From Arenibacter aquaticus (GTDB taxonomy: Bacteria; Bacteroidota; Bacteroidia; Flavobacteriales; Flavobacteriaceae), in contig NZ_RQPJ01000001.1 of the NCBI RefSeq assembly GCF_003957295.1, positions 744,001-808,000 of the forward strand: a stretch of 64,000 nucleotides of DNA, in the 5' to 3' direction. A program made the position numbers and the translations under genes. The number at the start of each line of letters is the position of its first letter. Positions within the stretch are counted from its first letter, which is position 1. Of this stretch, positions 1 to 64,000 are shown in pieces. A model generated the notes under the pieces. It saw only the letters and a program-made list of their open reading frames with translations, was not told the origin of the DNA and searched no databases.

Positions 1-140
1 AACGCCACAATAGTAATCAATATTCAGAAAGGCGCAAAAAATAAAGTCCAGATTAAGACAACCTTCCAAGAATCAAAAAAAATATAAAAAAATACAACAA
101 AGGATACCATAACTTATAGGTAAGCAATGTCTAAATACAT

Positions 141-148
141 TAGTTTTG
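141..148 (+). promoter_or_regulatory. Putative -7 promoter element for dxs
   Basis: The octamer TAGTTTTG matches the Bacteroidota -7 consensus TAnnTTTG exactly and ends 15 bases before the chosen dxs start at 164. No convincing -33 TTTG is seen at the usual spacing, so this is a half match. It argues against the earlier in-frame ATG at 146, which would lie inside the element. Confidence 0.4.
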
Positions 149-163
149 TGTAACTTTTTACAT

Positions 164-1954
164 ATGCCCAAGGGAATTCTACCACATATTAATAATCCAA
201 AGGATATAAGATCCTTGCAACTGCCACAGTTGACCCAACTAGCAAAGGAACTCCGGGAGTTCATCATAGATATTGTTTCTACCAAGGAAGGACATTTAGG
301 AGCAAGTCTGGGGGTTGTAGAACTGACCATTGCGCTCCATTATGTTTTTAATACACCACAGGATAAACTTATTTGGGATGTAGGACATCAGGCCTATGGA
401 CATAAGATCCTTACCGGACGAAGGGACATTTTCCACACCAACCGACAATTACATGGCATCAGCGGCTTTCCCAAGCGGGCAGAGAGCGAGTATGATGATT
501 TTGGCACGGGACATAGCTCCACCTCCATTTCTGCCATTCTAGGCATGGCATTGGCCTCTAAGCTAAAAGGGGAAACCCACAGACAGCATATAGCGGTCAT
601 TGGTGATGCCTCCATTGCCAGTGGCATGGCCTTTGAAGGGCTCAATCACGCTGGGGATACCAATGCCAATATCCTAATAATCCTCAATGACAATGCCATA
701 GGAATAGACCCTAGTGTAGGAGCCCTAAAAAAGTACCTCACCAATGTAAAAAAAGGAACCGCCAAGGATGAGAATATTTTTGAGTGCCTAAACTTTAGCT
801 ACAGCGGCCCTTTGAACGGACATGATATTGAAGCCCTGACCAAGGAATTAAATAGACTTAGGCGTATTGAAGGCCCCAAGTTATTGCACATCATAACCAC
901 CAAAGGCAAGGGCCTAAAAAAGGCCGAGGAAAACCAGGTGGTTTATCATGCTCCGGGAAAATTCAATAAGATAACCGGGGATCTGTTGCCGAAAACGGCC
1001 CTTAACCAGCCTCCAAAATATCAGGATGTATTTGGCCATTCACTGGTAGAATTGGCCAAGAAAAACGTAAACATCGTTGGAATAACCCCAGCCATGCCCA
1101 CAGGCAGCTCCCTAAAATATATGATGCAGCAAATTCCCGACAGGGCTTTTGATGTTGGAATTGCCGAGCAGCACGCGGTTACCATGGCCGGTGCAATGGC
1201 CGCGGAAGGACTCATACCATATTGCAATATCTATTCTACCTTTCTACAACGGGCCTATGACCAAATAATACACGATGTGGCCCTGCAGTGCTTACCCGTA
1301 ATATTTTGCTTGGACCGCGCAGGAATTGTGGGGCAGGATGGTGCTACCCACCATGGAATATATGACATGGCTTATTTACGTTGTATACCAAATCTTATTA
1401 TTTTTGCCCCTATGAACGAGGTTGAGCTAAGAAACATCATGTACACGGCCCAACTGGGGCTAACACAGCCCATCGCCATTAGATACCCTAGGGGAAGGGG
1501 AGTAATGGTGCAGTGGCGACAAAAATTTAGTAAAATACCAATAGGAATTTCCCAAGAATTAAAAAAAGGTACGGAAATTGCTGTGCTATCAATCGGTCAT
1601 ATAGGTAATATGGTCAGTCATTTATTGGAAGAGCTTGGCGACAGTCACAAAATTGGGCATTATAATATGCGCTTCGTAAAACCTTTGGACACTGTTATGT
1701 TGCGCAAAATCCTGTCTACCTATAAACAGGTCATCACCATTGAAGACGGTTGCAAAATAGGTGGGTTTGGAAGTGCTATTTTGGAATATGCCAACGAGAT
1801 CCATAGCTTTGTGCCTATTAAAATTTTTGGCATCGAAGACATTTTTATGGAACACGGCACGGTCGGGGAACTTCAAAAAATGGCAAAAATAGATCAAATG
1901 ACCCTTAAAAATTATATTAACAACCTTTTGAATCCTGAAAAGTATGTGCGGTAA
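164..1954 (+). CDS. dxs: 1-deoxy-D-xylulose-5-phosphate synthase
   Basis: Thiamine-diphosphate enzyme that condenses pyruvate and glyceraldehyde 3-phosphate, the first step of the MEP isoprenoid pathway; cytoplasmic. Visible family features are DVGHQAYGHKILTGRR near residue 72, the cofactor-binding VIGDASIASGMAFEGLNHAG around 145-164, LNDNAIGIDPSVGAL near 174, and EQHAVTMAGAMAAEG followed by DRAGIVGQDGATHHG in the pyrimidine-binding half. The length of 596 residues is slightly under the usual 610-640. An ATG at 146 is in frame, but I prefer 164 because a -7 promoter motif sits at 141-148. The stop overlaps the next gene by 11 bases, so the two are probably cotranscribed. Confidence 0.95.
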   Translation: MPKGILPHINNPKDIRSLQLPQLTQLAKELREFIIDIVSTKEGHLGASLGVVELTIALHYVFNTPQDKLIWDVGHQAYGHKILTGRRDIFHTNRQLHGISGFPKRAESEYDDFGTGHSSTSISAILGMALASKLKGETHRQHIAVIGDASIASGMAFEGLNHAGDTNANILIILNDNAIGIDPSVGALKKYLTNVKKGTAKDENIFECLNFSYSGPLNGHDIEALTKELNRLRRIEGPKLLHIITTKGKGLKKAEENQVVYHAPGKFNKITGDLLPKTALNQPPKYQDVFGHSLVELAKKNVNIVGITPAMPTGSSLKYMMQQIPDRAFDVGIAEQHAVTMAGAMAAEGLIPYCNIYSTFLQRAYDQIIHDVALQCLPVIFCLDRAGIVGQDGATHHGIYDMAYLRCIPNLIIFAPMNEVELRNIMYTAQLGLTQPIAIRYPRGRGVMVQWRQKFSKIPIGISQELKKGTEIAVLSIGHIGNMVSHLLEELGDSHKIGHYNMRFVKPLDTVMLRKILSTYKQVITIEDGCKIGGFGSAILEYANEIHSFVPIKIFGIEDIFMEHGTVGELQKMAKIDQMTLKNYINNLLNPEKYVR

Positions 1955-3071
1955 AATCTTCCTTGTTGCCCTAGTGTTTCTAAATATCAATTTTTTATTT
2001 GCCCAAGACACTATCCCCTCCCCACAAGAACCGGATACCACCAAAGTAGATTCCATGCAAGTAGACTCCATGCGAATAGACACTATAGTGATCCGAACAC
2101 TACAGGATAAGATAAAGTATATTCCCAGGGGAGCAGATCTCACCAACCCAGTGGTATCCTTTAAACGTACCAAGCCCTTGGAAAAAAAATACAGGCGCTT
2201 TAGAATACCTTCCTTTTGGGATAAGGAAAACAAACTGGGATTTAATTTTAGTGAAGTAGCCTTTGTTAACTGGAATGCAGGGGGAAATAATTCCATCTCC
2301 GGTTTGGTCAGTGCAAAATTTGTGCGGAATTACAAATTCAGGTATGTGCAACTTAACAACAATTTGGATATACGGTACGGACTCAATGCCCAAGAAGGGT
2401 TTAAATTGAGAAAATCCGATGACGCATTGCGCTTTTCCTCAACCTTTGCCTTTAGAAGGGATACTATTAGCAACTGGTATTATTCTGCCAGTGCCGAATT
2501 TAGGACGCAGTTCTCCAACGGATATAAATACCCCAATAGGGATAAACCCATTTCTAGGTTTATGGCACCGGGATACGCCCTTTTGGGTGCTGGTACCTCC
2601 TATATCCCTGAAGGAAAAAAGTTGAACCTCCGCCTAGCTCCGCTTACCTTTAAATCTACCTTTGTCCTAGACCAGACTTTGGCCAATAGTGGGGCCTTTG
2701 GTGTTCAAAAGGCGCTCGTGGACGAGGATGGCAACATTATTAAGGAAGGCGAGAATGTTTATCTGGAATTTGGTTTTCTGGTCACCAATTCTTGGGAAAG
2801 CAAGATATATAAAAACATGAATCTAGAACATAGGATACAGCTCTACTCGGACTACGTCAAAAATTTTGGAAATATAGATATAGACTGGGAGCTTAACCTG
2901 GACCTCACCGTGAACAAGTATGTAAAAACCTCCATAGGAACCCATGTGATCTACGATCATGACATTATTTTTGACGAGGTAAAGGCCGCAGATGGCACCA
3001 TAACCACCCCCGGAAAACGGAAAGTACAGTTTAAACAATTGCTGGGAGTGGGACTCACCTATGATTTCTAG
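1944..3071 (+). CDS. DUF3078 domain protein, probable outer-membrane beta protein
   Basis: A 375-residue exported protein of unknown function. Residues 1-20 form a signal peptide ending FLFAQ. A short D/T/S-rich linker (about 21-50) follows, with repeated DSMQVDSM-type units. The remainder is rich in alternating aromatic and polar strands (VAFVNWNAGGNNSISG, then YYSASAEFRTQFSNG) and ends in an aromatic residue (YDF), as outer-membrane beta-barrels do. It resembles the DUF3078 family of Bacteroidota. It overlaps the 3' end of dxs by 11 bases in another frame, implying translational coupling. No functional link to isoprenoid synthesis can be seen. Confidence 0.75.
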   Translation: MCGKIFLVALVFLNINFLFAQDTIPSPQEPDTTKVDSMQVDSMRIDTIVIRTLQDKIKYIPRGADLTNPVVSFKRTKPLEKKYRRFRIPSFWDKENKLGFNFSEVAFVNWNAGGNNSISGLVSAKFVRNYKFRYVQLNNNLDIRYGLNAQEGFKLRKSDDALRFSSTFAFRRDTISNWYYSASAEFRTQFSNGYKYPNRDKPISRFMAPGYALLGAGTSYIPEGKKLNLRLAPLTFKSTFVLDQTLANSGAFGVQKALVDEDGNIIKEGENVYLEFGFLVTNSWESKIYKNMNLEHRIQLYSDYVKNFGNIDIDWELNLDLTVNKYVKTSIGTHVIYDHDIIFDEVKAADGTITTPGKRKVQFKQLLGVGLTYDF

Positions 3072-3121
3072 CCAACCCAGCAAGGGAAGTGCCTACCTTT
3101 TGGTGGCTAAAAGACAAAAAA

Positions 3122-3161
3122 AAAGACCTTTTAAGATTGCTCTTAAGAGGTCTTTCTTTTT
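3122..3161. terminator. Rho-independent terminator, bidirectional
   Basis: Arms 3122-3135 and 3142-3155 pair over 14 bases with one G-U pair around a six-base loop. A T-rich run follows on the plus strand and an A-rich run precedes the stem, so it can serve both the converging dxs/DUF3078 unit and the reverse-strand dgt gene. Confidence 0.8.
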
Positions 3162-3181
3162 AGCCAAAATTCAATAAACCA

Positions 3182-4525
3182 TTAAAGTTGCTTTCCCATT
3201 ATTTTATTATGGATATGCACAGCCGCGCTGTCCGAAAGACTGGCTACATAGCAACAGGTATTCAATATAATGGAATATACAGACCCAGCTGTTTCCCTAT
3301 ATTGTTCCGGCAAAGTAGAAATCATTAATCGGTCATAATTGGAGCTACTACTTTCCCTTTTATTAATCAAGGCAGTAGTATAGACATCCAATATGTCCGA
3401 AATGATCTTATAACCTGCAATTTCCTTTTCTATTACCTCTTGGGATTGATATACCTTTTCTACGCTCAATTGAATAATATCCTCTATCTGGGCCTTGAAC
3501 TTGCTTTTGTCCATCAAGGCCACGTTAAACTCTCCATTTAAAATTTCCTGTTCGTGAGCGATAAAAATAGAAATGGCATCGGAAATCAAGGTATTTATGG
3601 CAAGGGCCCTTAGATAGCTTAAGCGATCTTCCATAAAGTTCAGCTCATTGTACTTTTTAATATTGATGCTATCTTTCACCAGTTTAATAAGGTATTCCAA
3701 GGCGTAATCTTCAGAGATAAGGCCTAGGTTGATGCCATCCTCAAAATCGATAATGGTATAACAAATATCATCTGCTGCTTCCACCAAATAAGTGAGCGGG
3801 TGCCGGCAAAACGCCATATCACCATCTTTTCCGGTAGGGCTCAGCCCCAATTCCTTGGCCACTTCCTTAAAGGAATCCAAGTTTTGCTGAAAAACACCAA
3901 ATTTTTTGTCGGCTATGCGCTTGGTCGGTTTTTTGGGCAAGGATTCCTTTGGGTATTTCATAAATGCCCCCAAAGTGGCATAACTTAAGCGCAACCCGCC
4001 CTCTACCCCTTTTCGGGTTTCGGTCAATAATTTATATCCATTGGCATTTCCCTCAAAATCTATGATGTCCTGATATTGCTTTTGGGTCAATATATTTTCA
4101 AACCTTCTGCCTTTTCCCGATTTAAAATATTCCCCAATGGCTTTCTCCCCACTGTGACCAAAAGGAGGATTACCTATATCATGGGCCAAGGCGGCAGCGG
4201 CAACAATGGCCCCAAAATCATTAAAACGATACCCATGCACTTCTTTGAGGTAGGGATGTCTTTCCAAAATTTTCTTTCCGGCAATCCTTCCCAGGCTCCT
4301 ACCTACCACCGATACCTCAAGGCTATGGGTAAGCCGGGTATGTACAAAATCGGTTTTAGATAAGGGTATCACCTGGGTTTTATCCTGCAAGCTCCTAAAA
4401 GCTGCCGAAAATATAACCCGGTCATAGTCCACCTCAAACCCCAAACGGGTTTCATCTTGTTCCTTCCTTATTCTTTTATGGGTGTCGCCAAAGCGTTTTA
4501 ATGAGAGTAATTGTTCCCAATTCAT
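3182..4525 (-). CDS. dgt: Deoxyguanosinetriphosphate triphosphohydrolase (dNTPase, HD superfamily)
   Basis: Hydrolyses dGTP or other dNTPs to the nucleoside and triphosphate, so it helps set dNTP pools. The 447-residue protein carries the HD-domain metal motif AHDIGNPPFGHSGEKAI near residue 115, preceded by the dNTPase hallmark RTHSLEV-like segment (TRLTHSLEVSVVGRS, near 83). The N-terminal FRSLQDKTQV element is typical of dGTPase. Length is normal for the type seen in Bacteroidota. It ends at a bidirectional terminator and is transcribed away from the phosphate-uptake locus, so its promoter shares the 4526-4863 intergenic region. Confidence 0.93.
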   Translation of the reverse strand: MNWEQLLSLKRFGDTHKRIRKEQDETRLGFEVDYDRVIFSAAFRSLQDKTQVIPLSKTDFVHTRLTHSLEVSVVGRSLGRIAGKKILERHPYLKEVHGYRFNDFGAIVAAAALAHDIGNPPFGHSGEKAIGEYFKSGKGRRFENILTQKQYQDIIDFEGNANGYKLLTETRKGVEGGLRLSYATLGAFMKYPKESLPKKPTKRIADKKFGVFQQNLDSFKEVAKELGLSPTGKDGDMAFCRHPLTYLVEAADDICYTIIDFEDGINLGLISEDYALEYLIKLVKDSINIKKYNELNFMEDRLSYLRALAINTLISDAISIFIAHEQEILNGEFNVALMDKSKFKAQIEDIIQLSVEKVYQSQEVIEKEIAGYKIISDILDVYTTALINKRESSSSNYDRLMISTLPEQYRETAGSVYSIILNTCCYVASLSDSAAVHIHNKIMGKQL

Positions 4526-4623
4526 ATCGTAAAATTAGTGGGCGCAAGATACATTTTTAGAAATGCAACACATAATAAAACCATTGGCACCTACCTACAA
4601 ATCCCGACTTTAGATCGTTAATT

Positions 4624-4667
4624 TTAACATTTACTTAATCTTTAGGTTACACTTGGGTTACGACAAT
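4624..4667 (+). promoter_or_regulatory. Four-unit 11-bp tandem repeat resembling a Pho-box array
   Basis: Four consecutive 11-base units start at 4624, 4635, 4646 and 4657 and begin TTAAC, TTAAT, GTTAC and GTTAC. The 11-base phase equals one helical turn and is the architecture of PhoB-type boxes. The next downstream genes encode phosphate-porin and phosphate-transporter homologues. Binding by a PhoB-like regulator is inference; the Bacteroidota consensus was not available for comparison. Confidence 0.4.
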
Positions 4668-4747
4668 TCACCATCTTAGCAACTGTCTTAAGACAAATTT
4701 GATTTCATTTTAGATATTAGTTTTTGTCGACTATTAATGTGAAGTCT

Positions 4748-4775
4748 AAAGCTGCCTTTGGCCAAGGCAGCTTTT
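4748..4775. terminator. Terminator-like hairpin inside the porin leader
   Basis: Arms 4748-4758 and 4764-4774 pair perfectly over 11 bases (GCTGCC core) around a five-base loop and end in TTTT. It would stop a transcript started at the first repeat array, before the porin gene is reached, so it may act as an attenuator or end a short RNA. Confidence 0.5.
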
Positions 4776-4802
4776 ATGATTTAAAACAAAGTTGTTACTG
4801 GG

Positions 4803-4824
4803 TTAACATTCACTTAACATTCAT
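4803..4824 (+). promoter_or_regulatory. Two-unit 11-bp direct repeat resembling a Pho box
   Basis: TTAACATTCAC at 4803-4813 is followed directly by TTAACATTCAT at 4814-4824, identical in 10 of 11 bases. The first unit differs from the start of the upstream array at 4624 by one base. It lies 39 bases before the porin start, the normal place for an activator site. Assignment to PhoB is inferred from context. Confidence 0.5.
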
Positions 4825-4863
4825 GTTGGTTCTTTGTCATCGACAAAAACTAATAATGATATC

Positions 4864-6069
4864 ATGAAAATGCAATGTTTGGCACTAGCGCTAGCTATGT
4901 GTTCATTATTCAGCAGCTATGCCCAGGAGTCAAATGCTCCTGAATTTGGCAAGGGTCTTTTTAACTTAATGGGAAAAGACAGCACATGGAGCGCAAAGAT
5001 TGCCGCGAGAATGCAATTATTGAGCAGTTCTAACTGGACAGAAAATGCCAATGGAAATTTTACAGATCCGCATTTTAATACCTTGGTTAGGCGGGCGAGG
5101 TTAAAATTTGATGGATTTGCCTATTCACCAAAACTCACCTACAAAATAGAATTGGGACTATCTAACCGAGACATATCGGGAGCGTCACAATACACTAGCA
5201 ATGCCCCCAGATATATATTGGACGCGGTTGTAATGTGGAATTTTTATCAGAACTTTCAAGTATGGGTAGGGCAAACCAAACTTCCTGGTAATATGGAGCG
5301 TGTTATTTCCTCCGGGAACCTTCAAATGGTAGATCGCTCAATGCTAAACAGTCAATTCACTTTGGACAGGGGAATGGGCCTACAACTTAGACACCATACC
5401 AACTTAACGGACAGCTTTTTAATAAGGGAAATAATTGCCGTTTCACAGGGAGAGGGCAGAAACATCACCACCGGAAACCTGGGCGGACACCAATACACAG
5501 GACGCTTGGAATTATTGCCCTTTGGAAAATTTCTTGGCAAAGGGGAATACAGTGGGAGCGACCTAAAGAGGGAGAAATCGCCAAAATTAATGTTGGCAGC
5601 AACCTATAACCTTAACCGTAACGCCGTAAAGACCAGAGGTAACCAGGGAAGCTATATGGTTACCGATATTGGTTTTCACAAGACCAATATCAATACCCTC
5701 TTCCTAGATGCTATGTTTAAATACGACGGCTACTCTTTTATGGCCGAATACGCCCATAGGGATGCGGACGATCCCTTAGCCGTTAACGCCGATGGCTCCC
5801 TTACCGGGGATGTAGTGCAGGTAGGCAGTGGTTTAAATCTCCAGACCGGCTATTTATTTAGAAACAACTGGGAAGTATCTGGGCGCTATACCCGCATAGG
5901 GCTAGACAAAAATATTACAGGAGAAAACCTGGAACAACAATACACCTTGGGACTGTCAAAATTCATTGTAGGACATAAATTAAAGGTTCAATCGGATATC
6001 AGTTATCTATCCGTTGAAGAAGGATTCAATGAATTCATGTTCAGATTACAAATGGAGGTTCATTTTTAA
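4864..6069 (+). CDS. Porin, phosphate-selective porin O/P type
   Basis: Outer-membrane channel of about 401 residues, probably for phosphate or other anions. Residues 1-21 form a signal peptide (MKMQCLALALAMCSLFSSYA followed by Q). The rest alternates short turns with amphipathic strands such as RARLKFDGFAYSPKLTYKIE and VWVGQTKLPGNMERV, as in the OprO/OprP family. The last residue is Phe, the usual outer-membrane insertion signal. The ATG at 4864 is chosen because the longer in-frame TTG start lies upstream of the signal peptide and inside the inverted repeat. It is followed 74 bases later by a PiT-type phosphate transporter. Confidence 0.82.
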   Translation: MKMQCLALALAMCSLFSSYAQESNAPEFGKGLFNLMGKDSTWSAKIAARMQLLSSSNWTENANGNFTDPHFNTLVRRARLKFDGFAYSPKLTYKIELGLSNRDISGASQYTSNAPRYILDAVVMWNFYQNFQVWVGQTKLPGNMERVISSGNLQMVDRSMLNSQFTLDRGMGLQLRHHTNLTDSFLIREIIAVSQGEGRNITTGNLGGHQYTGRLELLPFGKFLGKGEYSGSDLKREKSPKLMLAATYNLNRNAVKTRGNQGSYMVTDIGFHKTNINTLFLDAMFKYDGYSFMAEYAHRDADDPLAVNADGSLTGDVVQVGSGLNLQTGYLFRNNWEVSGRYTRIGLDKNITGENLEQQYTLGLSKFIVGHKLKVQSDISYLSVEEGFNEFMFRLQMEVHF

Positions 6070-6143
6070 CTAAAAAAATAACCTTAAGATAACGTTGCGC
6101 ACAAACGGACAATTGATATTTGCAAACTATTTTTACTTAGACT

Positions 6144-8414
6144 ATGGACAATTTATATTTATTAATGATTATTGCACTGGCTTTTTTAGCTGTTGCAGAT
6201 TTGGTGGTTGGTGTTAGTAATGACGCTGTAAACTTCTTAAATTCGGCAATTGGATCCAAAGCCATATCCTTTAGGACCATAATGATCGTCGCCAGTATTG
6301 GAATAGCCGTTGGGGCCATATTTTCCAGTGGTATGATGGAGGTTGCCAGGAAAGGAATCTTCCATCCAGGCGAATTTATGTTCAGCGAGATCATGATTAT
6401 TTTTATGGCCGTTATGATAACGGATATTTTGTTGCTCGACTTTTTCAATACGGTGGGAATGCCTACCTCTACTACCGTATCCATTGTATTTGAACTTTTG
6501 GGTGCCTCGGTAGCCATGTCGCTTATAAAAATAGCCGGTGAAGGCGGGAATTATGTAGATATATACAACTATATCAATACCTCCAAAGCCACAGAGATCA
6601 TCTTGGGCATCTTACTCTCGGTAGTTATCGCATTTTCTGTCGGGGCCTTTGTACAATACCTATCGCGCCTAATGCTCTCTTTTAATTTTAGAAAAAAAGC
6701 CAAATCACTAGGCGCCATATTCGGGGGCGTAGCCTTAACGGCCATAACGTATTTTATACTGATAAAAGGCCTAAAGGGCGCCACTTTTGTTAGTGCTGAT
6801 CTATTGGACTTTATCAAAGGCAATACAATGCTGATTGTCCTTGGCAGTTTTGCTGTTTGGACGGTAATCGCCTATATCATTGCCACAGTATTAAAATTTG
6901 ATGTCTACAAACTAATTATCATAGTGGGAACCTTTGCGCTTGCATTGGCTTTTGCCGGAAACGACCTGGTTAACTTTATTGGGGTGCCTATTGCTGCCTG
7001 GCAGTCTTTTGAGGCTTGGCAAGCTTCTGGCTTACCGGCATCTGAATTTAGTATGAACGTACTTGCAGCCAAAGTACCAACGCCAACCCTGCTGTTGTTT
7101 CTTGCCGGAATGGTGATGGTTCTTACACTATGGTTCTCTAAAAAAGCGAGATACGTAACCCAAACGGAAATCAACCTTTCCCGTGAAGGCGAATCCAAGG
7201 AGAGATTTCAACCTAACTTCCTGTCCAGGGGAATTGTAAGGGGAGCCATACTGCTTTCTACATTTACAACATCCATTATCCCAAAGTCGCTACAGGAAAA
7301 AATAGATGAGAACTTTAAAAAACCCTCTATTCCACTATCCAAGGACAAGACTTTTGAACTACCTGCTTTTGATATGGTTCGTGCGGCAGTAAACCTTATG
7401 GTTGCCGGGGTACTTATTTCAATTGCCACGTCATACAAACTACCACTATCCACTACTTACGTAACCTTTATGGTAGCAATGGGCTCCTCTTTGGCCGATA
7501 GGGCCTGGGGTGCTGAAAGTGCTGTCTATAGGGTTGCCGGAGTACTAAATGTAATTGGGGGCTGGTTCTTTACCGCTTTTATAGCATTTATTTCTGCCGC
7601 CATAATTGTTTACCTTATAAACATTCACGTGCCTTCTATGGTGGCCATTCTATTATTGATCGCCGTGTTATTATTGGCAAGAAATTATATCTCGCACAAT
7701 AAAAAATCCAAAGAAATAAGAGCCGAAGATAGCCTAAGAAAGGCTGAAAGCAGCTCTATCCAAGGTGTAATCGAGGAAAGTGCGGACAACATCTCCAACG
7801 TTGCCAAAAGGAGCAATAAAATCTACACGAACATTATAGACGGATTGGCCAAACAAGACCTGGAACTTCTTAAAAAGAACAAAAAGGGTGTTGTTAAACT
7901 TTCCAATGAGGTAGATGAATTAAGGGACCATATCTTTTATTTTATAAAGAATTTAGATGAGGCCAGTGTGGGCGCCAGTAATTTCTACATCAATATCCTT
8001 GGTTACCTACAGGATATGGCGCAGTCTTTGGAATACCTCACCAAAATAAGCCATAAGCACATTAACAACAACCATAAAAAATTAAAATACAATCAGATAA
8101 AAGAACTGAAGGAAATAGACCTTAAGCTTGAGAAATTATTAAGCGAAACCAAAGTAGCCTTTGAAACAAGGTCATTTGAACAGATAGGGGTAATATTTGG
8201 AAGCAAACAAGAATTGCTGGACCTGGTGTCCCAAAAAATTGAGACCCAGATCGCGAGAACCCGTACCGAGGAATCCAGTCCAAAAAATACCACCCTGTAT
8301 TTCACTTTTCTTCTGGAGACCAAAGATTTTATCAATGCCACAATGAACCTTTTAGAGCTGTATTACCAAGAGCACGATAGCTCTGTTAAACCGGCCAAAC
8401 TAGAACTTCATTAA
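6144..8414 (+). CDS. PiT family inorganic phosphate transporter with C-terminal PhoU-like domain
   Basis: Inner-membrane phosphate symporter of 756 residues. The two inverted-topology signature motifs of the PHO4 family are visible: GVSNDAVNFLNSAIGSKA near residue 23 and FAGNDLVNFIGVPIAAWQS near 271. About ten to twelve hydrophobic segments run to about residue 520. A soluble helical region from about 545 to 756, with repeated EVDELRDHIFYFIKNLDEA-like heptads, resembles DUF47/PhoU-like regulators, which are usually separate small proteins. A weak promoter-like ATATTTG lies at 6109-6120, so transcription may be both from the porin promoter and its own. Confidence 0.88.
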   Translation: MDNLYLLMIIALAFLAVADLVVGVSNDAVNFLNSAIGSKAISFRTIMIVASIGIAVGAIFSSGMMEVARKGIFHPGEFMFSEIMIIFMAVMITDILLLDFFNTVGMPTSTTVSIVFELLGASVAMSLIKIAGEGGNYVDIYNYINTSKATEIILGILLSVVIAFSVGAFVQYLSRLMLSFNFRKKAKSLGAIFGGVALTAITYFILIKGLKGATFVSADLLDFIKGNTMLIVLGSFAVWTVIAYIIATVLKFDVYKLIIIVGTFALALAFAGNDLVNFIGVPIAAWQSFEAWQASGLPASEFSMNVLAAKVPTPTLLLFLAGMVMVLTLWFSKKARYVTQTEINLSREGESKERFQPNFLSRGIVRGAILLSTFTTSIIPKSLQEKIDENFKKPSIPLSKDKTFELPAFDMVRAAVNLMVAGVLISIATSYKLPLSTTYVTFMVAMGSSLADRAWGAESAVYRVAGVLNVIGGWFFTAFIAFISAAIIVYLINIHVPSMVAILLLIAVLLLARNYISHNKKSKEIRAEDSLRKAESSSIQGVIEESADNISNVAKRSNKIYTNIIDGLAKQDLELLKKNKKGVVKLSNEVDELRDHIFYFIKNLDEASVGASNFYINILGYLQDMAQSLEYLTKISHKHINNNHKKLKYNQIKELKEIDLKLEKLLSETKVAFETRSFEQIGVIFGSKQELLDLVSQKIETQIARTRTEESSPKNTTLYFTFLLETKDFINATMNLLELYYQEHDSSVKPAKLELH

Positions 8415-8907
8415 TCCAATTACCTCAAGTGAGTAGCCGTTGGGGCAGAAAAGGGAAAATAGTGAATACGATTCCCTTGGTGTAAAAGCTGCTTCTCACT
8501 TAGTAGGTAAAGCATAAAAGATTACAAGTTAGCAAAACACCTAATCCGGTTGTTTGTTTGAGTTATTAGGTTGTATCCAAGGGACTTTTTTAATTAAAGC
8601 CACAGTACAACTTGACCCAAACAGCAACCGGATTACCTTTTTAAGGTGTCCCTTAAGCAGCAGCACATACCTGGGATCTACCAAACCCAAGGATTGTAAA
8701 TAATTAAAGTTTTATTGGCCCAATGCCCTGTTACTGCCTTGGCAGCCATGAGGCCTTTTAAAGATTTCTGAAGAAACCATTCCAGAATAAACACCCTAAA
8801 GACCTTTTCATAAAAAAAAGGCCTCGAATAACCTTAAAACACCTAGAAAAGGGAATATAGTACGCAATGCGCAACAGAACTGCAAAATGGCACTTAAAAC
8901 CTGTTTA
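8415..8907. other. 493-bp intergenic region with two inverted repeats
   Basis: No convincing reading frame is seen on either strand. Two inverted repeats stand out. TAATCCGGTTG at 8542-8552 pairs with 8625-8635, with imperfect pairing continuing into the flanks. GAGGCCTTTT at 8750-8759 pairs with 8816-8825. This is long for an intergenic space between converging genes and could hold a small RNA or a decayed gene. Confidence 0.4.
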
Positions 8908-9495
8908 CTATCTGTAAAAATTCATTTCATCCATATACTTCCAAACAGATTCTGGTAGCAAAGGCCTTATGTTCTTTCCCAATTTATGCTGGCTTCTGAT
9001 AAAGGTGGATGAAATTTCCATTATGGGTGCAGACACCCTGCTGATCTTTGGATGACCTTTAAATTGATGTTGCACCTCTCCCTCAGAGATCCTTGGATAA
9101 ACGTAAATACTATGATTTTCCAAAATTACCTCATGGTTCTTCCACTTATGGAACCCCTTTAAATTGTCTTCCCCCATAATCAAACTAAATTCATGGCCCT
9201 TCTCAAATTTTTCCTGTAAATGCACTAGGGTATTTACCGTATAGTTGGGCTGAGGAAGCTCAAATTCTATTTTACTGGGCTTTAATTTGGGGTATTCCTT
9301 AACAGCTTCATATACCAGCTGATAGCGATGATGGTTATCCAAGAGCGATTTTTTGGTCTTAAACGGACTCTGTGGGGTGACCACGAACCATACCTCGTCC
9401 AGATCAGAGAATTCTACCATGTGATTGGCAATTACCAAATGCCCAATATGAATGGGATTAAATGTGCCAAAGTAAAGTCCTATTTTCTTGTTCAA
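8908..9495 (-). CDS. nadD: Nicotinate-nucleotide adenylyltransferase
   Basis: Transfers AMP from ATP to nicotinate mononucleotide in NAD biosynthesis; cytoplasmic. The nucleotidyltransferase signature GTFNPIHIGHLVIANHM begins near residue 10, followed by VWFVVTPQSPFK, and the C-terminal ISSTFIRSQ element is the family's ISxTxIR motif. Length, 195 residues, is normal. The only start before the essential GTFNPIHIGH motif is TTG at 9495; no in-frame ATG is available, so a TTG start is inferred. It is the last gene of a yicC-gmk-nadD run, an arrangement common in Bacteroidota. Confidence 0.93.
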   Translation of the reverse strand: MNKKIGLYFGTFNPIHIGHLVIANHMVEFSDLDEVWFVVTPQSPFKTKKSLLDNHHRYQLVYEAVKEYPKLKPSKIEFELPQPNYTVNTLVHLQEKFEKGHEFSLIMGEDNLKGFHKWKNHEVILENHSIYVYPRISEGEVQHQFKGHPKISRVSAPIMEISSTFIRSQHKLGKNIRPLLPESVWKYMDEMNFYR

Positions 9496-9576
9496 AGCAG
9501 CTACTATTCCGTATTTCTATTCATTCAACTCTTCCGTAAAAAGTCCCTAAAAAAAGGCCAATCTGAAGATATTGCT

Positions 9577-10167
9577 TTATTGCCCATCGGCTACCTTGGC
9601 ACCCACAAAATCGGCAACCAATTTATGCGCCTCTTTCAATGCGGTCTCCAAGTCATAATTCTTAATGATACTATCAAATTGAGGGGCAGTTGCCAATTCT
9701 ACGGAAGCCTTGGCAATCCTCATGTTTATCTTATCCTCAGATTCCGTACTACGTTTTTTTAGTCTGATCTTTAGCTCATCTATACTTGGGGGCTTTACAA
9801 AAACTGCCAGGGTTTGCTCTGGAAATTTCTTCTTAATCCTAAGTCCACCAGCTACATCAATGTCAAATATCACATTTTTACCCTCTGCCCAGAGTCGGTC
9901 TACCTCAGTCTTTAAGGTACCATAGAAATTATCCCTATAGACCTCTTCCCACTCCAAAAAATCGTCCTGCTTTATATGGTTTTTAAACTCGGACAGGCTC
10001 ATAAAATAATAGTGCTCTCCATGCTTTTCCTTTCCTCTCCGTGGTCTGGAGGTAGCAGAAATGGAAAAGGCCAAATTGAGTTCCGGCTGTTGCAGCAAAT
10101 GTTTTACTATAGTTGTTTTTCCACTGCCAGATGGGGCCGAAAAAATAATTAGTTTTCCTCCTTGCAT
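9577..10167 (-). CDS. gmk: Guanylate kinase
   Basis: Phosphorylates GMP to GDP with ATP. The P-loop SAPSGSGKTTIVKHLL lies near residue 9, and the GMP-binding segment SATSRPRRGKEKHGEHYYF near 37 carries the conserved Arg and Tyr residues. IDVAGG at about 101-106 is the Walker-B-like IDxxGA region. Length, 196 residues, is typical. Its start codon overlaps the yicC stop codon by one base (TAATG), indicating translational coupling with yicC. Confidence 0.97.
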   Translation of the reverse strand: MQGGKLIIFSAPSGSGKTTIVKHLLQQPELNLAFSISATSRPRRGKEKHGEHYYFMSLSEFKNHIKQDDFLEWEEVYRDNFYGTLKTEVDRLWAEGKNVIFDIDVAGGLRIKKKFPEQTLAVFVKPPSIDELKIRLKKRSTESEDKINMRIAKASVELATAPQFDSIIKNYDLETALKEAHKLVADFVGAKVADGQ

Positions 10168-11024
10168 TATAAGACGTTAAGCATTTGTTCCTTAATTTTT
10201 TCCAACTCGTCCTTCATTTGCACCACCAGCTGCTGCATGGGTGCATAATTGGCCTTGGAGCCAATGGTATTTATCTCCCTCCCTATTTCCTGACAAATGA
10301 ACCCCAGCTTTTTTCCATTGGAGTCATCCGTTTTTAGGGTTGCAGCAAAATAATCCAAATGGTTTAACAAGCGCACCTTTTCCTCGGTAATATCATACTT
10401 CTCCAAATAGTAGATAAGTTCCTGCTCAAACCGATTGGAATCCAAATCGGTCTTTAGATCTGCCACCGCCTTTTCCAAACGTTCCCTAACGGTAGCCAGT
10501 CTTTCCTGGTCCATTGATGACACCTTATCCAGCAATACCTTTAAAGCCTCTATACGGCCCTGGAAATCCGCCTCCAAAACCTTCCCTTCCTCTGTTCTAA
10601 AGGTATTGATCTCCTTAAGCGCCTCCACCAAGGCTTCCTTAATGGCAGCAAACTCTTCCTCATCTATATCTTCCCGCTCGGTCTTCATGGTATCGGGCAT
10701 ACGCATGGCAATCTCCAACAGGGCCATTTGATCCCCAGAGGCTATACTGCCCAACTGTTCCATATATTGTCGCACTACAGCTTCATTGACCTCGGACGAA
10801 GCTTCTGCTCCCGTATTTTCAATATATAAACCAAAATCTACCTTCCCCCTTACCAGAGAGCTGGCTATGGTCTTGCGCATCTCCAATTCCTTTTCCCTAT
10901 AGGCAGATGGAATCCTTGCATTTAAATCGAGATTTTTACTATTTAGCGATTTAATCTCAATGGTAATTTTCTTGGAAGGACGTTGTATTACATTCTTCCC
11001 AAAGCCTGTCATTGATTGGATCAT
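10167..11024 (-). CDS. yicC: YicC/YloC family endoribonuclease
   Basis: Member of the YicC family, reported as endoribonucleases. The protein has 285 residues, begins with the invariant MIQSMTGFG motif, carries IEIKSLNSKNLDLNARIP near residue 22, and ends with the family's C-terminal region (EIGREINTIGSKANYAPMQQ). Part of the middle is predicted coiled coil. It heads the yicC-gmk-nadD unit. A good promoter element precedes it at 11045-11052. Confidence 0.9.
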   Translation of the reverse strand: MIQSMTGFGKNVIQRPSKKITIEIKSLNSKNLDLNARIPSAYREKELEMRKTIASSLVRGKVDFGLYIENTGAEASSEVNEAVVRQYMEQLGSIASGDQMALLEIAMRMPDTMKTEREDIDEEEFAAIKEALVEALKEINTFRTEEGKVLEADFQGRIEALKVLLDKVSSMDQERLATVRERLEKAVADLKTDLDSNRFEQELIYYLEKYDITEEKVRLLNHLDYFAATLKTDDSNGKKLGFICQEIGREINTIGSKANYAPMQQLVVQMKDELEKIKEQMLNVL

Positions 11025-11044
11025 ATATTGATTTTAGATTTTGG

Positions 11045-11052
11045 CAAAGGTA
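11045..11052 (-). promoter_or_regulatory. Putative -7 promoter element for yicC-gmk-nadD
   Basis: On the minus strand the octamer reads TACCTTTG, an exact match to TAnnTTTG, about 20 bases before the yicC start. No clear -33 partner is visible. Confidence 0.45.
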
Positions 11053-11144
11053 AATAAAATTGAGGTTTGAATTCTTTTATAGCTTTAAACTACCAAAACT
11101 CTTATAAACAGCTCCTAATACATGTTATAAAAACCTCTTTAATG

Positions 11145-11510
11145 TCATAACTTGCCTTTATTTAAAGGCTTTCCATTTTTGTCGAAATGAATTTCCAATT
11201 GCCGTTCACACCAAAATATACCCAGAAATATGGCAACAACTAAGAAAAAAGTGGAAATACCCATAGACCAAAGGGGAGCAATGAAATGGGCAATTATACC
11301 AACTATAAAAGATGATACACCAACCCACAACATCATTTTGGCCCCAATAAGATTGCCAAAATCCCACGTTTCCTGGTTCCGCATACTTCTACGTGTTCTA
11401 TAGCCATAGAAAAGATTGATGCTCTTGGGTGGATGTATTTTATAGATCCAGGAAAGAATGGATAAAACCAGACCGGGTGCTGCTGCCGACAAGAAAAACG
11501 CCCACTCCAC
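11145..11510 (-). CDS. SdpI family membrane protein
   Basis: A 121-residue integral membrane protein with three hydrophobic segments (about 3-20, 55-77 and 82-102). The conserved SdpI signature FYGYRTRRSMRNQETWDFGN occurs at about 34-53. In Bacillus, SdpI gives immunity to the SdpC toxin and relays a signal, but many homologues have no known role. It starts with GTG at 11510, immediately abutting the stop codon of the upstream DUF1080 gene, so it is probably cotranscribed with the carbohydrate genes. The functional reason is not clear. Confidence 0.75.
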   Translation of the reverse strand: MEWAFFLSAAAPGLVLSILSWIYKIHPPKSINLFYGYRTRRSMRNQETWDFGNLIGAKMMLWVGVSSFIVGIIAHFIAPLWSMGISTFFLVVAIFLGIFWCERQLEIHFDKNGKPLNKGKL

Positions 11511-12341
11511 CTAAAGCTCCCTTACCCAGATATTCCTATAGCTCACCCTACTATTATCCCCGTGATCTTGAAGCTTTAAGGGGCCCTTACCATGGGCAGG
11601 ATTCTTTGGCCAGCCAATATAGGCCGTTGTGCCCTTAATTTCAACATGATCCTGTACCAGGATTCCATTGTGTAGGACCGTTACAGTCCCTGATTTTATC
11701 TTTTGTCCGGCCTCATTAAATTCCGGTGCGTGGTAAATAATATCATAACTGTTCCATTCACCTGTTGGCACGGAGGCCATAGCTAATGGTACGTGCTGCT
11801 TATAAATAGATGCCACCTGACCGTTAACATAGGTATCGTTATCATTGTTATCCAACACCTGCACCTCATACAATCCATTCAGGAATACCCCGCTATTACC
11901 GCGACTCTGGCCCTTGCCCTGTATCTCTTTGGGCGACTTCCACTCCAAATGCAGTTGTATGCTCCCAAAATTCTGAACGGTCTGTATATCTCCGGTTTTG
12001 TTACTTACGGTCATACTGCCATCATCATTAACAATCCATTTGGCTGCCGTACTGTCCCTAGAGCTAATCCAATTGTCCAAATTATCCCCGTTAAACAACA
12101 CAATGGCATCACTGGGCGGCTTACTAAAAGATACATTGGGTTTCACTACTGGGGGTACCGGTTTATAATATTCGGTTTCCTCGGGGGTGGTAGGTTCCTC
12201 TCCCGTATACTCTTCATGTACTATAACCCCATCGGCAGCAGCCGGTCCTGCGGTTGCTTCCAGAGGGTCTACGGCCACCTTTTCCTTACAGGCCAATGCC
12301 AAAATTAATAGGAAAGGGATATATCCTAGTTTCTTCACCAT
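11511..12341 (-). CDS. DUF1080 (3-keto-disaccharide hydrolase family) lipoprotein, copy 1
   Basis: A 276-residue lipoprotein; the signal peptide ends in the lipobox LALAC with Cys at about 18. An acidic linker (about 22-70) precedes one concanavalin-like domain with the family landmarks LFNGDNLDNW (about 81), RGNSGVFLNGLYEVQVLDN (about 147) and LKLQDHGDNSRVSYRNIW at the C-terminus. Family members include enzymes acting on 3-keto-glycosides. It lies 19 bases after the second DUF1080 gene in one operon with a TIM-barrel isomerase. Exposure to the periplasm or cell surface is inferred from lipidation. Confidence 0.87.
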   Translation of the reverse strand: MVKKLGYIPFLLILALACKEKVAVDPLEATAGPAAADGVIVHEEYTGEEPTTPEETEYYKPVPPVVKPNVSFSKPPSDAIVLFNGDNLDNWISSRDSTAAKWIVNDDGSMTVSNKTGDIQTVQNFGSIQLHLEWKSPKEIQGKGQSRGNSGVFLNGLYEVQVLDNNDNDTYVNGQVASIYKQHVPLAMASVPTGEWNSYDIIYHAPEFNEAGQKIKSGTVTVLHNGILVQDHVEIKGTTAYIGWPKNPAHGKGPLKLQDHGDNSRVSYRNIWVREL

Positions 12342-12360
12342 AGTATGATTATATAATGGA

Positions 12361-13143
12361 TCAATCCAATACTTTTATCTTAATATTCCTATAAGATACT
12401 ATATCGCCATGGTCTTGTAGGCCTAATTTTCCAGTTTTGTACTTACCAAAATGCTCAGAGCCCTTGAATTTGGATTTCGCTATCATAGCTTCCCATTCCT
12501 CACCATGTACGGGGAATGATGCCACTTCCGTTCCGTTCAGCACTACATTTCCCTGATTGGTATTGTGGTCAACGGTAATAACACAGGTATTCCATTCACC
12601 AACCGGCTTGGTAACGTCCTCACTCGGAGCAACCATGTCATAAAGGGCGCCCGCCTGATGGGTGGTTCCATTTTTGGCATCCGGATGTTTTTCATTGTCC
12701 AACACCTGGATTTCCGGTCCGGAATGGTAAGCCTCCTTAAGGCTTTCTATTTCCTTTACGCCCCAAAATATACCACTATTGCCACCCTCCGAGATCTTCC
12801 AATCTACAGATAGAACAAAATTGGTGAATTCCTCTTTGGTCACTAAGTTGTATTTCTCCCCCTTCTTACGTTCTTTGGGCGGGTAAAAAACCATAGCGCC
12901 ATCCTCTATTTTCCAAGCCTCTCCAACACCGTCTTCCTTGTAACGTTTCCAGGCATCAAAATTGGTCCCATCAAAAAGCACCTTCCATTCACCTTCTGCC
13001 GCGGCAGTTGGTGGTGGTGGTGGAGTTCCTTTTTCGGAATTTGCCATGGGATCAGAGTCTACCTCCATACTCTTTTTATCGGTTTTATCCTTACAGCCTA
13101 CGATCAGCATAGCGATCAAGGCCGTATAAAGTAAATTTTTCAT
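12361..13143 (-). CDS. DUF1080 (3-keto-disaccharide hydrolase family) lipoprotein, copy 2
   Basis: A 260-residue lipoprotein with lipobox MLIVGC (Cys at about 17) and a Pro-rich linker containing a run of five prolines. The DUF1080 domain starts at WKVLFDGTNFDAWKRY (about 53) and has GGNSGIFWGVKE, PEIQVLDNEKHPDAKNG and the terminal LGLQDHGDIVSYRNIKIK. It differs clearly from copy 1 (no long QGKGQSRG insertion, a larger HQAGALYDM loop), so the two are probably paralogues with different substrates rather than a recent duplication. It lies 26 bases behind the TIM-barrel gene. Confidence 0.88.
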   Translation of the reverse strand: MKNLLYTALIAMLIVGCKDKTDKKSMEVDSDPMANSEKGTPPPPPTAAAEGEWKVLFDGTNFDAWKRYKEDGVGEAWKIEDGAMVFYPPKERKKGEKYNLVTKEEFTNFVLSVDWKISEGGNSGIFWGVKEIESLKEAYHSGPEIQVLDNEKHPDAKNGTTHQAGALYDMVAPSEDVTKPVGEWNTCVITVDHNTNQGNVVLNGTEVASFPVHGEEWEAMIAKSKFKGSEHFGKYKTGKLGLQDHGDIVSYRNIKIKVLD

Positions 13144-13169
13144 TTTTCTTTGTTTATGATTTAACAGTA

Positions 13170-14222
13170 TTATAGCCCCAGTATCTTTTTCAATACGGTC
13201 TTATCTATTTCGGCACCGGCAAAATCATCAAAGGTTTTTTCCGTGGCTTCAATAATATGGTCCTGTATAAATTTGGCTCCTTCTCTAGCCCCTTGCTCCG
13301 GACTTTTTATGCAACACTCCCATTCCATAACAGCCCAAACATCACAACCATACTGGGTTAGCTTAGAGAAAATAGTCTTAAAGTCGATTTGTCCATCACC
13401 AAGGGAACGATATCTACCTGCGCGATCGCCCCAATCATTGTATCCTCCAAAGGCACCCTTTTTCCCGGTTGGATTAAATTCGGAATCCTTTACGTGGAAC
13501 GATTTAATAAATTCGTGATAGTGATCAATATAGGCAATATAATCCAATTGTTGCAGCACAAAATGGCTGGGGTCATACAAGATATTTACTCGCTTATGGT
13601 TACCGGTGGCGGCCAAAAAACGTTCAAAAGTATCGCCGTCGTGCAGGTCCTCGCCAGGATGTATTTCATAACATACATCCACACCTTCCTTATCATAATG
13701 GTTTAGGATGGGCAGCCATCTATTTGCCAATTCCTCAAATCCCATTTCTACCAATCCTGCAGGTCTCTGTGGCCAAGGGTGGGCGGTATGCCACAAAAGG
13801 GAACCGGAAAAGGTGGCGTGTGCGGACAAGCCAAGCCTTCTACTCGCCGTTGCCGCCTTTTTAACCACGTCTACCGCCCATTCTGTACGTGCCTTGGGAT
13901 TATTCTTTACCTTGTCAGGTGCAAAATTGTCGAACATTAGGTCATATGCGGGGTGCACCGCTACCAATTGCCCCTGAAGATGGGTAGACAATTCGGTAAT
14001 CTCCAGTCCGTAAGAATTAATTTTCCCTTTCAGTTCATCGCAATACGTCTGACTCTCTGCGGCTTTATCCAAGTCGATTAGAAAATCTACCCAAGTAGGT
14101 ATTTGTATTCCTTTGTATCCTAAATCGGATGCCCATTTACACAATCCATCCAACGAATTGAATGGTGCTTTTTCATCTACAAATTGCGCCAAAAATACGG
14201 CTGGCCCCTTAATTGTTTTCAT
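13170..14222 (-). CDS. Sugar phosphate isomerase/epimerase family TIM barrel, cytoplasmic
   Basis: A 350-residue xylose-isomerase-like (AP_endonuc_2 fold) TIM barrel without a signal peptide. Probable divalent-metal ligands are the Glu in VCYEIHPGEDLHDG (about 190), the Asp in NILYDPSHF (about 218), the His in SFHVKDSEF (about 243) and the Glu in VMEWEC (about 297). Such proteins isomerise or epimerise ketoses, and some act on 3-keto-sugars. It is first in a reverse-strand operon with two DUF1080 lipoproteins and SdpI, which points to intracellular processing of a released keto-sugar. Substrate unknown. Confidence 0.85.
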   Translation of the reverse strand: MKTIKGPAVFLAQFVDEKAPFNSLDGLCKWASDLGYKGIQIPTWVDFLIDLDKAAESQTYCDELKGKINSYGLEITELSTHLQGQLVAVHPAYDLMFDNFAPDKVKNNPKARTEWAVDVVKKAATASRRLGLSAHATFSGSLLWHTAHPWPQRPAGLVEMGFEELANRWLPILNHYDKEGVDVCYEIHPGEDLHDGDTFERFLAATGNHKRVNILYDPSHFVLQQLDYIAYIDHYHEFIKSFHVKDSEFNPTGKKGAFGGYNDWGDRAGRYRSLGDGQIDFKTIFSKLTQYGCDVWAVMEWECCIKSPEQGAREGAKFIQDHIIEATEKTFDDFAGAEIDKTVLKKILGL

Positions 14223-14858
14223 TTATTTCTGTTTATTATTTTAAATTGTTCTCCGGACAAAGGCAACACCCCAAAGGAAGTTCCCTTACACCTATCTAAA
14301 TAGTTTTAGTTGTTTCCCAAAAAGTCAAATTACTCATCCTTTAAAGCTCCTTACCTCTTTAAATACCCCATTTTATAGAGACAGCACCCCATTTGCACAG
14401 GGCTTTATAATAATTTTGTACCAGCCCCACTACCTGCTGTATTGGATTTGATATAATTAATAATTAAACCCTATATTTAGACTGTAATTTTGAATTACAC
14501 ACTTGTTTTAATGTGAAGTTATAAATATAGGAATTACAATAGAATTATCAGAATAATAAGCCATGAATCAATCTGCCAAAATGTAAGGAATTTAGATCAA
14601 ACCATTAATCCTTAAAATATATTGCCCCCCAAAATCGTTATAACATTTATTAGACTTATAGAGCACAGTATATCGATTAAAGACAGTTAATTCCATGTTG
14701 TTAAAAAACCATATAAACCCAAGCCTTCATAAAGCCCCAATTCACGGACATGGGGTCTTGTCATTACTTTACACGAATGTCTTGTTCACCCAGCGTCCTA
14801 ACCCAAAAAAAACAGCCAAATATGCTGTAGAAACAATAAAATCAAGCAAACTTTCTTA
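14223..14858. other. 636-bp AT-rich divergent intergenic region
   Basis: It separates the reverse TIM-barrel operon from the forward ASCH gene and must hold both promoters. A 54-codon ORF (14695-14859) ends in a TAATG overlap with the ASCH gene, but its composition and peptide look non-coding. No clear operator repeat or hairpin is seen. Confidence 0.4.
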
Positions 14859-15320
14859 ATGGAAAACAGCACAGCCAGAAATATGTGGGGCGATTTTTTA
14901 GATGCCCACTTAGAATACGCCTTTGTGGAAGCTCCCAAGGTGATGCATTTTTTTGACAATGAAAAGGACGCCAATCACTCCTTGGACCTAGTAATTAACA
15001 AAACCAAAAAAGCTATGTCCCAGTCCCTTCTGGGTCTTCAGAACAGAAACGAACCTTTACCAAAAATTGGATCGTTCATTGTCCTAACAGATTGGGAGGG
15101 CACCGCCAAATGCATTGTAAAAACCACTTCGGTAAAGCTAAAGCCCTTGTTTAGTATTGATGGGGATTATGCCCAATTGGAAGGGGAGGGCGACAAGAGC
15201 CTAGACCAGTGGAAAAATATATATTGGAATTACTTTGCCCGTGAACTAGCTACTTTTAAGCGCGTTCCCAAGGAGAGTATGATTGTGGTCTGTGTAACTT
15301 TTGAAAAAGTATACGGCTAA
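14859..15320 (+). CDS. ASCH domain protein
   Basis: A 153-residue cytoplasmic protein matching the ASCH fold of the PUA-like superfamily: an N-terminal W-x-x-FL start, a central basic KTKKAMSQSLLG segment where related proteins have GxKxATxSLL, PKIGSFIVLTDWEGTAKCIV, and a C-terminal DQWKNIYWNYFARE. ASCH proteins bind RNA or act as small amidohydrolases on modified nucleosides; the role here is not known. It is a single gene between two oppositely oriented operons, ended by the hairpin at 15346-15368. Confidence 0.75.
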   Translation: MENSTARNMWGDFLDAHLEYAFVEAPKVMHFFDNEKDANHSLDLVINKTKKAMSQSLLGLQNRNEPLPKIGSFIVLTDWEGTAKCIVKTTSVKLKPLFSIDGDYAQLEGEGDKSLDQWKNIYWNYFARELATFKRVPKESMIVVCVTFEKVYG

Positions 15321-15345
15321 GCCATAGCTACCTCAGAAAACTAAG

Positions 15346-15372
15346 AAGGGCCACAATTTGTGGCCCTTTTCT
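15346..15372. terminator. Bidirectional terminator
   Basis: A self-complementary GC-rich stem (15346-15356 with 15358-15368, AAGGGCCACA core) is followed by TTTTC on the plus strand and preceded by AGAA. It separates the ASCH gene from the 3' end of the reverse Gfo/Idh/MocA operon. Confidence 0.75.
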
Positions 15373-15390
15373 ATTTTGGAAGATGAATTT

Positions 15391-16527
15391 CTATTTTAAA
15401 TCCACCCAAACATTTCCTTTTTTATTGGATTCAACAGAACTCTCAATAAAGTCGAGTCCACGTACCCCGTCCATCATAGTAGGGAATTCGCCATCATTGT
15501 ATTCCTCTCCCCTAATGGCTCTGGCAACCCCAAGGTAGATGTTGGCCATGGAGTCAAAAATACCCTCTGGGTGTCCTGGAGGCAATTTGGTACCATCCAA
15601 AGACAAATCCGAGTTATAGGCATGACCAGGCTTGTAAACCTGAGCTGGCTTGTCATCGCTAAGTACATAGAGGTAGTTGGGGTTTTCCTGTTCCCAACGC
15701 AATCCAGCCTTTTCACCATAGATGGCAATGCTTAAACCGTTTTCCTCACCTGTAGCGACCTGACTTGCCCTTACCAATCCCTTAACGTGTTTGTCCATAC
15801 GGATCAATACCGTACCATCAACATCCATCTGGTTATCCTCGTACAGATAGTTGAAATCGGCCAATATAGATTTGATCTTTAATCCGGTGGTATATTCTAT
15901 CATATTAAATGCATGCACCCCAATATCGCCCATACAAGAGCTAATTCCGGCTTTTTTGGGATCCAATCTCCAAACGGTAGAACGTTTGGCCTTGTCATGG
16001 ATTATGGTATTGATCCATCCTTGATAGTATTGCGCATCTACCTTGTGTATTTTACCCAATGCCCCGGCCTTGATCATCTCTCTCATTTGCCTGACCATTG
16101 GATAACCCGTATAAGTGTGCGTTACGGCAAAAACGGTCTTGGCCTTTTCCAAGGTGTCCTGCAATATTACAGCTTCTTCATAGGTGGTGGTCATAGGTTT
16201 TTCACAGATAACGTGAAATCCGTTTTCCAACAGTTTCTTCGCCATTGGAAAATGCAAAAAATTAGGTGTAAGGACTGAACACACCTGTATCCGCTCTTCT
16301 TTTGGAAGTTTTAATTCCTCTTCCACCAAAGTGTCAAAGTCCTTATAAATTCTGTTGGTTGGGATATCTATCTCCTTTGCAAAGGCTACATTGGCCTCAA
16401 AATCAGGGTTAAAGACAGCCCCTACAATTTCATAGTTATCATTGATCTGGGATGCCACCCTGTGCAATACCCCAATAAGGGAGTCTCCTCCACCCCCTAA
16501 AATTCCTAATTTAATTTTTTTACCCAT
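15391..16527 (-). CDS. Gfo/Idh/MocA family oxidoreductase
   Basis: A 378-residue NAD(P)-dependent sugar oxidoreductase. The N-terminal Rossmann motif is LGILGGGGDSLIGVLHRVAS (about 7-26), and the family's EKP catalytic motif appears as HVICEKPMTTTYEEA near 107. SSCMGDIGVHAFNMIEY near 198 is the conserved Asp-x-x-x-His region of the C-terminal domain. No signal peptide, so cytoplasmic. It is last of a four-gene reverse operon (lipoprotein TIM barrel, DinB, permease, oxidoreductase) with gaps of 13-16 bases. It probably oxidises or reduces a keto-sugar imported by the adjacent permease; substrate inferred only from context. Confidence 0.9.
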   Translation of the reverse strand: MGKKIKLGILGGGGDSLIGVLHRVASQINDNYEIVGAVFNPDFEANVAFAKEIDIPTNRIYKDFDTLVEEELKLPKEERIQVCSVLTPNFLHFPMAKKLLENGFHVICEKPMTTTYEEAVILQDTLEKAKTVFAVTHTYTGYPMVRQMREMIKAGALGKIHKVDAQYYQGWINTIIHDKAKRSTVWRLDPKKAGISSCMGDIGVHAFNMIEYTTGLKIKSILADFNYLYEDNQMDVDGTVLIRMDKHVKGLVRASQVATGEENGLSIAIYGEKAGLRWEQENPNYLYVLSDDKPAQVYKPGHAYNSDLSLDGTKLPPGHPEGIFDSMANIYLGVARAIRGEEYNDGEFPTMMDGVRGLDFIESSVESNKKGNVWVDLK

Positions 16528-16540
16528 AATATATTTATTC

Positions 16541-17773
16541 CTAATTACTTTTATATTCTACTTGAACGTTTTTAAAAAACAAGGTAAACAAGGCCATGAC
16601 CCCTAGTGCAAAAATAGCTGGAAAACTCCAAATATCAACCCAGCTATGTTCCCCTTCACGCACCAAATAACTATCCGTAATCTCACCGGCCACCCAAAAT
16701 CCTATCAACATACCTACCCCGTAGGTTGCCAGGGTAATTAATCCCTGAGCCGCACTTTTATATTTAGCACCTGCTTTGGAATCGGTATAAATTTGCCCGG
16801 ACACAAAGAAAAAGTCATAACAGATTCCGTGCAAGGCAATCCCTATAATCAGCATAAATGCCTTGTCGTCCGCATTTCCATATGCAAAAAGCAAATATCG
16901 TACTGTCCATGCCAACATTCCGGCAATTAGGGTTCTCTTAAAGCCAAATCTCTTAAAAAAAAAGGGCAATAGCAACAGAAATAACACTTCGGATCCCTGA
17001 CCAATGGTCATTATACCCGTAGGGTTGTCCATCCCTATTTCTGACAAAAACGGATTGGCATTCTGATAATAAAAAGCCAAGGGTATACAGATAAGAATTG
17101 ATGAAATAAAGAAAACGAAAAAATTCCTATCCCGTAAAAGCTTTAAGGCATCCAATCCCAAAATACTGGAAACGGACACTTTTTCATCCTTCCCTACCTT
17201 TGGCGGTGTTTTGGGAAGGAAAAAACTAAAAACACCCAATATAGCCGAAGCAATGGCCACCATTAAAAAGGTATTTTTTAATAAACCTTCCTGCCTTGAC
17301 ACCTCTGAGTCCCAAAGAAACACATAGCTAATGATCAGCCCAGCCACAATCCAACCAATAGTTCCAAAAACCCTTACAAAAGAAAATTCCTTGGCCGGAT
17401 TTTTCATTTGACTGAAGGCTATGGAATTCACCAGCGCCAAGGTGGGCATGTACAGTATCATATACCCCAGCACATACGGATAAAAACCAGCGAAGTCTAT
17501 CGCAGCGTACATCTGGTACATGAGCAAGGCGCCAATAAGGTGCAAAACCCCCAAGATGCGCTCTGCGTTAAAAAACCGGTCCGCTATCAATCCTATTATA
17601 AAAGGGGCTATAATGGCCCCCCAGGATTGGGTAGAATACGCCATGGCCGTTTCCGCACCACTGGCTTTTAGATTATGGCCCAAAAACGTACCCAAGGTAA
17701 CAAACCAACCTCCCCAAATAAAAAATTCGAGAAACATCATCAAGGAGAGTTGAAGTTTGGTGTTTACCTTCAC
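16541..17773 (-). CDS. MFS permease of the nucleoside:H+ symporter (NHS) type
   Basis: A 410-residue inner-membrane carrier with about 12 hydrophobic segments. The N-terminal LMMFLEFFIWGGWFVTLGTF and SQSWGAIIAPFIIGLIADRF are typical of NHS-like transporters of Bacteroidota, which often sit beside sugar dehydrogenases and isomerases rather than nucleoside genes. The only start giving the full first helix is GTG at 17773. It lies 13 bases before the Gfo/Idh/MocA gene. I infer uptake of a mono- or keto-sugar; nucleoside transport is the alternative. Confidence 0.85.
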   Translation of the reverse strand: MKVNTKLQLSLMMFLEFFIWGGWFVTLGTFLGHNLKASGAETAMAYSTQSWGAIIAPFIIGLIADRFFNAERILGVLHLIGALLMYQMYAAIDFAGFYPYVLGYMILYMPTLALVNSIAFSQMKNPAKEFSFVRVFGTIGWIVAGLIISYVFLWDSEVSRQEGLLKNTFLMVAIASAILGVFSFFLPKTPPKVGKDEKVSVSSILGLDALKLLRDRNFFVFFISSILICIPLAFYYQNANPFLSEIGMDNPTGIMTIGQGSEVLFLLLLPFFFKRFGFKRTLIAGMLAWTVRYLLFAYGNADDKAFMLIIGIALHGICYDFFFVSGQIYTDSKAGAKYKSAAQGLITLATYGVGMLIGFWVAGEITDSYLVREGEHSWVDIWSFPAIFALGVMALFTLFFKNVQVEYKSN

Positions 17774-17788
17774 GGCTGGCGGTTCTAT

Positions 17789-18232
17789 TTATCTTTTATA
17801 AAAGGTATAATCCAACATAGGCGGCTCAATGGCATTGTTTCTTAGATCGACCGAAATTTGCCCCCTGTGATGGGTTGAATGATTTATGATATGGAAAAGC
17901 ATATCGGTTATGGTGTTGGAAAACAACCTTCCCTTGGTATTTTCGTAATCCAAACGCGCATCAAAATTATCTGCATTGGTAATAATCTCAAAGGAGCTTC
18001 TTTGATTTTCATAATGCACCTCTCCCCAGTCCTTTAAAGGGTGAATCTGAAAAACGCCGTATTCTATCTCTTTATCAAGAATACGGGCGTTCCATATATG
18101 ATGGGCGTTTAAAATATGACTAAATAGCGTAATGGTCCTGTCCGGAACATGCTCCAGCTTATGACACTCTTCAATCAATTTTTTATTGCAATAAAAGTTG
18201 TAATCGAAAAGTTGATTAAAAAAAGCCTTCAT
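17789..18232 (-). CDS. DinB family protein
   Basis: A 147-residue four-helix-bundle protein of the DinB/YfiT-like superfamily. The three probable metal-binding His residues are in LFSHILNAHHIWNARIL (about 37-53) and the C-terminal IINHSTHHRGQISVDLRN (about 113-130). Members include bacillithiol- or mycothiol-dependent S-transferases and metal-dependent hydrolases. It sits between a lipoprotein TIM barrel and a permease with gaps of 16 and 15 bases, so it belongs to the carbohydrate operon although no sugar role is known. The organism also encodes a bacilliredoxin (40480-40890). Confidence 0.82.
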   Translation of the reverse strand: MKAFFNQLFDYNFYCNKKLIEECHKLEHVPDRTITLFSHILNAHHIWNARILDKEIEYGVFQIHPLKDWGEVHYENQRSSFEIITNADNFDARLDYENTKGRLFSNTITDMLFHIINHSTHHRGQISVDLRNNAIEPPMLDYTFYKR

Positions 18233-18248
18233 AGCAAATCCCGTACAA

Positions 18249-19244
18249 TTAGTTTATTTCCTTAGCTGCCTTTAACAAGAGATTTTTGGTGGCAAGAATC
18301 CCTGCTTCCTCTCCTAGCTCGTGCCCTTCATATTCCACACCAATATAGCCGGTATACCCAGCGTCCTTCACTATCTTTAGTATTCTTGGATAATCCAATT
18401 TTGTTTCGTAGCCCTGGGCATCAAAATTGTAGGATTTGGCACTTACCGCCAAGGCATGGGGCATCAGCTCACTAATACCTTTATATATATCGTATTCATT
18501 GGCACATCCATCCTTACTTCTTTCTATACAGAAATTTCCAAAATCGGGCAAGGTACCGCAATTCTTCATATTCACCTTGGTCATAACCTCTGCCAGCATA
18601 GCGGCGTTGGAAGACAATCCGCCGTGGTTTTCAACCAAGACCTCTATATTCTTTTCCTTGGCATAGGTGGCCAATTGGGTTAAGCCATCAACAGAACTGG
18701 CCACCCATTCTTCGGGCACTTTGCTTCCGGAGAGGTTTACCCTAATGGCATGGCATCCCATGGCAGCAGCAGCATCTACCCACTTATAATGGTTTTCTAC
18801 CGCTTCTTTTCTTTTTGCATCATCGGTTGTAGCAAGATCACCTTGACCATCAATCATGATCAATACATTTTCCATACCGTGCTTCTTGCTTTCCGCATTA
18901 CATTTCTCCACAAAGGCAGCCATTGCTTCCTCGGAGAAATTGGCAGCCCTTAATTCGTCATAATACAAGCCACTCACATATTCCAAACCGGAAAAACCCC
19001 ATTCTTTGGCTTTCTCGGCAAAGGTATAGGGGTCCACTCCCTCTTCCCTTACCATTCTATGCATAGACCATTGCGCCAGGGACAATTTAAAAAAGGGCTC
19101 CTCGGATTTTACGGCCACTTCCGTAACCTCCTTGTTGTCCGACTTATCCTTGGGAGCTTCCTTACAGGAAAAAACACCCAATGCCAATACAACCAAACCT
19201 ACCTTTAATCCCGTTAATTTTAAATTTTTACCTTTCATTTTCAT
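18249..19244 (-). CDS. Sugar phosphate isomerase/epimerase family TIM barrel, lipoprotein
   Basis: A 331-residue xylose-isomerase-like barrel with a lipoprotein signal (lipobox ALGVFSC, Cys at about 27) and a charged linker, so it acts outside the cytoplasm. Likely metal ligands are the Glu in IEVLVENHGG (about 206), the Asp in GTLPDFGNFC (about 237) and the Glu in GYIGVEYEGHE (about 302). A lipidated form of this fold is unusual for a phosphate-sugar enzyme and suggests that the real substrate is a free or keto-sugar in the periplasm. It is the first gene of the four-gene reverse operon and lies divergent to the GMC dehydrogenase. Confidence 0.85.
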   Translation of the reverse strand: MKMKGKNLKLTGLKVGLVVLALGVFSCKEAPKDKSDNKEVTEVAVKSEEPFFKLSLAQWSMHRMVREEGVDPYTFAEKAKEWGFSGLEYVSGLYYDELRAANFSEEAMAAFVEKCNAESKKHGMENVLIMIDGQGDLATTDDAKRKEAVENHYKWVDAAAAMGCHAIRVNLSGSKVPEEWVASSVDGLTQLATYAKEKNIEVLVENHGGLSSNAAMLAEVMTKVNMKNCGTLPDFGNFCIERSKDGCANEYDIYKGISELMPHALAVSAKSYNFDAQGYETKLDYPRILKIVKDAGYTGYIGVEYEGHELGEEAGILATKNLLLKAAKEIN

Positions 19245-19374
19245 TAAATATTATTAAACCAATTAATTACCAACAACTAAAACGTTATAGTGCTGAAGTA
19301 TTAGGAAATATAAGGTTTAAATGTAGAAAATTAATTTTATATTTAATAAATTTATTAAATAAACAATTTTATAA

Positions 19375-21087
19375 ATGAGCAAGTTTTATTACAACGAAGA
19401 GCAGGATTCTTATGATGCAATTGTCGTAGGTACCGGAATTAGTGGGGGGTGGGCAGCCAAGGAATTGTGCGAAAAAGGATTAAAAACCTTGGTTTTGGAA
19501 CGCGGAAGGATGGTTAAGCACATTGAGGACTATGAGACGGCCAACATGGACCCGTGGGACTTTCCCAATGCCGGTAAGCCCACCAGGGAGGATATTGAAA
19601 AACAGCCCAAACAGAATAGAACGGGCTATACTACGAACGCTGCCAGTAAAATGTGGTTTGTCAACGATTTAAAGCACCCATACAATGAAATACGAAGGTT
19701 TGATTGGATGAGGGGATACCACTTAGGTGGGCGCTCCCTGCAATGGGGGCGACAAAGCTATAGATGGAGCGATATTGACTTCACGGCCAACAAAAGGGAT
19801 GGCATTGCAGTGGATTGGCCCGTTCGCTATAAAGATATTGCACCATGGTATTCCAAGGTAGAGAACTACATTGGCGTTAGTGGGGAGGCACTTAACCTAC
19901 CGCAGTTGCCGGACAGTGATTTTTTGCCGGCCATGGAAATGAACTGTGTGGAGGAACATTTTAAAAATAAAGTAACAGAGGGGTTTGACGGACGTGCCGT
20001 TACCATTGGTAGGGTTGCACATATAACTGGGACCAAAAATTTTGACGGACGTACCAAATGTCAGTACAGAAATCGCTGTATCAGAGGATGTCCTTTCGGC
20101 GGGTACTTTAGTAGTTTGTCCTCTACCCTGCCCGCGGCAGAAGCCACAGGCAATATGACCTTACGGCCAGACTCCATTGTTCACGAAGTGATATACGACC
20201 CGGACACAAAAAAGGCTACCGGGGTAAAGGTAATTGATAGGGTAACCAAGGAAACCCACGAATTTAAAGCCAAGGTTATCTTCTTATGTGCTTCGGCCAT
20301 AGCTTCGACCGCTATTTTAATGCAATCCAAATCCGATCGTTTCCCCAATGGTATGGGTAATGACTCCGATCAATTGGGCCGCAATATAATGGACCATCAT
20401 TTAGGAGTGGGTGCCTCTGGTAAATTTGATGGCTTTGAAGACAAATATTACAAAGGAAGACGCCCCAACGGGATATATATTCCAAGGTTTAGAAACCTAG
20501 GAGGGGATACGGACAGAAAGGATTACCTGCGTGGATTCGGATATCAAGGAGGAGCCAGCAGAGGGAATTGGGAAGAGACCGTTGCCGAGCTCTCTTACGG
20601 AAAAGACCTAAAAGACAGTATACTTCAACCAGGTGGATGGAGAATGGGAATTGGCGGCTTTGGCGAGGTACTCCCCTATGAAGACAATAGAATGACTTTG
20701 GATTACGACAAATTGGACGATTGGGGGCTGCCTACGGTAACTTTTGATGCCGATTTACAGGAAAACGAGTTCAAAATGCGTAAAGACATGCAGGAATCTG
20801 CTGTAGAAATGCTGGAAAAAGCAGGATTTAGGGATGTTAAGGGACACGACGGACCTACTGGTCTAGGTTTGGGCATCCACGAAATGGGTACTGCCAGAAT
20901 GGGGCGCAACAGAAAGACCTCTGTCCTTAACGGGAACAACCAATTGCACGATGTGCCCAACGTTTATGTAACAGATGGAGCCTTTATGACCTCAGCCAGT
21001 TGCGTAAACCCATCACTCACTTATATGGCATTCACTGCCAGGGCCGCAGACCACGCGGTAAAAGAACTTAAAAAAGGAAATATATAA
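19375..21087 (+). CDS. GMC family FAD-dependent sugar dehydrogenase, large subunit
   Basis: A 570-residue flavoprotein of the glucoside 3-dehydrogenase/gluconate 2-dehydrogenase alpha type. The FAD-binding motif VVGTGISGGWAAKELCEKG is at 17-35. Catalytic candidates are His502 in GIHEMGTARMG and Asn545 in CVNPSLTYMA. Cys229, Cys235 and Cys239 are spaced C-x5-C-x3-C (TKCQYRNRCIRGC), the spacing of the 3Fe-4S site of bacterial FAD-glucose dehydrogenase. It has no signal peptide of its own; export as a hitch-hiker with the Tat-signal small subunit is likely. Stop and next start overlap (TAATG). Confidence 0.9.
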   Translation: MSKFYYNEEQDSYDAIVVGTGISGGWAAKELCEKGLKTLVLERGRMVKHIEDYETANMDPWDFPNAGKPTREDIEKQPKQNRTGYTTNAASKMWFVNDLKHPYNEIRRFDWMRGYHLGGRSLQWGRQSYRWSDIDFTANKRDGIAVDWPVRYKDIAPWYSKVENYIGVSGEALNLPQLPDSDFLPAMEMNCVEEHFKNKVTEGFDGRAVTIGRVAHITGTKNFDGRTKCQYRNRCIRGCPFGGYFSSLSSTLPAAEATGNMTLRPDSIVHEVIYDPDTKKATGVKVIDRVTKETHEFKAKVIFLCASAIASTAILMQSKSDRFPNGMGNDSDQLGRNIMDHHLGVGASGKFDGFEDKYYKGRRPNGIYIPRFRNLGGDTDRKDYLRGFGYQGGASRGNWEETVAELSYGKDLKDSILQPGGWRMGIGGFGEVLPYEDNRMTLDYDKLDDWGLPTVTFDADLQENEFKMRKDMQESAVEMLEKAGFRDVKGHDGPTGLGLGIHEMGTARMGRNRKTSVLNGNNQLHDVPNVYVTDGAFMTSASCVNPSLTYMAFTARAADHAVKELKKGNI

Positions 21088-21734
21088 TGGACAGAAGAAA
21101 AGCACTTAAAAGCATGGGCTTGGCACTGGGATATACGGTAGCCACCCCAACACTGATCAGCATAGTACAAAGTTGTAAGCAGGATGCGGCCATTACATGG
21201 ACACCAGATTTTTTATCCCCAACAGAAGGTTCAATGCTTACCCAGCTGGTAGATATAATTCTTCCAAAAACCGACACCCCATCTGCTTCCGAGGTACAGG
21301 TACACATCTTTATAGACCGTTTTGCCGATCAAGTAATGAAAAAAGAACAGCAGGACCTTTTTAAAATGACCATGGGTAAATTTCTGGACAAGGCCCTACA
21401 GGATTCCGGCAAAAAAGAGATTGCAGATCTTGGCCCGGAACATCTGGAACCGGTACTGTCTGCCGCCCTAAAAATCTCTAAAGAAGATGAAGCCAAAAAA
21501 TTTAAGGTCATCAATGCCTATACCGAATCCGTAAAAGCGGGGGAAACGGCAAGCCTTGATGATGAGGTATCCAGATTTGCCTTCGCCAACAACCTAAGAG
21601 GGCTGACCATTTTAGCATATAAGTCTTCTGAATATGTAGGCGAAAATGTATTGTCTTACCTACCGGTGCCAGGCGAATACATTGCATGTGGCGACCTTCA
21701 GGAATTGACCGGAGGCAAGGCGTGGTCACTATAA
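21087..21734 (+). CDS. Gluconate 2-dehydrogenase subunit 3 family protein (dehydrogenase small subunit)
   Basis: A 215-residue partner of the GMC subunit. A twin-arginine leader starts MDRRKALKSMGLALGY, and a possible lipobox IVQSC lies at about 30, so it is exported folded through Tat and may be lipid-anchored. The mature part begins with the family landmark LSPTEGSMLTQLVDIILPKT. Such small subunits chaperone and carry the flavoprotein to the periplasm. It overlaps the GMC gene by one base. No cytochrome c subunit follows, so the electron acceptor must be encoded elsewhere. Confidence 0.87.
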   Translation: MDRRKALKSMGLALGYTVATPTLISIVQSCKQDAAITWTPDFLSPTEGSMLTQLVDIILPKTDTPSASEVQVHIFIDRFADQVMKKEQQDLFKMTMGKFLDKALQDSGKKEIADLGPEHLEPVLSAALKISKEDEAKKFKVINAYTESVKAGETASLDDEVSRFAFANNLRGLTILAYKSSEYVGENVLSYLPVPGEYIACGDLQELTGGKAWSL

Positions 21735-21842
21735 ATTACAACAAAGGTAAAATTGACTAAAAAGCCAGAACAACTGGATAACCATTGTTATTTAGTTGTT
21801 TTGGCGTTATTTAATAATAGAATTCCAACCATATACTAAAAA

Positions 21843-22757
21843 ATGAAAAGAAGAGATTTTATTCAAAAAACCGCCTTGGGAAGTAGCGCCGTAACCTTAG
21901 GTGGCAGCTTAGCCTACGGAGCCCAGCCCAATTTAGAGGCGAAACATTCTTTTAACTTGAAATATGCCCCACATTTTGGCATGTTCAAAAACCTGGCAGG
22001 AAACGACTTAATTGACCAGATCAACTTTATGGCCGACCAAGGGTTTACGGCTTTTGAAGACAATGGCATGATGAAAAGGGACGTGGCCACCCAAACCAAA
22101 ATTGGAGAAGCCTTGGCCAAGCATAATATGACCATGGGCGTCTTTGTAATAGACAAAGGCGGTAATATGGCCAACACCTTAGCAGCAGGTAAACAAGAAT
22201 ATATAGATATATTTCTGGACGGCTGTAGAAGGGCCGTGGAAGTGGCCAAACGAGTCAATGCCAAATGGATGACCGTAGTGCCGGGCGGATTTGAAAGAAA
22301 GCTACCAATAGGCGTTCAGGATGGCAATGTTATTGAAGCGCTAAAAAGAGGCGCCGAGATTTTGGAACCCCACGGCTTAACAATGGTCCTTGAGCCTTTA
22401 TCGGATTCCCCAGATCTCTATTTGCAGAATTCAGACCAAACCTATATGATCTGTAAAGCGGTAGGCAGTCCTTCCTGTAAAATATTGTTCGACATCTACC
22501 ATATGCAAAAAACCGAAGGGCACCTAATACACAATATGGACCTAACGTGGGATGAAATAGACTACATACAAATAGGGGACAATCCAGGCAGAAAAGAACC
22601 CACCACTGGAGAGATCAATTATAAAAATGTTTTCAAATATATCCATGAAAAAGGATTTAAGGGCGTATTGGGTATGGAACACGGCAATTCCAAACCTAAC
22701 AAAGAAGGAGAGTTGGCAGTTATTAATGCGTATAAGAGCGTAGACAACTTCCTATAA
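21843..22757 (+). CDS. Hydroxypyruvate-isomerase-like TIM barrel, Tat-exported
   Basis: A 304-residue xylose-isomerase-like barrel with a Tat leader (MKRRDFIQKTALGSSAVTLG) ending around residue 27. Metal-ligand candidates are the Glu in TMVLEPLSDSPD (about 183), the Asp in ILFDIYHMQKTEGHL (about 218), the Asp in IQIGDNPGRKE (about 244) and the Glu in VLGMEHGNSKP (about 281). This resembles hydroxypyruvate isomerases, but periplasmic location argues against a role in glyoxylate metabolism. It lies 108 bases behind the GMC small subunit, probably in the same transcript. It is the third TIM barrel of this kind within 10 kb. Confidence 0.85.
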   Translation: MKRRDFIQKTALGSSAVTLGGSLAYGAQPNLEAKHSFNLKYAPHFGMFKNLAGNDLIDQINFMADQGFTAFEDNGMMKRDVATQTKIGEALAKHNMTMGVFVIDKGGNMANTLAAGKQEYIDIFLDGCRRAVEVAKRVNAKWMTVVPGGFERKLPIGVQDGNVIEALKRGAEILEPHGLTMVLEPLSDSPDLYLQNSDQTYMICKAVGSPSCKILFDIYHMQKTEGHLIHNMDLTWDEIDYIQIGDNPGRKEPTTGEINYKNVFKYIHEKGFKGVLGMEHGNSKPNKEGELAVINAYKSVDNFL

Positions 22758-22804
22758 CCCTACAAAAAAAAGTTAAAAATCAACGATTTAACGTTGTATT
22801 TAGA

Positions 22805-22849
22805 AAGTTTCCATTTTGTTCATTCGTCAAAGCAATGAAATGGAAACTT
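22805..22849. terminator. 12-bp stem hairpin after the dehydrogenase operon
   Basis: AAGTTTCCATTT (22805-22816) is the exact reverse complement of 22838-22849, with a 21-base loop and ATTTTTATG after the stem. It may end the GMC operon. It also covers the start codon of the tiny ORF at 22840, so it could instead control that ORF or argue against it. Confidence 0.45.
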
Positions 22850-22926
22850 ATTTTTATGTTATAGGCCTATACTGTATACTCTTCATAATAGGCAGGTTGC
22901 TATGCCATCACCATTTTAAAAAGTGA
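22840..22926 (+). CDS. Possible 28-residue single-pass membrane peptide
   Basis: The frame METYFYVIGLYCILFIIG... ends with RLLCHHHFKK, giving one hydrophobic helix and a basic, His-rich tail. This is the profile of a real membrane micropeptide. Coding status is uncertain: the start lies inside a hairpin, there is no clear ribosome-binding site and no homologue is known to me. Confidence 0.25.
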   Translation: METYFYVIGLYCILFIIGRLLCHHHFKK

Positions 22927-23021
22927 CAATGGTTGAATGGACTGTATTCTTATGGCCATAGTCCAGATTCCCTTTATGCCCGTATATAAAATATAAAGAA
23001 CATTGAGCTTAGGGTATAAAA

Positions 23022-23108
23022 ATGGACAATCATATTACCATATTGACGATTTACGGCATTGCCATTATTTGTGCCCTGGTATTAAAACCCTACATATTTA
23101 ACAGATAG
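23022..23108 (+). CDS. Possible 28-residue single-pass membrane peptide
   Basis: The frame MDNHITILTIYGIAIICALV continues to KPYIFNR and stops. It has one hydrophobic helix of about 18 residues flanked by polar ends. It has the same length as the ORF at 22840 and sits 58 bases before the strong terminator at 23166. It could be an uncalled small protein; evidence is limited to composition and position. Confidence 0.3.
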   Translation: MDNHITILTIYGIAIICALVLKPYIFNR

Positions 23109-23165
23109 GCACCCAATTAACCAATATAATAGGGTAGAAAGCCCCTAAAACACCTATACACCAAA

Positions 23166-23207
23166 AACAACAGACCCCCCAAGGAATTCCTTGGGGGGTC
23201 TGTTGTT
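23166..23207. terminator. Strong bidirectional terminator
   Basis: A 42-base perfect palindrome (arms 23166-23186 and 23187-23207, core ACAGACCCCCCAAGGAA). It separates the forward region from the reverse nrdA gene, whose stop lies 28 bases away. Confidence 0.85.
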
Positions 23208-23235
23208 ATAACAAATAACCACTCCTATAGAGCGT

Positions 23236-25704
23236 TTAGGAGCCGCACATTAAACAATCATCATCTGCCTGACCCTCTTTAGCTCGGGCTATTAATTCCT
23301 TCATCTCAGCCGCTGTCATTGGCTGCACATCCACATCCTTATTATCAGCAGCAACTGCCTCTACCTTTATTGACTTGGCCACCTCAGGTGTACCCAATCC
23401 AATTTCCACTTCCTTGGCAACAGGCTCATCCTTCTTGCTGTTGTCCAGGGTAAATTTAATGGCGTCTGCAGCAGCCTTGGTCCTTAAATAATACATACCG
23501 GTCTTAAGTCCGCTTTTCCATGCGTAAAAGTGCATGGAAGTTAGTTTGGAGTAATTGGCATTCTCCATAAACAAGTTAAGGGACTGACTTTGATCAATGA
23601 AATACCCTCGTTGCCTGGACATATCTATAATATCCTTCATACTAAGTTCCCAAACCGTTTTGTACAATTCCTTGATCTCGTCCGGGATATTCTGAATATG
23701 TTGTACAGACCCATTGGCCCTCATTAATTCCTGTTTCATATTCTCATTCCACAGTCCTAGGTTAACCAAATCTTCCAACAAATGTTTGTTTACCACAATA
23801 AACTCCCCAGATAGCACCCTACGGGTATAAATATTGGAGGTATAGGGTTCAAAACATTCGTTGTTCCCCAGGATTTGTGATGTGGAGGCGGTTGGCATTG
23901 GAGCTACCAATAAGGAATTACGAACTCCATTCTTTTTAACCTCTTTGCGCAATTTACCCCAGTCCCATCTTCCGGACAATTCCTCATCCTTAACTCCCCA
24001 AAGATTGTGCTGGAACTCTCCTTTTGATATAGGTGAACCTTCATAGGTAGAGTAAACGCCTTCCTCTTTGGCCATCTCCATAGAAGCGGTAACGGCAGCA
24101 TAATACAAAGTCTCAAATATCTCTTGGTTAAGCGCCTTTGCCGCATCGCTGGTAAAAGGCATTCTCAACATTATAAAGGCATCTGCAAGGCCCTGCACTC
24201 CCAATCCAATTGGTCTATGTCGCATATTGGAATTTTCGGCCTCTTTAATGGGGTAATAATTACGATCTATTACCCTGTTCAAGTTTTTGGTCACACGCTT
24301 GGTAACCTTGAACAATTCCTTATGATCAAATTCCCCGTTCTTTATGAACATTGGCAATGCAATGGATGCTAAATTACATACCGCCACCTCATCGGGGGAG
24401 GTATATTCCAATATCTCTGTACAAAGGTTGGAAGAGCGAATAGTCCCCAAATTCTTTTGGTTACTCTTTCTATTGGCCGCATCCTTGTACAACATATAAG
24501 GTGTGCCGGTCTCTATTTGGGACTCTAAAATCTTCTCCCATAAATCCCGTGCCTTAACCGTCTTACGCCCTCTGTTTTCTGCCTCATATTTTGTATATAA
24601 TTTTTCAAAATCCTCACTGTGCTGCGTAAAAAGATCAGGACATTCATTAGGACACATCAGTGTCCAATTTTCGTTAGACTCCACCCTTTTCATAAACAAA
24701 TCGGGTACCCACATAGCATAGAAGAGGTCCCTGGCCCTCATTTCCTCTTTCCCGTGGTTTTTCTTTAAATCCAAAAATTCAAAGATATCGGCATGCCATG
24801 GCTCCACGTAGATGGCAAAACTACCCTTACGCTTTCCACCTCCCTGATCTACGTAACGCGCCGTGTCATTAAAAACCTGTAGCATGGGCACAATACCGTT
24901 GGAGGTTCCGTTGGTACCGGCGATATAGGAGCCTGTAGCCCTAACATTATGAATGGAAAGACCTATCCCCCCGGCAGATTGGGAAATCTTGGCCGTTTGC
25001 TTCAATGTATCGTATATACCATCTATACTATCGTCTTTCATGGCCAATAAAAAACAGGACGACATCTGGGGTTTTGGCGTACCAGAATTGAACAGTGTAG
25101 GCGTAGCGTGTGTAAAATATTTTTTAGACATCAACTCATAGGTTTCCAAGGCGGCATCCAAATCGTTCAAATGAATCCCTACGGAAACTCTCATAAGCAT
25201 ATGCTGTGGGCGTTCGGCAATTTTCCCATTAAGTTTTAGAAGATAAGAACGCTCCAATGTTTTAAACCCAAAATAATCGTAGCCAAAATCCCGGTTATAA
25301 ATAATAGTCGAATCCAATTTTACGGCGTTCTCCGAAATCACCTTATATACCTCATCGGACAGTAAAGGTGCTTTTTTGCCAGTCCTTGGGTTTACGTATT
25401 CATAGAGATCCTTCATGGTTTCCGAAAAGGATTTCTTGGTGTTCTTATGTAGGTTGGAAACAGAAATACGTGCCGCCAATTTTGCATAGTCCGGGTGTGT
25501 AGTGGTCATAGTAGCTGCAATCTCTGCTGCCAAATTATCCAATTCAGACGTGGTCACTCCGTCATAAAGACCCTCAATTACCCGCATGGCAACCTTTAAT
25601 GGGTCAACCAAATCGTTAAGTCCATAACATAATTTTCGTACTCTGGCCGTGATCTTGTCGAACATCATCAGCTCTTTTCTGCCGTCTCTTTTTACTACAT
25701 ACAT
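23236..25704 (-). CDS. nrdA: Ribonucleoside-diphosphate reductase, alpha subunit (class Ia)
   Basis: Catalytic subunit that reduces ribonucleotides to deoxyribonucleotides. The 822-residue protein has an N-terminal ATP cone (about 1-90), the active-site Cys in [13 protein letters not shown] (about 217), [20 protein letters not shown] around 425, and the C-terminal redox pair in DDCLMCGS. An unusual linker of about 60 residues (Glu/Lys/Val/Ala-rich) separates the barrel from the redox tail. It follows nrdB by 132 bases on the same strand. Confidence 0.97.
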
Positions 25705-25836
25705 GTCGCTACAATTTTAAAAATGATACATAAGTTTGGGTTAGGGGGCGATATGTTAAAATTTTTAACATATCAAATTCATTGCTTAAAAATCCCCTTA
25801 TAACCCAAAGGGGATTTAAACCAAAGGCTCTATAGG

Positions 25837-26823
25837 TTAAAAATCGGCATCGAAGCTGATTTTTTGTGAGTCATCGTCCTTATCCTTGTTCATTACCCCT
25901 GCTTTTTGATATTCGGCAACCCTTTTTTCAAAGAAATTGGTTTTGCCCTGTAGGGATATCATATCCATGAAGTCGAACGGATTGGTAGAGTTGTACACTT
26001 TATCACACTCCAGCTCCACCAACAAACGGTCCGTAACAAACTCTAGGTACTGCGTCATCAATTTAGAATTCATTCCAATCAAACTAGCAGGAAGTGATTC
26101 TGTTATAAATTCCCTTTCTATATTCAAGGCATCCACCAAAATCTCGGTTATACGTGCCTTTGGTACTTTATTTACCAAGTGGTTATTGTGCAGATGCACG
26201 GCATAATCACAATGCATACCCTCATCCCTGGATATCAATTCATTGGAAAAGGTAAGTCCGGGCATCAATCCTCTTTTCTTTAACCAAAATATGGAACAAA
26301 ATGCCCCGGAAAAGAAAATACCCTCTACTGCGGCAAAGGCAATAAGTCGTTCCGCAAAACTAGGCGACTCTATCCATTTTAAGGCCCACTCGGCCTTTTT
26401 CTTAATGGCAGGAAAGTTTTCTATTGCATTAAAAAGTAGGTCTTTTTCCTTTTCGTCCTTAACATAGGTATCTATTAAAAGGGAATAGGTTTCGGAATGA
26501 ATGTTTTCCATCATTATCTGAAACCCATAAAAGAATTTTGCCTCCGCATATTGTACTTCACTAACAAAATTCTCTGCCAAGTTTTCATTGACAATTCCGT
26601 CAGAAGCCGCAAAAAAGGCCAGTATATGCTTTATAAAATAACGCTCGTCACTATTTAATTTATTATTCCAATCGTTTAGATCGGTATGCAGGTCTATTTC
26701 CTCTGCCGTCCAAAAACTCGCCTCGCATTTCTTGTACCAGTCCCATAAATCATGATGTTTAATAGGAAAGATAACAAATCGGTTAAGGTTTTCTTGCAGG
26801 ATCGGCTCAATGGCTGCTGACAT
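25837..26823 (-). CDS. nrdB: Ribonucleoside-diphosphate reductase, beta subunit (class Ia)
   Basis: Carries the di-iron centre and tyrosyl radical used by NrdA. The 328-residue protein begins [16 protein letters not shown]; an in-frame extension up to 26907 looks non-coding. Metal ligands are visible in [17 protein letters not shown] (Asp/Glu), [20 protein letters not shown] (Glu and His) and [15 protein letters not shown]. The radical Tyr is probably the one in [10 protein letters not shown]. Normal length. No NrdR-box pair was recognised upstream. Confidence 0.96.
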
Positions 26824-27037
26824 ATCTTTTGTATTTATAAAATTTTTAAAACTAAGGCGAAATATAGCCCTCGGTAGGGAATAACAAAGATTGCAAAATA
26901 GCCCCAATAACTAAAGCCCTTTCTTTATATTTAATACAAAGTTTTTAACACAGAATGTTGAAATGTGGACTCACAAGTGATGTTCATTAACTTTAGCGCA
27001 CGCGGCCACTTTTGTAAAATATTTATTGAAAAAAAAT

Positions 27038-27074
27038 AAACCAAAAAGTATATAAAAAACATACTTTTTGGTTT
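27038..27074. terminator. Terminator-like hairpin
   Basis: AAACCAAAAAGTAT (27038-27051) pairs perfectly with 27061-27074 around a nine-base loop, with T-rich and A-rich flanks. It lies between nrdB and the HTCS gene and could end a short transcript from the small ORF at 27165-27257. Confidence 0.6.
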
Positions 27075-27164
27075 AGTATTTTCACACCCTGGTCTACACA
27101 TTAAAAAAGGCAAAAAGGGCATCCAAAGTTCACTCTTGCAGCAATCCCATAAGCATATGGAAAA

Positions 27165-27257
27165 TTAGAGCGATAGCGCCATTAAAATCATAATGATGGA
27201 TATGGCGAGCATTGCCAAAAAAACCAAGGTAATCCCGTTAACATTTTTAGTATTCAT
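27165..27257 (-). CDS. Possible 30-residue membrane peptide
   Basis: The minus-strand frame starts MNTKNVNGITLVFLAMLAIS and ends MILMALSL, a short polar head and one continuous hydrophobic helix. A terminator-like hairpin lies 91 bases downstream. It is too short for ordinary gene finding. Coding status rests on the clean amphipathic profile only; it could be a chance ORF. Confidence 0.35.
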   Translation of the reverse strand: MNTKNVNGITLVFLAMLAISIIMILMALSL

Positions 27258-27489
27258 AATAGTGGAGTTTGAGTTAATTTAATTTGTTGTTTCCCGTAAA
27301 GACACCCAATCGCAAATGCCATTCCCTTTCATCTTTCCCGGGCCATAATTATAAAGGGCCATCCAAAAAGCTAACAATCCCAAGCTTGTGGAACCTTTTG
27401 AAGCAGGATACCAAATCTATGACAAGCCCAGTAAAGAACATATCTCATATGTAACAATCTTTGCAATAAATGTAACATTGACCGGAAGT

Positions 27490-30400
27490 CTATTTATTTG
27501 TGGACTGGAAATACTCCGTTGGGGTTTTCTGATAAACATCCTTAAAGCATTTAATAAAATAGGACGGCGTATTAAAACCTACGGCATAAGCAATTTCGCT
27601 AACGGAGGCATCTGATGTTTTAAGGATTTGAAGGGCTTGTTTTAAGCGTTGCGACCTAATAAAGGCCGTTGTAGAAAGTCCCGTATAGGCCAAGAGTTTC
27701 CTATGTAGCTGCATACGGCTCATGTCCAATTTTCGGCAGAACACCTCTGCATTGAACTGGGGATCCGACAGATTTTCATCCAGTACCATTTCCAGTTTGC
27801 CAAGGAAGGCCTCATCCGTTGGCGAAACGGCAATATCCTTGGCCTCAATAACGAGTTCCTGACTATATCTATTGCGCAATAGTTTTCTTAGGCCTATTAA
27901 ATTTTCCACCCTTGTCTGAAGGATACGCAACTTAAAGGGCTTGGTAATAAAGTCGTCCGCTCCGGATTCAAGCCCCTGCAATTCCAGTTCTTCCCCTATA
28001 CCTGCGGTTAAAAGAACAATAGGTATATGACTGGTACGCTCATCGGTCTTTAACTTATTGCAAAGTTCGATTCCCCCGCAAATAGGCATACGCACGTCTG
28101 ATATAATAAGGTCTGGCACTACCTCCAAGGCCGTTGCCATACCTTCCTCCCCGTTTTTAGCCTCCAGTATCCGGTATTTTCCAGCCCAAACCGATTTTAA
28201 GAACTCCCTCACCTCTTCATGATCCTCCACAATAAGCAGTAGTGGCGCTTCACTTAAGGGCACCAAAACACTGGGCAACTCTTTGGCAACCACACCCCCT
28301 TCCTCAACCTTTTGCCCCGTACCAAAAATGGATCCCCCCATTCCCGACTCCACTTCCACCAGATCAATATCCTCAAAATCCTCTTTAGACATTGGAAGCA
28401 CAACCTTAAAATGGATAATGCCCCCCTCTTCCATTTCAACCACAATGCTTCCCTGATACAAACTTACCAACTCCTGAACCAGGGACAAACCAATACCTGC
28501 CCCTTCCGAATATTCATTTTGCTGATAAAAGCGGGTAAACAACCTATCCAAATCAACCTGGGAAAAATCCTCAACAGAATTCCGAACACTCAAATGCAAT
28601 TTTCCCTGTTTATTGTGTGCAGAAAAACGGCACACCCCGCTCTCATTGACATATTTAAAGGCATTGGAGAGGAGGTTGGTAATTATTTTCTCCAGGGCAT
28701 CCTCGTCAAACCAGGCATTGGGGATGCGGTCTATTTCTATTTCATAATCCACTCTTTTAACGGTTGCCCTGTATTTAAAGGTTGCCACCAACATACCTAA
28801 AAATAGGCCCAGATCTCCTTTAGCTATTTTCAGTTTTAAATTACCTTTTTCCAGCCTCGCCAAATGAAGCAACTGATCCACCAAAGCGATCAAACGGTTA
28901 ATATTACGTTTGATCATAGAGAAATTGGCAAAATCCATTTTAGACAGTCCGCCCTGCCCCAGTTTTACATCTACCGGTCCGGCTATTAAACTCAAAGGTG
29001 TTCTAAATTCATGGGAAATATCTGTATACAACTTGGACTTAAAGTCGTTAAGCCGTTTAAACCGTTCGGTCTCCTCTACCTTTAACCGCAAGTTCAGCTG
29101 TAGGCGCCATTGCCAAATAAGGTACCTATATATGCCGTACAGCAGTAAAATAAAAATTACTATGTATGCAAATTTGGCAAAAGGGGTCAGGTACCAGGGA
29201 GACAAAATAGAAAAGGAATAGGATACCGGCTCCGGATTCCACTGTCCGTCATAATTACTGCTCTTAACCTGAAACTGATAATTACCAGGGGGCAAGCTGG
29301 TGTATCGTGCAAAATTCTGGTTTCCAGAAAAAACCCAATCGGTATCAAAATTAACTAGTTTATATTGATATTGGTTCTTGGTGGGGAGGGCATATTGCAA
29401 ACTGGAAAAGGTGAAAGAAATAGTGTTCTGCCCAGCCTGCAATTTTTGACCTTCCAACATGGGAAACGGCTTGTTAAACACATCAAAGCCCGTGATTGCC
29501 GTTTTAGGCAAAACGGAACTCTTTTTCAATTGATTGGGCTTAAACCAGTAAAACCCCTCCAAGCCCCCAAAATAAAGATTTCCTTTCTTATCCTTAAAAT
29601 AGGCACCTGTATTAAACTCGGTCGCCAGGCCTTCATAATTATTGTAATTGGTTATAGTAGGGGTATTCCCAATGGTATCATTGGGAACAAACTTTGTTAT
29701 TCCCTTGTTGGAACTCAACCAAAGATTACCCCTATCATCGGGCAGTATTCCGTAAATTACATCATTGGCAAGACCGTCCTTAACACTAAAACCATAAAAT
29801 TGATCCTTAGCAATATCATAGGCATTGAGGCCTTTCCCATTGGTACCTATCCAAAGTATACCCTTGGGCGAATAGTAAAGTGATTTTATGGCGTTAGAGG
29901 ATAACGAATTTCCATTTTCCCCATATAGATATGACTTAAACAACTGGGTTGACCTATTAAAAAAAACAACACCCCGATTCTCTGTTCCAATCCACAAATT
30001 GCCTTTGTCATCAGATGTAATTACCCTAATATTATTACTGGAAATCCCCTGCTTGTTATCCGGGGTATGTTTAAAGCGATTTAGTACCCCTTTCTTTTTA
30101 TCAAATTGGACCAAGCCCTGATCACGGGTGCCTATCCACACCTTCCCCCTGTCATCCTTATAAATACACCAAATGGTATTTCCTGGAAAACGACTTTTAT
30201 CCTCAGCAGAAAAGTGGGTAATATTACCTGAGGCGTCCATAATGTTTAAACCACCTTGCTGTGTCCCAATCCATAAATCCCCATCCTCATCCGGCAAGAG
30301 GCTCATGACCCGATCCGAAGAAATAGTATTGGCCCTGCCACGGTCCGTTCTAAAAGTTTTCCAACTGTCCGATTCCGGTGTATAACGGGTAAGCCCTTTT

Positions 30401-31542
30401 CCCGATGTACCTATCCAGATCCTATTGTCGTTGTCCACCGCAATAGATCGCACCACATCAATACTTACATCCTGAGGCGTTTGGTAATCGGTAAACGAAT
30501 TAAACTTTTCCAAATATTCGTCATAGTAACTCAACCCGGCCCCATCCGTACCAAACCATAAGGTTCCAGTGTAATCCTCATATATACAGAGAATATCATT
30601 ATAGTGCACTGCAGTTGGATTGTGTTTTTCAGATCCAAAATGGCTTATGTTATACTTTTCAAAATCTACCAGGTATAGCCCAGCTCCATAGGTGGCTACC
30701 CATAGCCTTTGCTTGGTATCCATGTAAAGGTCCGTAATATTTAAATCTACCGGCAAGTTACCCTTAAAGGGCAAATCATTTAATCGCCATAAAACGGATT
30801 CACTGGTAGTCCTATAGAATAGCCCATTCCCAAAGGTCGCAATCCACTCCCTATCCTGACTATCAAAAACTACATCGCTGTAATTGGCATGGATTATTCT
30901 GCCCTGTACATCTTGGAACTTCTTGGGGTAACGGATATTGGTATGAGCATTGAATTCCACAATATATTTGTCCATAGTCAATAAAAGGACCCCACTTGGA
31001 TTTTGGGTGATACTGTAAACAGCACCCCTTATCTCTGGATTAGACACTCTCAACACCGCCTTTTCCTCCCCCGCCTTTTTTTCATAAAGATCTCCAGAAT
31101 AGGTTCCTATCCATAAATTAAAATCCCCGTCCATGAATATGGAGCTAGCATCCCCAACACCTTGTAAAGGCACAAAATTATTGGTAGCCCTATCTAATTT
31201 ATAGGGCCTCCTATCCATTGGGATAATCCAAACATCTCCCCTTCTATCTGTGTAGACCTTGCCCAAATAGCTAAAATTGGATCGGGTAATATCTACAAAG
31301 GCATAGGGGTGTATAGTGAATTTTCTACCGTCGTATTGGTTTAGACCATCCTGGGTAGCCACCCATAGATAACCAATACTATCCTGGGCCACTGATATGG
31401 CACTGTTTTGTGAAAGTCCGTCATGTACGGAGAGCTGCCTAAATTTAATTTGATTTTGGGCATAAAGAAATAACTGGCCGTTAAAGTAAATGGCCAGCAG
31501 GAACATTTTTACGATCTGTTCTTTTAATTTTCCATTGCCCAC
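27490..31542 (-). CDS. Hybrid two-component sensor/regulator (HTCS) with beta-propeller, kinase, receiver and AraC HTH
   Basis: A 1350-residue one-protein signalling system. Order: signal peptide (about 1-29), periplasmic propeller repeats (about 30-690, many WIGT-x-G-x-GL units), Y_Y_Y domain (about 700-790), one membrane helix (about 795-815), HisKA with phospho-accepting His in YTDISHEFRTPLSLIAG, HATPase, receiver (LIVEDHEEVREFL, phospho-acceptor Asp in LIISDVRMP, KPF Lys) and C-terminal AraC HTH. HTCS proteins sense glycan fragments and activate adjacent utilisation genes, but no SusC/SusD or glycanase lies beside it. The start is GTG at 31542; ATG at 31506 would remove the basic n-region of the signal. 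Confidence 0.93.
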   Translation of the reverse strand: MGNGKLKEQIVKMFLLAIYFNGQLFLYAQNQIKFRQLSVHDGLSQNSAISVAQDSIGYLWVATQDGLNQYDGRKFTIHPYAFVDITRSNFSYLGKVYTDRRGDVWIIPMDRRPYKLDRATNNFVPLQGVGDASSIFMDGDFNLWIGTYSGDLYEKKAGEEKAVLRVSNPEIRGAVYSITQNPSGVLLLTMDKYIVEFNAHTNIRYPKKFQDVQGRIIHANYSDVVFDSQDREWIATFGNGLFYRTTSESVLWRLNDLPFKGNLPVDLNITDLYMDTKQRLWVATYGAGLYLVDFEKYNISHFGSEKHNPTAVHYNDILCIYEDYTGTLWFGTDGAGLSYYDEYLEKFNSFTDYQTPQDVSIDVVRSIAVDNDNRIWIGTSGKGLTRYTPESDSWKTFRTDRGRANTISSDRVMSLLPDEDGDLWIGTQQGGLNIMDASGNITHFSAEDKSRFPGNTIWCIYKDDRGKVWIGTRDQGLVQFDKKKGVLNRFKHTPDNKQGISSNNIRVITSDDKGNLWIGTENRGVVFFNRSTQLFKSYLYGENGNSLSSNAIKSLYYSPKGILWIGTNGKGLNAYDIAKDQFYGFSVKDGLANDVIYGILPDDRGNLWLSSNKGITKFVPNDTIGNTPTITNYNNYEGLATEFNTGAYFKDKKGNLYFGGLEGFYWFKPNQLKKSSVLPKTAITGFDVFNKPFPMLEGQKLQAGQNTISFTFSSLQYALPTKNQYQYKLVNFDTDWVFSGNQNFARYTSLPPGNYQFQVKSSNYDGQWNPEPVSYSFSILSPWYLTPFAKFAYIVIFILLLYGIYRYLIWQWRLQLNLRLKVEETERFKRLNDFKSKLYTDISHEFRTPLSLIAGPVDVKLGQGGLSKMDFANFSMIKRNINRLIALVDQLLHLARLEKGNLKLKIAKGDLGLFLGMLVATFKYRATVKRVDYEIEIDRIPNAWFDEDALEKIITNLLSNAFKYVNESGVCRFSAHNKQGKLHLSVRNSVEDFSQVDLDRLFTRFYQQNEYSEGAGIGLSLVQELVSLYQGSIVVEMEEGGIIHFKVVLPMSKEDFEDIDLVEVESGMGGSIFGTGQKVEEGGVVAKELPSVLVPLSEAPLLLIVEDHEEVREFLKSVWAGKYRILEAKNGEEGMATALEVVPDLIISDVRMPICGGIELCNKLKTDERTSHIPIVLLTAGIGEELELQGLESGADDFITKPFKLRILQTRVENLIGLRKLLRNRYSQELVIEAKDIAVSPTDEAFLGKLEMVLDENLSDPQFNAEVFCRKLDMSRMQLHRKLLAYTGLSTTAFIRSQRLKQALQILKTSDASVSEIAYAVGFNTPSYFIKCFKDVYQKTPTEYFQSTNK

Positions 31543-31996
31543 AGTTCTTCCATTGCCATATTATACGATATAACAATATAAGGTTTATCCGAGAAGAAAT
31601 CAATGAAAATTATTTATAGGGTAAAAAATAAGGTAATTCTAGGGGCTTGTGCTTACATCCAGACCTTAATTGGCCAGGGCCCAAACGCTTTAAAAATACT
31701 GCCAAACTGTGCGATCCCTATGATGAAGTGAGACTTTGAATTACAAGAACCGGAACCACATTCTTAGGTAGTTCCCCCGAAACCTAAATACTATGAGAAA
31801 TCCGAATCCTACAAGTTGATTGTGTTTTTCAATGTTACAACTACATCTTGGGATTGTTTTACAACAATGACATGTTTAACTAAAACATACCTTGAGGATC
31901 GCACTTTATTTGACAGAACTTTAAATGTTTATAATATTATTTATTTTCATGGATACAGCCTGTACTCCCTGCTAAAATCCACAATATGCAAAATTA
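31543..31996. other. 454-bp region upstream of the HTCS gene
   Basis: Mostly AT-rich sequence that should contain the HTCS promoter. A 42-codon ORF (31603-31731, plus strand) and a 65-codon ORF (31816-32013) are present, but neither has a membrane, signal or domain pattern I trust. No hairpin or operator repeat was seen. Confidence 0.35.
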
Positions 31997-32164
31997 TCAA
32001 TAACCCCTGCTAACTTTTACCTTATACCCCTCCAAGGTCCTATTGGCATCCGCCTTATGCTCCACTAAATCATTTTTAACAGTATCCCCGCCCTGCTTGT
32101 CGGTTATTACCGCTATGGCCAGAACCAAAACTAAAACGATAAAAAAAACAATACATTTATTCAT
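31997..32164 (-). CDS. Small exported or membrane-anchored protein, 55 residues
   Basis: A minus-strand ORF with a clear N-terminal hydrophobic segment (MNKCIVFFIVLVLVLAIAVI) followed by a charged tail of about 35 residues starting TDKQGGDTVKNDLVEHKADA. This profile, with an AT-rich leader, is what short exported proteins of Bacteroidota look like. A Cys at position 4 precedes the helix, so it is not a lipobox. It lies between the HTCS gene and the divergent LytTR gene; whether it is related to either is unknown. Confidence 0.5.
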   Translation of the reverse strand: MNKCIVFFIVLVLVLAIAVITDKQGGDTVKNDLVEHKADANRTLEGYKVKVSRGY

Positions 32165-32440
32165 CACTTAGATTTTTGCACTATGCATTAAACATCCTCT
32201 AATGAGGGGAATTTATTAACAAACCAAATGTATAAGAAATGAAAGGGTGCTGAGGCCCCAATTGTGTAAATGGTCCTATTTTCTGTATGAATGACAGTTG
32301 GAATTTTAAACCAAAACCATTCCACCCTTCCCTAATTCCCATAATTTATTAAATAGGTCCAATTTTAAACCATTTCCCACCAGTCATACTCGAATCATTT
32401 CCATTGACACAAAAATATGGATGCATACTGGCAATATTTT

Positions 32441-32448
32441 TATTTTTG
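32441..32448 (+). promoter_or_regulatory. Putative -7 promoter element for the LytTR/LytS pair
   Basis: TATTTTTG matches TAnnTTTG exactly, 18 bases before the chosen start at 32467. It lies inside the longer in-frame extension beginning at 32404, which supports the later start. No -33 element is evident. Confidence 0.4.
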
Positions 32449-32466
32449 ACTATCTTTCTTTTTACT

Positions 32467-33201
32467 ATGATAGAAGCAGTTTTAGTTGACGATGAAATTA
32501 AAGCCTTACAGAGTCTGTCTTGGGAGCTGACCAACTTTAGTGACGAAATTAAGGTTGTAGCTTCTTTTACAGATCCTATTGAGGCCTTACAATACTTGGA
32601 ACGCAATCCCCCAGATTGCCTGTTCTTGGATATTGAAATGCCTACTATGGACGGATTCCAATTTATACAGAAAATAAAAACCAAGGAATTTCCTGTGGTA
32701 ATTACCACTGCTTATAACCAATACGCCATAAAAGCCCTAAAGAACGAGGCTATAGATTACCTTTTAAAACCTATAGACACCGATGATTTAAATGCTACCC
32801 TTGCCAAAATAAAAAAATTTAACAGCAAGAATTATACGGCAGAAAAATTGGAGAAAATCTTATTGAAATTCAATTCAGATTCCCTTCAAAAAAAGATTAC
32901 CATTAATACGGACGGAAAGCTATTGTTTTTGCAAAGCGAGGAAATCCTTTTTGCGGAATCCGATGGTAATTACAGTACTCTTTTTCTAAGTGATGGGCAA
33001 AAAATACTACTTACCAAGAAATTAAAGGAAGTAAATCAATTGTTGCCCAAGGATACTTTCTTCAGAATCCATAATTCCTATATCATAAACCTCAATAAGA
33101 TAAAGGAGTTCCTTAAAACTGACGGTTACGTTATTCTACAGTCCAACCACAAAATCCCTGTTTCAAGACAGAAAAAATCAGACTTTTTGGATTTAATATA
33201 A
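32467..33201 (+). CDS. LytTR-type response regulator
   Basis: A 244-residue DNA-binding response regulator. The receiver domain starts IEAVLVDDEIKALQSL; the phospho-acceptor is the Asp in CLFLDIEMPTMDGFQF (about 56), and the conserved Lys is in YLLKPIDTDD (about 105). The C-terminal LytTR domain (about 140-244) includes ILFAESDGNYSTLFLSDGQ, FFRIHNSYIINLNKIKEF and the terminal VSRQKKSDFL. The start at ATG 32467 fits the receiver fold and the -7 motif; the upstream in-frame extension is hydrophobic and unlikely. It is followed 8 bases later by a LytS-like kinase. Confidence 0.93.
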   Translation: MIEAVLVDDEIKALQSLSWELTNFSDEIKVVASFTDPIEALQYLERNPPDCLFLDIEMPTMDGFQFIQKIKTKEFPVVITTAYNQYAIKALKNEAIDYLLKPIDTDDLNATLAKIKKFNSKNYTAEKLEKILLKFNSDSLQKKITINTDGKLLFLQSEEILFAESDGNYSTLFLSDGQKILLTKKLKEVNQLLPKDTFFRIHNSYIINLNKIKEFLKTDGYVILQSNHKIPVSRQKKSDFLDLI

Positions 33202-33209
33202 GCGATGAT

Positions 33210-35189
33210 ATGAAGTTTCCCTCCTTAGTATATTTGCTTTTTGAGCTTCATAGGCCTGTAAAACTAAGGGGCTCATTTTTTTTTTCCTTCCTATTCGCCC
33301 TAACTACTTACCAGGCTGTTTCCCAACAAGTTCCCGAAACTTTTAAGAGAGTAACAGACAGTCTAATAAAAGCAGCTCCAATAACCTACCGGGAATTGGC
33401 TTCCGTATTGGGCAACAACAAAGGCGACACCATTTATATGCGGTATTTTGCCAATGAGGCCAGTAGAAACCAGTATTTAATAGGGCAATCCTATGCCTAC
33501 AACCATTTAGGGAGAAAATATCGTGATATCTCCCAATTTTCCAAAGCCGTAGCACTACACGAAAAGGCACTACAGGCAGCATTGGCGGCCAACAACCTGG
33601 AATTTAGGGTTCTTAGCCTTAATATGTTGGGCGTAGTCTACAGGAGAAGTGATGCCATTAAAATAGCCCTAGACTATCATCAGGAGGCCTTGGAGCTGGC
33701 GGAGACCGTGCAGAACCCTTCAATTGACCTAAAAACCAGTGTAGATGTTTCCTTAAATAGTATTGGGAACCTTTATCTAATCCTAAAGCAATACGATATA
33801 GCCATTGCCCAATTTAAAAAGGCCATGGCCTCGGCCAAGGAGATGGGCAATAAGCTGGGCCTGGCCATCAACTACCAGAATATTGGCGAGTGCCTTGAAC
33901 ACAAGGGGGAATTGGAGGAAGCCCTGCACTACTACAGAACCTCACTGGAATACAACAACGAAATAAATAGCGACAAGGGTAGGGTTATATGTAAAAATAG
34001 TATTTCCCAGATCTACATAAAACAAAATAAATTAAAGGAAGCCCTGGAAATTTTAGAGCCCAACCTTTTGGCAGCAGAATCTATGGGCGACATGTCTATT
34101 ATTGCCGCCATCAACATTAATATGGGATGGGTCTTAATGGAGTTAAAACAATACCCAGACTCGGAAAAGTACCTGAACCGCGGACTGGAAATGTCCATCA
34201 AACACCATTTCCCCAGTTATATTGCGCAGGCTTACGGTTTCCTTTCCAAACTCTCTGCAAACAAAGGGGACTACAAAAAGGCCTTGGATTATTACAAATT
34301 GGCAGAGCGCTATAATGAGGAAATCAATAGTGAGGTTAACCGGAGGTACATCAACGATTTGATCATAAAATACGAAACGGAAAAGAAAACCAATCAAATT
34401 GAAGCGCTGGCAAGGGAAAATGAATTTATGAACCTTCGATTGCGCAAAAAAACCAACACCTTGATCATAGGTGCCCTAGGGATGGCGCTTTTGACCTTTA
34501 TCCTGTATATCCTTTATCGGCAGAAAGAGCTCAAGAACGAAAAACAGATCCTTACCTTGGAGCAGAGCATGTTGCGAAGCCAAATGAACCCACACTTTTT
34601 GTTCAACTCGCTCAACTCTATCAAACTCTACATCATTAACAACGAAAAAAAGAATGCCGTTCACTATCTCAATAAATTTTCCAAATTGGTGCGTAAAATC
34701 CTGGAAGCCTCCTCCTTAAAGGAAATATCTTTGGCCGATGAACTGGAAACCATTGAGTTATACATGAACATAGAAAACATTAGATTCTCCAACGAGATCA
34801 ATTTTACGATAGATGTAGAGGATGACATAGACCAACACACGGTGAAGATCCCCTCATTGATCTTACAGCCTTTTTTGGAAAACGCCTTGTGGCATGGGCT
34901 CTCCTCCAAGGACGGTGAAAAAAACGTCCATCTTCATGTAAGCAGGGAAAATGAGCAATTTATAATGATCAGCATATCGGACAATGGGGTAGGTCGCGCT
35001 GCTTCCGAGAGGATAAAGCAAAGCAAGATCTTAAAAAGAAAATCTATTGGAATAGATATCACCAAAGAAAGATTGGCCAATTTCTCTAAAGACTTCGAGA
35101 ACTCTTTCCAAGTTGAAATTATTGACCTTTACGATGCCGACAAGGTTTCATTGGGCACCAAGGTAGTATTACATATCCCTACTTACTAG
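33210..35189 (+). CDS. LytS-type sensor histidine kinase with periplasmic TPR repeats
   Basis: A 659-residue kinase. A signal peptide or first helix lies within about 22-40. Seven tetratricopeptide repeats follow between about 85 and 390 (for example NHLGRKYRDISQFSKAVALH and NSIGNLYLILKQYDIAIAQF), then one membrane helix (about 415-433). The His_kinase domain has QMNPHFLFNSLNSIKLYI with the phospho-accepting His near 463, and the ATPase region has LILQPFLENALWHGL and ISDNGVGR. It forms an operon with the LytTR regulator. Its 3' end overlaps the convergent DUF3109 gene by 11 bases. Confidence 0.92.
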   Translation: MKFPSLVYLLFELHRPVKLRGSFFFSFLFALTTYQAVSQQVPETFKRVTDSLIKAAPITYRELASVLGNNKGDTIYMRYFANEASRNQYLIGQSYAYNHLGRKYRDISQFSKAVALHEKALQAALAANNLEFRVLSLNMLGVVYRRSDAIKIALDYHQEALELAETVQNPSIDLKTSVDVSLNSIGNLYLILKQYDIAIAQFKKAMASAKEMGNKLGLAINYQNIGECLEHKGELEEALHYYRTSLEYNNEINSDKGRVICKNSISQIYIKQNKLKEALEILEPNLLAAESMGDMSIIAAININMGWVLMELKQYPDSEKYLNRGLEMSIKHHFPSYIAQAYGFLSKLSANKGDYKKALDYYKLAERYNEEINSEVNRRYINDLIIKYETEKKTNQIEALARENEFMNLRLRKKTNTLIIGALGMALLTFILYILYRQKELKNEKQILTLEQSMLRSQMNPHFLFNSLNSIKLYIINNEKKNAVHYLNKFSKLVRKILEASSLKEISLADELETIELYMNIENIRFSNEINFTIDVEDDIDQHTVKIPSLILQPFLENALWHGLSSKDGEKNVHLHVSRENEQFIMISISDNGVGRAASERIKQSKILKRKSIGIDITKERLANFSKDFENSFQVEIIDLYDADKVSLGTKVVLHIPTY

Positions 35190-35754
35190 CCTGGTAGTCT
35201 TTGGCGGTCTGCTCCAGCTCCGCATACCATTTTTTTCCAAATTTCCGGATCAAAGCCTCTTTTACAAACTTATAAATAGGCACCTTAAGCTCCTCTCCCA
35301 AAGAGCAGGCCGCGTCACAAATTTCCCATTTATGATAATTTACCGCAGTAAGCTCTGAATATTCCCGTACGCGTATAGGGTATAAATGACAGGATACCGG
35401 TTTCTTCCATTTGGTTGCCCCTTGATTATAGGCCTCTTCCAAGCCACATTTGGCGGTTCCATTCTCGGCAAACACTACATAGGCACATTCACTGCCATTT
35501 ACCAAGGGCGTTTCCCACTCCCCGTCCTCTCCTTTTATAAAGGCGCCCTGCTTTTCTATTTCCGCTACTCCTTCCGGTCTTAAGAAAGGTTTAACCTTAC
35601 TATATATATCTACCAACACCTGGGTTTCCCCATCTTCCAAAGGTGCCCCGGCCTCGCCTTCCACACAACAAGCCCCCTTGCAGGCATTAATATTACAAAC
35701 GAAATCGTTCTCTATAATTTCCTCCGATACAATTGTTTTTCCAAGTTGGAACAT
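35179..35754 (-). CDS. DUF3109 family cysteine-rich protein
   Basis: A 191-residue cytoplasmic protein. Conserved Cys residues appear as FVCNINACKGACCVEGEAG (about 18-36), ECAYV, AKCGLEEAY, VSCHLYPIR and CDAACSLGEE, a pattern like that of zinc- or iron-sulphur-binding YkgJ-type proteins. Function unknown. It converges with the LytS-type kinase, and the two coding regions overlap at their 3' ends. An exact -7 promoter match (CAAATATA on the plus strand, 35772-35779) lies 18 bases upstream. Confidence 0.88.
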   Translation of the reverse strand: MFQLGKTIVSEEIIENDFVCNINACKGACCVEGEAGAPLEDGETQVLVDIYSKVKPFLRPEGVAEIEKQGAFIKGEDGEWETPLVNGSECAYVVFAENGTAKCGLEEAYNQGATKWKKPVSCHLYPIRVREYSELTAVNYHKWEICDAACSLGEELKVPIYKFVKEALIRKFGKKWYAELEQTAKDYQASK

Positions 35755-35771
35755 ACTCTTTTATTAGGCTG

Positions 35772-35779
35772 CAAATATA
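35772..35779 (-). promoter_or_regulatory. Putative -7 promoter element for the DUF3109 gene
   Basis: On the minus strand it reads TATATTTG, an exact TAnnTTTG match, 18 bases before the start codon. Confidence 0.4.
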
Positions 35780-35896
35780 ATTCTTTAGACGGATATATTT
35801 TCCTTTAATTAAATCCAAAACCCCTTTATTAAACGTAAATTTGCCGGGTGTTTGTAGTCCAAACACTTTTCACAATCAACAGAATTTAAGTTTTTG

Positions 35897-36475
35897 ATGG
35901 AATTCAATTTTAATTTTCGGGAAATAATTACGGCGAGCATGGTCTTATTTGCCGTTATAGACATCATAGGGAGCATCCCCATTGTTATCTCGTTAAGAAA
36001 CAAGGTAGGCCACATCCAGTCTGGAAAAGCCTCCTTTGTTTCGGCCTGTATAATGGTCGCCTTCTTGTTTGTTGGGGAAGAAATACTGAACTTAATTGGT
36101 ATAGATGTAAATTCCTTTGCCGTCGCGGGGGCTTTTGTAATTTTCTTTATGGCCATAGAAATGGTCTTGGGCATTACCTTATACCGGGACGACCAACCGG
36201 AAAGCGCCTCCATAGTTCCCATTGCCTTTCCACTCATTGCAGGCGCAGGTACGGTGACCACCCTGCTCTCACTAAGAGCGGAATACTATGTAGAGAATAT
36301 CATTGTAGCCATTATAATAAATGTTATTTTTGTATACATTGTTCTAAAATCCTCTAGTAGAATAGAGCGGCTTTTGGGCAAAAACGGACTTAATGTAATT
36401 CGGAAAATATTTGGAGTTATTCTATTGGCCATAGCGGTAAAATTGTTTGCCTCGAATATCAACCAGTTATTTTAG
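35897..36475 (+). CDS. MarC family integral membrane protein
   Basis: A 192-residue protein with six hydrophobic segments. The family pattern is recognisable in ASMVLFAVIDIIGSIPIVIS near the start and PIAFPLIAGAGTVTTLLSLR (about 114-133). MarC proteins are membrane proteins of unknown transport function; the old link to multiple antibiotic resistance was withdrawn. ATG at 35897 is preferred to the TTG three bases earlier. A short membrane-protein gene follows after 23 bases. Confidence 0.9.
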   Translation: MEFNFNFREIITASMVLFAVIDIIGSIPIVISLRNKVGHIQSGKASFVSACIMVAFLFVGEEILNLIGIDVNSFAVAGAFVIFFMAIEMVLGITLYRDDQPESASIVPIAFPLIAGAGTVTTLLSLRAEYYVENIIVAIIINVIFVYIVLKSSSRIERLLGKNGLNVIRKIFGVILLAIAVKLFASNINQLF

Positions 36476-36498
36476 GTGTTAATTGAAAAATTATTGGA

Positions 36499-36702
36499 AT
36501 GAACAGAATTGTAATAATAATACTAATTGTATTGGGATTGGCGCTTATCGCCTACAATGTAACCCTTGTAGATTTTAACGAGCCTTTTAAGGGCAATAGC
36601 ATCATAGCACTTATAGGAATTGTAGCATCATTGTGTGCCATACTACTGTTACTCATCTACAGCAGCTCAAAGAAAATTCAGAAAAAAGTAGAGGAAGATT
36701 AG
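36499..36702 (+). CDS. Small two-helix membrane protein of unknown function
   Basis: A 67-residue protein with two hydrophobic segments (about 2-22 and 35-55) joined by VTLVDFNEPFKGNSI, and a charged tail SSSKKIQKKVEED. Not recognised as a named family. It follows the MarC gene by 23 bases and is probably cotranscribed. Its stop codon overlaps the stop region of the convergent ctpA-type gene by four bases, so both genes end with no terminator between them. Confidence 0.75.
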   Translation: MNRIVIIILIVLGLALIAYNVTLVDFNEPFKGNSIIALIGIVASLCAILLLLIYSSSKKIQKKVEED

Positions 36703-38324
36703 TTCCTGGCTTCAATTTTTTCGGCCTCCTGTTGCCGTATGGCAGGACTGTCCAATTCCAAGACCTTTTTCAGCATATCATCTCCCGCACTCTTGATCTT
36801 GGCATAGGAATTGGGATCAAAAAGCTGTTCTGCCAAGGTGGCCTTAATGTATAATTTTAACTTATCCTCAAAGGCGTAGAAGTCCATCTTTATACTCCTT
36901 TCCAAACAGTAGTCCACAAAGATTTCGAAGAGAATGTCGTCTACCCTAAAATTTGAAATAAACTCCTCCTTGGTATAACCTTTATACTGCGCCCTGTTCC
37001 CGTCCAAGTGTTCAAAGACAAAATAAGACAAGAAGCCTAAGCTTTCCATGCTTTCCACCGCCTCGGATTCATTGGACCCAATAGGAACAAAAACATCTGG
37101 AATAATGCCACCTCCACCATATACTACCTTGCCTTTTGGGGTTTTAAATTTCAAGGAATCGGCCACTTTAATACTGTCTACCGAGATAAGCTCCCCACTG
37201 TGGTAGCGCTCCATAAACTTCTGATAGTAATCCTTGTTCCCTTTGTCATAGGATTTCTGAATAGAGCGTCCCGTGGGTGTATAATATCTAGAGACCGTTA
37301 AACGCACAGCCGACCCGTCTCCCAGGTCCATTTCCCGCTGCACCAGACCCTTACCAAAGGATCGGCGACCTATTATGGTACCCAAATCATTATCTTGCAA
37401 GGAACCGGCTATTATCTCACTGGCTGAAGCCGAGCGTTCATTGATGAGTACATACACCGGTTTGTCCTCAAAACTGCCTTTTTTTGTAGCAAAGACCTTA
37501 TCTATTTTTCCCTTTTTATTTTTTGTGAACAAAATAAGCTTTCCATCGCCAAGAAATTCATCGGCCATCTGTTCTGCTATCCCAAGATAGCCGCCCGGGT
37601 TATCCCTTAGATCCAAGGTTAATTTTTTTGCTCCCTGTGCCTCCAATTTTCTCAAGGCAGCCTTAAACTCCTTATAGGTTGATTCCGCAAAGCGGTTAAC
37701 CTTAATATACCCCATGTCCTTTGTAAGCATATAATACGCCTCTACACTTTTAATGGGCACCACATCCCGTTTTACATTCACGGTAAAGGTTTTTTGGTCA
37801 TCCTTACGGAACACTTTTAGTTTTACTGGAGACCCCTTTTCCCCTTTTAGCTTTTGAATCACCACATCATTTGGAATATTTTCTCCGTACAAAGTATCAT
37901 TGTCCGCCATTAAAATACGATCCCCAGGCTGAAGTCCTTTTAAAAAACTTGGCCCGTTCTCAATAGTTCTTATTACGGAAATGGTATCGCGGTACATATA
38001 AAAATTAACACCTATCCCCACAAAATCGCCCTTCATGTTCTCCGACACCCTATCCATTTCCTTCTTGGGTATATAAACGGAATGAGGGTCTAATTTTTCC
38101 AAAATATTGTTTACGGTAACATCTACTATACTGTCCGTATTAATTTCATCAACATACTCGTAGTCTATATAATCTATTAACCTATTAAGCTTGTCTTTTT
38201 TGGAGTTTGTAGTAAATAGCTTTTCCGGGGAGTCGTTAAAATGCAGTTTCCCACCCACAAAAATGCCCAACGACAATGCCATTGCTATTATGGTTGGCCA
38301 TAAGTAGGAATTCTTATTTCTCAT
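36699..38324 (-). CDS. S41 family C-terminal processing peptidase (CtpA/Prc type)
   Basis: A 541-residue periplasmic serine protease. An N-terminal signal anchor (about 8-25) is followed by a PDZ domain (about 85-175, PSFLKGLQPGDRILMADND) and the S41 catalytic core. The nucleophile Ser is in ERSASASEIIAG (about 320), and the Lys general base is in RRSFGKGLVQREM (about 345). The C-terminal extension of about 150 residues is usual in Bacteroidota homologues. It trims periplasmic proteins at their C-termini. It is followed upstream by a dCMP deaminase-like gene 17 bases away, so the two are likely cotranscribed. Confidence 0.92.
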   Translation of the reverse strand: MRNKNSYLWPTIIAMALSLGIFVGGKLHFNDSPEKLFTTNSKKDKLNRLIDYIDYEYVDEINTDSIVDVTVNNILEKLDPHSVYIPKKEMDRVSENMKGDFVGIGVNFYMYRDTISVIRTIENGPSFLKGLQPGDRILMADNDTLYGENIPNDVVIQKLKGEKGSPVKLKVFRKDDQKTFTVNVKRDVVPIKSVEAYYMLTKDMGYIKVNRFAESTYKEFKAALRKLEAQGAKKLTLDLRDNPGGYLGIAEQMADEFLGDGKLILFTKNKKGKIDKVFATKKGSFEDKPVYVLINERSASASEIIAGSLQDNDLGTIIGRRSFGKGLVQREMDLGDGSAVRLTVSRYYTPTGRSIQKSYDKGNKDYYQKFMERYHSGELISVDSIKVADSLKFKTPKGKVVYGGGGIIPDVFVPIGSNESEAVESMESLGFLSYFVFEHLDGNRAQYKGYTKEEFISNFRVDDILFEIFVDYCLERSIKMDFYAFEDKLKLYIKATLAEQLFDPNSYAKIKSAGDDMLKKVLELDSPAIRQQEAEKIEARN

Positions 38325-38341
38325 TTTTCCCAGATATCTTA

Positions 38342-38776
38342 TTAAACATTTACAATTACGGGCATATGCACCAATTCCACTCCAGCTTTTTCAAGAAACT
38401 GAAGCCCCGAACTATCCTTGTAGGCTGTTTGATACACCACACGTTTTATGCCAGACTGGTGAATTAACTTGCTACATTCCTTGCAAGGCGATAAAGTGAT
38501 GTACAAAGTTGCTCCCTCACAGGATTGGGTAGAGGAGGCTACCTTGGAAATAGCGTTGGCTTCTGCATGCAGTACATACCATTTTGTATAGCCCTCTTCG
38601 TCCTCACAAATATTCTCAAAACCGGTAGGTGTTCCATTGTATCCATCAGAAATGATCATTCTATCCTTTACTATGATGGCCCCAACCTGTTTTCTGTGAC
38701 AGAAGGACAACTTGCCCCATTCGTTTGCCATTCGCAAATAAGCCTTATCGTATTTTTCCTGTTTTAATTCCTTCAT
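38342..38776 (-). CDS. dCMP deaminase family protein (ComEB-like)
   Basis: A 144-residue zinc-dependent cytidine/deoxycytidylate deaminase. The metal and catalytic motif is LHAEANAISKVA (His and Glu, about 70) and the second ligand pair is SPCKECSKLIHQSG (about 95). It probably converts dCMP to dUMP for thymidylate synthesis. The start is ATG at 38776; an exact -7 element (CAAAGGTA on the plus strand, 38850-38857) lies about 75 bases upstream. Confidence 0.9.
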   Translation of the reverse strand: MKELKQEKYDKAYLRMANEWGKLSFCHRKQVGAIIVKDRMIISDGYNGTPTGFENICEDEEGYTKWYVLHAEANAISKVASSTQSCEGATLYITLSPCKECSKLIHQSGIKRVVYQTAYKDSSGLQFLEKAGVELVHMPVIVNV

Positions 38777-38849
38777 CCTAAATTTTCCGTTTTATGGATT
38801 GCCAACGAAACCAAAAGGCAACATATTACCTTAGCTCCGATTCTCCTTA

Positions 38850-38857
38850 CAAAGGTA
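38850..38857 (-). promoter_or_regulatory. Putative -7 promoter element for the dCMP deaminase-ctpA unit
   Basis: The minus strand reads TACCTTTG, an exact TAnnTTTG match. It would give a leader of about 65 bases. No -33 element is clear. Confidence 0.4.
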
Positions 38858-38974
38858 ATTTAACTTTTTAAGGAAAATATTTGTTGGCAGGGTTTAAAAC
38901 CAAACTTTAACACCACTAAGGTAGTGGCTACCAACAAGTACTGCAATTCAAAAAGGTTAAGGTTTAGCCAAACC

Positions 38975-39559
38975 CTACCAAGGAAACGTTGTAATCAACA
39001 TAGGTATTGTGATACAAAGTATAATAATGGACATAAATTGGATAAACGGCGGCTGTTTTATCTTAAATACTGCCCCACTAAAGTAGGTTAGGCACAGTAC
39101 CACCAACAGAATCAAGATTTGGGAAAATTCTATTCCGGTCGCAAACCCGATCAAGGGCACTATTTTCTCTTCTTCCCCAGCCATCAACATTTTAAAGTAA
39201 TTAGAGAATCCAAAGCCATGGACAAGCCCAAAAAACCCGGTAGCGATAAGGTAGGCCTGCATATTCTTTTTTTCGGTTACCCTTTTGGCATTGAAAACAT
39301 TGTGGATGGCCGTAAAAAAAATAGTGATCGGTATTAAAAATTCTATTATTCCCGCATCAACAACCACTAGCTCATAAACCGATAGGCCAAGTGAAAAACA
39401 ATGGGCTACGGTAAAAACAGTAGCCAAAATCAATACTTTCTTCCAACTTTTAAAAGTAAAGGGAATGGCCAAGGCCGCCAAAAATAAAATATGATCGTAG
39501 GCATCAAGATCCAGAACGTGTTCCAATCCCAGCTGTATATAAAACCAAAAATTATCCAT
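38975..39559 (-). CDS. HupE/UreJ family membrane protein
   Basis: A 194-residue protein with about six hydrophobic segments. The family hallmark GLEHVLDLDAYDHILFL (about 12-28) carries His and Asp residues thought to bind nickel or another metal, and TVAHCFSLGLSVYELV and FGLVHGFGFSNYF add conserved His residues. HupE and UreJ are nickel or metal permeases; in Bacteroidota these genes often stand alone without urease or hydrogenase, as here. Metal specificity is not shown by the sequence. Confidence 0.85.
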   Translation of the reverse strand: MDNFWFYIQLGLEHVLDLDAYDHILFLAALAIPFTFKSWKKVLILATVFTVAHCFSLGLSVYELVVVDAGIIEFLIPITIFFTAIHNVFNAKRVTEKKNMQAYLIATGFFGLVHGFGFSNYFKMLMAGEEEKIVPLIGFATGIEFSQILILLVVLCLTYFSGAVFKIKQPPFIQFMSIIILCITIPMLITTFPW

Positions 39560-39604
39560 TTGTTATATCAATTATTGACTGTTCATATTATTGTTGTGCC
39601 AAGA

Positions 39605-40342
39605 CTATAGACCTCTTTCCTGTTGGATTATCTCATATGCCTTCTGAACTTCCTTAAACTTCTCCTCAGCACCTTTTTTTATGGCTTCGTTTTCTGTATT
39701 GACCCTATCCGGGTGGTACTTTTTAGCCATATTCCTATAGGCTTTTTTTACCTGATCGTCTGTTGCCGATTTTTCTATTTCCAAAATTTTATAGGCGTTG
39801 TTTGCCGACTTGATAAACATGGCCTTAATACTTTCAAAATCAATTTGGCTTACCCTAAAAAATCCTGCAATTTCTGAAATCTTATTTATTTCGGCGGGAC
39901 GTAGACTGCCATCTGCTTGTGCAATACCAAACAAGAAGTGCAATAGCTGCAGACGTACCTCGTATCGGGTACGTTGATTTAAATAGGTACAAATACGTTC
40001 TGCGGATATTTCCCTTTTTTTCACCACCTCGTTAAAAGTCCTAAAAATGGCATTGGCCTTATCCTTACCATAGGTACTTACAAAATAGCGCCTAACATAG
40101 TCCATTTCATTCTGACTGACCGAGCCATCGGCCTTTATAACGATAGAACACAGGGACAACAGGTTAAGCTCAAAATCGGCCGGTGATACGTTTTGTTGGG
40201 TAATATCCCTAAACATGGATCCTGCCCCTCCACTTCCAGAGCTTTTTAAATTATCAAAAAAACTCCCTATAATAAAACCCAGTATAGCCCCTGGGAACCT
40301 AAAGGTATAATACCCAAGTATTGCGGCAAACCATTTAATCAT
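39605..40342 (-). CDS. TerB-like domain plus DnaJ domain membrane-associated protein (DjlA-like)
   Basis: A 245-residue protein. The N-terminus is one hydrophobic segment ([20 protein letters not shown]), followed by a helical TerB-type domain (about 55-165) and a C-terminal J-domain (about 178-245) with the HPD motif in [10 protein letters not shown]. The J-domain would stimulate DnaK ATPase at the membrane, as DjlA does. ATG at 40342 is preferred to 40363, because an exact -7 element lies at 40361-40368. Confidence 0.87.
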
Positions 40343-40360
40343 CTGACATATAAATTTTGG

Positions 40361-40368
40361 CAAAGATA
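40361..40368 (-). promoter_or_regulatory. Putative -7 promoter element for the TerB-DnaJ gene
   Basis: The minus strand reads TATCTTTG, an exact TAnnTTTG match, 19 bases before the start at 40342. It overlaps the longer in-frame start, which it rules against. Confidence 0.45.
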
Positions 40369-40436
40369 TAATTTTAGCTTACAACGGAAGGTCTAATGAA
40401 AAGTTAAGGTATTCCATTTTAATGTTCCAAAATGGT

Positions 40437-40444
40437 TATCTTTG
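40437..40444 (+). promoter_or_regulatory. Putative -7 promoter element for the bacilliredoxin gene
   Basis: TATCTTTG matches TAnnTTTG exactly, 36 bases before the start at 40480. The alternative in-frame start at 40432 would precede the promoter and is therefore unlikely. Confidence 0.45.
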
Positions 40445-40479
40445 AGCACTTTAATAATAATCGAATAAAAATATATATT

Positions 40480-40890
40480 ATGTATCCTGCGGAATTAGTA
40501 AAACCAATGAGACAGGACTTGGCAGTTGCCGGGTTTGAAGAATTATTTACCGCCGATGAGGTTGAAGCTGCCCTTGGCAAAGAAGGAACTACCTTGGTAG
40601 TGGTAAACTCTGTATGTGGTTGTGCTGCCGCCAATGCACGGCCTGCCGCCAAAATGAGCTTACAGAACGCCAAAAAACCATCAAATTTGGTCACCGTTTT
40701 TGCGGGCGTGGATACCGAAGCTGTAAATGCAGCCAGAAACGCTATGATCCCCTTCCCTCCTTCCTCGCCAAGTATGGCCCTGTTCAAAGATGGAGAGTTG
40801 GTACATATGATAGAGCGTCACCACATAGAAGGCCGTCCTGCAGAAGTTATTGCAGAGAATTTAATGGAGGCTTATAACGAATTTTGCTAG
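40480..40890 (+). CDS. BrxA/BrxB family bacilliredoxin
   Basis: A 136-residue thioredoxin-fold protein of the YphP/YqiW type with the active-site CGC in NSVCGCAAANARPA (about 47-49) and the N-terminal MYPAELVKPMRQDLA typical of the family. Bacilliredoxins remove bacillithiol from S-bacillithiolated proteins, implying that this organism makes bacillithiol. No bacillithiol biosynthesis gene is in the window. It is a single gene ended by the terminator at 40932-40961. Confidence 0.95.
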   Translation: MYPAELVKPMRQDLAVAGFEELFTADEVEAALGKEGTTLVVVNSVCGCAAANARPAAKMSLQNAKKPSNLVTVFAGVDTEAVNAARNAMIPFPPSSPSMALFKDGELVHMIERHHIEGRPAEVIAENLMEAYNEFC

Positions 40891-40931
40891 GTCTTTTTTA
40901 GGACTAATAAATTCTGAAAATATTCTTGAAT

Positions 40932-40961
40932 AAAAACCGTTCTGCAATAGAGCGGTTTTTT
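40932..40961 (+). terminator. Rho-independent terminator after the bacilliredoxin gene
   Basis: AAAAACCGTTCT pairs with AGAGCGGTTTTT (one G-U) around a five-base loop, followed by TATTTTTG. It lies 42 bases after the stop and 12 before the next gene. Confidence 0.85.
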
Positions 40962-40972
40962 ATTTTTGTAGC

Positions 40973-41710
40973 ATGCAAAAAGCACTAGCATATCCCTTGT
41001 CTGCCTTATATCTACTGTTATTTGGGCTCACCTTGCTATTGTTCCACCCCCTACAATGGATATGCTTTAATTGGTTTGGTTATGAGGCCCACAGGAAAAG
41101 CGTGGCCCTATTAAATCTTTCCCTAATGCGATGCACCCATGTACTTGGCACTCGATATTCCTTTAAAAACCAACAACAGATCCCAACCAACAAGCCCGCT
41201 ATCTTTGTGCTTAACCATCAAAGTATGCACGACATCCCGCCCATTATTTGGTATATGCGAAAACACCATCCCAAATTTGTGAGCAAGATAGAATTGGGCA
41301 AGGGTATTCCAAGCGTGTCCTACAATCTAAGACATGGCGGTTCTGTACTAATAAATAGAAAGGACAGTAGGCAGTCCTTGACCGAAATTGCCAAATTGGG
41401 CACCTATATTGAAAAGCATAATAGAACCGCCGTTATATTCCCTGAAGGTACCCGATCCAAGACAGGGGATCCTAAAAAATTCCACACCACAGGTTTAAAA
41501 GTACTTATAAAAAAGGCTCCCTCGGCCCTAATAGTGCCCATTAGCATTAACAATTCATGGAAAATGTTAAAATACGGCAAATTCCCCTTTGGACTGGGAA
41601 ACCATATCACTTTTGAAGTCCACCCCCCTATAACGTCCCATGGAGACATAAACCAGCTATTGGAGGAAGTAGAGAAAACTGTAACCCAAGCCATAATTCC
41701 CTCTGCATGA
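40973..41710 (+). CDS. plsC: 1-acyl-sn-glycerol-3-phosphate acyltransferase family protein
   Basis: A 245-residue membrane-bound acyltransferase that adds the second acyl chain in phosphatidate synthesis. It has an N-terminal hydrophobic segment (about 5-30), the catalytic H-x4-D box in LNHQSMHDIPPI (about 80) and the glycerol-phosphate-binding FPEGTRSKTG (about 155). Length is typical. Its stop codon overlaps the start of the HD hydrolase gene (ATGA), so the two are translationally coupled. Confidence 0.92.
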   Translation: MQKALAYPLSALYLLLFGLTLLLFHPLQWICFNWFGYEAHRKSVALLNLSLMRCTHVLGTRYSFKNQQQIPTNKPAIFVLNHQSMHDIPPIIWYMRKHHPKFVSKIELGKGIPSVSYNLRHGGSVLINRKDSRQSLTEIAKLGTYIEKHNRTAVIFPEGTRSKTGDPKKFHTTGLKVLIKKAPSALIVPISINNSWKMLKYGKFPFGLGNHITFEVHPPITSHGDINQLLEEVEKTVTQAIIPSA

Positions 41711-42363
41711 CAAATACCAAGATCATTGAAGAAACAATCCGCTTTGTAAAAGAAACACTGAAAGGGGCAGAAGGCGGACACGATTGGTTTCATATTCAAC
41801 GTGTTTTTAATAATACCCTTCTTATTGCGAAAGACGAAAAGGTGGATGTTCTTGTAGTTAGCCTAGCCGCCTTACTGCATGATATTGCAGATGCCAAATT
41901 CTACGATGGCGACGAGACCGTTGGACCTAAAATGGCGGCAGACTTCCTAAGCACCCTACAGGTAGAAAAACAGCTAATAGAGCATGTAGTTCAAATTATT
42001 GAAAATATCTCTTTTAAATCCAGTTTGGATTCCAAAAAGCGCTTTAGCTCCCAAGAGCTAAAAGTGGTTCAGGATGCAGATCGCTTGGATGCTATTGGCG
42101 CTATAGGCATTGCAAGGGCCTTCAACTATGGCGGGTACAAAAACAGGGAACTGTACAACCCGGACATCCCCCCCAATTTAAAAATGACCAAGGAGGAGTA
42201 CAAAAAATCCAAGGCACCAAGCCTGAATCATTTTTATGAAAAACTGCTGCTCTTAAAAGATAAGATGAACACCGATTCTGGCAAAAAACTAGCCGAAAAA
42301 CGACATCAGTTTATGCTGGAATACTTAGAGCAATTCTTTAAGGAATGGAATGGCAATGCCTAA
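41707..42363 (+). CDS. HD domain phosphohydrolase
   Basis: A 218-residue soluble protein of the YedJ/YpgQ-like HD family. Metal-binding residues are visible as GGHDWFHIQRVFNNT (about 23-37), ALLHDIADAKFYDGDE (His-Asp about 59-60) and VVQDADRLDAIGAIG (about 119). The family hydrolyses phosphate esters or nucleotides in vitro; the natural substrate is unknown. Coupled to plsC by a four-base overlap. Confidence 0.9.
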   Translation: MTNTKIIEETIRFVKETLKGAEGGHDWFHIQRVFNNTLLIAKDEKVDVLVVSLAALLHDIADAKFYDGDETVGPKMAADFLSTLQVEKQLIEHVVQIIENISFKSSLDSKKRFSSQELKVVQDADRLDAIGAIGIARAFNYGGYKNRELYNPDIPPNLKMTKEEYKKSKAPSLNHFYEKLLLLKDKMNTDSGKKLAEKRHQFMLEYLEQFFKEWNGNA

Positions 42364-42457
42364 GGTACAGCCACTATACCTATTAGTATAATTTATAACC
42401 TATTAAGTATCATCAATAACTCAAGAAGGGTTTTGCCGTAGTTTGAAAACGATACAA

Positions 42458-43159
42458 TTACCGGCATTCCCCATCCACATTACAGGAATCGCCTTCGGCT
42501 ACATCTGTTTTCTCCTTGGTATCAGTAGACTTTTCCCAAGCCTTTTCCAGACTCTCCAGAAACACTTCAGTGGGCTGTGCACCTGAAATACCATAGGTAT
42601 TATCCAACACAAAAAAGGGAACCCCGTTTATACCCAAATTCCGAGCCTCCAGTTGATCTTGGCGAACCTCATAGGTATAATCATCGGATAGTAACATACT
42701 GCGTACCGCTTTGCTATCTAAACCAACTTCAGCCCCCAAATTGGCCAATACCTCCACATCATCAATGTTTTTCCCATCTGTTAAATGGGCCTGCAACAAG
42801 ACCTCTTTCATTTCCGGGGCCTTGTTCTTACTTTCTGCATATTTAATAAGCCTATGACCGTTGAGGGAATTGGCCACTACCACATCAGCAAATTTGAGAT
42901 CCAACCCAACATCCTTACCCATACCCGCTGCATGTTGGAACATTTCCAATGCCTGTTCCTCTCCTATACCCTTGGAACTACAAAAGTGCTCCAGGGCCTT
43001 TATATTGACTTGCGTCTTTAGATTGGGGTCCAGTTCAAAACTCTTCCAGCTAATAGTAACCCTATCCTTATGTTCAAAGCCTTTTAGAGCTTCCTCAAAT
43101 TTTCTTTTCCCTATATAACAGAAGGGACAACGTATGTCTGACCAGATTTTTATTTCCAT
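42458..43159 (-). CDS. DsbA family oxidoreductase (FrnE-like)
   Basis: A 233-residue thioredoxin-fold protein without a signal peptide, so cytoplasmic. The active site is SDIRCPFCYIGKRKFEEAL (CPFC at about 11-14), and the helical insert and GVPFFVLDNTYGISGAQPTE (cis-Pro region, about 173) fit FrnE-type 2-hydroxychromene isomerase relatives. The C-terminal tail ends SCNVDGECR with a Cys pair. The ATG at 43168 is in frame, but 43159 leaves a more normal leader after the exact -7 element at 43179-43186. Confidence 0.9.
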   Translation of the reverse strand: MEIKIWSDIRCPFCYIGKRKFEEALKGFEHKDRVTISWKSFELDPNLKTQVNIKALEHFCSSKGIGEEQALEMFQHAAGMGKDVGLDLKFADVVVANSLNGHRLIKYAESKNKAPEMKEVLLQAHLTDGKNIDDVEVLANLGAEVGLDSKAVRSMLLSDDYTYEVRQDQLEARNLGINGVPFFVLDNTYGISGAQPTEVFLESLEKAWEKSTDTKEKTDVAEGDSCNVDGECR

Positions 43160-43178
43160 ATTATTCATGCTTAAGGTA

Positions 43179-43186
43179 CAAATGTA
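43179..43186 (-). promoter_or_regulatory. Putative -7 promoter element for the DsbA-family gene
   Basis: The minus strand reads TACATTTG, an exact TAnnTTTG match, 19 bases upstream of the start at 43159. Confidence 0.4.
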
Positions 43187-43280
43187 CTTATTGGTATTGT
43201 TTTGTTAGTCTTCAATTAGACAAAGTTCGGAACAAATCCTTACAACAACTATTATATACTTTTGGAATACCAACCATTTA

Positions 43281-44354
43281 CTAAAACAGCCTTAACTGAT
43301 TATCCTTTTTTTCACCATATAAATCTGCATTTAATTCGGGAAAAGATTTTCCCTTAAAAAATTTTAGTCGCGCCAAATGCACCATATCATGCACCTGTTT
43401 TGCAATGATTCCCTCCCCCTTGTTGCGTATACCAAATCTACTATCGTTTAAACTACCGCCGTGACAGTCCGCAATTTGCTGCAATACTTTATCGGCCTTA
43501 TTTGGCATTGCCTTCCGTATCCAATCCTCAAAAATTTTACCTATGGCCCCATTTAACCTAACCAGGGTAAACCCAAAAGAAAGCGCCCCATTTTCGGAAA
43601 CGGCTTTGGCCAAATTAAATATTTCATGACTGTTAATCCCCGGAATAATGGGGGCCAACATAGCATTTACCGGAATGTTGTTATCAGATAGTACACGAAT
43701 GGTCTTTAATCTCTTCTTTATGGTGGTTGTCCTGGGTTCCAGTACCCTTCTAGTATCTTCGGACAAAGAAGTAACAGATACATTTACGCCAATTAAGTTA
43801 TCTTTCGCCAGCTTTACCAGTATATCCAAATCCCGCAATACCAATGCGTTTTTGGTGATGATCCCAACTGGATGCCTATATTTCAGAAACACCTCCAAGC
43901 AGGCGCGGGTTATTTCATATTCGCGCTCTGCCGGTTGATAACAATCCGTATTTCCCGACAGTACGATGGTGGAAGCCTTCCAACTTTTACTTTTTAGTTT
44001 GGCTTCCAAAAGGGCTGGAGCGTCTTTTTTAATCAGTATTTTACGTTCAAAATCAAGTCCGGCCCCATAACCCCAATACTCGTGACTATTACGTGCATAA
44101 CAGTAGATACACCCATGCTCACAGCCCTGATAAGGATTCAGGGAATAGGACATACCCACATCCGGGCTGTTCACTTTGTTGACGATAGACTTTGGAAATA
44201 TGGATATATATTGAGTCTTATTATTGTCTGCCTCTTCCCCGGAAACGCGACAAAACTCCAAAAAATCATCCCTCATTTCATTGGAGAATTTTAGAAAACT
44301 ATTTTGGGTGTTGTGCTGGGCACCACGGCCTTTTATAAAGCGATCTGACTTCAA
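43281..44354 (-). CDS. Radical SAM protein, PA0069 / spore-photoproduct-lyase-like family
   Basis: A 357-residue iron-sulphur enzyme. The radical-SAM cluster motif is CEHGCIYCYARNSHEYWG (C-x3-C-x2-C), preceded by MSYSLNPYQG; the N-terminal RFIKGRGAQHNTQNSF is the hallmark of the PA0069 subfamily. Function unknown; related to DNA-photoproduct lyases. The only start upstream of the KGRGA motif is TTG at 44354, which I accept. It is an isolated gene. Confidence 0.88.
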   Translation of the reverse strand: MKSDRFIKGRGAQHNTQNSFLKFSNEMRDDFLEFCRVSGEEADNNKTQYISIFPKSIVNKVNSPDVGMSYSLNPYQGCEHGCIYCYARNSHEYWGYGAGLDFERKILIKKDAPALLEAKLKSKSWKASTIVLSGNTDCYQPAEREYEITRACLEVFLKYRHPVGIITKNALVLRDLDILVKLAKDNLIGVNVSVTSLSEDTRRVLEPRTTTIKKRLKTIRVLSDNNIPVNAMLAPIIPGINSHEIFNLAKAVSENGALSFGFTLVRLNGAIGKIFEDWIRKAMPNKADKVLQQIADCHGGSLNDSRFGIRNKGEGIIAKQVHDMVHLARLKFFKGKSFPELNADLYGEKKDNQLRLF

Positions 44355-44795
44355 ATTATTGGATTTTATCCAAAAATATGGAATTTTTCCAACACCCTCA
44401 AGGTGATTTATTATTGAAAGAAAAGAATGTTTGAAATTAACAATCTAAGAACATAGGAATAATTACAAATTAAAAAGTAACTCCCAATCAACGAAAGCAC
44501 CACTCACTTTAATGCGCCAACATTTCACTATTGCAGACAACATAACCCTTTAACTGAATAGGCTTTAATGGGTGCCCAGATATCACATCTACCGTAATGC
44601 AATTATAAGACAAACCCAAAAATGCGCCTTCACGCTTTGGATTTAAAAATTAAGAATATGGGGATTTAAAAAAATGAAACCCAAGTTATTATCAGGGTGT
44701 TAGTAGGTATCACTATGGTTATACGGTGTTAATAGAAAAAAATTATTGTATTATTGTTTCTACTTTATTCGCTTTGGCATTTCGCGCTAAGAGTG
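44355..44795. other. 441-bp divergent intergenic region
   Basis: AT-rich DNA between the radical SAM gene and a divergent lipoprotein gene; it must hold both promoters. I see no hairpin, repeat or credible small ORF. Confidence 0.35.
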
Positions 44796-45347
44796 ATGAC
44801 GCTTTCCACATTTTGGAGCAATAAACATACAGCTATTAAAAAATCCACACCAAGCTTGGCAATCATCCTTTTTATAGTATTTAGCTATAGTTGCAACGCC
44901 CAGAAAAAAAGAGATTTGGAAGATGGCACTGATTTTACCATAGAAGAGGCACAGGCCATTATTGACAAATACAACTTATTGGAGGGAAGCATAATATTAC
45001 ATCCAAGAGATTCCACAATGTCTTCCCTGAAGGGCACAGATCCTAAATTGGCCAAATACCTTTCACAACCGCCTTTGATGCCCATGACCAAGGCTGAATT
45101 TGAAAAACAAGTTGCCGCAATGGCCGCCTATCAACAATCAGAAGAGGGACAGATCGCTAAAAAAATTGGAGACTTCTTTAGAAAACATAAAACAACGCAA
45201 CCTACCGGCGAACAACTGGATAGTTTATACTTGGCAATAGATAAGGAATACGGAACAGATTATTGGAAAAACATAAGAGGTCCCTTGCCCCCAGGCGCAA
45301 AGCGTTACTCAAGTGTGGGCAACAAGAACATGACCCAAGAACTTTAA
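44796..45347 (+). CDS. Lipoprotein of unknown function
   Basis: A 183-residue protein with a lipoprotein signal (hydrophobic LAIILFIVF and lipobox FSYSC, Cys at about 34). The mature part starts NAQKKRDLEDGTDFTIEEAQ, is hydrophilic and mostly helical (AEFEKQVAAMAAYQQSEEGQ), and ends in a Pro/Gly-rich segment. I do not recognise a family. The start at ATG 44796 is preferred to the TTG 14 codons earlier, which would lengthen the n-region. It converges with another unrecognised exported protein gene. Confidence 0.65.
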   Translation: MTLSTFWSNKHTAIKKSTPSLAIILFIVFSYSCNAQKKRDLEDGTDFTIEEAQAIIDKYNLLEGSIILHPRDSTMSSLKGTDPKLAKYLSQPPLMPMTKAEFEKQVAAMAAYQQSEEGQIAKKIGDFFRKHKTTQPTGEQLDSLYLAIDKEYGTDYWKNIRGPLPPGAKRYSSVGNKNMTQEL

Positions 45348-45381
45348 ACCAATAGAGGACTTTATAAAAATACAGGGCCAT

Positions 45382-46947
45382 CTAAGGTGTTCCAATGTCC
45401 ACTTTTACCAATTGCTTTTTGTTACCTCTTTTAGCGTAGTACAAAAGGCTATTGTTCTCTTGGTCCTTCAAAGGCATGGAAACCATTAAAGGGAGTCGGG
45501 CTTCACGGTCATCTATTACTTTTTCGTAGCTGATTCTCCCTTCTTCGTCCAAGCGTATCATAAAAACATTTCGGTTCCTGCTAAGACCTTGCTTAAAAAT
45601 CAGCCTTTCGCCACTCAACAATTGCGGATTCTCCGCGGCCGTACTTATAAGATAATAGGTATTATCCCCACGGGCAAAAGAGCTATATGAAGTATATGCG
45701 GCATCTCCTTGGGTAACCTCCGACTTATTTATGTTTCTGGCCCATATAATATCCCCATTCTTGTTTAATTTGGCACTTACAATATCATTGTAGTGAAACC
45801 TTTCTATTTTTACCCTAGAGCCAGTAGGATCCTGCTGTACACTGGAGGTCACAAAATATTCCTCGGCATTGAAAAGAATGTCATTGTCATCTGTAATGCT
45901 TACATTCTTAAACACTAGATTTTTAATCTCGGTTCCCTCTCCCCTACCAAACTTATCATCCATAAACTGCTGTGAGAAGGGGTTATATTTCTTTTCTTTA
46001 ATTGCCAAGGAGTTTTTATCCAATTCAAAATAGGCCAAGCCATTATACCTATTGTCCTTTCTATCTGCATAAAAGCCAACACAAACCAATTTATTATCGA
46101 TCAGAATAGGTTTCAAGGCCTCTGAAAATCTCCCCGGATCGTCAAAGGTCTGTGTTGTGCCACTATTATTGGAAATTTTCAACAGTTCGTATTGAAATTT
46201 ACGATCGGTTACAGCAAAACGTTTCTTTTTATAAAAGGCCTTTCCTACCAAATACACCTGTTCTAGATTCTTGGAAGTCACAACATTTTCCCAGGCATAA
46301 TTCTTTTCTTCTATCTGATCGGAAAAATCATATTCAGCCAACTTGTTCAAACCGCTGTTAAACAAATAAATAAAATGTCTTTCATCACGTCCTTTTTTAA
46401 AGTGGGTGCTAATAACGAAGGCCGACTTATTCTCGTTGAAAAAGGTGGCTGTGGTAAAGCCAGATGAAAAATTTCTTCTATAGTAATTATGGGCCGTAGG
46501 ACTAGTAACCTCTTCAGAGGGAATGGAAAGAATTGTTTTGGTCACAAAATTGAAATTTCCAATAGGACTACTGTGTACCACGTAGTCATAAGATCCCTTG
46601 CTTGCAACATATTTTAAGAGCAGCAGATGCAATTGACCGTTTTTCACAAAGGCGTTTACAAAATCTACCCCCTTCATTTTGTAATTATACTCCCCAATTA
46701 ATTCCAGATCCTTATTGTAATGTTCAATAAAATAGCCCTTGGGTTTTAGTATAATTCCCGTATAGTAGGACCTTACCAGAATGGAACCTCCCATGCCGTC
46801 ATCAGAAATCTCCAAGAGGTTGGAATACTTATACCTATCGTTATATTTCTCTCCAAAGCTATATTTTATGGGCATTTCCTGAGCATTTGTCAAGAAGATA
46901 AAAGACGTGAAGAATACAAGTGACCCAAGAATTTTCCTAAGATTCAT
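45382..46947 (-). CDS. Exported protein of unknown function
   Basis: A 521-residue secreted or periplasmic protein. The signal peptide is MNLRKILGSLVFFTSFIFLT followed by NAQ. The rest is rich in short beta-strands separated by polar turns (LLEISDDGMGGSILVRSYY, YVVHSSPIGNFNFVTK, and SAKLNKNGDIIWARNINKSE), compatible with a beta-propeller, but no repeat signature is clear. The longer TTG start at 46965 is less likely. It starts 22 bases after an enoyl-CoA hydratase gene on the same strand. Confidence 0.7.
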   Translation of the reverse strand: MNLRKILGSLVFFTSFIFLTNAQEMPIKYSFGEKYNDRYKYSNLLEISDDGMGGSILVRSYYTGIILKPKGYFIEHYNKDLELIGEYNYKMKGVDFVNAFVKNGQLHLLLLKYVASKGSYDYVVHSSPIGNFNFVTKTILSIPSEEVTSPTAHNYYRRNFSSGFTTATFFNENKSAFVISTHFKKGRDERHFIYLFNSGLNKLAEYDFSDQIEEKNYAWENVVTSKNLEQVYLVGKAFYKKKRFAVTDRKFQYELLKISNNSGTTQTFDDPGRFSEALKPILIDNKLVCVGFYADRKDNRYNGLAYFELDKNSLAIKEKKYNPFSQQFMDDKFGRGEGTEIKNLVFKNVSITDDNDILFNAEEYFVTSSVQQDPTGSRVKIERFHYNDIVSAKLNKNGDIIWARNINKSEVTQGDAAYTSYSSFARGDNTYYLISTAAENPQLLSGERLIFKQGLSRNRNVFMIRLDEEGRISYEKVIDDREARLPLMVSMPLKDQENNSLLYYAKRGNKKQLVKVDIGTP

Positions 46948-46968
46948 AACAAGATATTTAATCAAGGG

Positions 46969-47751
46969 TTAAGCTCCGGGGAAGTCGGCCTTACGTTTTT
47001 CAAGGAAGGCCTCTGTGCCTTCCTTAAAATCAGCGGTTCCAAAGCAGCTGCCAAAAGCCTCTATTTCTGTCTTAAACCCATTAATGCTATTGTTAAAACC
47101 AGCATTTACCGCTTTTATTGCGTAGCCGATTGCAACTGGGGAGTTTTTCGATATCCTGCTTGCCAACTTTTCACAAAGATCCAACAAATGTTCTTGTTCC
47201 ACCACTTGGTTTACCAGTCCGTATTCCAAAGCCCTAGCGGCGTCTATCATCCCAGCGGTAAGAATCATTTCCATGGCTCTGCCCCTACCAATAAGTTGTG
47301 GTAGGCGCTGAGTACCTCCATAACCAGGTATAACCCCCAAGGAAACCTCGGGCAAGCCCATTCTAGCGTTGTGGCTGGCTACCCTAAAATGACATGACAT
47401 GGCCAATTCCAGTCCACCTCCCAAGGCAAAACCGTTCACGGCCGCAATGACCGGTTTACTTAAATTCTCTACAAAATCGAACAATTTCCGCTGGCCTTCA
47501 AGCGCTAATCTCTCCCCTTCCTCTTGCGAAAAATTAGAAAATTCAGAAATATCGGCCCCTGCCACAAAGGCCTTTTCTCCACTACCGGTCAATACAATTA
47601 CCTTGGTGTCCCCATCCTCTTCCAAGACCTTAAATACCTGGTGCAATTCCTCTATGGTAGCACTATTTAACGCGTTTAGTTTGGATGGCCTATTTATGGT
47701 AATCAAGGATACCTTTGAATCCGTTTCCACCAATAAATTTTGATATTGCAT
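46969..47751 (-). CDS. Enoyl-CoA hydratase/isomerase family protein
   Basis: A 260-residue crotonase-fold enzyme. The oxyanion-hole motifs are KAFVAGADISEF (about 60-71) and VNGFALGGGLELAMSCHFRV (about 102-121). The catalytic Glu pair is at the usual places: one in GGGLELAMS, the other in LPEVSLGVIPGYGGTQRLP (about 132-150). It probably hydrates 2-enoyl-CoA in beta-oxidation or amino-acid breakdown. Full length; the start is ATG at 47751. Confidence 0.95.
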   Translation of the reverse strand: MQYQNLLVETDSKVSLITINRPSKLNALNSATIEELHQVFKVLEEDGDTKVIVLTGSGEKAFVAGADISEFSNFSQEEGERLALEGQRKLFDFVENLSKPVIAAVNGFALGGGLELAMSCHFRVASHNARMGLPEVSLGVIPGYGGTQRLPQLIGRGRAMEMILTAGMIDAARALEYGLVNQVVEQEHLLDLCEKLASRISKNSPVAIGYAIKAVNAGFNNSINGFKTEIEAFGSCFGTADFKEGTEAFLEKRKADFPGA

Positions 47752-47838
47752 TGTTTTATAATTTAGTTGTTAGTCCTTTTAAATTCTCATGAAAACCACT
47801 TAGACAATTACAGCCTTAGTGAAAATATATTGATCTGC

Positions 47839-49293
47839 CTAGTCCTTTGCCAAGGGAAAATGCACCGTAAAAACCGTCCCCTTATCTTCTTGGGATACAA
47901 ATTGAATACTACCGTTATAGGTTTCCACAATATTTTTAACCATTCCCAGGCCTAGGCCCATTCCACTGGTCTTAGTAGTAAATTTGGGCTCAAACACTTT
48001 TTCTTTGGACTCCATAGGTATTCCTACCCCATTATCCCCTACGGTAATCTTAACATAATCCCCGTCCTTGTTAACCGTCACCAACACACTGGGCTCCTCT
48101 AGCCCAGCAATGGCCTGGGTAGCATTCTTAACCAAGTTGGTCACCACTCGAATGAGCTGTGTACGGTCTAATTTAGCTATTATCTCCTCCTCATCCGAAG
48201 AAAACTGGATATAGTTTTCATCAAATATATCAACCGCCATTTTTACGATCTTCACCACATTCAGTGTTTCGTTCTGCTGGGCAGGCATTTTAGCAAAGTT
48301 GGAAAAAGCCGAAGCTATGCTACTCATAGTGTCTATTTGCTGAATCAAGGTCTTGGAGTATTCAGACACCTTTTTCTTTATATCCGGGTCATTGGGATCA
48401 AACTTCCTTTCAAAGTTTTGAACACTCAATCTCATTGGTGTGAGTGGATTCTTTATCTCATGGGCCACTTGTTTGGCCATCTCACGCCATGCCTGCTCCC
48501 GCTCTCCTTTGGCCAGTTTGGCCGCACTAATTTCCAACTCATCAATCATTTCATTATAAGAGGTGATCAACTTCCCAATTTCCTCACTGGGATTTTCTAT
48601 GATTATTTTCTCATTCCTCTTGGTCAGGTCAGTCTGATCCAACCTATCGGAAATAGTCTGCAAAGACCTGGTAATATACTTCGAAATTAAATATGCCAAC
48701 CCAATAGCCAATAGCATCAGTAGGAGGTACGCTCCGGTAAGCCTTAATAAGATTTCCTTTAACTCCTTGTCATTAAAGGAATTATCCTCAAAATAAGGGA
48801 GATTCAATATCCCTACATGTTTAAATCTCCTATCATTAATATAAGTATAAGAAGCCTGATAATGGTACCCTGCAGCCGACTTTTGCTCCACGTATCGCTT
48901 TGTGGGCGTGCTAGCCAATTTGTTCAACACCTCTGCATCCAAACAGGTAGATATTGAATCTATTTCAAATTTGGGCCTGGAGCTCTTAATGAGCTGGCCC
49001 TGCAAGTCATATATGTTAAAATTAATATTCTGAACCAAGGCAATCTCATAGATCTCATCCTTAAAAATATGCCCTAAATTTTCCGTAGTGACCGGATAAG
49101 TAGTTTTTTGCAGCACCAGATCAATACTCTGCTTTATCTGCTCTTCCTTACGCTCCATTCGTTCAGCATGGTAATCCCTATTTTGCTCACTGTATTGATA
49201 AATGGTAACCGAAGCAATAAGAATAAAGGCAACGATCACCCAAAAGATCATGGAAACAAAAATTCGGGAACGCAATGAAATATTCGTCAGCAA
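47839..49293 (-). CDS. HAMP-containing sensor histidine kinase, orphan
   Basis: A 484-residue membrane kinase: TM1 (about 12-32), periplasmic sensor (about 33-165), TM2 (about 166-188), HAMP (about 188-245), HisKA with [20 protein letters not shown] (phospho-accepting His about 282) and HATPase with [21 protein letters not shown] and [12 protein letters not shown]. No response regulator is adjacent, so the partner is elsewhere. The first in-frame start is TTG at 49293; the next is ATG at 49251, which would shorten the basic n-region. TTG is preferred. Confidence 0.92.
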
Positions 49294-49364
49294 TTGAAAT
49301 TAATTTTTATAATAAAGGTAGCAATTATCAAGCCAAAACAAATCAACAATACATTGAAGTAAAC

Positions 49365-49916
49365 TTAGGCATCCGGGTTTTTATCACGGATCCGTTTATA
49401 GAGTTTAATGCCCAACATTAACAATACGCCCAAGCCTACAATCCCCACAACACCAAAAATCCAATTAAAGGTTCCTTTTAAAATCACCAAAAAAACCACG
49501 GCAAACAGTATTAAGGTGGCCCCTTCATTCCATATGCGCATAAATTTTGAAGTATATCTTACCTCATCCCGCTGTAATTGTTTAAAGATCTGATGATTTT
49601 TTAGGTGATAGGCAATTAGTAAGAGTACAAAGACAAGCTTAATGTGCATCCATGGTTGCTGTAACCATGCAGGATACAATATCAACAACCAAATAGCAAA
49701 GAAGGTTGCCAAAACAGCGGAGGGCCAGGTAATAATAAACCATAGGCGCTTGGTCATCAGCTTTAACTGACGGGTTAGTATTTCCTTCTCCGGGGAGGAT
49801 TTTTGATTGGCCTCAATATGATAGATAAACAATCGCGGTATATAAAACAATCCCGCAAACCAGGTAACCACAAAAATAAGGTGCAAGGATTTAATATAAT
49901 TGTAATAATCGGTCAT
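49365..49916 (-). CDS. hemJ: HemJ/CopD-type membrane protein (probable protoporphyrinogen IX oxidase)
   Basis: A 183-residue membrane protein with four to five helices and the HemJ pattern: a His in the first helix (YYNYIKSLHLIFVVTWFAGL), YIPRLFIYH, KRLWFIITWPSA and LQQPWMHIKLVFVLLLIAYH. HemJ oxidises protoporphyrinogen IX in haem synthesis. ATG at 49916 fits the family start; the 45-codon extension to 50051 looks spurious. Ferrochelatase lies 2.5 kb away, which supports a haem role. A generic CopD-family protein is the alternative. Confidence 0.8.
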   Translation of the reverse strand: MTDYYNYIKSLHLIFVVTWFAGLFYIPRLFIYHIEANQKSSPEKEILTRQLKLMTKRLWFIITWPSAVLATFFAIWLLILYPAWLQQPWMHIKLVFVLLLIAYHLKNHQIFKQLQRDEVRYTSKFMRIWNEGATLILFAVVFLVILKGTFNWIFGVVGIVGLGVLLMLGIKLYKRIRDKNPDA

Positions 49917-50173
49917 AAGTAGACAATTGTACGGTAAAGATAGTAGACGCATTAATATAAAACTAATCTTTGGCCCCCAAGCGCTTTTCATCTTTATAAA
50001 CAATGTCTCATATACCGAAGCAATACTTAAGCCCCCGGGTTTTTCCTTCATATTTCACCCACAATTCCTTAACCCCAATAAGGAAGGGCAGCAGCAATGA
50101 AATTTTGAACTGTGCAAGGGACTATATTTATAACATGTACGGGATTCCCTATAAAGTTCCGTAATTTAGGTAC

Positions 50174-50959
50174 ATGCAAAAAAAATTATCCATTATAAAC
50201 CTAATATCAGTGATTTTGGTCATTGCCGTTAATTATGCATCACAAGCCCTGAAAATTAACGATACCACTATTGGGGAAACAAGTCAGCGGTATACCAATC
50301 TTTTTACCCCTGCCAGTTATGCATTTGCTATTTGGGGCCTTATCTTTTTAGGCTTAATGGCCTATGCCCTTTATCAAATAAAAGTTGTTGTATTTGACAG
50401 GAAAGAACTGGCGTATATAGAACAGACCGGGTATTGGTTTGCCATTGCCAATGTGCTAAATGCCCTATGGGTCATTGTTTTTGCCTATGATTACATGGGC
50501 CTAACGGTTGTTATTATTGCGGGAATACTATTCTCCCTTCTCAAAATTATTATCAACACCAACATGGAACGGTGGGATGCCCCCAAAGAAATAATAGCCT
50601 TTTCCTGGTGGCCCATATGTCTTTACGGCGGATGGATTACCGTAGCCACCATTGCCAATGTTGCCCTTTATCTCACCAAAATAGGTTGGAAGGGCGGATA
50701 TTTAACCGAACTACAATGGACCATTGTACTTATTGTCGTTGCCACGCTGATAAACCTGGTCATCATTTACAAAAGAAACATGCGCGAATTTGCAGCTGTT
50801 GGTGTCTGGGCACTGTTCGCAATTTATATTAGGCACCAAAACAGTTTGGAAATCTTGGCAAATACCGCATTGGCGTGTAGTGCAATTCTTTTGTCCGTAA
50901 TATTGTTCCACGGATACAGAAATAGAAAATCCAACCCCTTTTTTAAGTTTTTTAATTAG
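50174..50959 (+). CDS. TspO/MBR-like tryptophan-rich membrane protein
   Basis: A 261-residue membrane protein with about seven hydrophobic segments and many aromatic residues, notably FTPASYAFAIWGLIFLGLMA (about 45-64), ANVLNALWVIVFAYDYMG and IAFSWWPICLYGGWITVATI. The FxPPxxxFxxxW-like element places it in the TspO-related superfamily, in the longer subgroup (TspO itself is about 160 residues). TspO proteins bind porphyrins and cholesterol-like ligands. It lies between hemJ and hemH on the opposite strand. Confidence 0.7.
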   Translation: MQKKLSIINLISVILVIAVNYASQALKINDTTIGETSQRYTNLFTPASYAFAIWGLIFLGLMAYALYQIKVVVFDRKELAYIEQTGYWFAIANVLNALWVIVFAYDYMGLTVVIIAGILFSLLKIIINTNMERWDAPKEIIAFSWWPICLYGGWITVATIANVALYLTKIGWKGGYLTELQWTIVLIVVATLINLVIIYKRNMREFAAVGVWALFAIYIRHQNSLEILANTALACSAILLSVILFHGYRNRKSNPFFKFFN

Positions 50960-51000
50960 TAATAAACCGCTTGTTTACCTATTGCTTTCATATTGACTGC

Positions 51001-52389
51001 CTAGGCTTGGTGTTCTACCAAAGTGGTTTGTATCTCTTTCCTCAAGAAAAAACCTGTAACCAGGGTAGCTAGGACATCTGCGATGGGAAAGGAAATCCAC
51101 ACCCCTAGTTCCCCTAGGTAATTTGGCAAAATTAATATAAGTGGTATAAAAAAGAAGCCTTGCCGGCTCAAGGTCAGCAATAGTGCGGGTACGGCTTTTC
51201 CGATAGCTTGAAAGTAAGCTGCACCGATCAATTGAACGGCTATTATGGGAGTTGCCGCAAATACCAAGCGCATGGCAGAGGGGGTGTGTTCCAACACAAA
51301 AGCATTCATGGCGAGTTCATGGGACGACATATCGGGGCGGTCACTTAAAAACAGTGCCGCGATGCCTTCCGGAAAGATCATTAACCCTATAAATACAATA
51401 AATGCCAGACCTGCAGCATACCGGATGGCGGTATTAATGGATTCTCGTACTCTTTGGTATTTTTTTGCACCATAGTTAAAACCTGCAATAGGCAAAAAGC
51501 CTTGGGTGACGCCAAAAACAGGGAAGAGCGCAAACATGAGCATCCTACCAATAATGGCATAGACAGCAATCATAGCTTCACCACCTAAGCCAAAGAGGAT
51601 ATTGTTCATCAACAAATAAATTAGGCTGATTACTGCTTGCCTGGACAAGGTTACGAAGCCCAAAGCACCTATTTCCCTTAATATAGCTCCATCCAGTCCA
51701 AAATGGGACCAATTGAGCTTTAATTCGGAATTTTTGGATAGAAAAAAATACAGTATATAGGCAAAACACAGAAAATATCCAATAGTGGTAGCCCAGGCAG
51801 CACCTTCCATACCCCAATCCAGAAGATAGATAAAGATATAATCCATTAAGAGATTACCAACCGAAGGAATTATCATGGCATTCATGGCAAACCTTGGTTT
51901 CCCCTCTGCCCGGATTACGGTATTGCCCATCATACAAAGCGCCAAAAAGGGCACTCCGTACAATACAATGATATAGTAAATCTTTGCCGAGGCAAATATC
52001 TCACCCTTTCCACCGAAAATTGGAATAAGACTGTCTACATAATACAGTCCCAGTATTACCATGGAAATGGTGACCAAAAGCGTTAAGGCTATTTGATTTC
52101 CGAAGGTCTTTAAGGCTTTTTGTTTGTTACCTTCCCCTAATGCCCGGGAAATAATGCTAGAACCACCAATACCTATGGCCATTCCCAGGGCAGCAATAAA
52201 AAAAGACACTGGCAGTACTACATTTATGGCAGCAATGGCAATAGATCCTATCCAGTTCCCAACGAAGATAGAATCGACCAGTACGTTCAGGGACATGACC
52301 AATATACCTATAGCAGCCGGTACCGCCTGCTTAACAAGTAATTTACCTATTGGCTCACTGCCCAGTTGTTCTGCAGAAACCCTTGCCAT
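51001..52389 (-). CDS. MATE family efflux transporter
   Basis: A 462-residue inner-membrane carrier with about 12 hydrophobic segments. The N-terminal ASVEQLGSEPIGKLLVKQAV-type start, PVSFFIAALGMAIGIGGSS (about 58), and the second-half motif FGVTQGFLPIAGFNYGAKKY (about 275-294) are typical of the bacterial MATE family (NorM/DinF-like). It would extrude a cationic or organic compound using H+ or Na+. Its start codon overlaps the hemH stop by one base (TAATG), suggesting a haem- or porphyrin-linked role, by inference. Confidence 0.9.
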   Translation of the reverse strand: MARVSAEQLGSEPIGKLLVKQAVPAAIGILVMSLNVLVDSIFVGNWIGSIAIAAINVVLPVSFFIAALGMAIGIGGSSIISRALGEGNKQKALKTFGNQIALTLLVTISMVILGLYYVDSLIPIFGGKGEIFASAKIYYIIVLYGVPFLALCMMGNTVIRAEGKPRFAMNAMIIPSVGNLLMDYIFIYLLDWGMEGAAWATTIGYFLCFAYILYFFLSKNSELKLNWSHFGLDGAILREIGALGFVTLSRQAVISLIYLLMNNILFGLGGEAMIAVYAIIGRMLMFALFPVFGVTQGFLPIAGFNYGAKKYQRVRESINTAIRYAAGLAFIVFIGLMIFPEGIAALFLSDRPDMSSHELAMNAFVLEHTPSAMRLVFAATPIIAVQLIGAAYFQAIGKAVPALLLTLSRQGFFFIPLILILPNYLGELGVWISFPIADVLATLVTGFFLRKEIQTTLVEHQA

Positions 52390-53420
52390 TATACTGGAAG
52401 TGTTTCCTTAAGCTCCCAGTCTTTTATCCACTTCACCATTACATCTACCCAATCTTGGTTGTCGTTAAGACAAGGTATGTGCTTATAATCTTCCCCACCG
52501 GCTTCCTGGAACTGATGCTTCCCTTCCATGGCAATCTCCTCCAAGGTTTCCAAACAATCCGCCACAAAGGCCGGCGTAATGACAGCCAAGCGCTTAATAC
52601 CTTCTTTTGGAAAACGCTCAAACTCATAATCGGTATACGGCTTTAGCCAAGGGTCATTGGGGAGCCTGGACTGAAAGGACAGACTCACCTTATCATTGGA
52701 AAGGCCAAGATTTTCCTTTACTTTTTCGGTCATCTCATAACACTGATGGCGATAACAGGTATGATGTGCCACCGAATTGGTCTTACAACAGTTGCTATCT
52801 ATCTTGCAATGGAATTTTGTGGGGTCGGACTTCTTTATATGCCTTTCCGGAATACCATGGTAAGAAAACAAAATATGATCGTACTTAAAATCCTTGAGCC
52901 CCTCAGCTATGCTTTTGGAAAGAACATCTATATAGTCCTCGTTCTTATAGAAGGCAGGAAGTGTGGTAATGGCCATATCTGGAAAAAACTCATCCTTGAC
53001 CTGCATGGCCTTGACCACTACAGTTTCAAAGGAGGACATAGCGTAGTGAGGGTACAATGGCACCAACAACACCTCATCCACACCTTTTGCATGAAGTTCC
53101 TGCATTGCTTTCTTGATGGTCATACTCCCATACCGCATTCCTAAGGCAACGGGGATTTGGGTCTTCTGCTTCACCTTTTGGCTAAAACGTTCCGATATAA
53201 CAATGAGGGGAGAGCCTTCTTCCCACCATATTTTCCGGTAGGCCTCGGCCGATTTTTTAGGTCTTGTCCGCAAAATAATCCCCCTAACTATAATGTTTCT
53301 CAACCATAAAGGCACATCTATCACCCTTTCATCCATTAAAAACTCGTCCAAATACGGCTTTACATCCTTAGGTGTGGGACTATCAGGGGAACCTAGGTTT
53401 ACCAACAAAACTCCTTTCAT
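52389..53420 (-). CDS. hemH: Ferrochelatase
   Basis: A 343-residue enzyme that inserts Fe2+ into protoporphyrin IX, the last step of the protohaem pathway. Landmarks are KGVLLVNLGSPDSPTPKDVK at the N-terminus, VLLVPLYPHYAMSSFETV (about 117), ILFSYHGIPERHIKKSDP with the catalytic His (about 187), the Cys-containing segment CKTNSVAHHTCYRHQCY, and SFQSRLPNDPWLKPYTD. FVADCLETLEEI completes the family pattern. It is coupled by a one-base overlap to the MATE gene. Confidence 0.96.
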   Translation of the reverse strand: MKGVLLVNLGSPDSPTPKDVKPYLDEFLMDERVIDVPLWLRNIIVRGIILRTRPKKSAEAYRKIWWEEGSPLIVISERFSQKVKQKTQIPVALGMRYGSMTIKKAMQELHAKGVDEVLLVPLYPHYAMSSFETVVVKAMQVKDEFFPDMAITTLPAFYKNEDYIDVLSKSIAEGLKDFKYDHILFSYHGIPERHIKKSDPTKFHCKIDSNCCKTNSVAHHTCYRHQCYEMTEKVKENLGLSNDKVSLSFQSRLPNDPWLKPYTDYEFERFPKEGIKRLAVITPAFVADCLETLEEIAMEGKHQFQEAGGEDYKHIPCLNDNQDWVDVMVKWIKDWELKETLPV

Positions 53421-53725
53421 CTTACTATTTTAAACTGTTACTTTCCAGACAAAAATAACATTTGCACAGGAACTATAATTTAATTCCCATAATTTGTTTT
53501 TCTATACGGCCATAGATAATTCCAATTGATAGGCTTTATTGAATGTCCAAGTCAATTAAATACCGAAAAGTATAATAGTTGAATTGAAAACCTAACTACA
53601 ATAGCCATTAAGAAGTGTTCTGGAATGTTTACTACAAAATTTCCAACAACGATAAAACCTATACCGATTAGGGTTCATATATTAACTGGTTTTTAGTATG
53701 TTACAAAACCTAAAACTGCAACTAA
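53421..53725. other. 305-bp divergent intergenic region
   Basis: AT-rich DNA between hemH and the mscS-like gene; it should contain both promoters. No clear -7 match, hairpin or credible ORF was seen. Confidence 0.35.
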
Positions 53726-54814
53726 ATGGAAAATATTCTGAAAAATGTAGACAATGAAACATTGATATATGCCTCGGCAACCTTTGTTCTTTTGGCCGTA
53801 CTGTATATCCTCATCACCTACACCCTGCGAAAATTGGGAAGGAATCCAAAATACCTAATCCCAAAAGATGCCATGAAAAGGGTTATGAATCCGTTATTAA
53901 TATTGTTCCTGTCCTTATTGATCCGATCAAAATCTATACATTCCCTCTTACTTTTAAGCGATTTTAGCCCTACCATCACTAAAATAAGCACCATATTGAT
54001 CATATTTTCTATCACTTGGCTTATAATAGTGGCACTAAAAATTACCAAGAAGCTAATTGTGCATAATTATGACGTGGAGGCTTCGGACAATTTAAGAGCG
54101 AGAAAGATATACACCCAATTCAATATCTTGGAGCGCATTTTTATATTCCTCATTATAATTTTGGCCCTTGGGGCCGCCTTAATGAGTTTTGAAAGTATAC
54201 GGGAAGTTGGGATAAGTGTCTTTGCCTCTGCCGGGGTAGCCGGTATTATAATAGGATTCTCTGCCCAAAAACTCATAGGTACCATTTTAGCCGGAATACA
54301 GATTGCCATCACCCAGCCCATAAAATTTGACGACGTTGTGGTGGTTGAGGGGGAATGGGGGCGTATAGAAGAAATAACCTTGACCTATGTGGTTGTCAAT
54401 ATTTGGGATAAAAGGCGACTTATAGTGCCTACCACTTATTTTATAGAGACCCCTTTTCAGAATTGGACAAAAACCTCGTCCGACATATTGGGAACCGTCT
54501 ATCTCCATACAGATTATCGGGTTCCTTTTAAGGAGCTCAGGGAAGAATTAACCCGCATCTTAAAGGATACCCATCTTTGGGACGGCAAGGTAAACGTGCT
54601 ACAGGTCACAGACTCCAAGCCACAGAGCGTGGAAATAAGGGCTCTTATGAGCGCAGTGGACTCCCCCACCGCTTGGGACCTGCGTGTGCTGGTCAGGGAA
54701 AAATTAATTAGCTTTTTACAACAAAATTATCCGGAGAGTTTAGCCCACTCCCGTGTTTACATTGCCCAAGGCACTGAGGTTAAGAACAATATAAAAGAAG
54801 ACAAAAACAACTAA
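53726..54814 (+). CDS. MscS family mechanosensitive ion channel
   Basis: A 362-residue channel. About four N-terminal hydrophobic segments precede the pore helix region VFASAGVAGIIIGFSAQKLI (about 170-189), the Gly/Ala-rich MscS TM3 hallmark, and TILAGIQIAITQPIKFDDVV. The cytoplasmic beta domain follows (GRIEEITLTYVVV, then RRLIVPTTYFIETPFQNWTK). The channel opens under membrane tension to release osmolytes. Start ATG at 53726; no close neighbour, 112 bases before the next gene. Confidence 0.9.
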   Translation: MENILKNVDNETLIYASATFVLLAVLYILITYTLRKLGRNPKYLIPKDAMKRVMNPLLILFLSLLIRSKSIHSLLLLSDFSPTITKISTILIIFSITWLIIVALKITKKLIVHNYDVEASDNLRARKIYTQFNILERIFIFLIIILALGAALMSFESIREVGISVFASAGVAGIIIGFSAQKLIGTILAGIQIAITQPIKFDDVVVVEGEWGRIEEITLTYVVVNIWDKRRLIVPTTYFIETPFQNWTKTSSDILGTVYLHTDYRVPFKELREELTRILKDTHLWDGKVNVLQVTDSKPQSVEIRALMSAVDSPTAWDLRVLVREKLISFLQQNYPESLAHSRVYIAQGTEVKNNIKEDKNN

Positions 54815-54926
54815 TACAAACGGTATAATTATTGATGGGTTAATACAAATAAAAAGTTAATTATGTACTAAGCTTTTATTTCTATAAAAATTATAGGCAT
54901 TTTTAACGCTTAATTTACAGATTGGT

Positions 54927-57900
54927 ATGCGCGTATTTTTGGGTTTTATTCTCTTCTTCATAACCCAGGGTTCTTTTTCACAGGAAAAGCATAGTCTTTT
55001 ATGGGAAATTTCCGGAAATCATTTGAACAAGACATCCTATTTGTACGGGACCATGCACGTTAGCCAAAAGATAGCTTTCAGATTGGACGACGTATTCTAT
55101 GACGCCCTTTACCAAAGTGAAGTGGTAGCATTGGAATCGGACCCGGACAAATGGCTGGACGATTATGACAAAATTCAAAAACCCGGCATGGGCCTCAAGA
55201 CAGGTTTTATCACCAAGGGGTTTTACGTACACCCATTTTCCTTTAAAAACCCTTCCAAAGAAATACTGGCCGCCTATTTGTCCTTGGATGACCAATTGGT
55301 AAACAACATTCTTTACCGCACCAATAAAACCTCTCAAAACTTTGAGGAAGAGACCTATCTGGATATGTTTATATACCAGGCCGGGAAAAAATTCCACAAA
55401 CCCATTGTGGCCTTGGAAGACTTGGAAGAATCCACTGCCCTTGTTGGCAAGGCCAATATGAACGCCATGAAGCCCAAACCGGATGAATGGTTACAAAAAA
55501 AGATGCAATCCCAAGATGTAATGTCCCTACTACAGGACGCCTATAGGGAACGCAACATCAATTTGATAGACTCCTTGGACCAGGCCATGTATACCGATCA
55601 TTATTTAAAAAACATGCTCTATGCGCGGAACAGGAATATGGTTGCCAGACTAGACTCTCTAATAGGCATAAAAAAAGTCTTTGCCGGTATAGGCGCCGCC
55701 CACTTACCCGGAAAAAATGGGGTTATCGAATTATTGCGAAATAAGGGGTATACCGTTAAACCCTTAACCTCCAGGTATTCCTATAAGGGAAAAGCGCTAA
55801 AAGACTCCTTGGAAAGCAGGATCCTGATCAATCAATATGACCAGCGGACTCCAGACGACGAGCTTTTCAGCATAGCCCTGCCCAATAAGCTCTACCCCAT
55901 AGCAGAATACAAGAACACCACCTACGTTTCACCGGACCTTGCCAATGGGAGTTATGTGATGGTCAACAGGATCCCCACCTTTTCCTATTTAAAAAAGGAC
56001 CACACCTACACCTTGGACGACATAGACAAACTTTTGTTTGAGAATATTCCCGGTACCATCCTAGAAAAATCGAGATTGAAAAACTCCCGTTATCCCGGAA
56101 TGGACATTAGGAACCAATTAAAAAATGGGGATTTTCAACGCTATCAAATTTATATAACCCCTTTGGAGATCCTACTATTTAAAATGAGCGGAAAAGGGGA
56201 TTTTGTACCCCGGCACTCCGACACTATTTTTAATAGCATCAGTTTTAGGGAGCCAATAAAAAAACGAACGGTACTTTTTTCAAAATTCCGGGATTTTAAG
56301 GTCGAGATGCCGTCCAACTACAGTTTTACCAACCAAAAAAGGAAGGGAAATAGGTTGATCCAGGCGGTTGACCCTGAAACCTCATCCTACTATTTTCTCA
56401 AAAAGGCTACCCTTAATGATTTTAATTTTATAGAGCAAGATAGCTTTGAGTTAAAGCAAATCCAGCACAGAATCTACGAGGACCTCAAGTTAAAACCCGA
56501 GTACGGATCCATAGACGGCCATAGCCTAAAATCCTCCGCACAGTTTGGATCCAATGTCAACCAAAGACTTTACCTAAAGACTATAATAGATGCAAATAAT
56601 TACTACCTATTGGGAAGTGTTACCCAGGACAGCTCCCTGTCCGAAGAATATTTTGACTCCTTTACCCTGCAGCAACCTCAATATACCAATGAGTTTAAAA
56701 AAATTAGGGATACCGCCATGTTCTTCTCCACTATTAGCCCCATTAGTCCTCCAAAATTTGTAGAAAACAGCATCAACTATTACGAGCGTCACAAAAAACC
56801 TAAACCGTATAGCGCTTATACCAAGAAGTCGGTTTACCAGCACCATGATAACCAAGCCATTTTGGTCACGGTCAACAAGGCCCATGATTTCCTAATGTTT
56901 CCCAATATCGATTCGGTATGGGCACTTAGGAAAAAATTGTACTCCCAAAAAAACTTTCATATTAGCAGGGAGCAGATTCCACAATACAACAACAAGTACC
57001 ATGAAATTAATTTAACATTGACCGATACGGCCAGTACCAGGGGAATCCTTATAAAAAATATTGTGAAAGGCGGACTCTTGTACGAGGTCAAGGCAATTGT
57101 GGATACCTTAACACAGCCAAATAGGTTTGTTGCGGAGTTTTTCCAAAACTTCACTCCCTCGGATACCCTTATAGGTTCTTCCATACTAGCGGATAAGACA
57201 CCACAATTCTTTAAGGCCATTCGCCAAAACGATAGTATATTGCTAGATGGCTATCCCTTTGTGAAGTTTTATAAAAAACACGCAGATTCCTTAAAATACT
57301 ATATTGGGACCTACGCTTTTAAAGACAATCAAAGATACTTACGATCCTACCTCATAGAAAAATTGGCCCAACTAAAAGGAGTAGACCCTACAGCCTTCTT
57401 TGAAGCCTATTACACAAAGTCCTATAACAACTCCAAGGCCCAAACCAAAATATTACAGGCCATTGCCAAGAAGAAGGACGAGGCTTCCGCAGAATTGCTC
57501 CTACGCCTTATGCAAACCGACCTGCCCCTGGTTTCGAGCAAACAGGAAATAAACAATATATTTCAACCCTATCTGGACAGCCTGCCCCTTGCCAAAAAAT
57601 TATATCCCGAAATATTGGATTATAGTGCCATAGAGGAATACAAATCGCCCATCTTCTCCATGTTGGCAAAGCTAATGTCCCGTGGTCTGGTAAAGCCCAA
57701 GAGCTACAAAAAATATAAAAACCAAATACTGAACGACGCCAAGATTCAACTAAAAAGACAATTAAGTTTGGCCCAGGACCTGCTATCACAAAAAGAATCG
57801 CCAAGAACGAAAAACAACAATTACGATATCTTGGAAAACTATGCCATACTTCTTTATCCCTATATTGAAGAAGGTGAAGTGGCCGCATTTTTCAGAAGAC

Positions 57901-58460
57901 TCTCCTTGGTAGAAGACCCCAACATACAAATGTCCTATATTGCCTTACTTGCCAAACATCAAGGAAATCACGGAAGAGGAACAAACAACATACCAAAAGG
58001 TTTAATCTCTAAATTAAGCGAAGATCCCAGTACCCGCCTTACACTTTTCAACAAATTAAAAAAGAATGGTAGATTGCACATTTTTCCGGCCCAATACCGA
58101 AGTCAAAAATCCATAGCCGAAGCAATACTTTTCAAACAGCTAGAATTAAATAAAGAACAATACACAATAGAATTCGTCAATGACCAAAAAATGTACTATC
58201 CCAGTACAGATTACAAAGGATATATGTTCAAGGTAAAGGACAAGGACAGCTATGGAAACAATGGAAAAATGTACTTATTGGTATTTCGTAATTCAAGAAA
58301 TATTCAAACACGGCCATTCTATATAAACAAAGGATTTAATATAACGGACATTAGTACTGATGAGGAGATCATAAAATTAACTACCGAAGAGTATAATTTA
58401 AGGAACAGACCACGGGCCATTGTGAACGACCCTTCTTCCTATGCGGGTTTTATGCATTAA
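54927..58460 (+). CDS. Giant TraB/GumN family protein
   Basis: An exported protein of 1177 residues. The signal peptide ends GSFSQ (about 20), and a TraB/GumN domain occupies about 21-290, with SLLWEISGNHLNKTSYLYGT, MHVSQKIAFRL, VVALESDPDKW and VFAGIGAAHLPGKNGVIELL, the landmark pairs of that fold. The remaining 880 residues match nothing I recognise; they include beta-rich stretches and a helical part (about 790-1000) with repeat-like character (LAQLKGVDPTAFFEAYYTKS, then LRLMQTDLPLVSSKQE). TraB proteins are usually about 300-400 residues, so the C-terminal extension is the unusual part. Confidence 0.75.
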   Translation: MRVFLGFILFFITQGSFSQEKHSLLWEISGNHLNKTSYLYGTMHVSQKIAFRLDDVFYDALYQSEVVALESDPDKWLDDYDKIQKPGMGLKTGFITKGFYVHPFSFKNPSKEILAAYLSLDDQLVNNILYRTNKTSQNFEEETYLDMFIYQAGKKFHKPIVALEDLEESTALVGKANMNAMKPKPDEWLQKKMQSQDVMSLLQDAYRERNINLIDSLDQAMYTDHYLKNMLYARNRNMVARLDSLIGIKKVFAGIGAAHLPGKNGVIELLRNKGYTVKPLTSRYSYKGKALKDSLESRILINQYDQRTPDDELFSIALPNKLYPIAEYKNTTYVSPDLANGSYVMVNRIPTFSYLKKDHTYTLDDIDKLLFENIPGTILEKSRLKNSRYPGMDIRNQLKNGDFQRYQIYITPLEILLFKMSGKGDFVPRHSDTIFNSISFREPIKKRTVLFSKFRDFKVEMPSNYSFTNQKRKGNRLIQAVDPETSSYYFLKKATLNDFNFIEQDSFELKQIQHRIYEDLKLKPEYGSIDGHSLKSSAQFGSNVNQRLYLKTIIDANNYYLLGSVTQDSSLSEEYFDSFTLQQPQYTNEFKKIRDTAMFFSTISPISPPKFVENSINYYERHKKPKPYSAYTKKSVYQHHDNQAILVTVNKAHDFLMFPNIDSVWALRKKLYSQKNFHISREQIPQYNNKYHEINLTLTDTASTRGILIKNIVKGGLLYEVKAIVDTLTQPNRFVAEFFQNFTPSDTLIGSSILADKTPQFFKAIRQNDSILLDGYPFVKFYKKHADSLKYYIGTYAFKDNQRYLRSYLIEKLAQLKGVDPTAFFEAYYTKSYNNSKAQTKILQAIAKKKDEASAELLLRLMQTDLPLVSSKQEINNIFQPYLDSLPLAKKLYPEILDYSAIEEYKSPIFSMLAKLMSRGLVKPKSYKKYKNQILNDAKIQLKRQLSLAQDLLSQKESPRTKNNNYDILENYAILLYPYIEEGEVAAFFRRLSLVEDPNIQMSYIALLAKHQGNHGRGTNNIPKGLISKLSEDPSTRLTLFNKLKKNGRLHIFPAQYRSQKSIAEAILFKQLELNKEQYTIEFVNDQKMYYPSTDYKGYMFKVKDKDSYGNNGKMYLLVFRNSRNIQTRPFYINKGFNITDISTDEEIIKLTTEEYNLRNRPRAIVNDPSSYAGFMH

Positions 58461-58639
58461 GAAGAACAACTCAGTTGCAACCCAAAGACTGTGATCACAA
58501 TCATTGAACAAATTAAGAATATATGCGTGTTACAGATCCTTGAACATTTTTAATACCAAATAGTATAAATAAACTTATATATATTTATATTTTAGATATT
58601 TATAAAAAAAATTTAAACCAACACTTTAAACAGATCGTC

Positions 58640-59482
58640 ATGAAACAATGGTCGTTACTTTTAATTATTGTCTTTATTCTACAATTGGGATTTGCCCAAA
58701 ATATAATTTGCCCCATTCAGGACCGGGAGGCATTTTCTGCCAGAATGGAAGCCATCTCCCCATTGGAAGGAGCCGCAATAGGTGATAATATGGTGGCCAT
58801 AGGTAAGATGTTTATGGGCACCCCCTATGTGGCCAAAACCTTGGAAATAGGCGCAACAGAATCCCTGGTAATTAATCTGCGCCAATTGGATTGCACCACC
58901 TTTGTGGAGAACGTCCTGGCCTTTAACCTAATGCTACTGCAGCATAAAACCGATTTTGAATCCTTCACCCATTTTATGGAAACCATACGGTATAAAAATG
59001 GAAAATTGGATGGGTATGCCTCCCGCTTACATTATTTTTCCGAATGGATCGCCAACAATGAAAAAAAGGGGCTCATAAGAAATATCACCTCAGAAATAGG
59101 CGGTGTGGAGACCAACAAAGAAATCAATTTTATGAGCACACATAGGGACCTTTATCCCTTTCTTAAAAATGAGGACAACTTTAGAAAAATTCAAGCCTCG
59201 GAAAAATTTCTAAACCATAAATCGCTCTGTATTTTGCCACAGGACCAGATCGAGGCCAATGAACATTTGATTCGGTCTGGCGACATTATTGCACTGACCA
59301 CCTCTATTAACGGGCTAGACATAACACACACTGGAATAGCAAGCAGGGAGGCAGATGGTAGAATTCATTTATTGCATGCTTCCACAGGGTCTATGGAAGT
59401 GGAAGTCTCACAATTGCCATTATCCGATTACCTAAAGGGCATTAAAAGCAATACGGGAATTATGGTTGCACGCCCCTTATAA
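58640..59482 (+). CDS. DUF1460 domain protein (probable N-acetylmuramoyl-L-alanine amidase-like)
   Basis: A 280-residue secreted protein with a signal peptide ending QLGFAQ (about 20). The NlpC/P60-like catalytic region is QLDCTTFVENVLAFNLML (Cys about 92), with the probable catalytic His in GLDITHTGIASREADGRIHL (about 235). DUF1460 proteins include peptidoglycan amidases of Bacteroidota. It follows the TraB gene after 179 bases with no clear terminator between, so transcription may be separate. Confidence 0.85.
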   Translation: MKQWSLLLIIVFILQLGFAQNIICPIQDREAFSARMEAISPLEGAAIGDNMVAIGKMFMGTPYVAKTLEIGATESLVINLRQLDCTTFVENVLAFNLMLLQHKTDFESFTHFMETIRYKNGKLDGYASRLHYFSEWIANNEKKGLIRNITSEIGGVETNKEINFMSTHRDLYPFLKNEDNFRKIQASEKFLNHKSLCILPQDQIEANEHLIRSGDIIALTTSINGLDITHTGIASREADGRIHLLHASTGSMEVEVSQLPLSDYLKGIKSNTGIMVARPL

Positions 59483-59505
59483 TCATGACATATAGTGCCC
59501 TACCC

Positions 59506-60786
59506 CTATTGATCTTTATACTGAAATACATTAAAGGGCTTCGCTGCCCCCTTAATCTTTAGTACTACAATACCATGCCCTGGAACCTCCCTAGTAATGT
59601 TTTCGGTAGTAGCAGTACCGTAATCCTTTTTTTTCCAAATATCCCTAAGGGTGTAACCTGCTGAGGAATTGATCCCTATACTGGAAAGATCAAAGGAAAT
59701 AACCGAAGGCTGTTCCGATCTGTTTAGCAGCCCCACTACCACTTCACCACTCATAGTAGACACCATAGGTCTGGCCCATACCTCCAGGTCGCCCTTGTCC
59801 GTAATTCGCCTGGCCTGATAGACAAAAGGACTTTGGTTAATGGCTATCATCTCCCTGTTGGAAACAATTTGATAGGTTTCCTGAGACATATTTGTTAAAT
59901 CATTCCCTAACAAAAGAGGCGATTGCATTAGACACCACATTGAAAAATGGGTTCTATCCTCTTCTTCCGTCATACCCCTTCCAACTTGCAACATATCCAT
60001 ATCGTTGTAATGACCCAGGGAGCTATACTTCCAAAGATCCGCATTCAAATCTACAATATGCAGTATAGACTCAAATTTGTTTGATATATCACCGGAAATT
60101 CTCCAGGAATCAGCTACTTGTGTCACCCATTTTCCCGGAAACTTCCATCTACATACGTTATACACCACATTGGGATTGATACTCTTAATCATCCTTCCTA
60201 TTTCAGTATACCGTGTCTCCTCGTCCAATCCCAACCATTCCCCTCCGCACCAATCTACTTTTATAAAGTCATATTTCCACTCTTTAAGGTAAAGGGTCAA
60301 ATCCATTTGGTCATGGCCATAAAGCCCCATTCCAGAACCTATGGTATCCTTATCCCAAAAGGAAGCACAGGTATTGATTCCGGCATCGGAATAAATTCCC
60401 GCCTTTAAACCCTTGGAATGAATATAGTCCGCCAAGGATTTCATACCTGATGGAAACCGCCGCTTATGAACCTTTAAACGCCCAATACTATCCCTTCCCC
60501 CATAAAATCCGTCATCAATATTAATAAAGGAATAACCAACATCCTTTAAGCCCGTTGCCACCATAGCGTCGGCTTGGGATTTAATTATTTCTTCATTGAT
60601 ATTCACCCTATAATTGTTCCAACTCGCCCATCCCATAATGGGAGCCTCCTGCCTATTCTGCACACTTTCCAGCGCAATATTTTCCAGAGATGGATTTTTG
60701 GAGGCCGAATCTTCCTTTACATTACAACACAACATTAATAGGCCCAGTAGTGATGTCACGGTGTTTTTAAATAGTCTAATTTTCAT
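59506..60786 (-). CDS. Glycoside hydrolase family 27 alpha-galactosidase-like lipoprotein
   Basis: A 426-residue lipoprotein with lipobox LLMLCCN (Cys at about 20). The GH27 barrel starts PIMGWASWNNYRVNINEEI (about 49); the nucleophile Asp is in YDFIKVDWCGGEW and the acid/base Asp in DSWRISGDI. YSDAGINTCASFWDKD contains the usual Asp-Ala-Gly and Cys. The ATG at 60786 is preferred; the 29-codon extension lies within the preceding gene. It overlaps the SGNH gene by 11 bases, so the two are coupled. Likely acts on terminal alpha-galactose or beta-L-arabinopyranose units. Confidence 0.9.
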   Translation of the reverse strand: MKIRLFKNTVTSLLGLLMLCCNVKEDSASKNPSLENIALESVQNRQEAPIMGWASWNNYRVNINEEIIKSQADAMVATGLKDVGYSFINIDDGFYGGRDSIGRLKVHKRRFPSGMKSLADYIHSKGLKAGIYSDAGINTCASFWDKDTIGSGMGLYGHDQMDLTLYLKEWKYDFIKVDWCGGEWLGLDEETRYTEIGRMIKSINPNVVYNVCRWKFPGKWVTQVADSWRISGDISNKFESILHIVDLNADLWKYSSLGHYNDMDMLQVGRGMTEEEDRTHFSMWCLMQSPLLLGNDLTNMSQETYQIVSNREMIAINQSPFVYQARRITDKGDLEVWARPMVSTMSGEVVVGLLNRSEQPSVISFDLSSIGINSSAGYTLRDIWKKKDYGTATTENITREVPGHGIVVLKIKGAAKPFNVFQYKDQ

Positions 60787-62557
60787 TATTCTTGAGTATT
60801 GATTGTAATTTTTTGCCCACTTTTCGGTAACCTTTTGCATTGGGGTGCAAACCATCCGAAAACAAACTGGCATCTATTTTCTTATCCTTGCCCAATAACA
60901 CGCCACCGATATCTGCATAATCCACATTTTTAGAGGTCGCCAGTGTAGCCATTCTCCTATTTAAATTACGCATACGATCCTCCTTATCTACCCTTGGAAA
61001 CAAACCCAATAATAACAACCTTGCCTTAGGCTGTCTTACTTTCACGGCATTGATCACCATTTCCAATCCACTGAGAATCTCTTCATCCGTATTTAAATGT
61101 TCGTTGTTGGTGCCAATCATCAGCACTATTTGCTCCGCGTCAAAGCCATCCAGTTCATCGTGATATATTCTCCAGAGTACGTTTTCCACTCTATCCCAAC
61201 CAAAACCAAAATTACGAACCTGAAGCCCTTCCAAATTCTTCTTCCAAGAATCGGCCCCATTACGCAAGGGGGCTTCAGGTGATCCTCCCCAATAATGGGT
61301 TATACTATTTCCGAAAAAACAGATGCGAGGGGCTTTTTCCCGATTCATTTTCAACAATTCCTGATGACGTTTTTCCCAGTGGTACAATCCCGGCTCCCTA
61401 GCTTGGGTTACCGGTATGGTTGTGGATGTAGTCCCAATAGGCTCATTTATTACATGCCGAATCTTTTTTTCATAGGCGACCGCATATTCCATCATTCCCA
61501 AATCCGTAGGGTGGGTGCCATCTACAAAACTCTCCATGGACAGATTCAGCTCTTCCTTGGTCAACAAATGAACACCCCTTACTCCACCGGCCCGTAATTG
61601 AGCAAAGGCCTCCTTGGCTATTCTATTAAGATCTGTATAGGTTTTATGACGCTGCGCATCCACAGTGGCATCCGAATATCCATCATGTTCTACGACTAAA
61701 ATGGGGGTAGTGGGACGCTTTGTTCTTATTTGTTTCACAGCAGACATAATAAGCTGTCGCACGTCGTTCAACGAACGATCTTTGGTGGCCCCCAGGTTAG
61801 GCAAACAATCCAGCACATATACTTTGGCGTCTATCTGGGCAATATACGCTATCAGTTCTTTCTCCAATCGCCCATTTCCACTAAAAGCCAAATTAACAAG
61901 TGGCCTATCCAATTTACGGCCCAGAATAGAGGTCCATGCCATACCAGGACGGGAGGCACAGGCACCCTGGGCTATAGAAGTCCCATATACCACTATGGGT
62001 TTTTCCTGCCTTAAAGGCAGTGGATCCAACACAGCATCTTTAGGCACTCCAATTTGCAACCATTCCACTTCGTTATACAACGGCAGATACAATTGAAACT
62101 CCCTGCCCATTTCATGAAACTTATCCTTTGGGTCGATATTGGCATAATGATATTGTATGGTATCGGAAAAGGAATACTTCCCCCTATGCCACAACCAACT
62201 CCCCTCACTTGTCTTTGCATAGAGATCCAACCCGCTAACCCCAGTTGCCGGCATATGGGGCATAGCATGCCTGCCTTTCACTTTATACCGTACCTTAATA
62301 ATTTGGGCATCCGTACTAAACCTTATAGAAAGTCCAGCCGAATGTTTGGACAGATTCCAAACGGCAGGGCGCACCACTTCTTTGGCATGCTCTGGCAACC
62401 TATGATAAAAAGAAGATACCTGACCTGGCCACGCCTGCCCCTCTACTACCATTTCGTCCGTGTTTGCCGGGTTCCACCAAATCATTTCTGTACCCTCTTG
62501 GGCATAATTCAACTGAAAAACCAGTATCAAAATACCCATAAACCAATTTGTTCCCAT
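60776..62557 (-). CDS. Two-domain SGNH/GDSL esterase
   Basis: A 593-residue exported esterase with a signal peptide (ending LNYAQ, about 20). An N-terminal GxDLY-type domain (TGVSGLDLYAK, about 101) precedes a first SGNH hydrolase domain with VVYGTSIAQGACASRPGMAW (nucleophile Ser about 193) and GTHPTDLGMMEYA (Asp/His about 355). A second GDSL domain begins ICFFGNSITHYWGGSPE (Ser about 422), with IGTNNEH and SDGLHPNAKGY (about 567). Carbohydrate deacetylation is the usual role. It is upstream of and overlaps the GH27 gene. Confidence 0.9.
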   Translation of the reverse strand: MGTNWFMGILILVFQLNYAQEGTEMIWWNPANTDEMVVEGQAWPGQVSSFYHRLPEHAKEVVRPAVWNLSKHSAGLSIRFSTDAQIIKVRYKVKGRHAMPHMPATGVSGLDLYAKTSEGSWLWHRGKYSFSDTIQYHYANIDPKDKFHEMGREFQLYLPLYNEVEWLQIGVPKDAVLDPLPLRQEKPIVVYGTSIAQGACASRPGMAWTSILGRKLDRPLVNLAFSGNGRLEKELIAYIAQIDAKVYVLDCLPNLGATKDRSLNDVRQLIMSAVKQIRTKRPTTPILVVEHDGYSDATVDAQRHKTYTDLNRIAKEAFAQLRAGGVRGVHLLTKEELNLSMESFVDGTHPTDLGMMEYAVAYEKKIRHVINEPIGTTSTTIPVTQAREPGLYHWEKRHQELLKMNREKAPRICFFGNSITHYWGGSPEAPLRNGADSWKKNLEGLQVRNFGFGWDRVENVLWRIYHDELDGFDAEQIVLMIGTNNEHLNTDEEILSGLEMVINAVKVRQPKARLLLLGLFPRVDKEDRMRNLNRRMATLATSKNVDYADIGGVLLGKDKKIDASLFSDGLHPNAKGYRKVGKKLQSILKNNEN

Positions 62558-62568
62558 ATCCTACTATT

Positions 62569-63093
62569 TTATTTTCTAATCCTAATTGGCACCCAAACCT
62601 CTTCTTCGGAATTAGGGTCGTTGCGCCTATACCTTTCCCCCATAACCTCAAAATGCTCCCTATTATCCAGCTCATATCTTGATTTAGGCAACCAATTCCC
62701 AAAAATAAACTGAGCAGTTTGTGAAAAGGAATTTGGTAAGCCTTTGTGTACAAATACTGCATACATACCTCCTAGCAAGGTATAGGCTTCCATACCATGC
62801 GGAACCTCAGCAGCATCCTTCACCTCAACAGCTGCCCACTTTACAAATTCCGTTTCCGCATTAAATTGGGAAAAGCTCGGCCGCCCTTCATAGATCTGCA
62901 TGCAGATCAAATTAGTTGAAATGGGAGATAGTACTTCCTTTCTTCTCGACATAAATGCTCCCCAAAGTTCCCCAGTACGGTCTTGTGACAAGGACATTGG
63001 CAGATATATACCCACCAATTTCTTTTCAGCAACCACTTCTATACGCGGTTCCCTACCAACATTCCCTTTTTGGGTACCTTGCTGTCTCATCAT
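62569..63093 (-). CDS. GyrI-like / AraC effector-binding domain protein
   Basis: A 174-residue soluble protein. The pattern RIEVVAEKKLVGIYLPMSLS at the N-terminus, the central FVKWAAVEVKDAAEVPHGME and the C-terminal EEVWVPIRIRK are typical of GyrI-like small-molecule-binding domains. These either stand alone or sit behind AraC DNA-binding domains; no DNA-binding part is present here. TTG at 63117 gives a longer frame, but ATG at 63093 fits better. It lies 11 bases upstream of the SGNH gene and may be in the same operon. Confidence 0.72.
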   Translation of the reverse strand: MMRQQGTQKGNVGREPRIEVVAEKKLVGIYLPMSLSQDRTGELWGAFMSRRKEVLSPISTNLICMQIYEGRPSFSQFNAETEFVKWAAVEVKDAAEVPHGMEAYTLLGGMYAVFVHKGLPNSFSQTAQFIFGNWLPKSRYELDNREHFEVMGERYRRNDPNSEEEVWVPIRIRK

Positions 63094-63117
63094 TGCCTTG
63101 TTTTTATTGCGGTACAA

Positions 63118-63605
63118 AAATTAATTTTGACAGGCTAAATATAAAGGGATTATTACAAACTATTCACAATAACATGGGCCATTCCAACACTACAACCCTC
63201 AAAATCCCGATTGGGATCCAAAGCCCTTTCCCATTTAAAGAAAACAGAAGAAATACAATAATAACCGACCCGTTTCCATATACTACACCCGCCTCTTAGG
63301 CCAGGATATTCCATATACGAAAGTACCTAGCAAGCGCCCTGCCCAACATAACCACTATATGGTATTAAATAGCCTATTTGGACTTACCGTTAGCCGAATC
63401 ACAACAAACCAACTGGTCTGTTGTGGCGGATTAGCCAGTGCAAAATTAAGACTTCCCTGCATTTGGTCGACCTTAGTTGCCGTAGCTCCCATTTTAAAAG
63501 GTTTTTGAAATAGGCCCAAATACAAAGAACCAACCGATTGGTTGGTTCTTTGTATTTGGGCCTGCTGCACCACAACATATAATTCCCCGAACAAACAGGT
63601 CTCCT
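63118..63605. other. 488-bp intergenic region
   Basis: Between the GyrI-like and FKBP genes, both on the reverse strand. Apart from the hairpin at 63512-63563 I see nothing; a 79-codon ORF (63355-63594) runs through the hairpin and is rejected. Confidence 0.35.
63512..63563. repeat. 24-bp perfect hairpin after the FKBP gene
   Basis: AGGCCCAAATACAAAGAACC continues into CAACC and the whole arm (63512-63535) pairs perfectly with 63540-63563 around a four-base loop. The stem lies 43 bases downstream of the FKBP stop and lacks a run of T on either side, so it may be a terminator, RNA stabiliser or transcript-processing site. Confidence 0.7.
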
Positions 63606-64000
63606 TTAATTCACGGAAATTAGGGATACTTCAAATATAAGCACCGATCCTCCTGGTATACCATTGTAGTCCCAGCTTCCGTATCCCAAATGGGAAGGCA
63701 CCAATAGTATTCCATTACCGCCCTCCTTAAAATACGTTATTCCTTCAGTCCAGCCTTTTATAACTTGATTAAGTCCAAAGGTAATTCCTTCCGAATCACT
63801 TTGATCAAATACAGATCCATTAAGGAAATATCCTTTATAGGCCACGGTAACATTGGAAGTGGCTTCTGCCTGAGCCCCTGTTCCTTCCTCTTCAATTACA
63901 TAGTAAAGACCGGAATCACTACGTAGGGCCTCTAAATTGTTCTCTGCTACATAGGCCTGTATATCTGCTTCATTTTTGGCCGTATAATCTATATTCTCCT
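63606..64000 (-). CDS. FKBP-type peptidyl-prolyl cis-trans isomerase, partial
   Basis: The reading frame stays open to the right edge, so the N-terminus is outside the window; 131 C-terminal residues are visible. They contain GLYYVIEEEGTGAQAEATSN, VTVAYKGYFLNGSVFDQSD, GLNQVIKGWTEGITYFKEGG and VPSHLGYGSWDYNGIPGGSV, the FKBP core with its VIxGW and YG motifs, and end FEVSLISVN. It catalyses prolyl isomerisation; a signal peptide or lipobox, common in these Bacteroidota proteins, cannot be checked here. Confidence 0.92.
   Translation of the reverse strand, partial: ENIDYTAKNEADIQAYVAENNLEALRSDSGLYYVIEEEGTGAQAEATSNVTVAYKGYFLNGSVFDQSDSEGITFGLNQVIKGWTEGITYFKEGGNGILLVPSHLGYGSWDYNGIPGGSVLIFEVSLISVN

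Follow-up and report, generated by a model that had tools for sequence, protein, structure and literature searches.

A gene cluster of Arenibacter aquaticus predicted to encode a split-compartment, non-hydrolytic glycoside pathway

Introduction

How might a flavobacterium break glycosidic bonds using a cluster of genes that holds neither a SusC/SusD pair nor a glycosidase? The question is raised by a locus of 11.2 kb in the window analysed here, a stretch of 64,000 nucleotides of Arenibacter aquaticus. A preliminary description of this DNA proposed that a glycoside is oxidised outside the cytoplasm, cleaved by DUF1080 lipoproteins, taken up and reduced in the cytoplasm, as an oxidative alternative to hydrolysis. 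We assign a probability of roughly 0.84 to the reading in which the locus specifies a glycoside catabolic pathway that is non-hydrolytic and divided between compartments. The analysis establishes gene content, homology and the conservation of residues and linkage, from which the enzymatic steps are predicted. The cluster is a further case of an already known type of oxidative pathway. Oxidation, cleavage, uptake and reduction as first proposed fit homology and linkage, with the exception of simple hydrolysis, which sits poorly with a hydratase-like TimD. The oxidative alternative to hydrolysis has likewise been described before, the nearest published counterparts being the LacABC-DUF1080 clusters (PMC9007349) and the Agrobacterium GlycDH operon (PMC10628242).

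Gene content of the locus

The features of the locus are collected in Table 1. Every gene named in the preliminary description was recovered as an open reading frame of the expected family, with the SdpI-like gene lying just outside its span; the ASCH-domain gene had been missed. Searches with PF06439, PF13618, PF00732/PF05199 and PF01261 all gave the matches that had been described; signal peptides were judged by eye.

Table 1. Genes and other features of the locus, with window coordinates
Feature	Coordinates	Strand	Evidence
SdpI-like membrane protein, rarely linked	11145..11510	-	PF13630
KetB, second DUF1080 lipoprotein, distinct subfamily	11511..12341	-	PF06439 129.5 bits (cut-off 26.8)
KetC, DUF1080/3keto-disac_hyd lipoprotein, probable 3-keto-glycoside lyase	12361..13143	-	PF06439 167.8 bits (cut-off 26.8)
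TimD, cytoplasmic TIM barrel, probable 2-hydroxy-3-keto-glucal hydratase	13170..14222	-	PF01261; PDB 8ro4
ASCH-domain gene, optional, between two minus-strand runs	14859..15320	+	PF04266
Terminator-like hairpin, both strands, between ASCH (+) and Gfo (-)	15344..15370		consensus match
Gfo/Idh/MocA oxidoreductase, cytoplasmic, probable 3-keto-glucose reductase	15391..16527	-	PF01408/PF22725
NHS (nucleoside:H+ symporter-family) permease, probable keto-sugar importer	16541..17773	-	PF03825 383 bits
DinB-family gene, optional	17789..18232	-	PF05163
TimH, exported lipidated TIM barrel, auxiliary	18249..19244	-	PF01261
GMC flavoenzyme, probable glycoside 3-dehydrogenase catalytic subunit	19375..21087	+	PF00732/PF05199
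Gluconate_2-dh3 small subunit	21087..21734	+	PF13618, 96.6 bits
TimK, Tat-exported TIM barrel, optional, hydroxypyruvate-isomerase/epimerase-like	21843..22757	+	PF01261

A family scan of the 12 locus genes returned no SusC/D or glycosidase family, as had been claimed, and these genes thus lack the SusC/SusD pair that marks a polysaccharide utilisation locus. A gene of the GH27-type alpha-galactosidase family was found at 59506-60873 among 15 other scanned ORFs of the window. None of the 10 locus proteins scanned with NCBIfam reached a cut-off. The GMC and Gluconate_2-dh3 genes overlap by one base, and the DinB gene is separated from its neighbours by 15-16 bases. The hairpin, known from the consensus match alone, has 12 pairs on the plus strand and 10 on the minus strand. 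Terminator-like sites numbered 18 (13.4 +/- 4.2 in shuffles) and promoter-like sites 34, which is no excess over shuffles (28.9 +/- 6.1); an Rfam search of positions 8900-27000 gave no match.

Cytoplasmic steps and the mode of cleavage

The step best supported by sequence is the fourth of the proposed pathway, in which TimD would hydrate 2-hydroxy-3-keto-glucal to 3-keto-glucose in the cytoplasm. TimD aligned over residues 1-350 of 350 with PDB 8ro4 (542.9 bits, E 3.6e-162), named 2-hydroxy-3-keto-glucal hydratase by its depositors, and is 65-69% identical to four proteobacterial copies. Homology along the full length makes this hydratase the most likely identity of TimD and argues that the locus belongs to a known non-hydrolytic pathway. 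As the substrate of such a hydratase is the product of an elimination, cleavage by the DUF1080 proteins is probably a beta-elimination rather than a simple hydrolysis.

Both DUF1080 lipoproteins exceed the PF06439 cut-off and so belong by family to the 3-keto-glycoside lyases/hydrolases; they are 30% identical to each other. KetC, the DUF1080 protein retained in the six minimal loci described below, matched 14 solved DUF1080 sequences, of which 4jqt was best (139.2 bits) and 8rr2 (E 5.3e-35) bears the name 3-keto-disaccharide hydrolase domain protein. The best PDB match of KetB was 4qhz (254.7 bits), whose only name is 'putative glycosyl hydrolase'. In the second step these lipoproteins would cleave the 3-keto-glycoside to an aglycone or sugar and 2-hydroxy-3-keto-glucal.

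Such names invite another reading, in which the 3-keto-glycoside undergoes direct hydrolysis by the DUF1080 proteins and the main task of TimD is to epimerise or isomerise the freed 3-keto sugar, the oxidative pathway being otherwise unchanged. PF06439 is called 3-keto-disaccharide hydrolase in Pfam, and DUF1080 is treated as a hydrolase in the excerpts of PMC9007349. We nevertheless consider direct hydrolysis unlikely, given the full-length relation of TimD to a named hydratase and the presence of both the hydratase and one DUF1080 protein in the minimal clusters, which fits best with an elimination product.

Under the elimination reading, the glucal or a 3-keto sugar would enter through the NHS-family permease in the third step, and the Gfo/Idh protein would convert 3-keto-glucose to glucose or an epimer with NAD(P)H in the fifth. 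The permease is a probable importer of the keto sugar; its slot is taken by an MFS_1 carrier in one related locus (L040). The Gfo/Idh/MocA protein, a probable 3-keto-glucose reductase by prediction, is 36-41% identical to its counterparts beside the four proteobacterial hydratases and satisfied no equivalog model.

Weak matches to IolE (58.5 bits) and IolG (47.6 bits) would accommodate an inositol or polyol oxidation locus, with the GMC protein acting on a cyclitol, TimD as an IolE-like inosose dehydratase and Gfo as an inositol dehydrogenase. These scores fall far under the curated cut-offs (290 and 355), TimD scored only 45.5 bits with the IolE structure 3cny against the much better fit to 8ro4, and the DUF1080 proteins would be left without a role. 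Inositol catabolism was rejected on the scores and on that fit, and we regard it as very unlikely.

Oxidation and electron transfer

In the first step, the GMC protein, exported with its Tat-signalled small subunit, would oxidise the sugar of the glycoside at C3. Its best solved relatives were the large subunit of fructose dehydrogenase (141.7 bits) and FAD glucose dehydrogenase (127.8 bits), and it is closest to respiratory FAD dehydrogenases having a small subunit. Cys229-X5-Cys235-X3-Cys239, His502 and Asn545 were invariant in 13/13 aligned sequences, the three cysteines aligning with those of fructose dehydrogenase. The small subunit begins with a twin-arginine (RR) motif and has a lipobox-like Cys, both seen by eye, and probably carries the GMC subunit out of the cytoplasm. 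From these relations the GMC protein is predicted to be the probable catalytic subunit of a glycoside 3-dehydrogenase, in a group of families that oxidise other positions and polyols too. In the open-licence literature searched, no paper joined glucoside 3-dehydrogenase to a small subunit or 3-ketoglucose to GMC proteins, and none turned up on these themes in flavobacteria. The Gfo protein missed the cut-offs of the BT2158/BT2159 glycoside/disaccharide 3-dehydrogenase models NF058561 (34.3 bits, cut-off 750) and NF058563 (19.7 bits, cut-off 650).

The electrons would go, probably by way of a [3Fe-4S] cluster, to a cytochrome c whose gene lies elsewhere. No CXXCH ORF of at least 60 aa occurs anywhere in the window, and the locus thus has no cytochrome c gene of the kind that LacABC-type clusters contain. 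A homologue of a cytochrome c that is linked in other genomes to the cluster studied here is encoded at positions 555746-556222 of another contig (C5). CXXCH ORFs shorter than 400 aa were present in 18/40 loci from outside the family. No relic of the second GMC gene carried by 9/17 genus relatives was found by tblastn in 14223-14900 (best E 0.11).

Exported barrels TimH and TimK

TimH and TimK may be auxiliary exported barrels that widen the substrate range, either by elimination of other anomers or by epimerisation of 3-keto sugars. By sequence, TimH matched the uncharacterised PDB 4ovx first and then mostly barrels of C-glycoside deglycosidases, which made up 8/13 sequences matched by its profile. 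Comparison of its AF2 model (pLDDT 90.8) gave 4ovx at Z 41.5, the isomerase Art22 at Z 29.1 and C-glycoside deglycosidases at Z 24.8-26.3. The latter rank below Art22 and tie with epimerases and isomerases, and fold therefore does not decide the role of TimH. Glu205, Asp234, Glu304 and His207 were invariant in 43/43 sequences, as was Ser268, which stands on strand 7 in place of the usual metal-ligand His (correspondence from a HMMER alignment, residue roles from the excerpts of PMC10628242). With this serine, TimH departs from the Mn site Glu-Asp-His-Glu plus catalytic His of C-glycoside deglycosidases. TimH is a candidate 3-keto-glycoside eliminase or epimerase. A more far-reaching reading, which we hold tentatively and think rather doubtful, is that marine Flavobacteriaceae possess in this locus an ancient salvage pathway, fixed in the chromosome and independent of SusCD, whose sugar passes the inner membrane via the NHS-family permease as an activated, unsaturated intermediate, 2-hydroxy-3-keto-glucal, and that TimH and its structural homologue 4ovx form a new class of exported 3-keto-glycoside eliminase or epimerase whose metal site is non-canonical, with Ser replacing the strand-7 His.

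The closest solved structures to TimK were 3ngf and 1k77 (fold Z 28.0 and 27.4); the 3-keto-glucoside 4-epimerase YcjR followed at Z 25.7, level with tagatose 3-epimerases.

Comparison with known systems

Kastner et al. 2024 is reportedly associated with the Agrobacterium GlycDH/TAT-OGE-HYD-Gfo operon, and Nasseri et al. 2024 with the BT2157/BT2158/BT2159 3-keto pathway of Bacteroides thetaiotaomicron. We take LacB of LacABC to be the cytochrome. The A. tumefaciens GlycDH operon includes an eliminase, a putative hydratase and Gfo (Bitter et al. 2023, excerpts of PMC10628242). As far as that partial text goes, with GlycDH compared by description, the operon and the locus have in common a flavoenzyme with a Tat protein, a hydratase and a Gfo oxidoreductase; they differ in the eliminase, an OGE barrel in Agrobacterium and likely the DUF1080 lipoproteins here. 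A Rhizobium copy of the hydratase is 65% identical to TimD, and blastp at E 1e-5 matched the OGE-sized barrel of the Rhizobium locus with neither TimH nor TimK.

In the excerpts of Price et al. 2022 (PMC9007349), lactose fitness phenotypes are given for a cluster that joins lacABC to DUF1080, a transporter, a reductase and two epimerases; in Pedobacter 0/10 DUF1080 genes had a lactose phenotype, for which the authors suggest redundancy. The lacABC-DUF1080 clusters of Caulobacter and others, as excerpted there, share with the locus a dehydrogenase, DUF1080, a transporter and epimerases/reductase, and periplasmic oxidation and cleavage were proposed for them. The locus differs in its gene order and in having no cytochrome c, Caulobacter LacABC being compared by description. 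With the Bacteroides pathway, of which BT2158 is treated in the excerpts of PMC11300592, the locus shares a DUF1080 enzyme acting, by prediction here, on 3-keto-disaccharides; oxidation is assigned to GMC at the locus and to the BT2158/BT2159 dehydrogenases in Bacteroides. C-glycoside deglycosidases (DgpB-C, CarB-C, DfgA-B, CGD) supply, through their barrel subunits, most of the nearest characterised relatives of TimH by sequence profile, but no gene for their second subunit (DUF6379) is among the locus genes.

Conservation of the neighbourhood

A genome collection was scanned by alignment to TimD, and the best 80 of at least 590 relatives were used as loci. Being chosen by TimD alone, these 80 are close relatives and not independent events; by name they are Flavobacteriaceae or other Bacteroidota (L097 being labelled Algicola). 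ORFs were called mechanically, with a length of at least 80 aa and both start and stop required to lie within the stretch; a gene truncated at the edge of a locus therefore escapes the count. They were named by blastp to window proteins at E 1e-6 (80 loci) or 1e-8 (17 genus relatives) and by profiles at E 1e-10 (49 phylum-wide loci).

Among these best 80 loci, Gfo (76/80), GMC (74/80) and at least one DUF1080 gene (78/80) lay within 10 kb of TimD. The small subunit and TimH were each linked in 65/80, the NHS permease in 60/80 and ASCH in 41/80. As 21 loci fall short of 20.5 kb, counts were also taken in the remaining 59: Gfo 58, GMC 57, small subunit 53, TimH 52, KetC 48, NHS permease 46, KetB 43, ASCH 32, DinB 29, TimK 25 and SdpI 5. 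The lack of co-occurrence that would have refuted the preliminary description was thus not seen. Two PF06439 proteins also lie at the locus where about 0.05 would be expected per 11.2 kb (24 domains in 5.23 Mb), which, together with the recurrence of the gene set across genera and in other phyla, places the grouping beyond chance. That unrelated carbohydrate genes became neighbours by accident, a reading favoured by optional members of the best 80 loci (DinB 35/80, TimK 28/80, SdpI 7/80), is contradicted by this comparison and barely credible, since the five core genes (TimD, Gfo, GMC, small subunit, DUF1080) occur together in 64/80, keep an identical order in 17/17 genus relatives and have counterparts of the same kinds in a gammaproteobacterium. 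DinB, SdpI and TimK are optional members.

Six of the 80 loci, from uncultured or metagenome records and with lengths from 11 to 21 kb (shortest in L123 and L134), held exactly the five core proteins out of nine searched by tblastn. The exported barrels and the permease are therefore not always linked, and with no permease seen in these six stretches the import step is unexplained there. The order of steps is open to direct testing in such five-gene clusters. The recently recognised oxidative route for glycosidic bonds thus belongs to the regular equipment of many flavobacterial chromosomes, uncultured and metagenome records included, and may be overlooked where predictions of carbohydrate use consider nothing but glycoside hydrolases and SusC/D.

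More distant TimD copies were taken from plasmid records and a phylum draw. Gfo was near TimD in 43 of the 49 phylum-wide loci (49/51 places found, leaving out the own genome and G018). Speaking against the proposed pathway, TimD and Gfo also occur without GMC or DUF1080: within the stretch examined, 23/40 loci outside the family had no GMC match and 21/40 no DUF1080 match; these become 24/40 and 23/40 if matches below 100 bits are dropped (one GMC, 88 bits; two KetB, 46 and 52 bits). A Pseudoalteromonas plasmid carries a hydratase, Gfo, MFS, DUF1080, GMC, small subunit and barrel in a row; its GMC is 31% identical to that of the locus, and its small subunit and barrel had no blastp match to locus proteins at E 1e-5. 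Croceicoccus has a row of hydratase, Gfo, GMC and small-subunit genes, and in Azospirillum TimD and Gfo have xylose isomerase and an ABC transporter as neighbours.

Four of the TimK matches in the best 80 loci are at 24-33% identity. The TimK matches in loci from outside the family score low (62-83 bits), and another barrel subfamily may account for them.

Gene content and predicted location

Open reading frame calling and Pfam searches of the window recovered every gene named in the preliminary description, each in the family assigned to it, as well as an ASCH-domain gene that it lacked. The minus-strand genes fall into two runs: TimH-DinB-Perm-Gfo makes up one and TimD-KetC-KetB-SdpI the other, neighbours within a run being 0–26 bases apart. 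The ASCH gene and a terminator-like hairpin lie between these runs, and a second such hairpin separates Gdh3 from TimK; both are consensus matches only, of which 18 were seen as compared to 13.4 ± 4.2 in shuffled sequence. GMC, a probable glycoside 3-dehydrogenase, and TimH are divergently oriented, 130 bases apart. A hairpin of 19 pairs closed by a 4-base loop lies between TimK and a ribonucleotide reductase-like gene, downstream of the latter. Beyond nrdAB, roughly 5 kb off the cluster, is a two-component regulator of the hybrid type, with propeller, kinase, receiver and AraC output parts; regulators of that type often govern sugar loci. Elsewhere in the window a GDSL esterase adjoins a GH27-type alpha-galactosidase family gene.

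Features of the locus and its surroundings in the window
Feature	Position	Strand	Family or remark
SdpI	11145-11510	-	abuts KetB
KetB	11511-12341	-	DUF1080
KetC	12361-13143	-	DUF1080
TimD	13170-14222	-	TIM barrel
ASCH-domain gene	14859-15320	+	
Terminator-like hairpin	15344-15370		
Gfo	15391-16527	-	Gfo/Idh/MocA
Perm	16541-17773	-	permease
DinB	17789-18232	-	DinB family
TimH	18249-19244	-	TIM barrel
GMC	19375-21087	+	GMC flavoenzyme
Gdh3	21087-21734	+	Gluconate_2-dh3
Terminator-like hairpin	21764-21805		
TimK	21843-22757	+	TIM barrel
19-pair hairpin	23166-23207		
Ribonucleotide reductase-like gene	23236-25704	-	
Hybrid two-component regulator	27490-31542		
GDSL esterase and alpha-galactosidase family gene	59506-62557		

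Signal sequences were judged by eye. Lipoprotein signals open KetB, KetC and TimH. All 15 DUF1080 proteins in an alignment have the lipoprotein cysteine, and among 43 TimH proteins its conservation is 90% or more. Twin-arginine type starts were seen in Gdh3 (MDRRKAL) and TimK (MKRRDF), the RR of the latter being invariant in 25 of 25 sequences. No signal was visible in GMC, TimD or Gfo; judging from its relatives, GMC presumably leaves the cell together with Gdh3.

Assignment of the enzymes

Over its full length TimD matched PDB entry 8ro4 (542.9 bits, E 3.6e-162), which was deposited as a 2-hydroxy-3-keto-glucal hydratase; the matches after it scored 154.3 and 45.5 bits. At the level of sequence this is the most informative single result for the locus, because the name of the hydratase gives an intermediate expected from beta-elimination of a 3-keto-glycoside. 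We infer that 8ro4 is the Agrobacterium enzyme AtHYD (WP_038490972.1), for which PMC10628242 gives a place in the GlycDH operon and a putative function as hydratase.

Of the 14 solved DUF1080 sequences that KetC matched, 4jqt scored highest (139.2 bits); 8rr2, 8tda, 8v31 and 9fbe were at E 5e-35 to 5e-34, 8rr2 being named a 3-keto-disaccharide hydrolase domain protein. KetB belongs to another DUF1080 subfamily and is best matched by 4qhz. GMC scored highest against fructose dehydrogenase (141.7 bits), followed by the bacterial FAD glucose dehydrogenase (127.8 bits). Five of its residues are invariant in all 13 sequences compared: Cys 229, 235 and 239, which align with cysteines of fructose dehydrogenase and which we take to be ligands of a [3Fe-4S] cluster, and His502 with Asn545, presumably the catalytic pair. 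Gfo resembles structures named only as oxidoreductase (3v5n, 294.7 bits), and in a profile search it fell far below the levoglucosan, BT2158 and BT2159 dehydrogenase models.

The top match of a TimH profile was 4ovx, a Planctomyces limnophilus protein (369 bits), followed mainly by C-glycoside deglycosidase barrels (8 of 13 matched sequences), along with Art22, two D-tagatose 3-epimerase sequences and IolI. All 43 TimH sequences share Glu205, His207, Asp234 and Glu304, and also Ser268, which replaces the usual strand-7 histidine; comparison of the TimH fold did not separate eliminases from epimerases. TimK has invariant Glu184, Asp217 and Glu279 and a nearly invariant Gln243. By sequence it resembles hydroxypyruvate isomerases, and the structural model (pLDDT 83.6) also comes near the 3-keto-glucoside 4-epimerase YcjR; as a hypothesis, it may be an epimerase of 3-keto sugars.

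Conservation of the neighbourhood

Relatives of GMC (E up to 1e-100) occurred in 29 of 60 genomes of the relatives draw, among them all 18 genomes of the genus with the present one counted. The order KetB-KetC-TimD-ASCH-Gfo-Perm-TimH-GMC-Gdh3-TimK was kept, beside yicC, in 17 of 17 fetched genus loci; nrdA came next in 14 and DinB was absent from 5. In nine of them (L053-L055, L057-L062) a second GMC, 66–67% identical, adjoins the ASCH gene, while neither that gene nor a recognisable relic was found beside the ASCH gene of the window. A scan by TimD alone gave 590 loci, the best 80 of which were taken. Within 10 kb of TimD in these 80, Gfo was found in 76, GMC in 74, KetC in 67, TimH and Gdh3 in 65 each, Perm in 60, gmk and yicC in 59 each, KetB in 50, ASCH in 41, DinB in 35, TimK in 28 and SdpI in 7. 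Any DUF1080 gene was present in 78 and all five core genes (GMC, Gdh3, DUF1080, TimD and Gfo) in 64. The core genes of the candidate locus do recur together. An AraC-type regulator lies beside the GMC genes in three loci of other genera (L040 by Pfam scan, L041 and L044 by a similar N-terminus) and is absent from the locus of the window.

Six loci, all from metagenome or uncultured records (L120, L122, L123, L126, L134 and L136), had tblastn matches to GMC, Gdh3, Gfo, TimD and one DUF1080 gene; nine proteins were compared with the full length of each locus, and TimH, TimK and Perm had no match. This minimal set is what oxidation, elimination, hydration and reduction would require, and it also argues that the eliminase is DUF1080 and not an exported barrel. 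The proposed pathway does not account for sugar uptake into the cytoplasm in these six loci.

The phylum draw comprised 247 genomes, and 49 of them had TimD (E up to 1e-100), with 51 places in all. Of these places 49 were surveyed, 40 outside the family and 9 inside. Around the 49, Gfo was counted at 43, permease at 34, DUF1080 at 27, GMC at 26, Gdh3 at 23, TimK-like barrels at 22 and TimH at 5; for the 40 outside, the counts were 34, 25, 19, 17, 14, 14 and 0, respectively, including one GMC and two DUF1080 matches below 100 bits. TimD and Gfo are thus the tightest pair, and TimH turned up in the home family alone. More than half of the 40 outside loci have no GMC in the fetched stretch, which counts against a fixed unit.

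TimD relatives were also found in 352 plasmid-collection records, and four of the 30 listed were looked at. On a Pseudoalteromonas plasmid Gfo, hydratase, MFS, DUF1080, GMC, Gdh3 and a barrel lie one after another, and Croceicoccus has a barrel with DUF6379 together with a glycoside hydrolase family 3 gene, Gfo, hydratase, Gdh3 and GMC. Beside the hydratase are two Gfo genes, an OGE-sized barrel and an ABC transporter in Rhizobium, and Gfo, XylA and an ABC transporter in Azospirillum, with no GMC annotated within 9 kb in either. Identity to the proteins of the window was 65–69% for the four hydratases, 36–41% for Gfo, 48% (Croceicoccus) and 31% (Pseudoalteromonas) for GMC, and 38% between the Pseudoalteromonas DUF1080 protein and KetC; at E 1e-5 neither the small subunits nor the barrel from Pseudoalteromonas could be matched.

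Electron acceptor

No CXXCH motif was found among window ORFs of 60 aa or more. In the phylum draw 18 of the 40 outside loci, and 4 of the 9 within the family, contained a CXXCH ORF below 400 aa; among the 12 outside loci listed it lay beside TimD in 11 (124–186 aa), a 311-aa ORF lying elsewhere in the other. Of the best 80 of 590 loci, 11 held a CXXCH ORF, in 10 adjoining Gdh3 or GMC. A cytochrome c of Rhizobium radiobacter is reported as a glucoside 3-dehydrogenase acceptor in an excerpt of PMC9915066.

For the outside-family cytochrome type (L208) the A. aquaticus genome gave only partial matches, in large frames. The cytochrome of minimal locus L120 adjoins Gdh3-GMC, as do homologues in other uncultured flavobacteria, and has a full-length, 58% identical homologue at G000:C5:555746-556222 (L257:9747-10226), a PF00034 protein near a DUF1080/Gfo cluster and beside an alpha/beta hydrolase. 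Since 15 PF13442 matches occur in the genome, 12 of them above cut-off, this cytochrome is one candidate acceptor among several. Homologues of the hydrolase lie near TimK in loci L140 and L148.

Comparison with known systems

We put the probability that the locus encodes a non-hydrolytic oxidise-eliminate-hydrate-reduce glycoside pathway at roughly 0.84. GlycDH oxidation and beta-elimination have been demonstrated biochemically (PMC10628242), B. thetaiotaomicron needs its periplasmic glycoside 3-dehydrogenase BT2158 for disaccharides (PMC11300592) and Pedobacter DUF1080 genes had no lactose phenotype (PMC9007349). Given these precedents the locus belongs to an already known kind of pathway. 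It contributes the pairing of oxidation by GMC with DUF1080 lipoproteins and a full-length hydratase, a position next to gmk/yicC that is fixed in most of the best 80 family loci of 590, and a minimal five-gene form along with the missing cytochrome.

Other GMC loci in the genome

The genome (5.23 Mb, 24 contigs) holds 24 PF06439 domains and four Gluconate_2-dh3 matches. At G000:C10:84000-89600 two tandem pairs of a distant GMC and Gluconate_2-dh3 apparently form a separate subfamily. At G000:C9:513300-532000 a second GMC, 76% identical, is accompanied by Gdh3 and by a PF01261 barrel with an RR start; around them are an alpha-L-fucosidase, a sulfatase and a SusC/SusD-type pair, which suggests an oxidative step within a locus for a sulfated fucose glycan.
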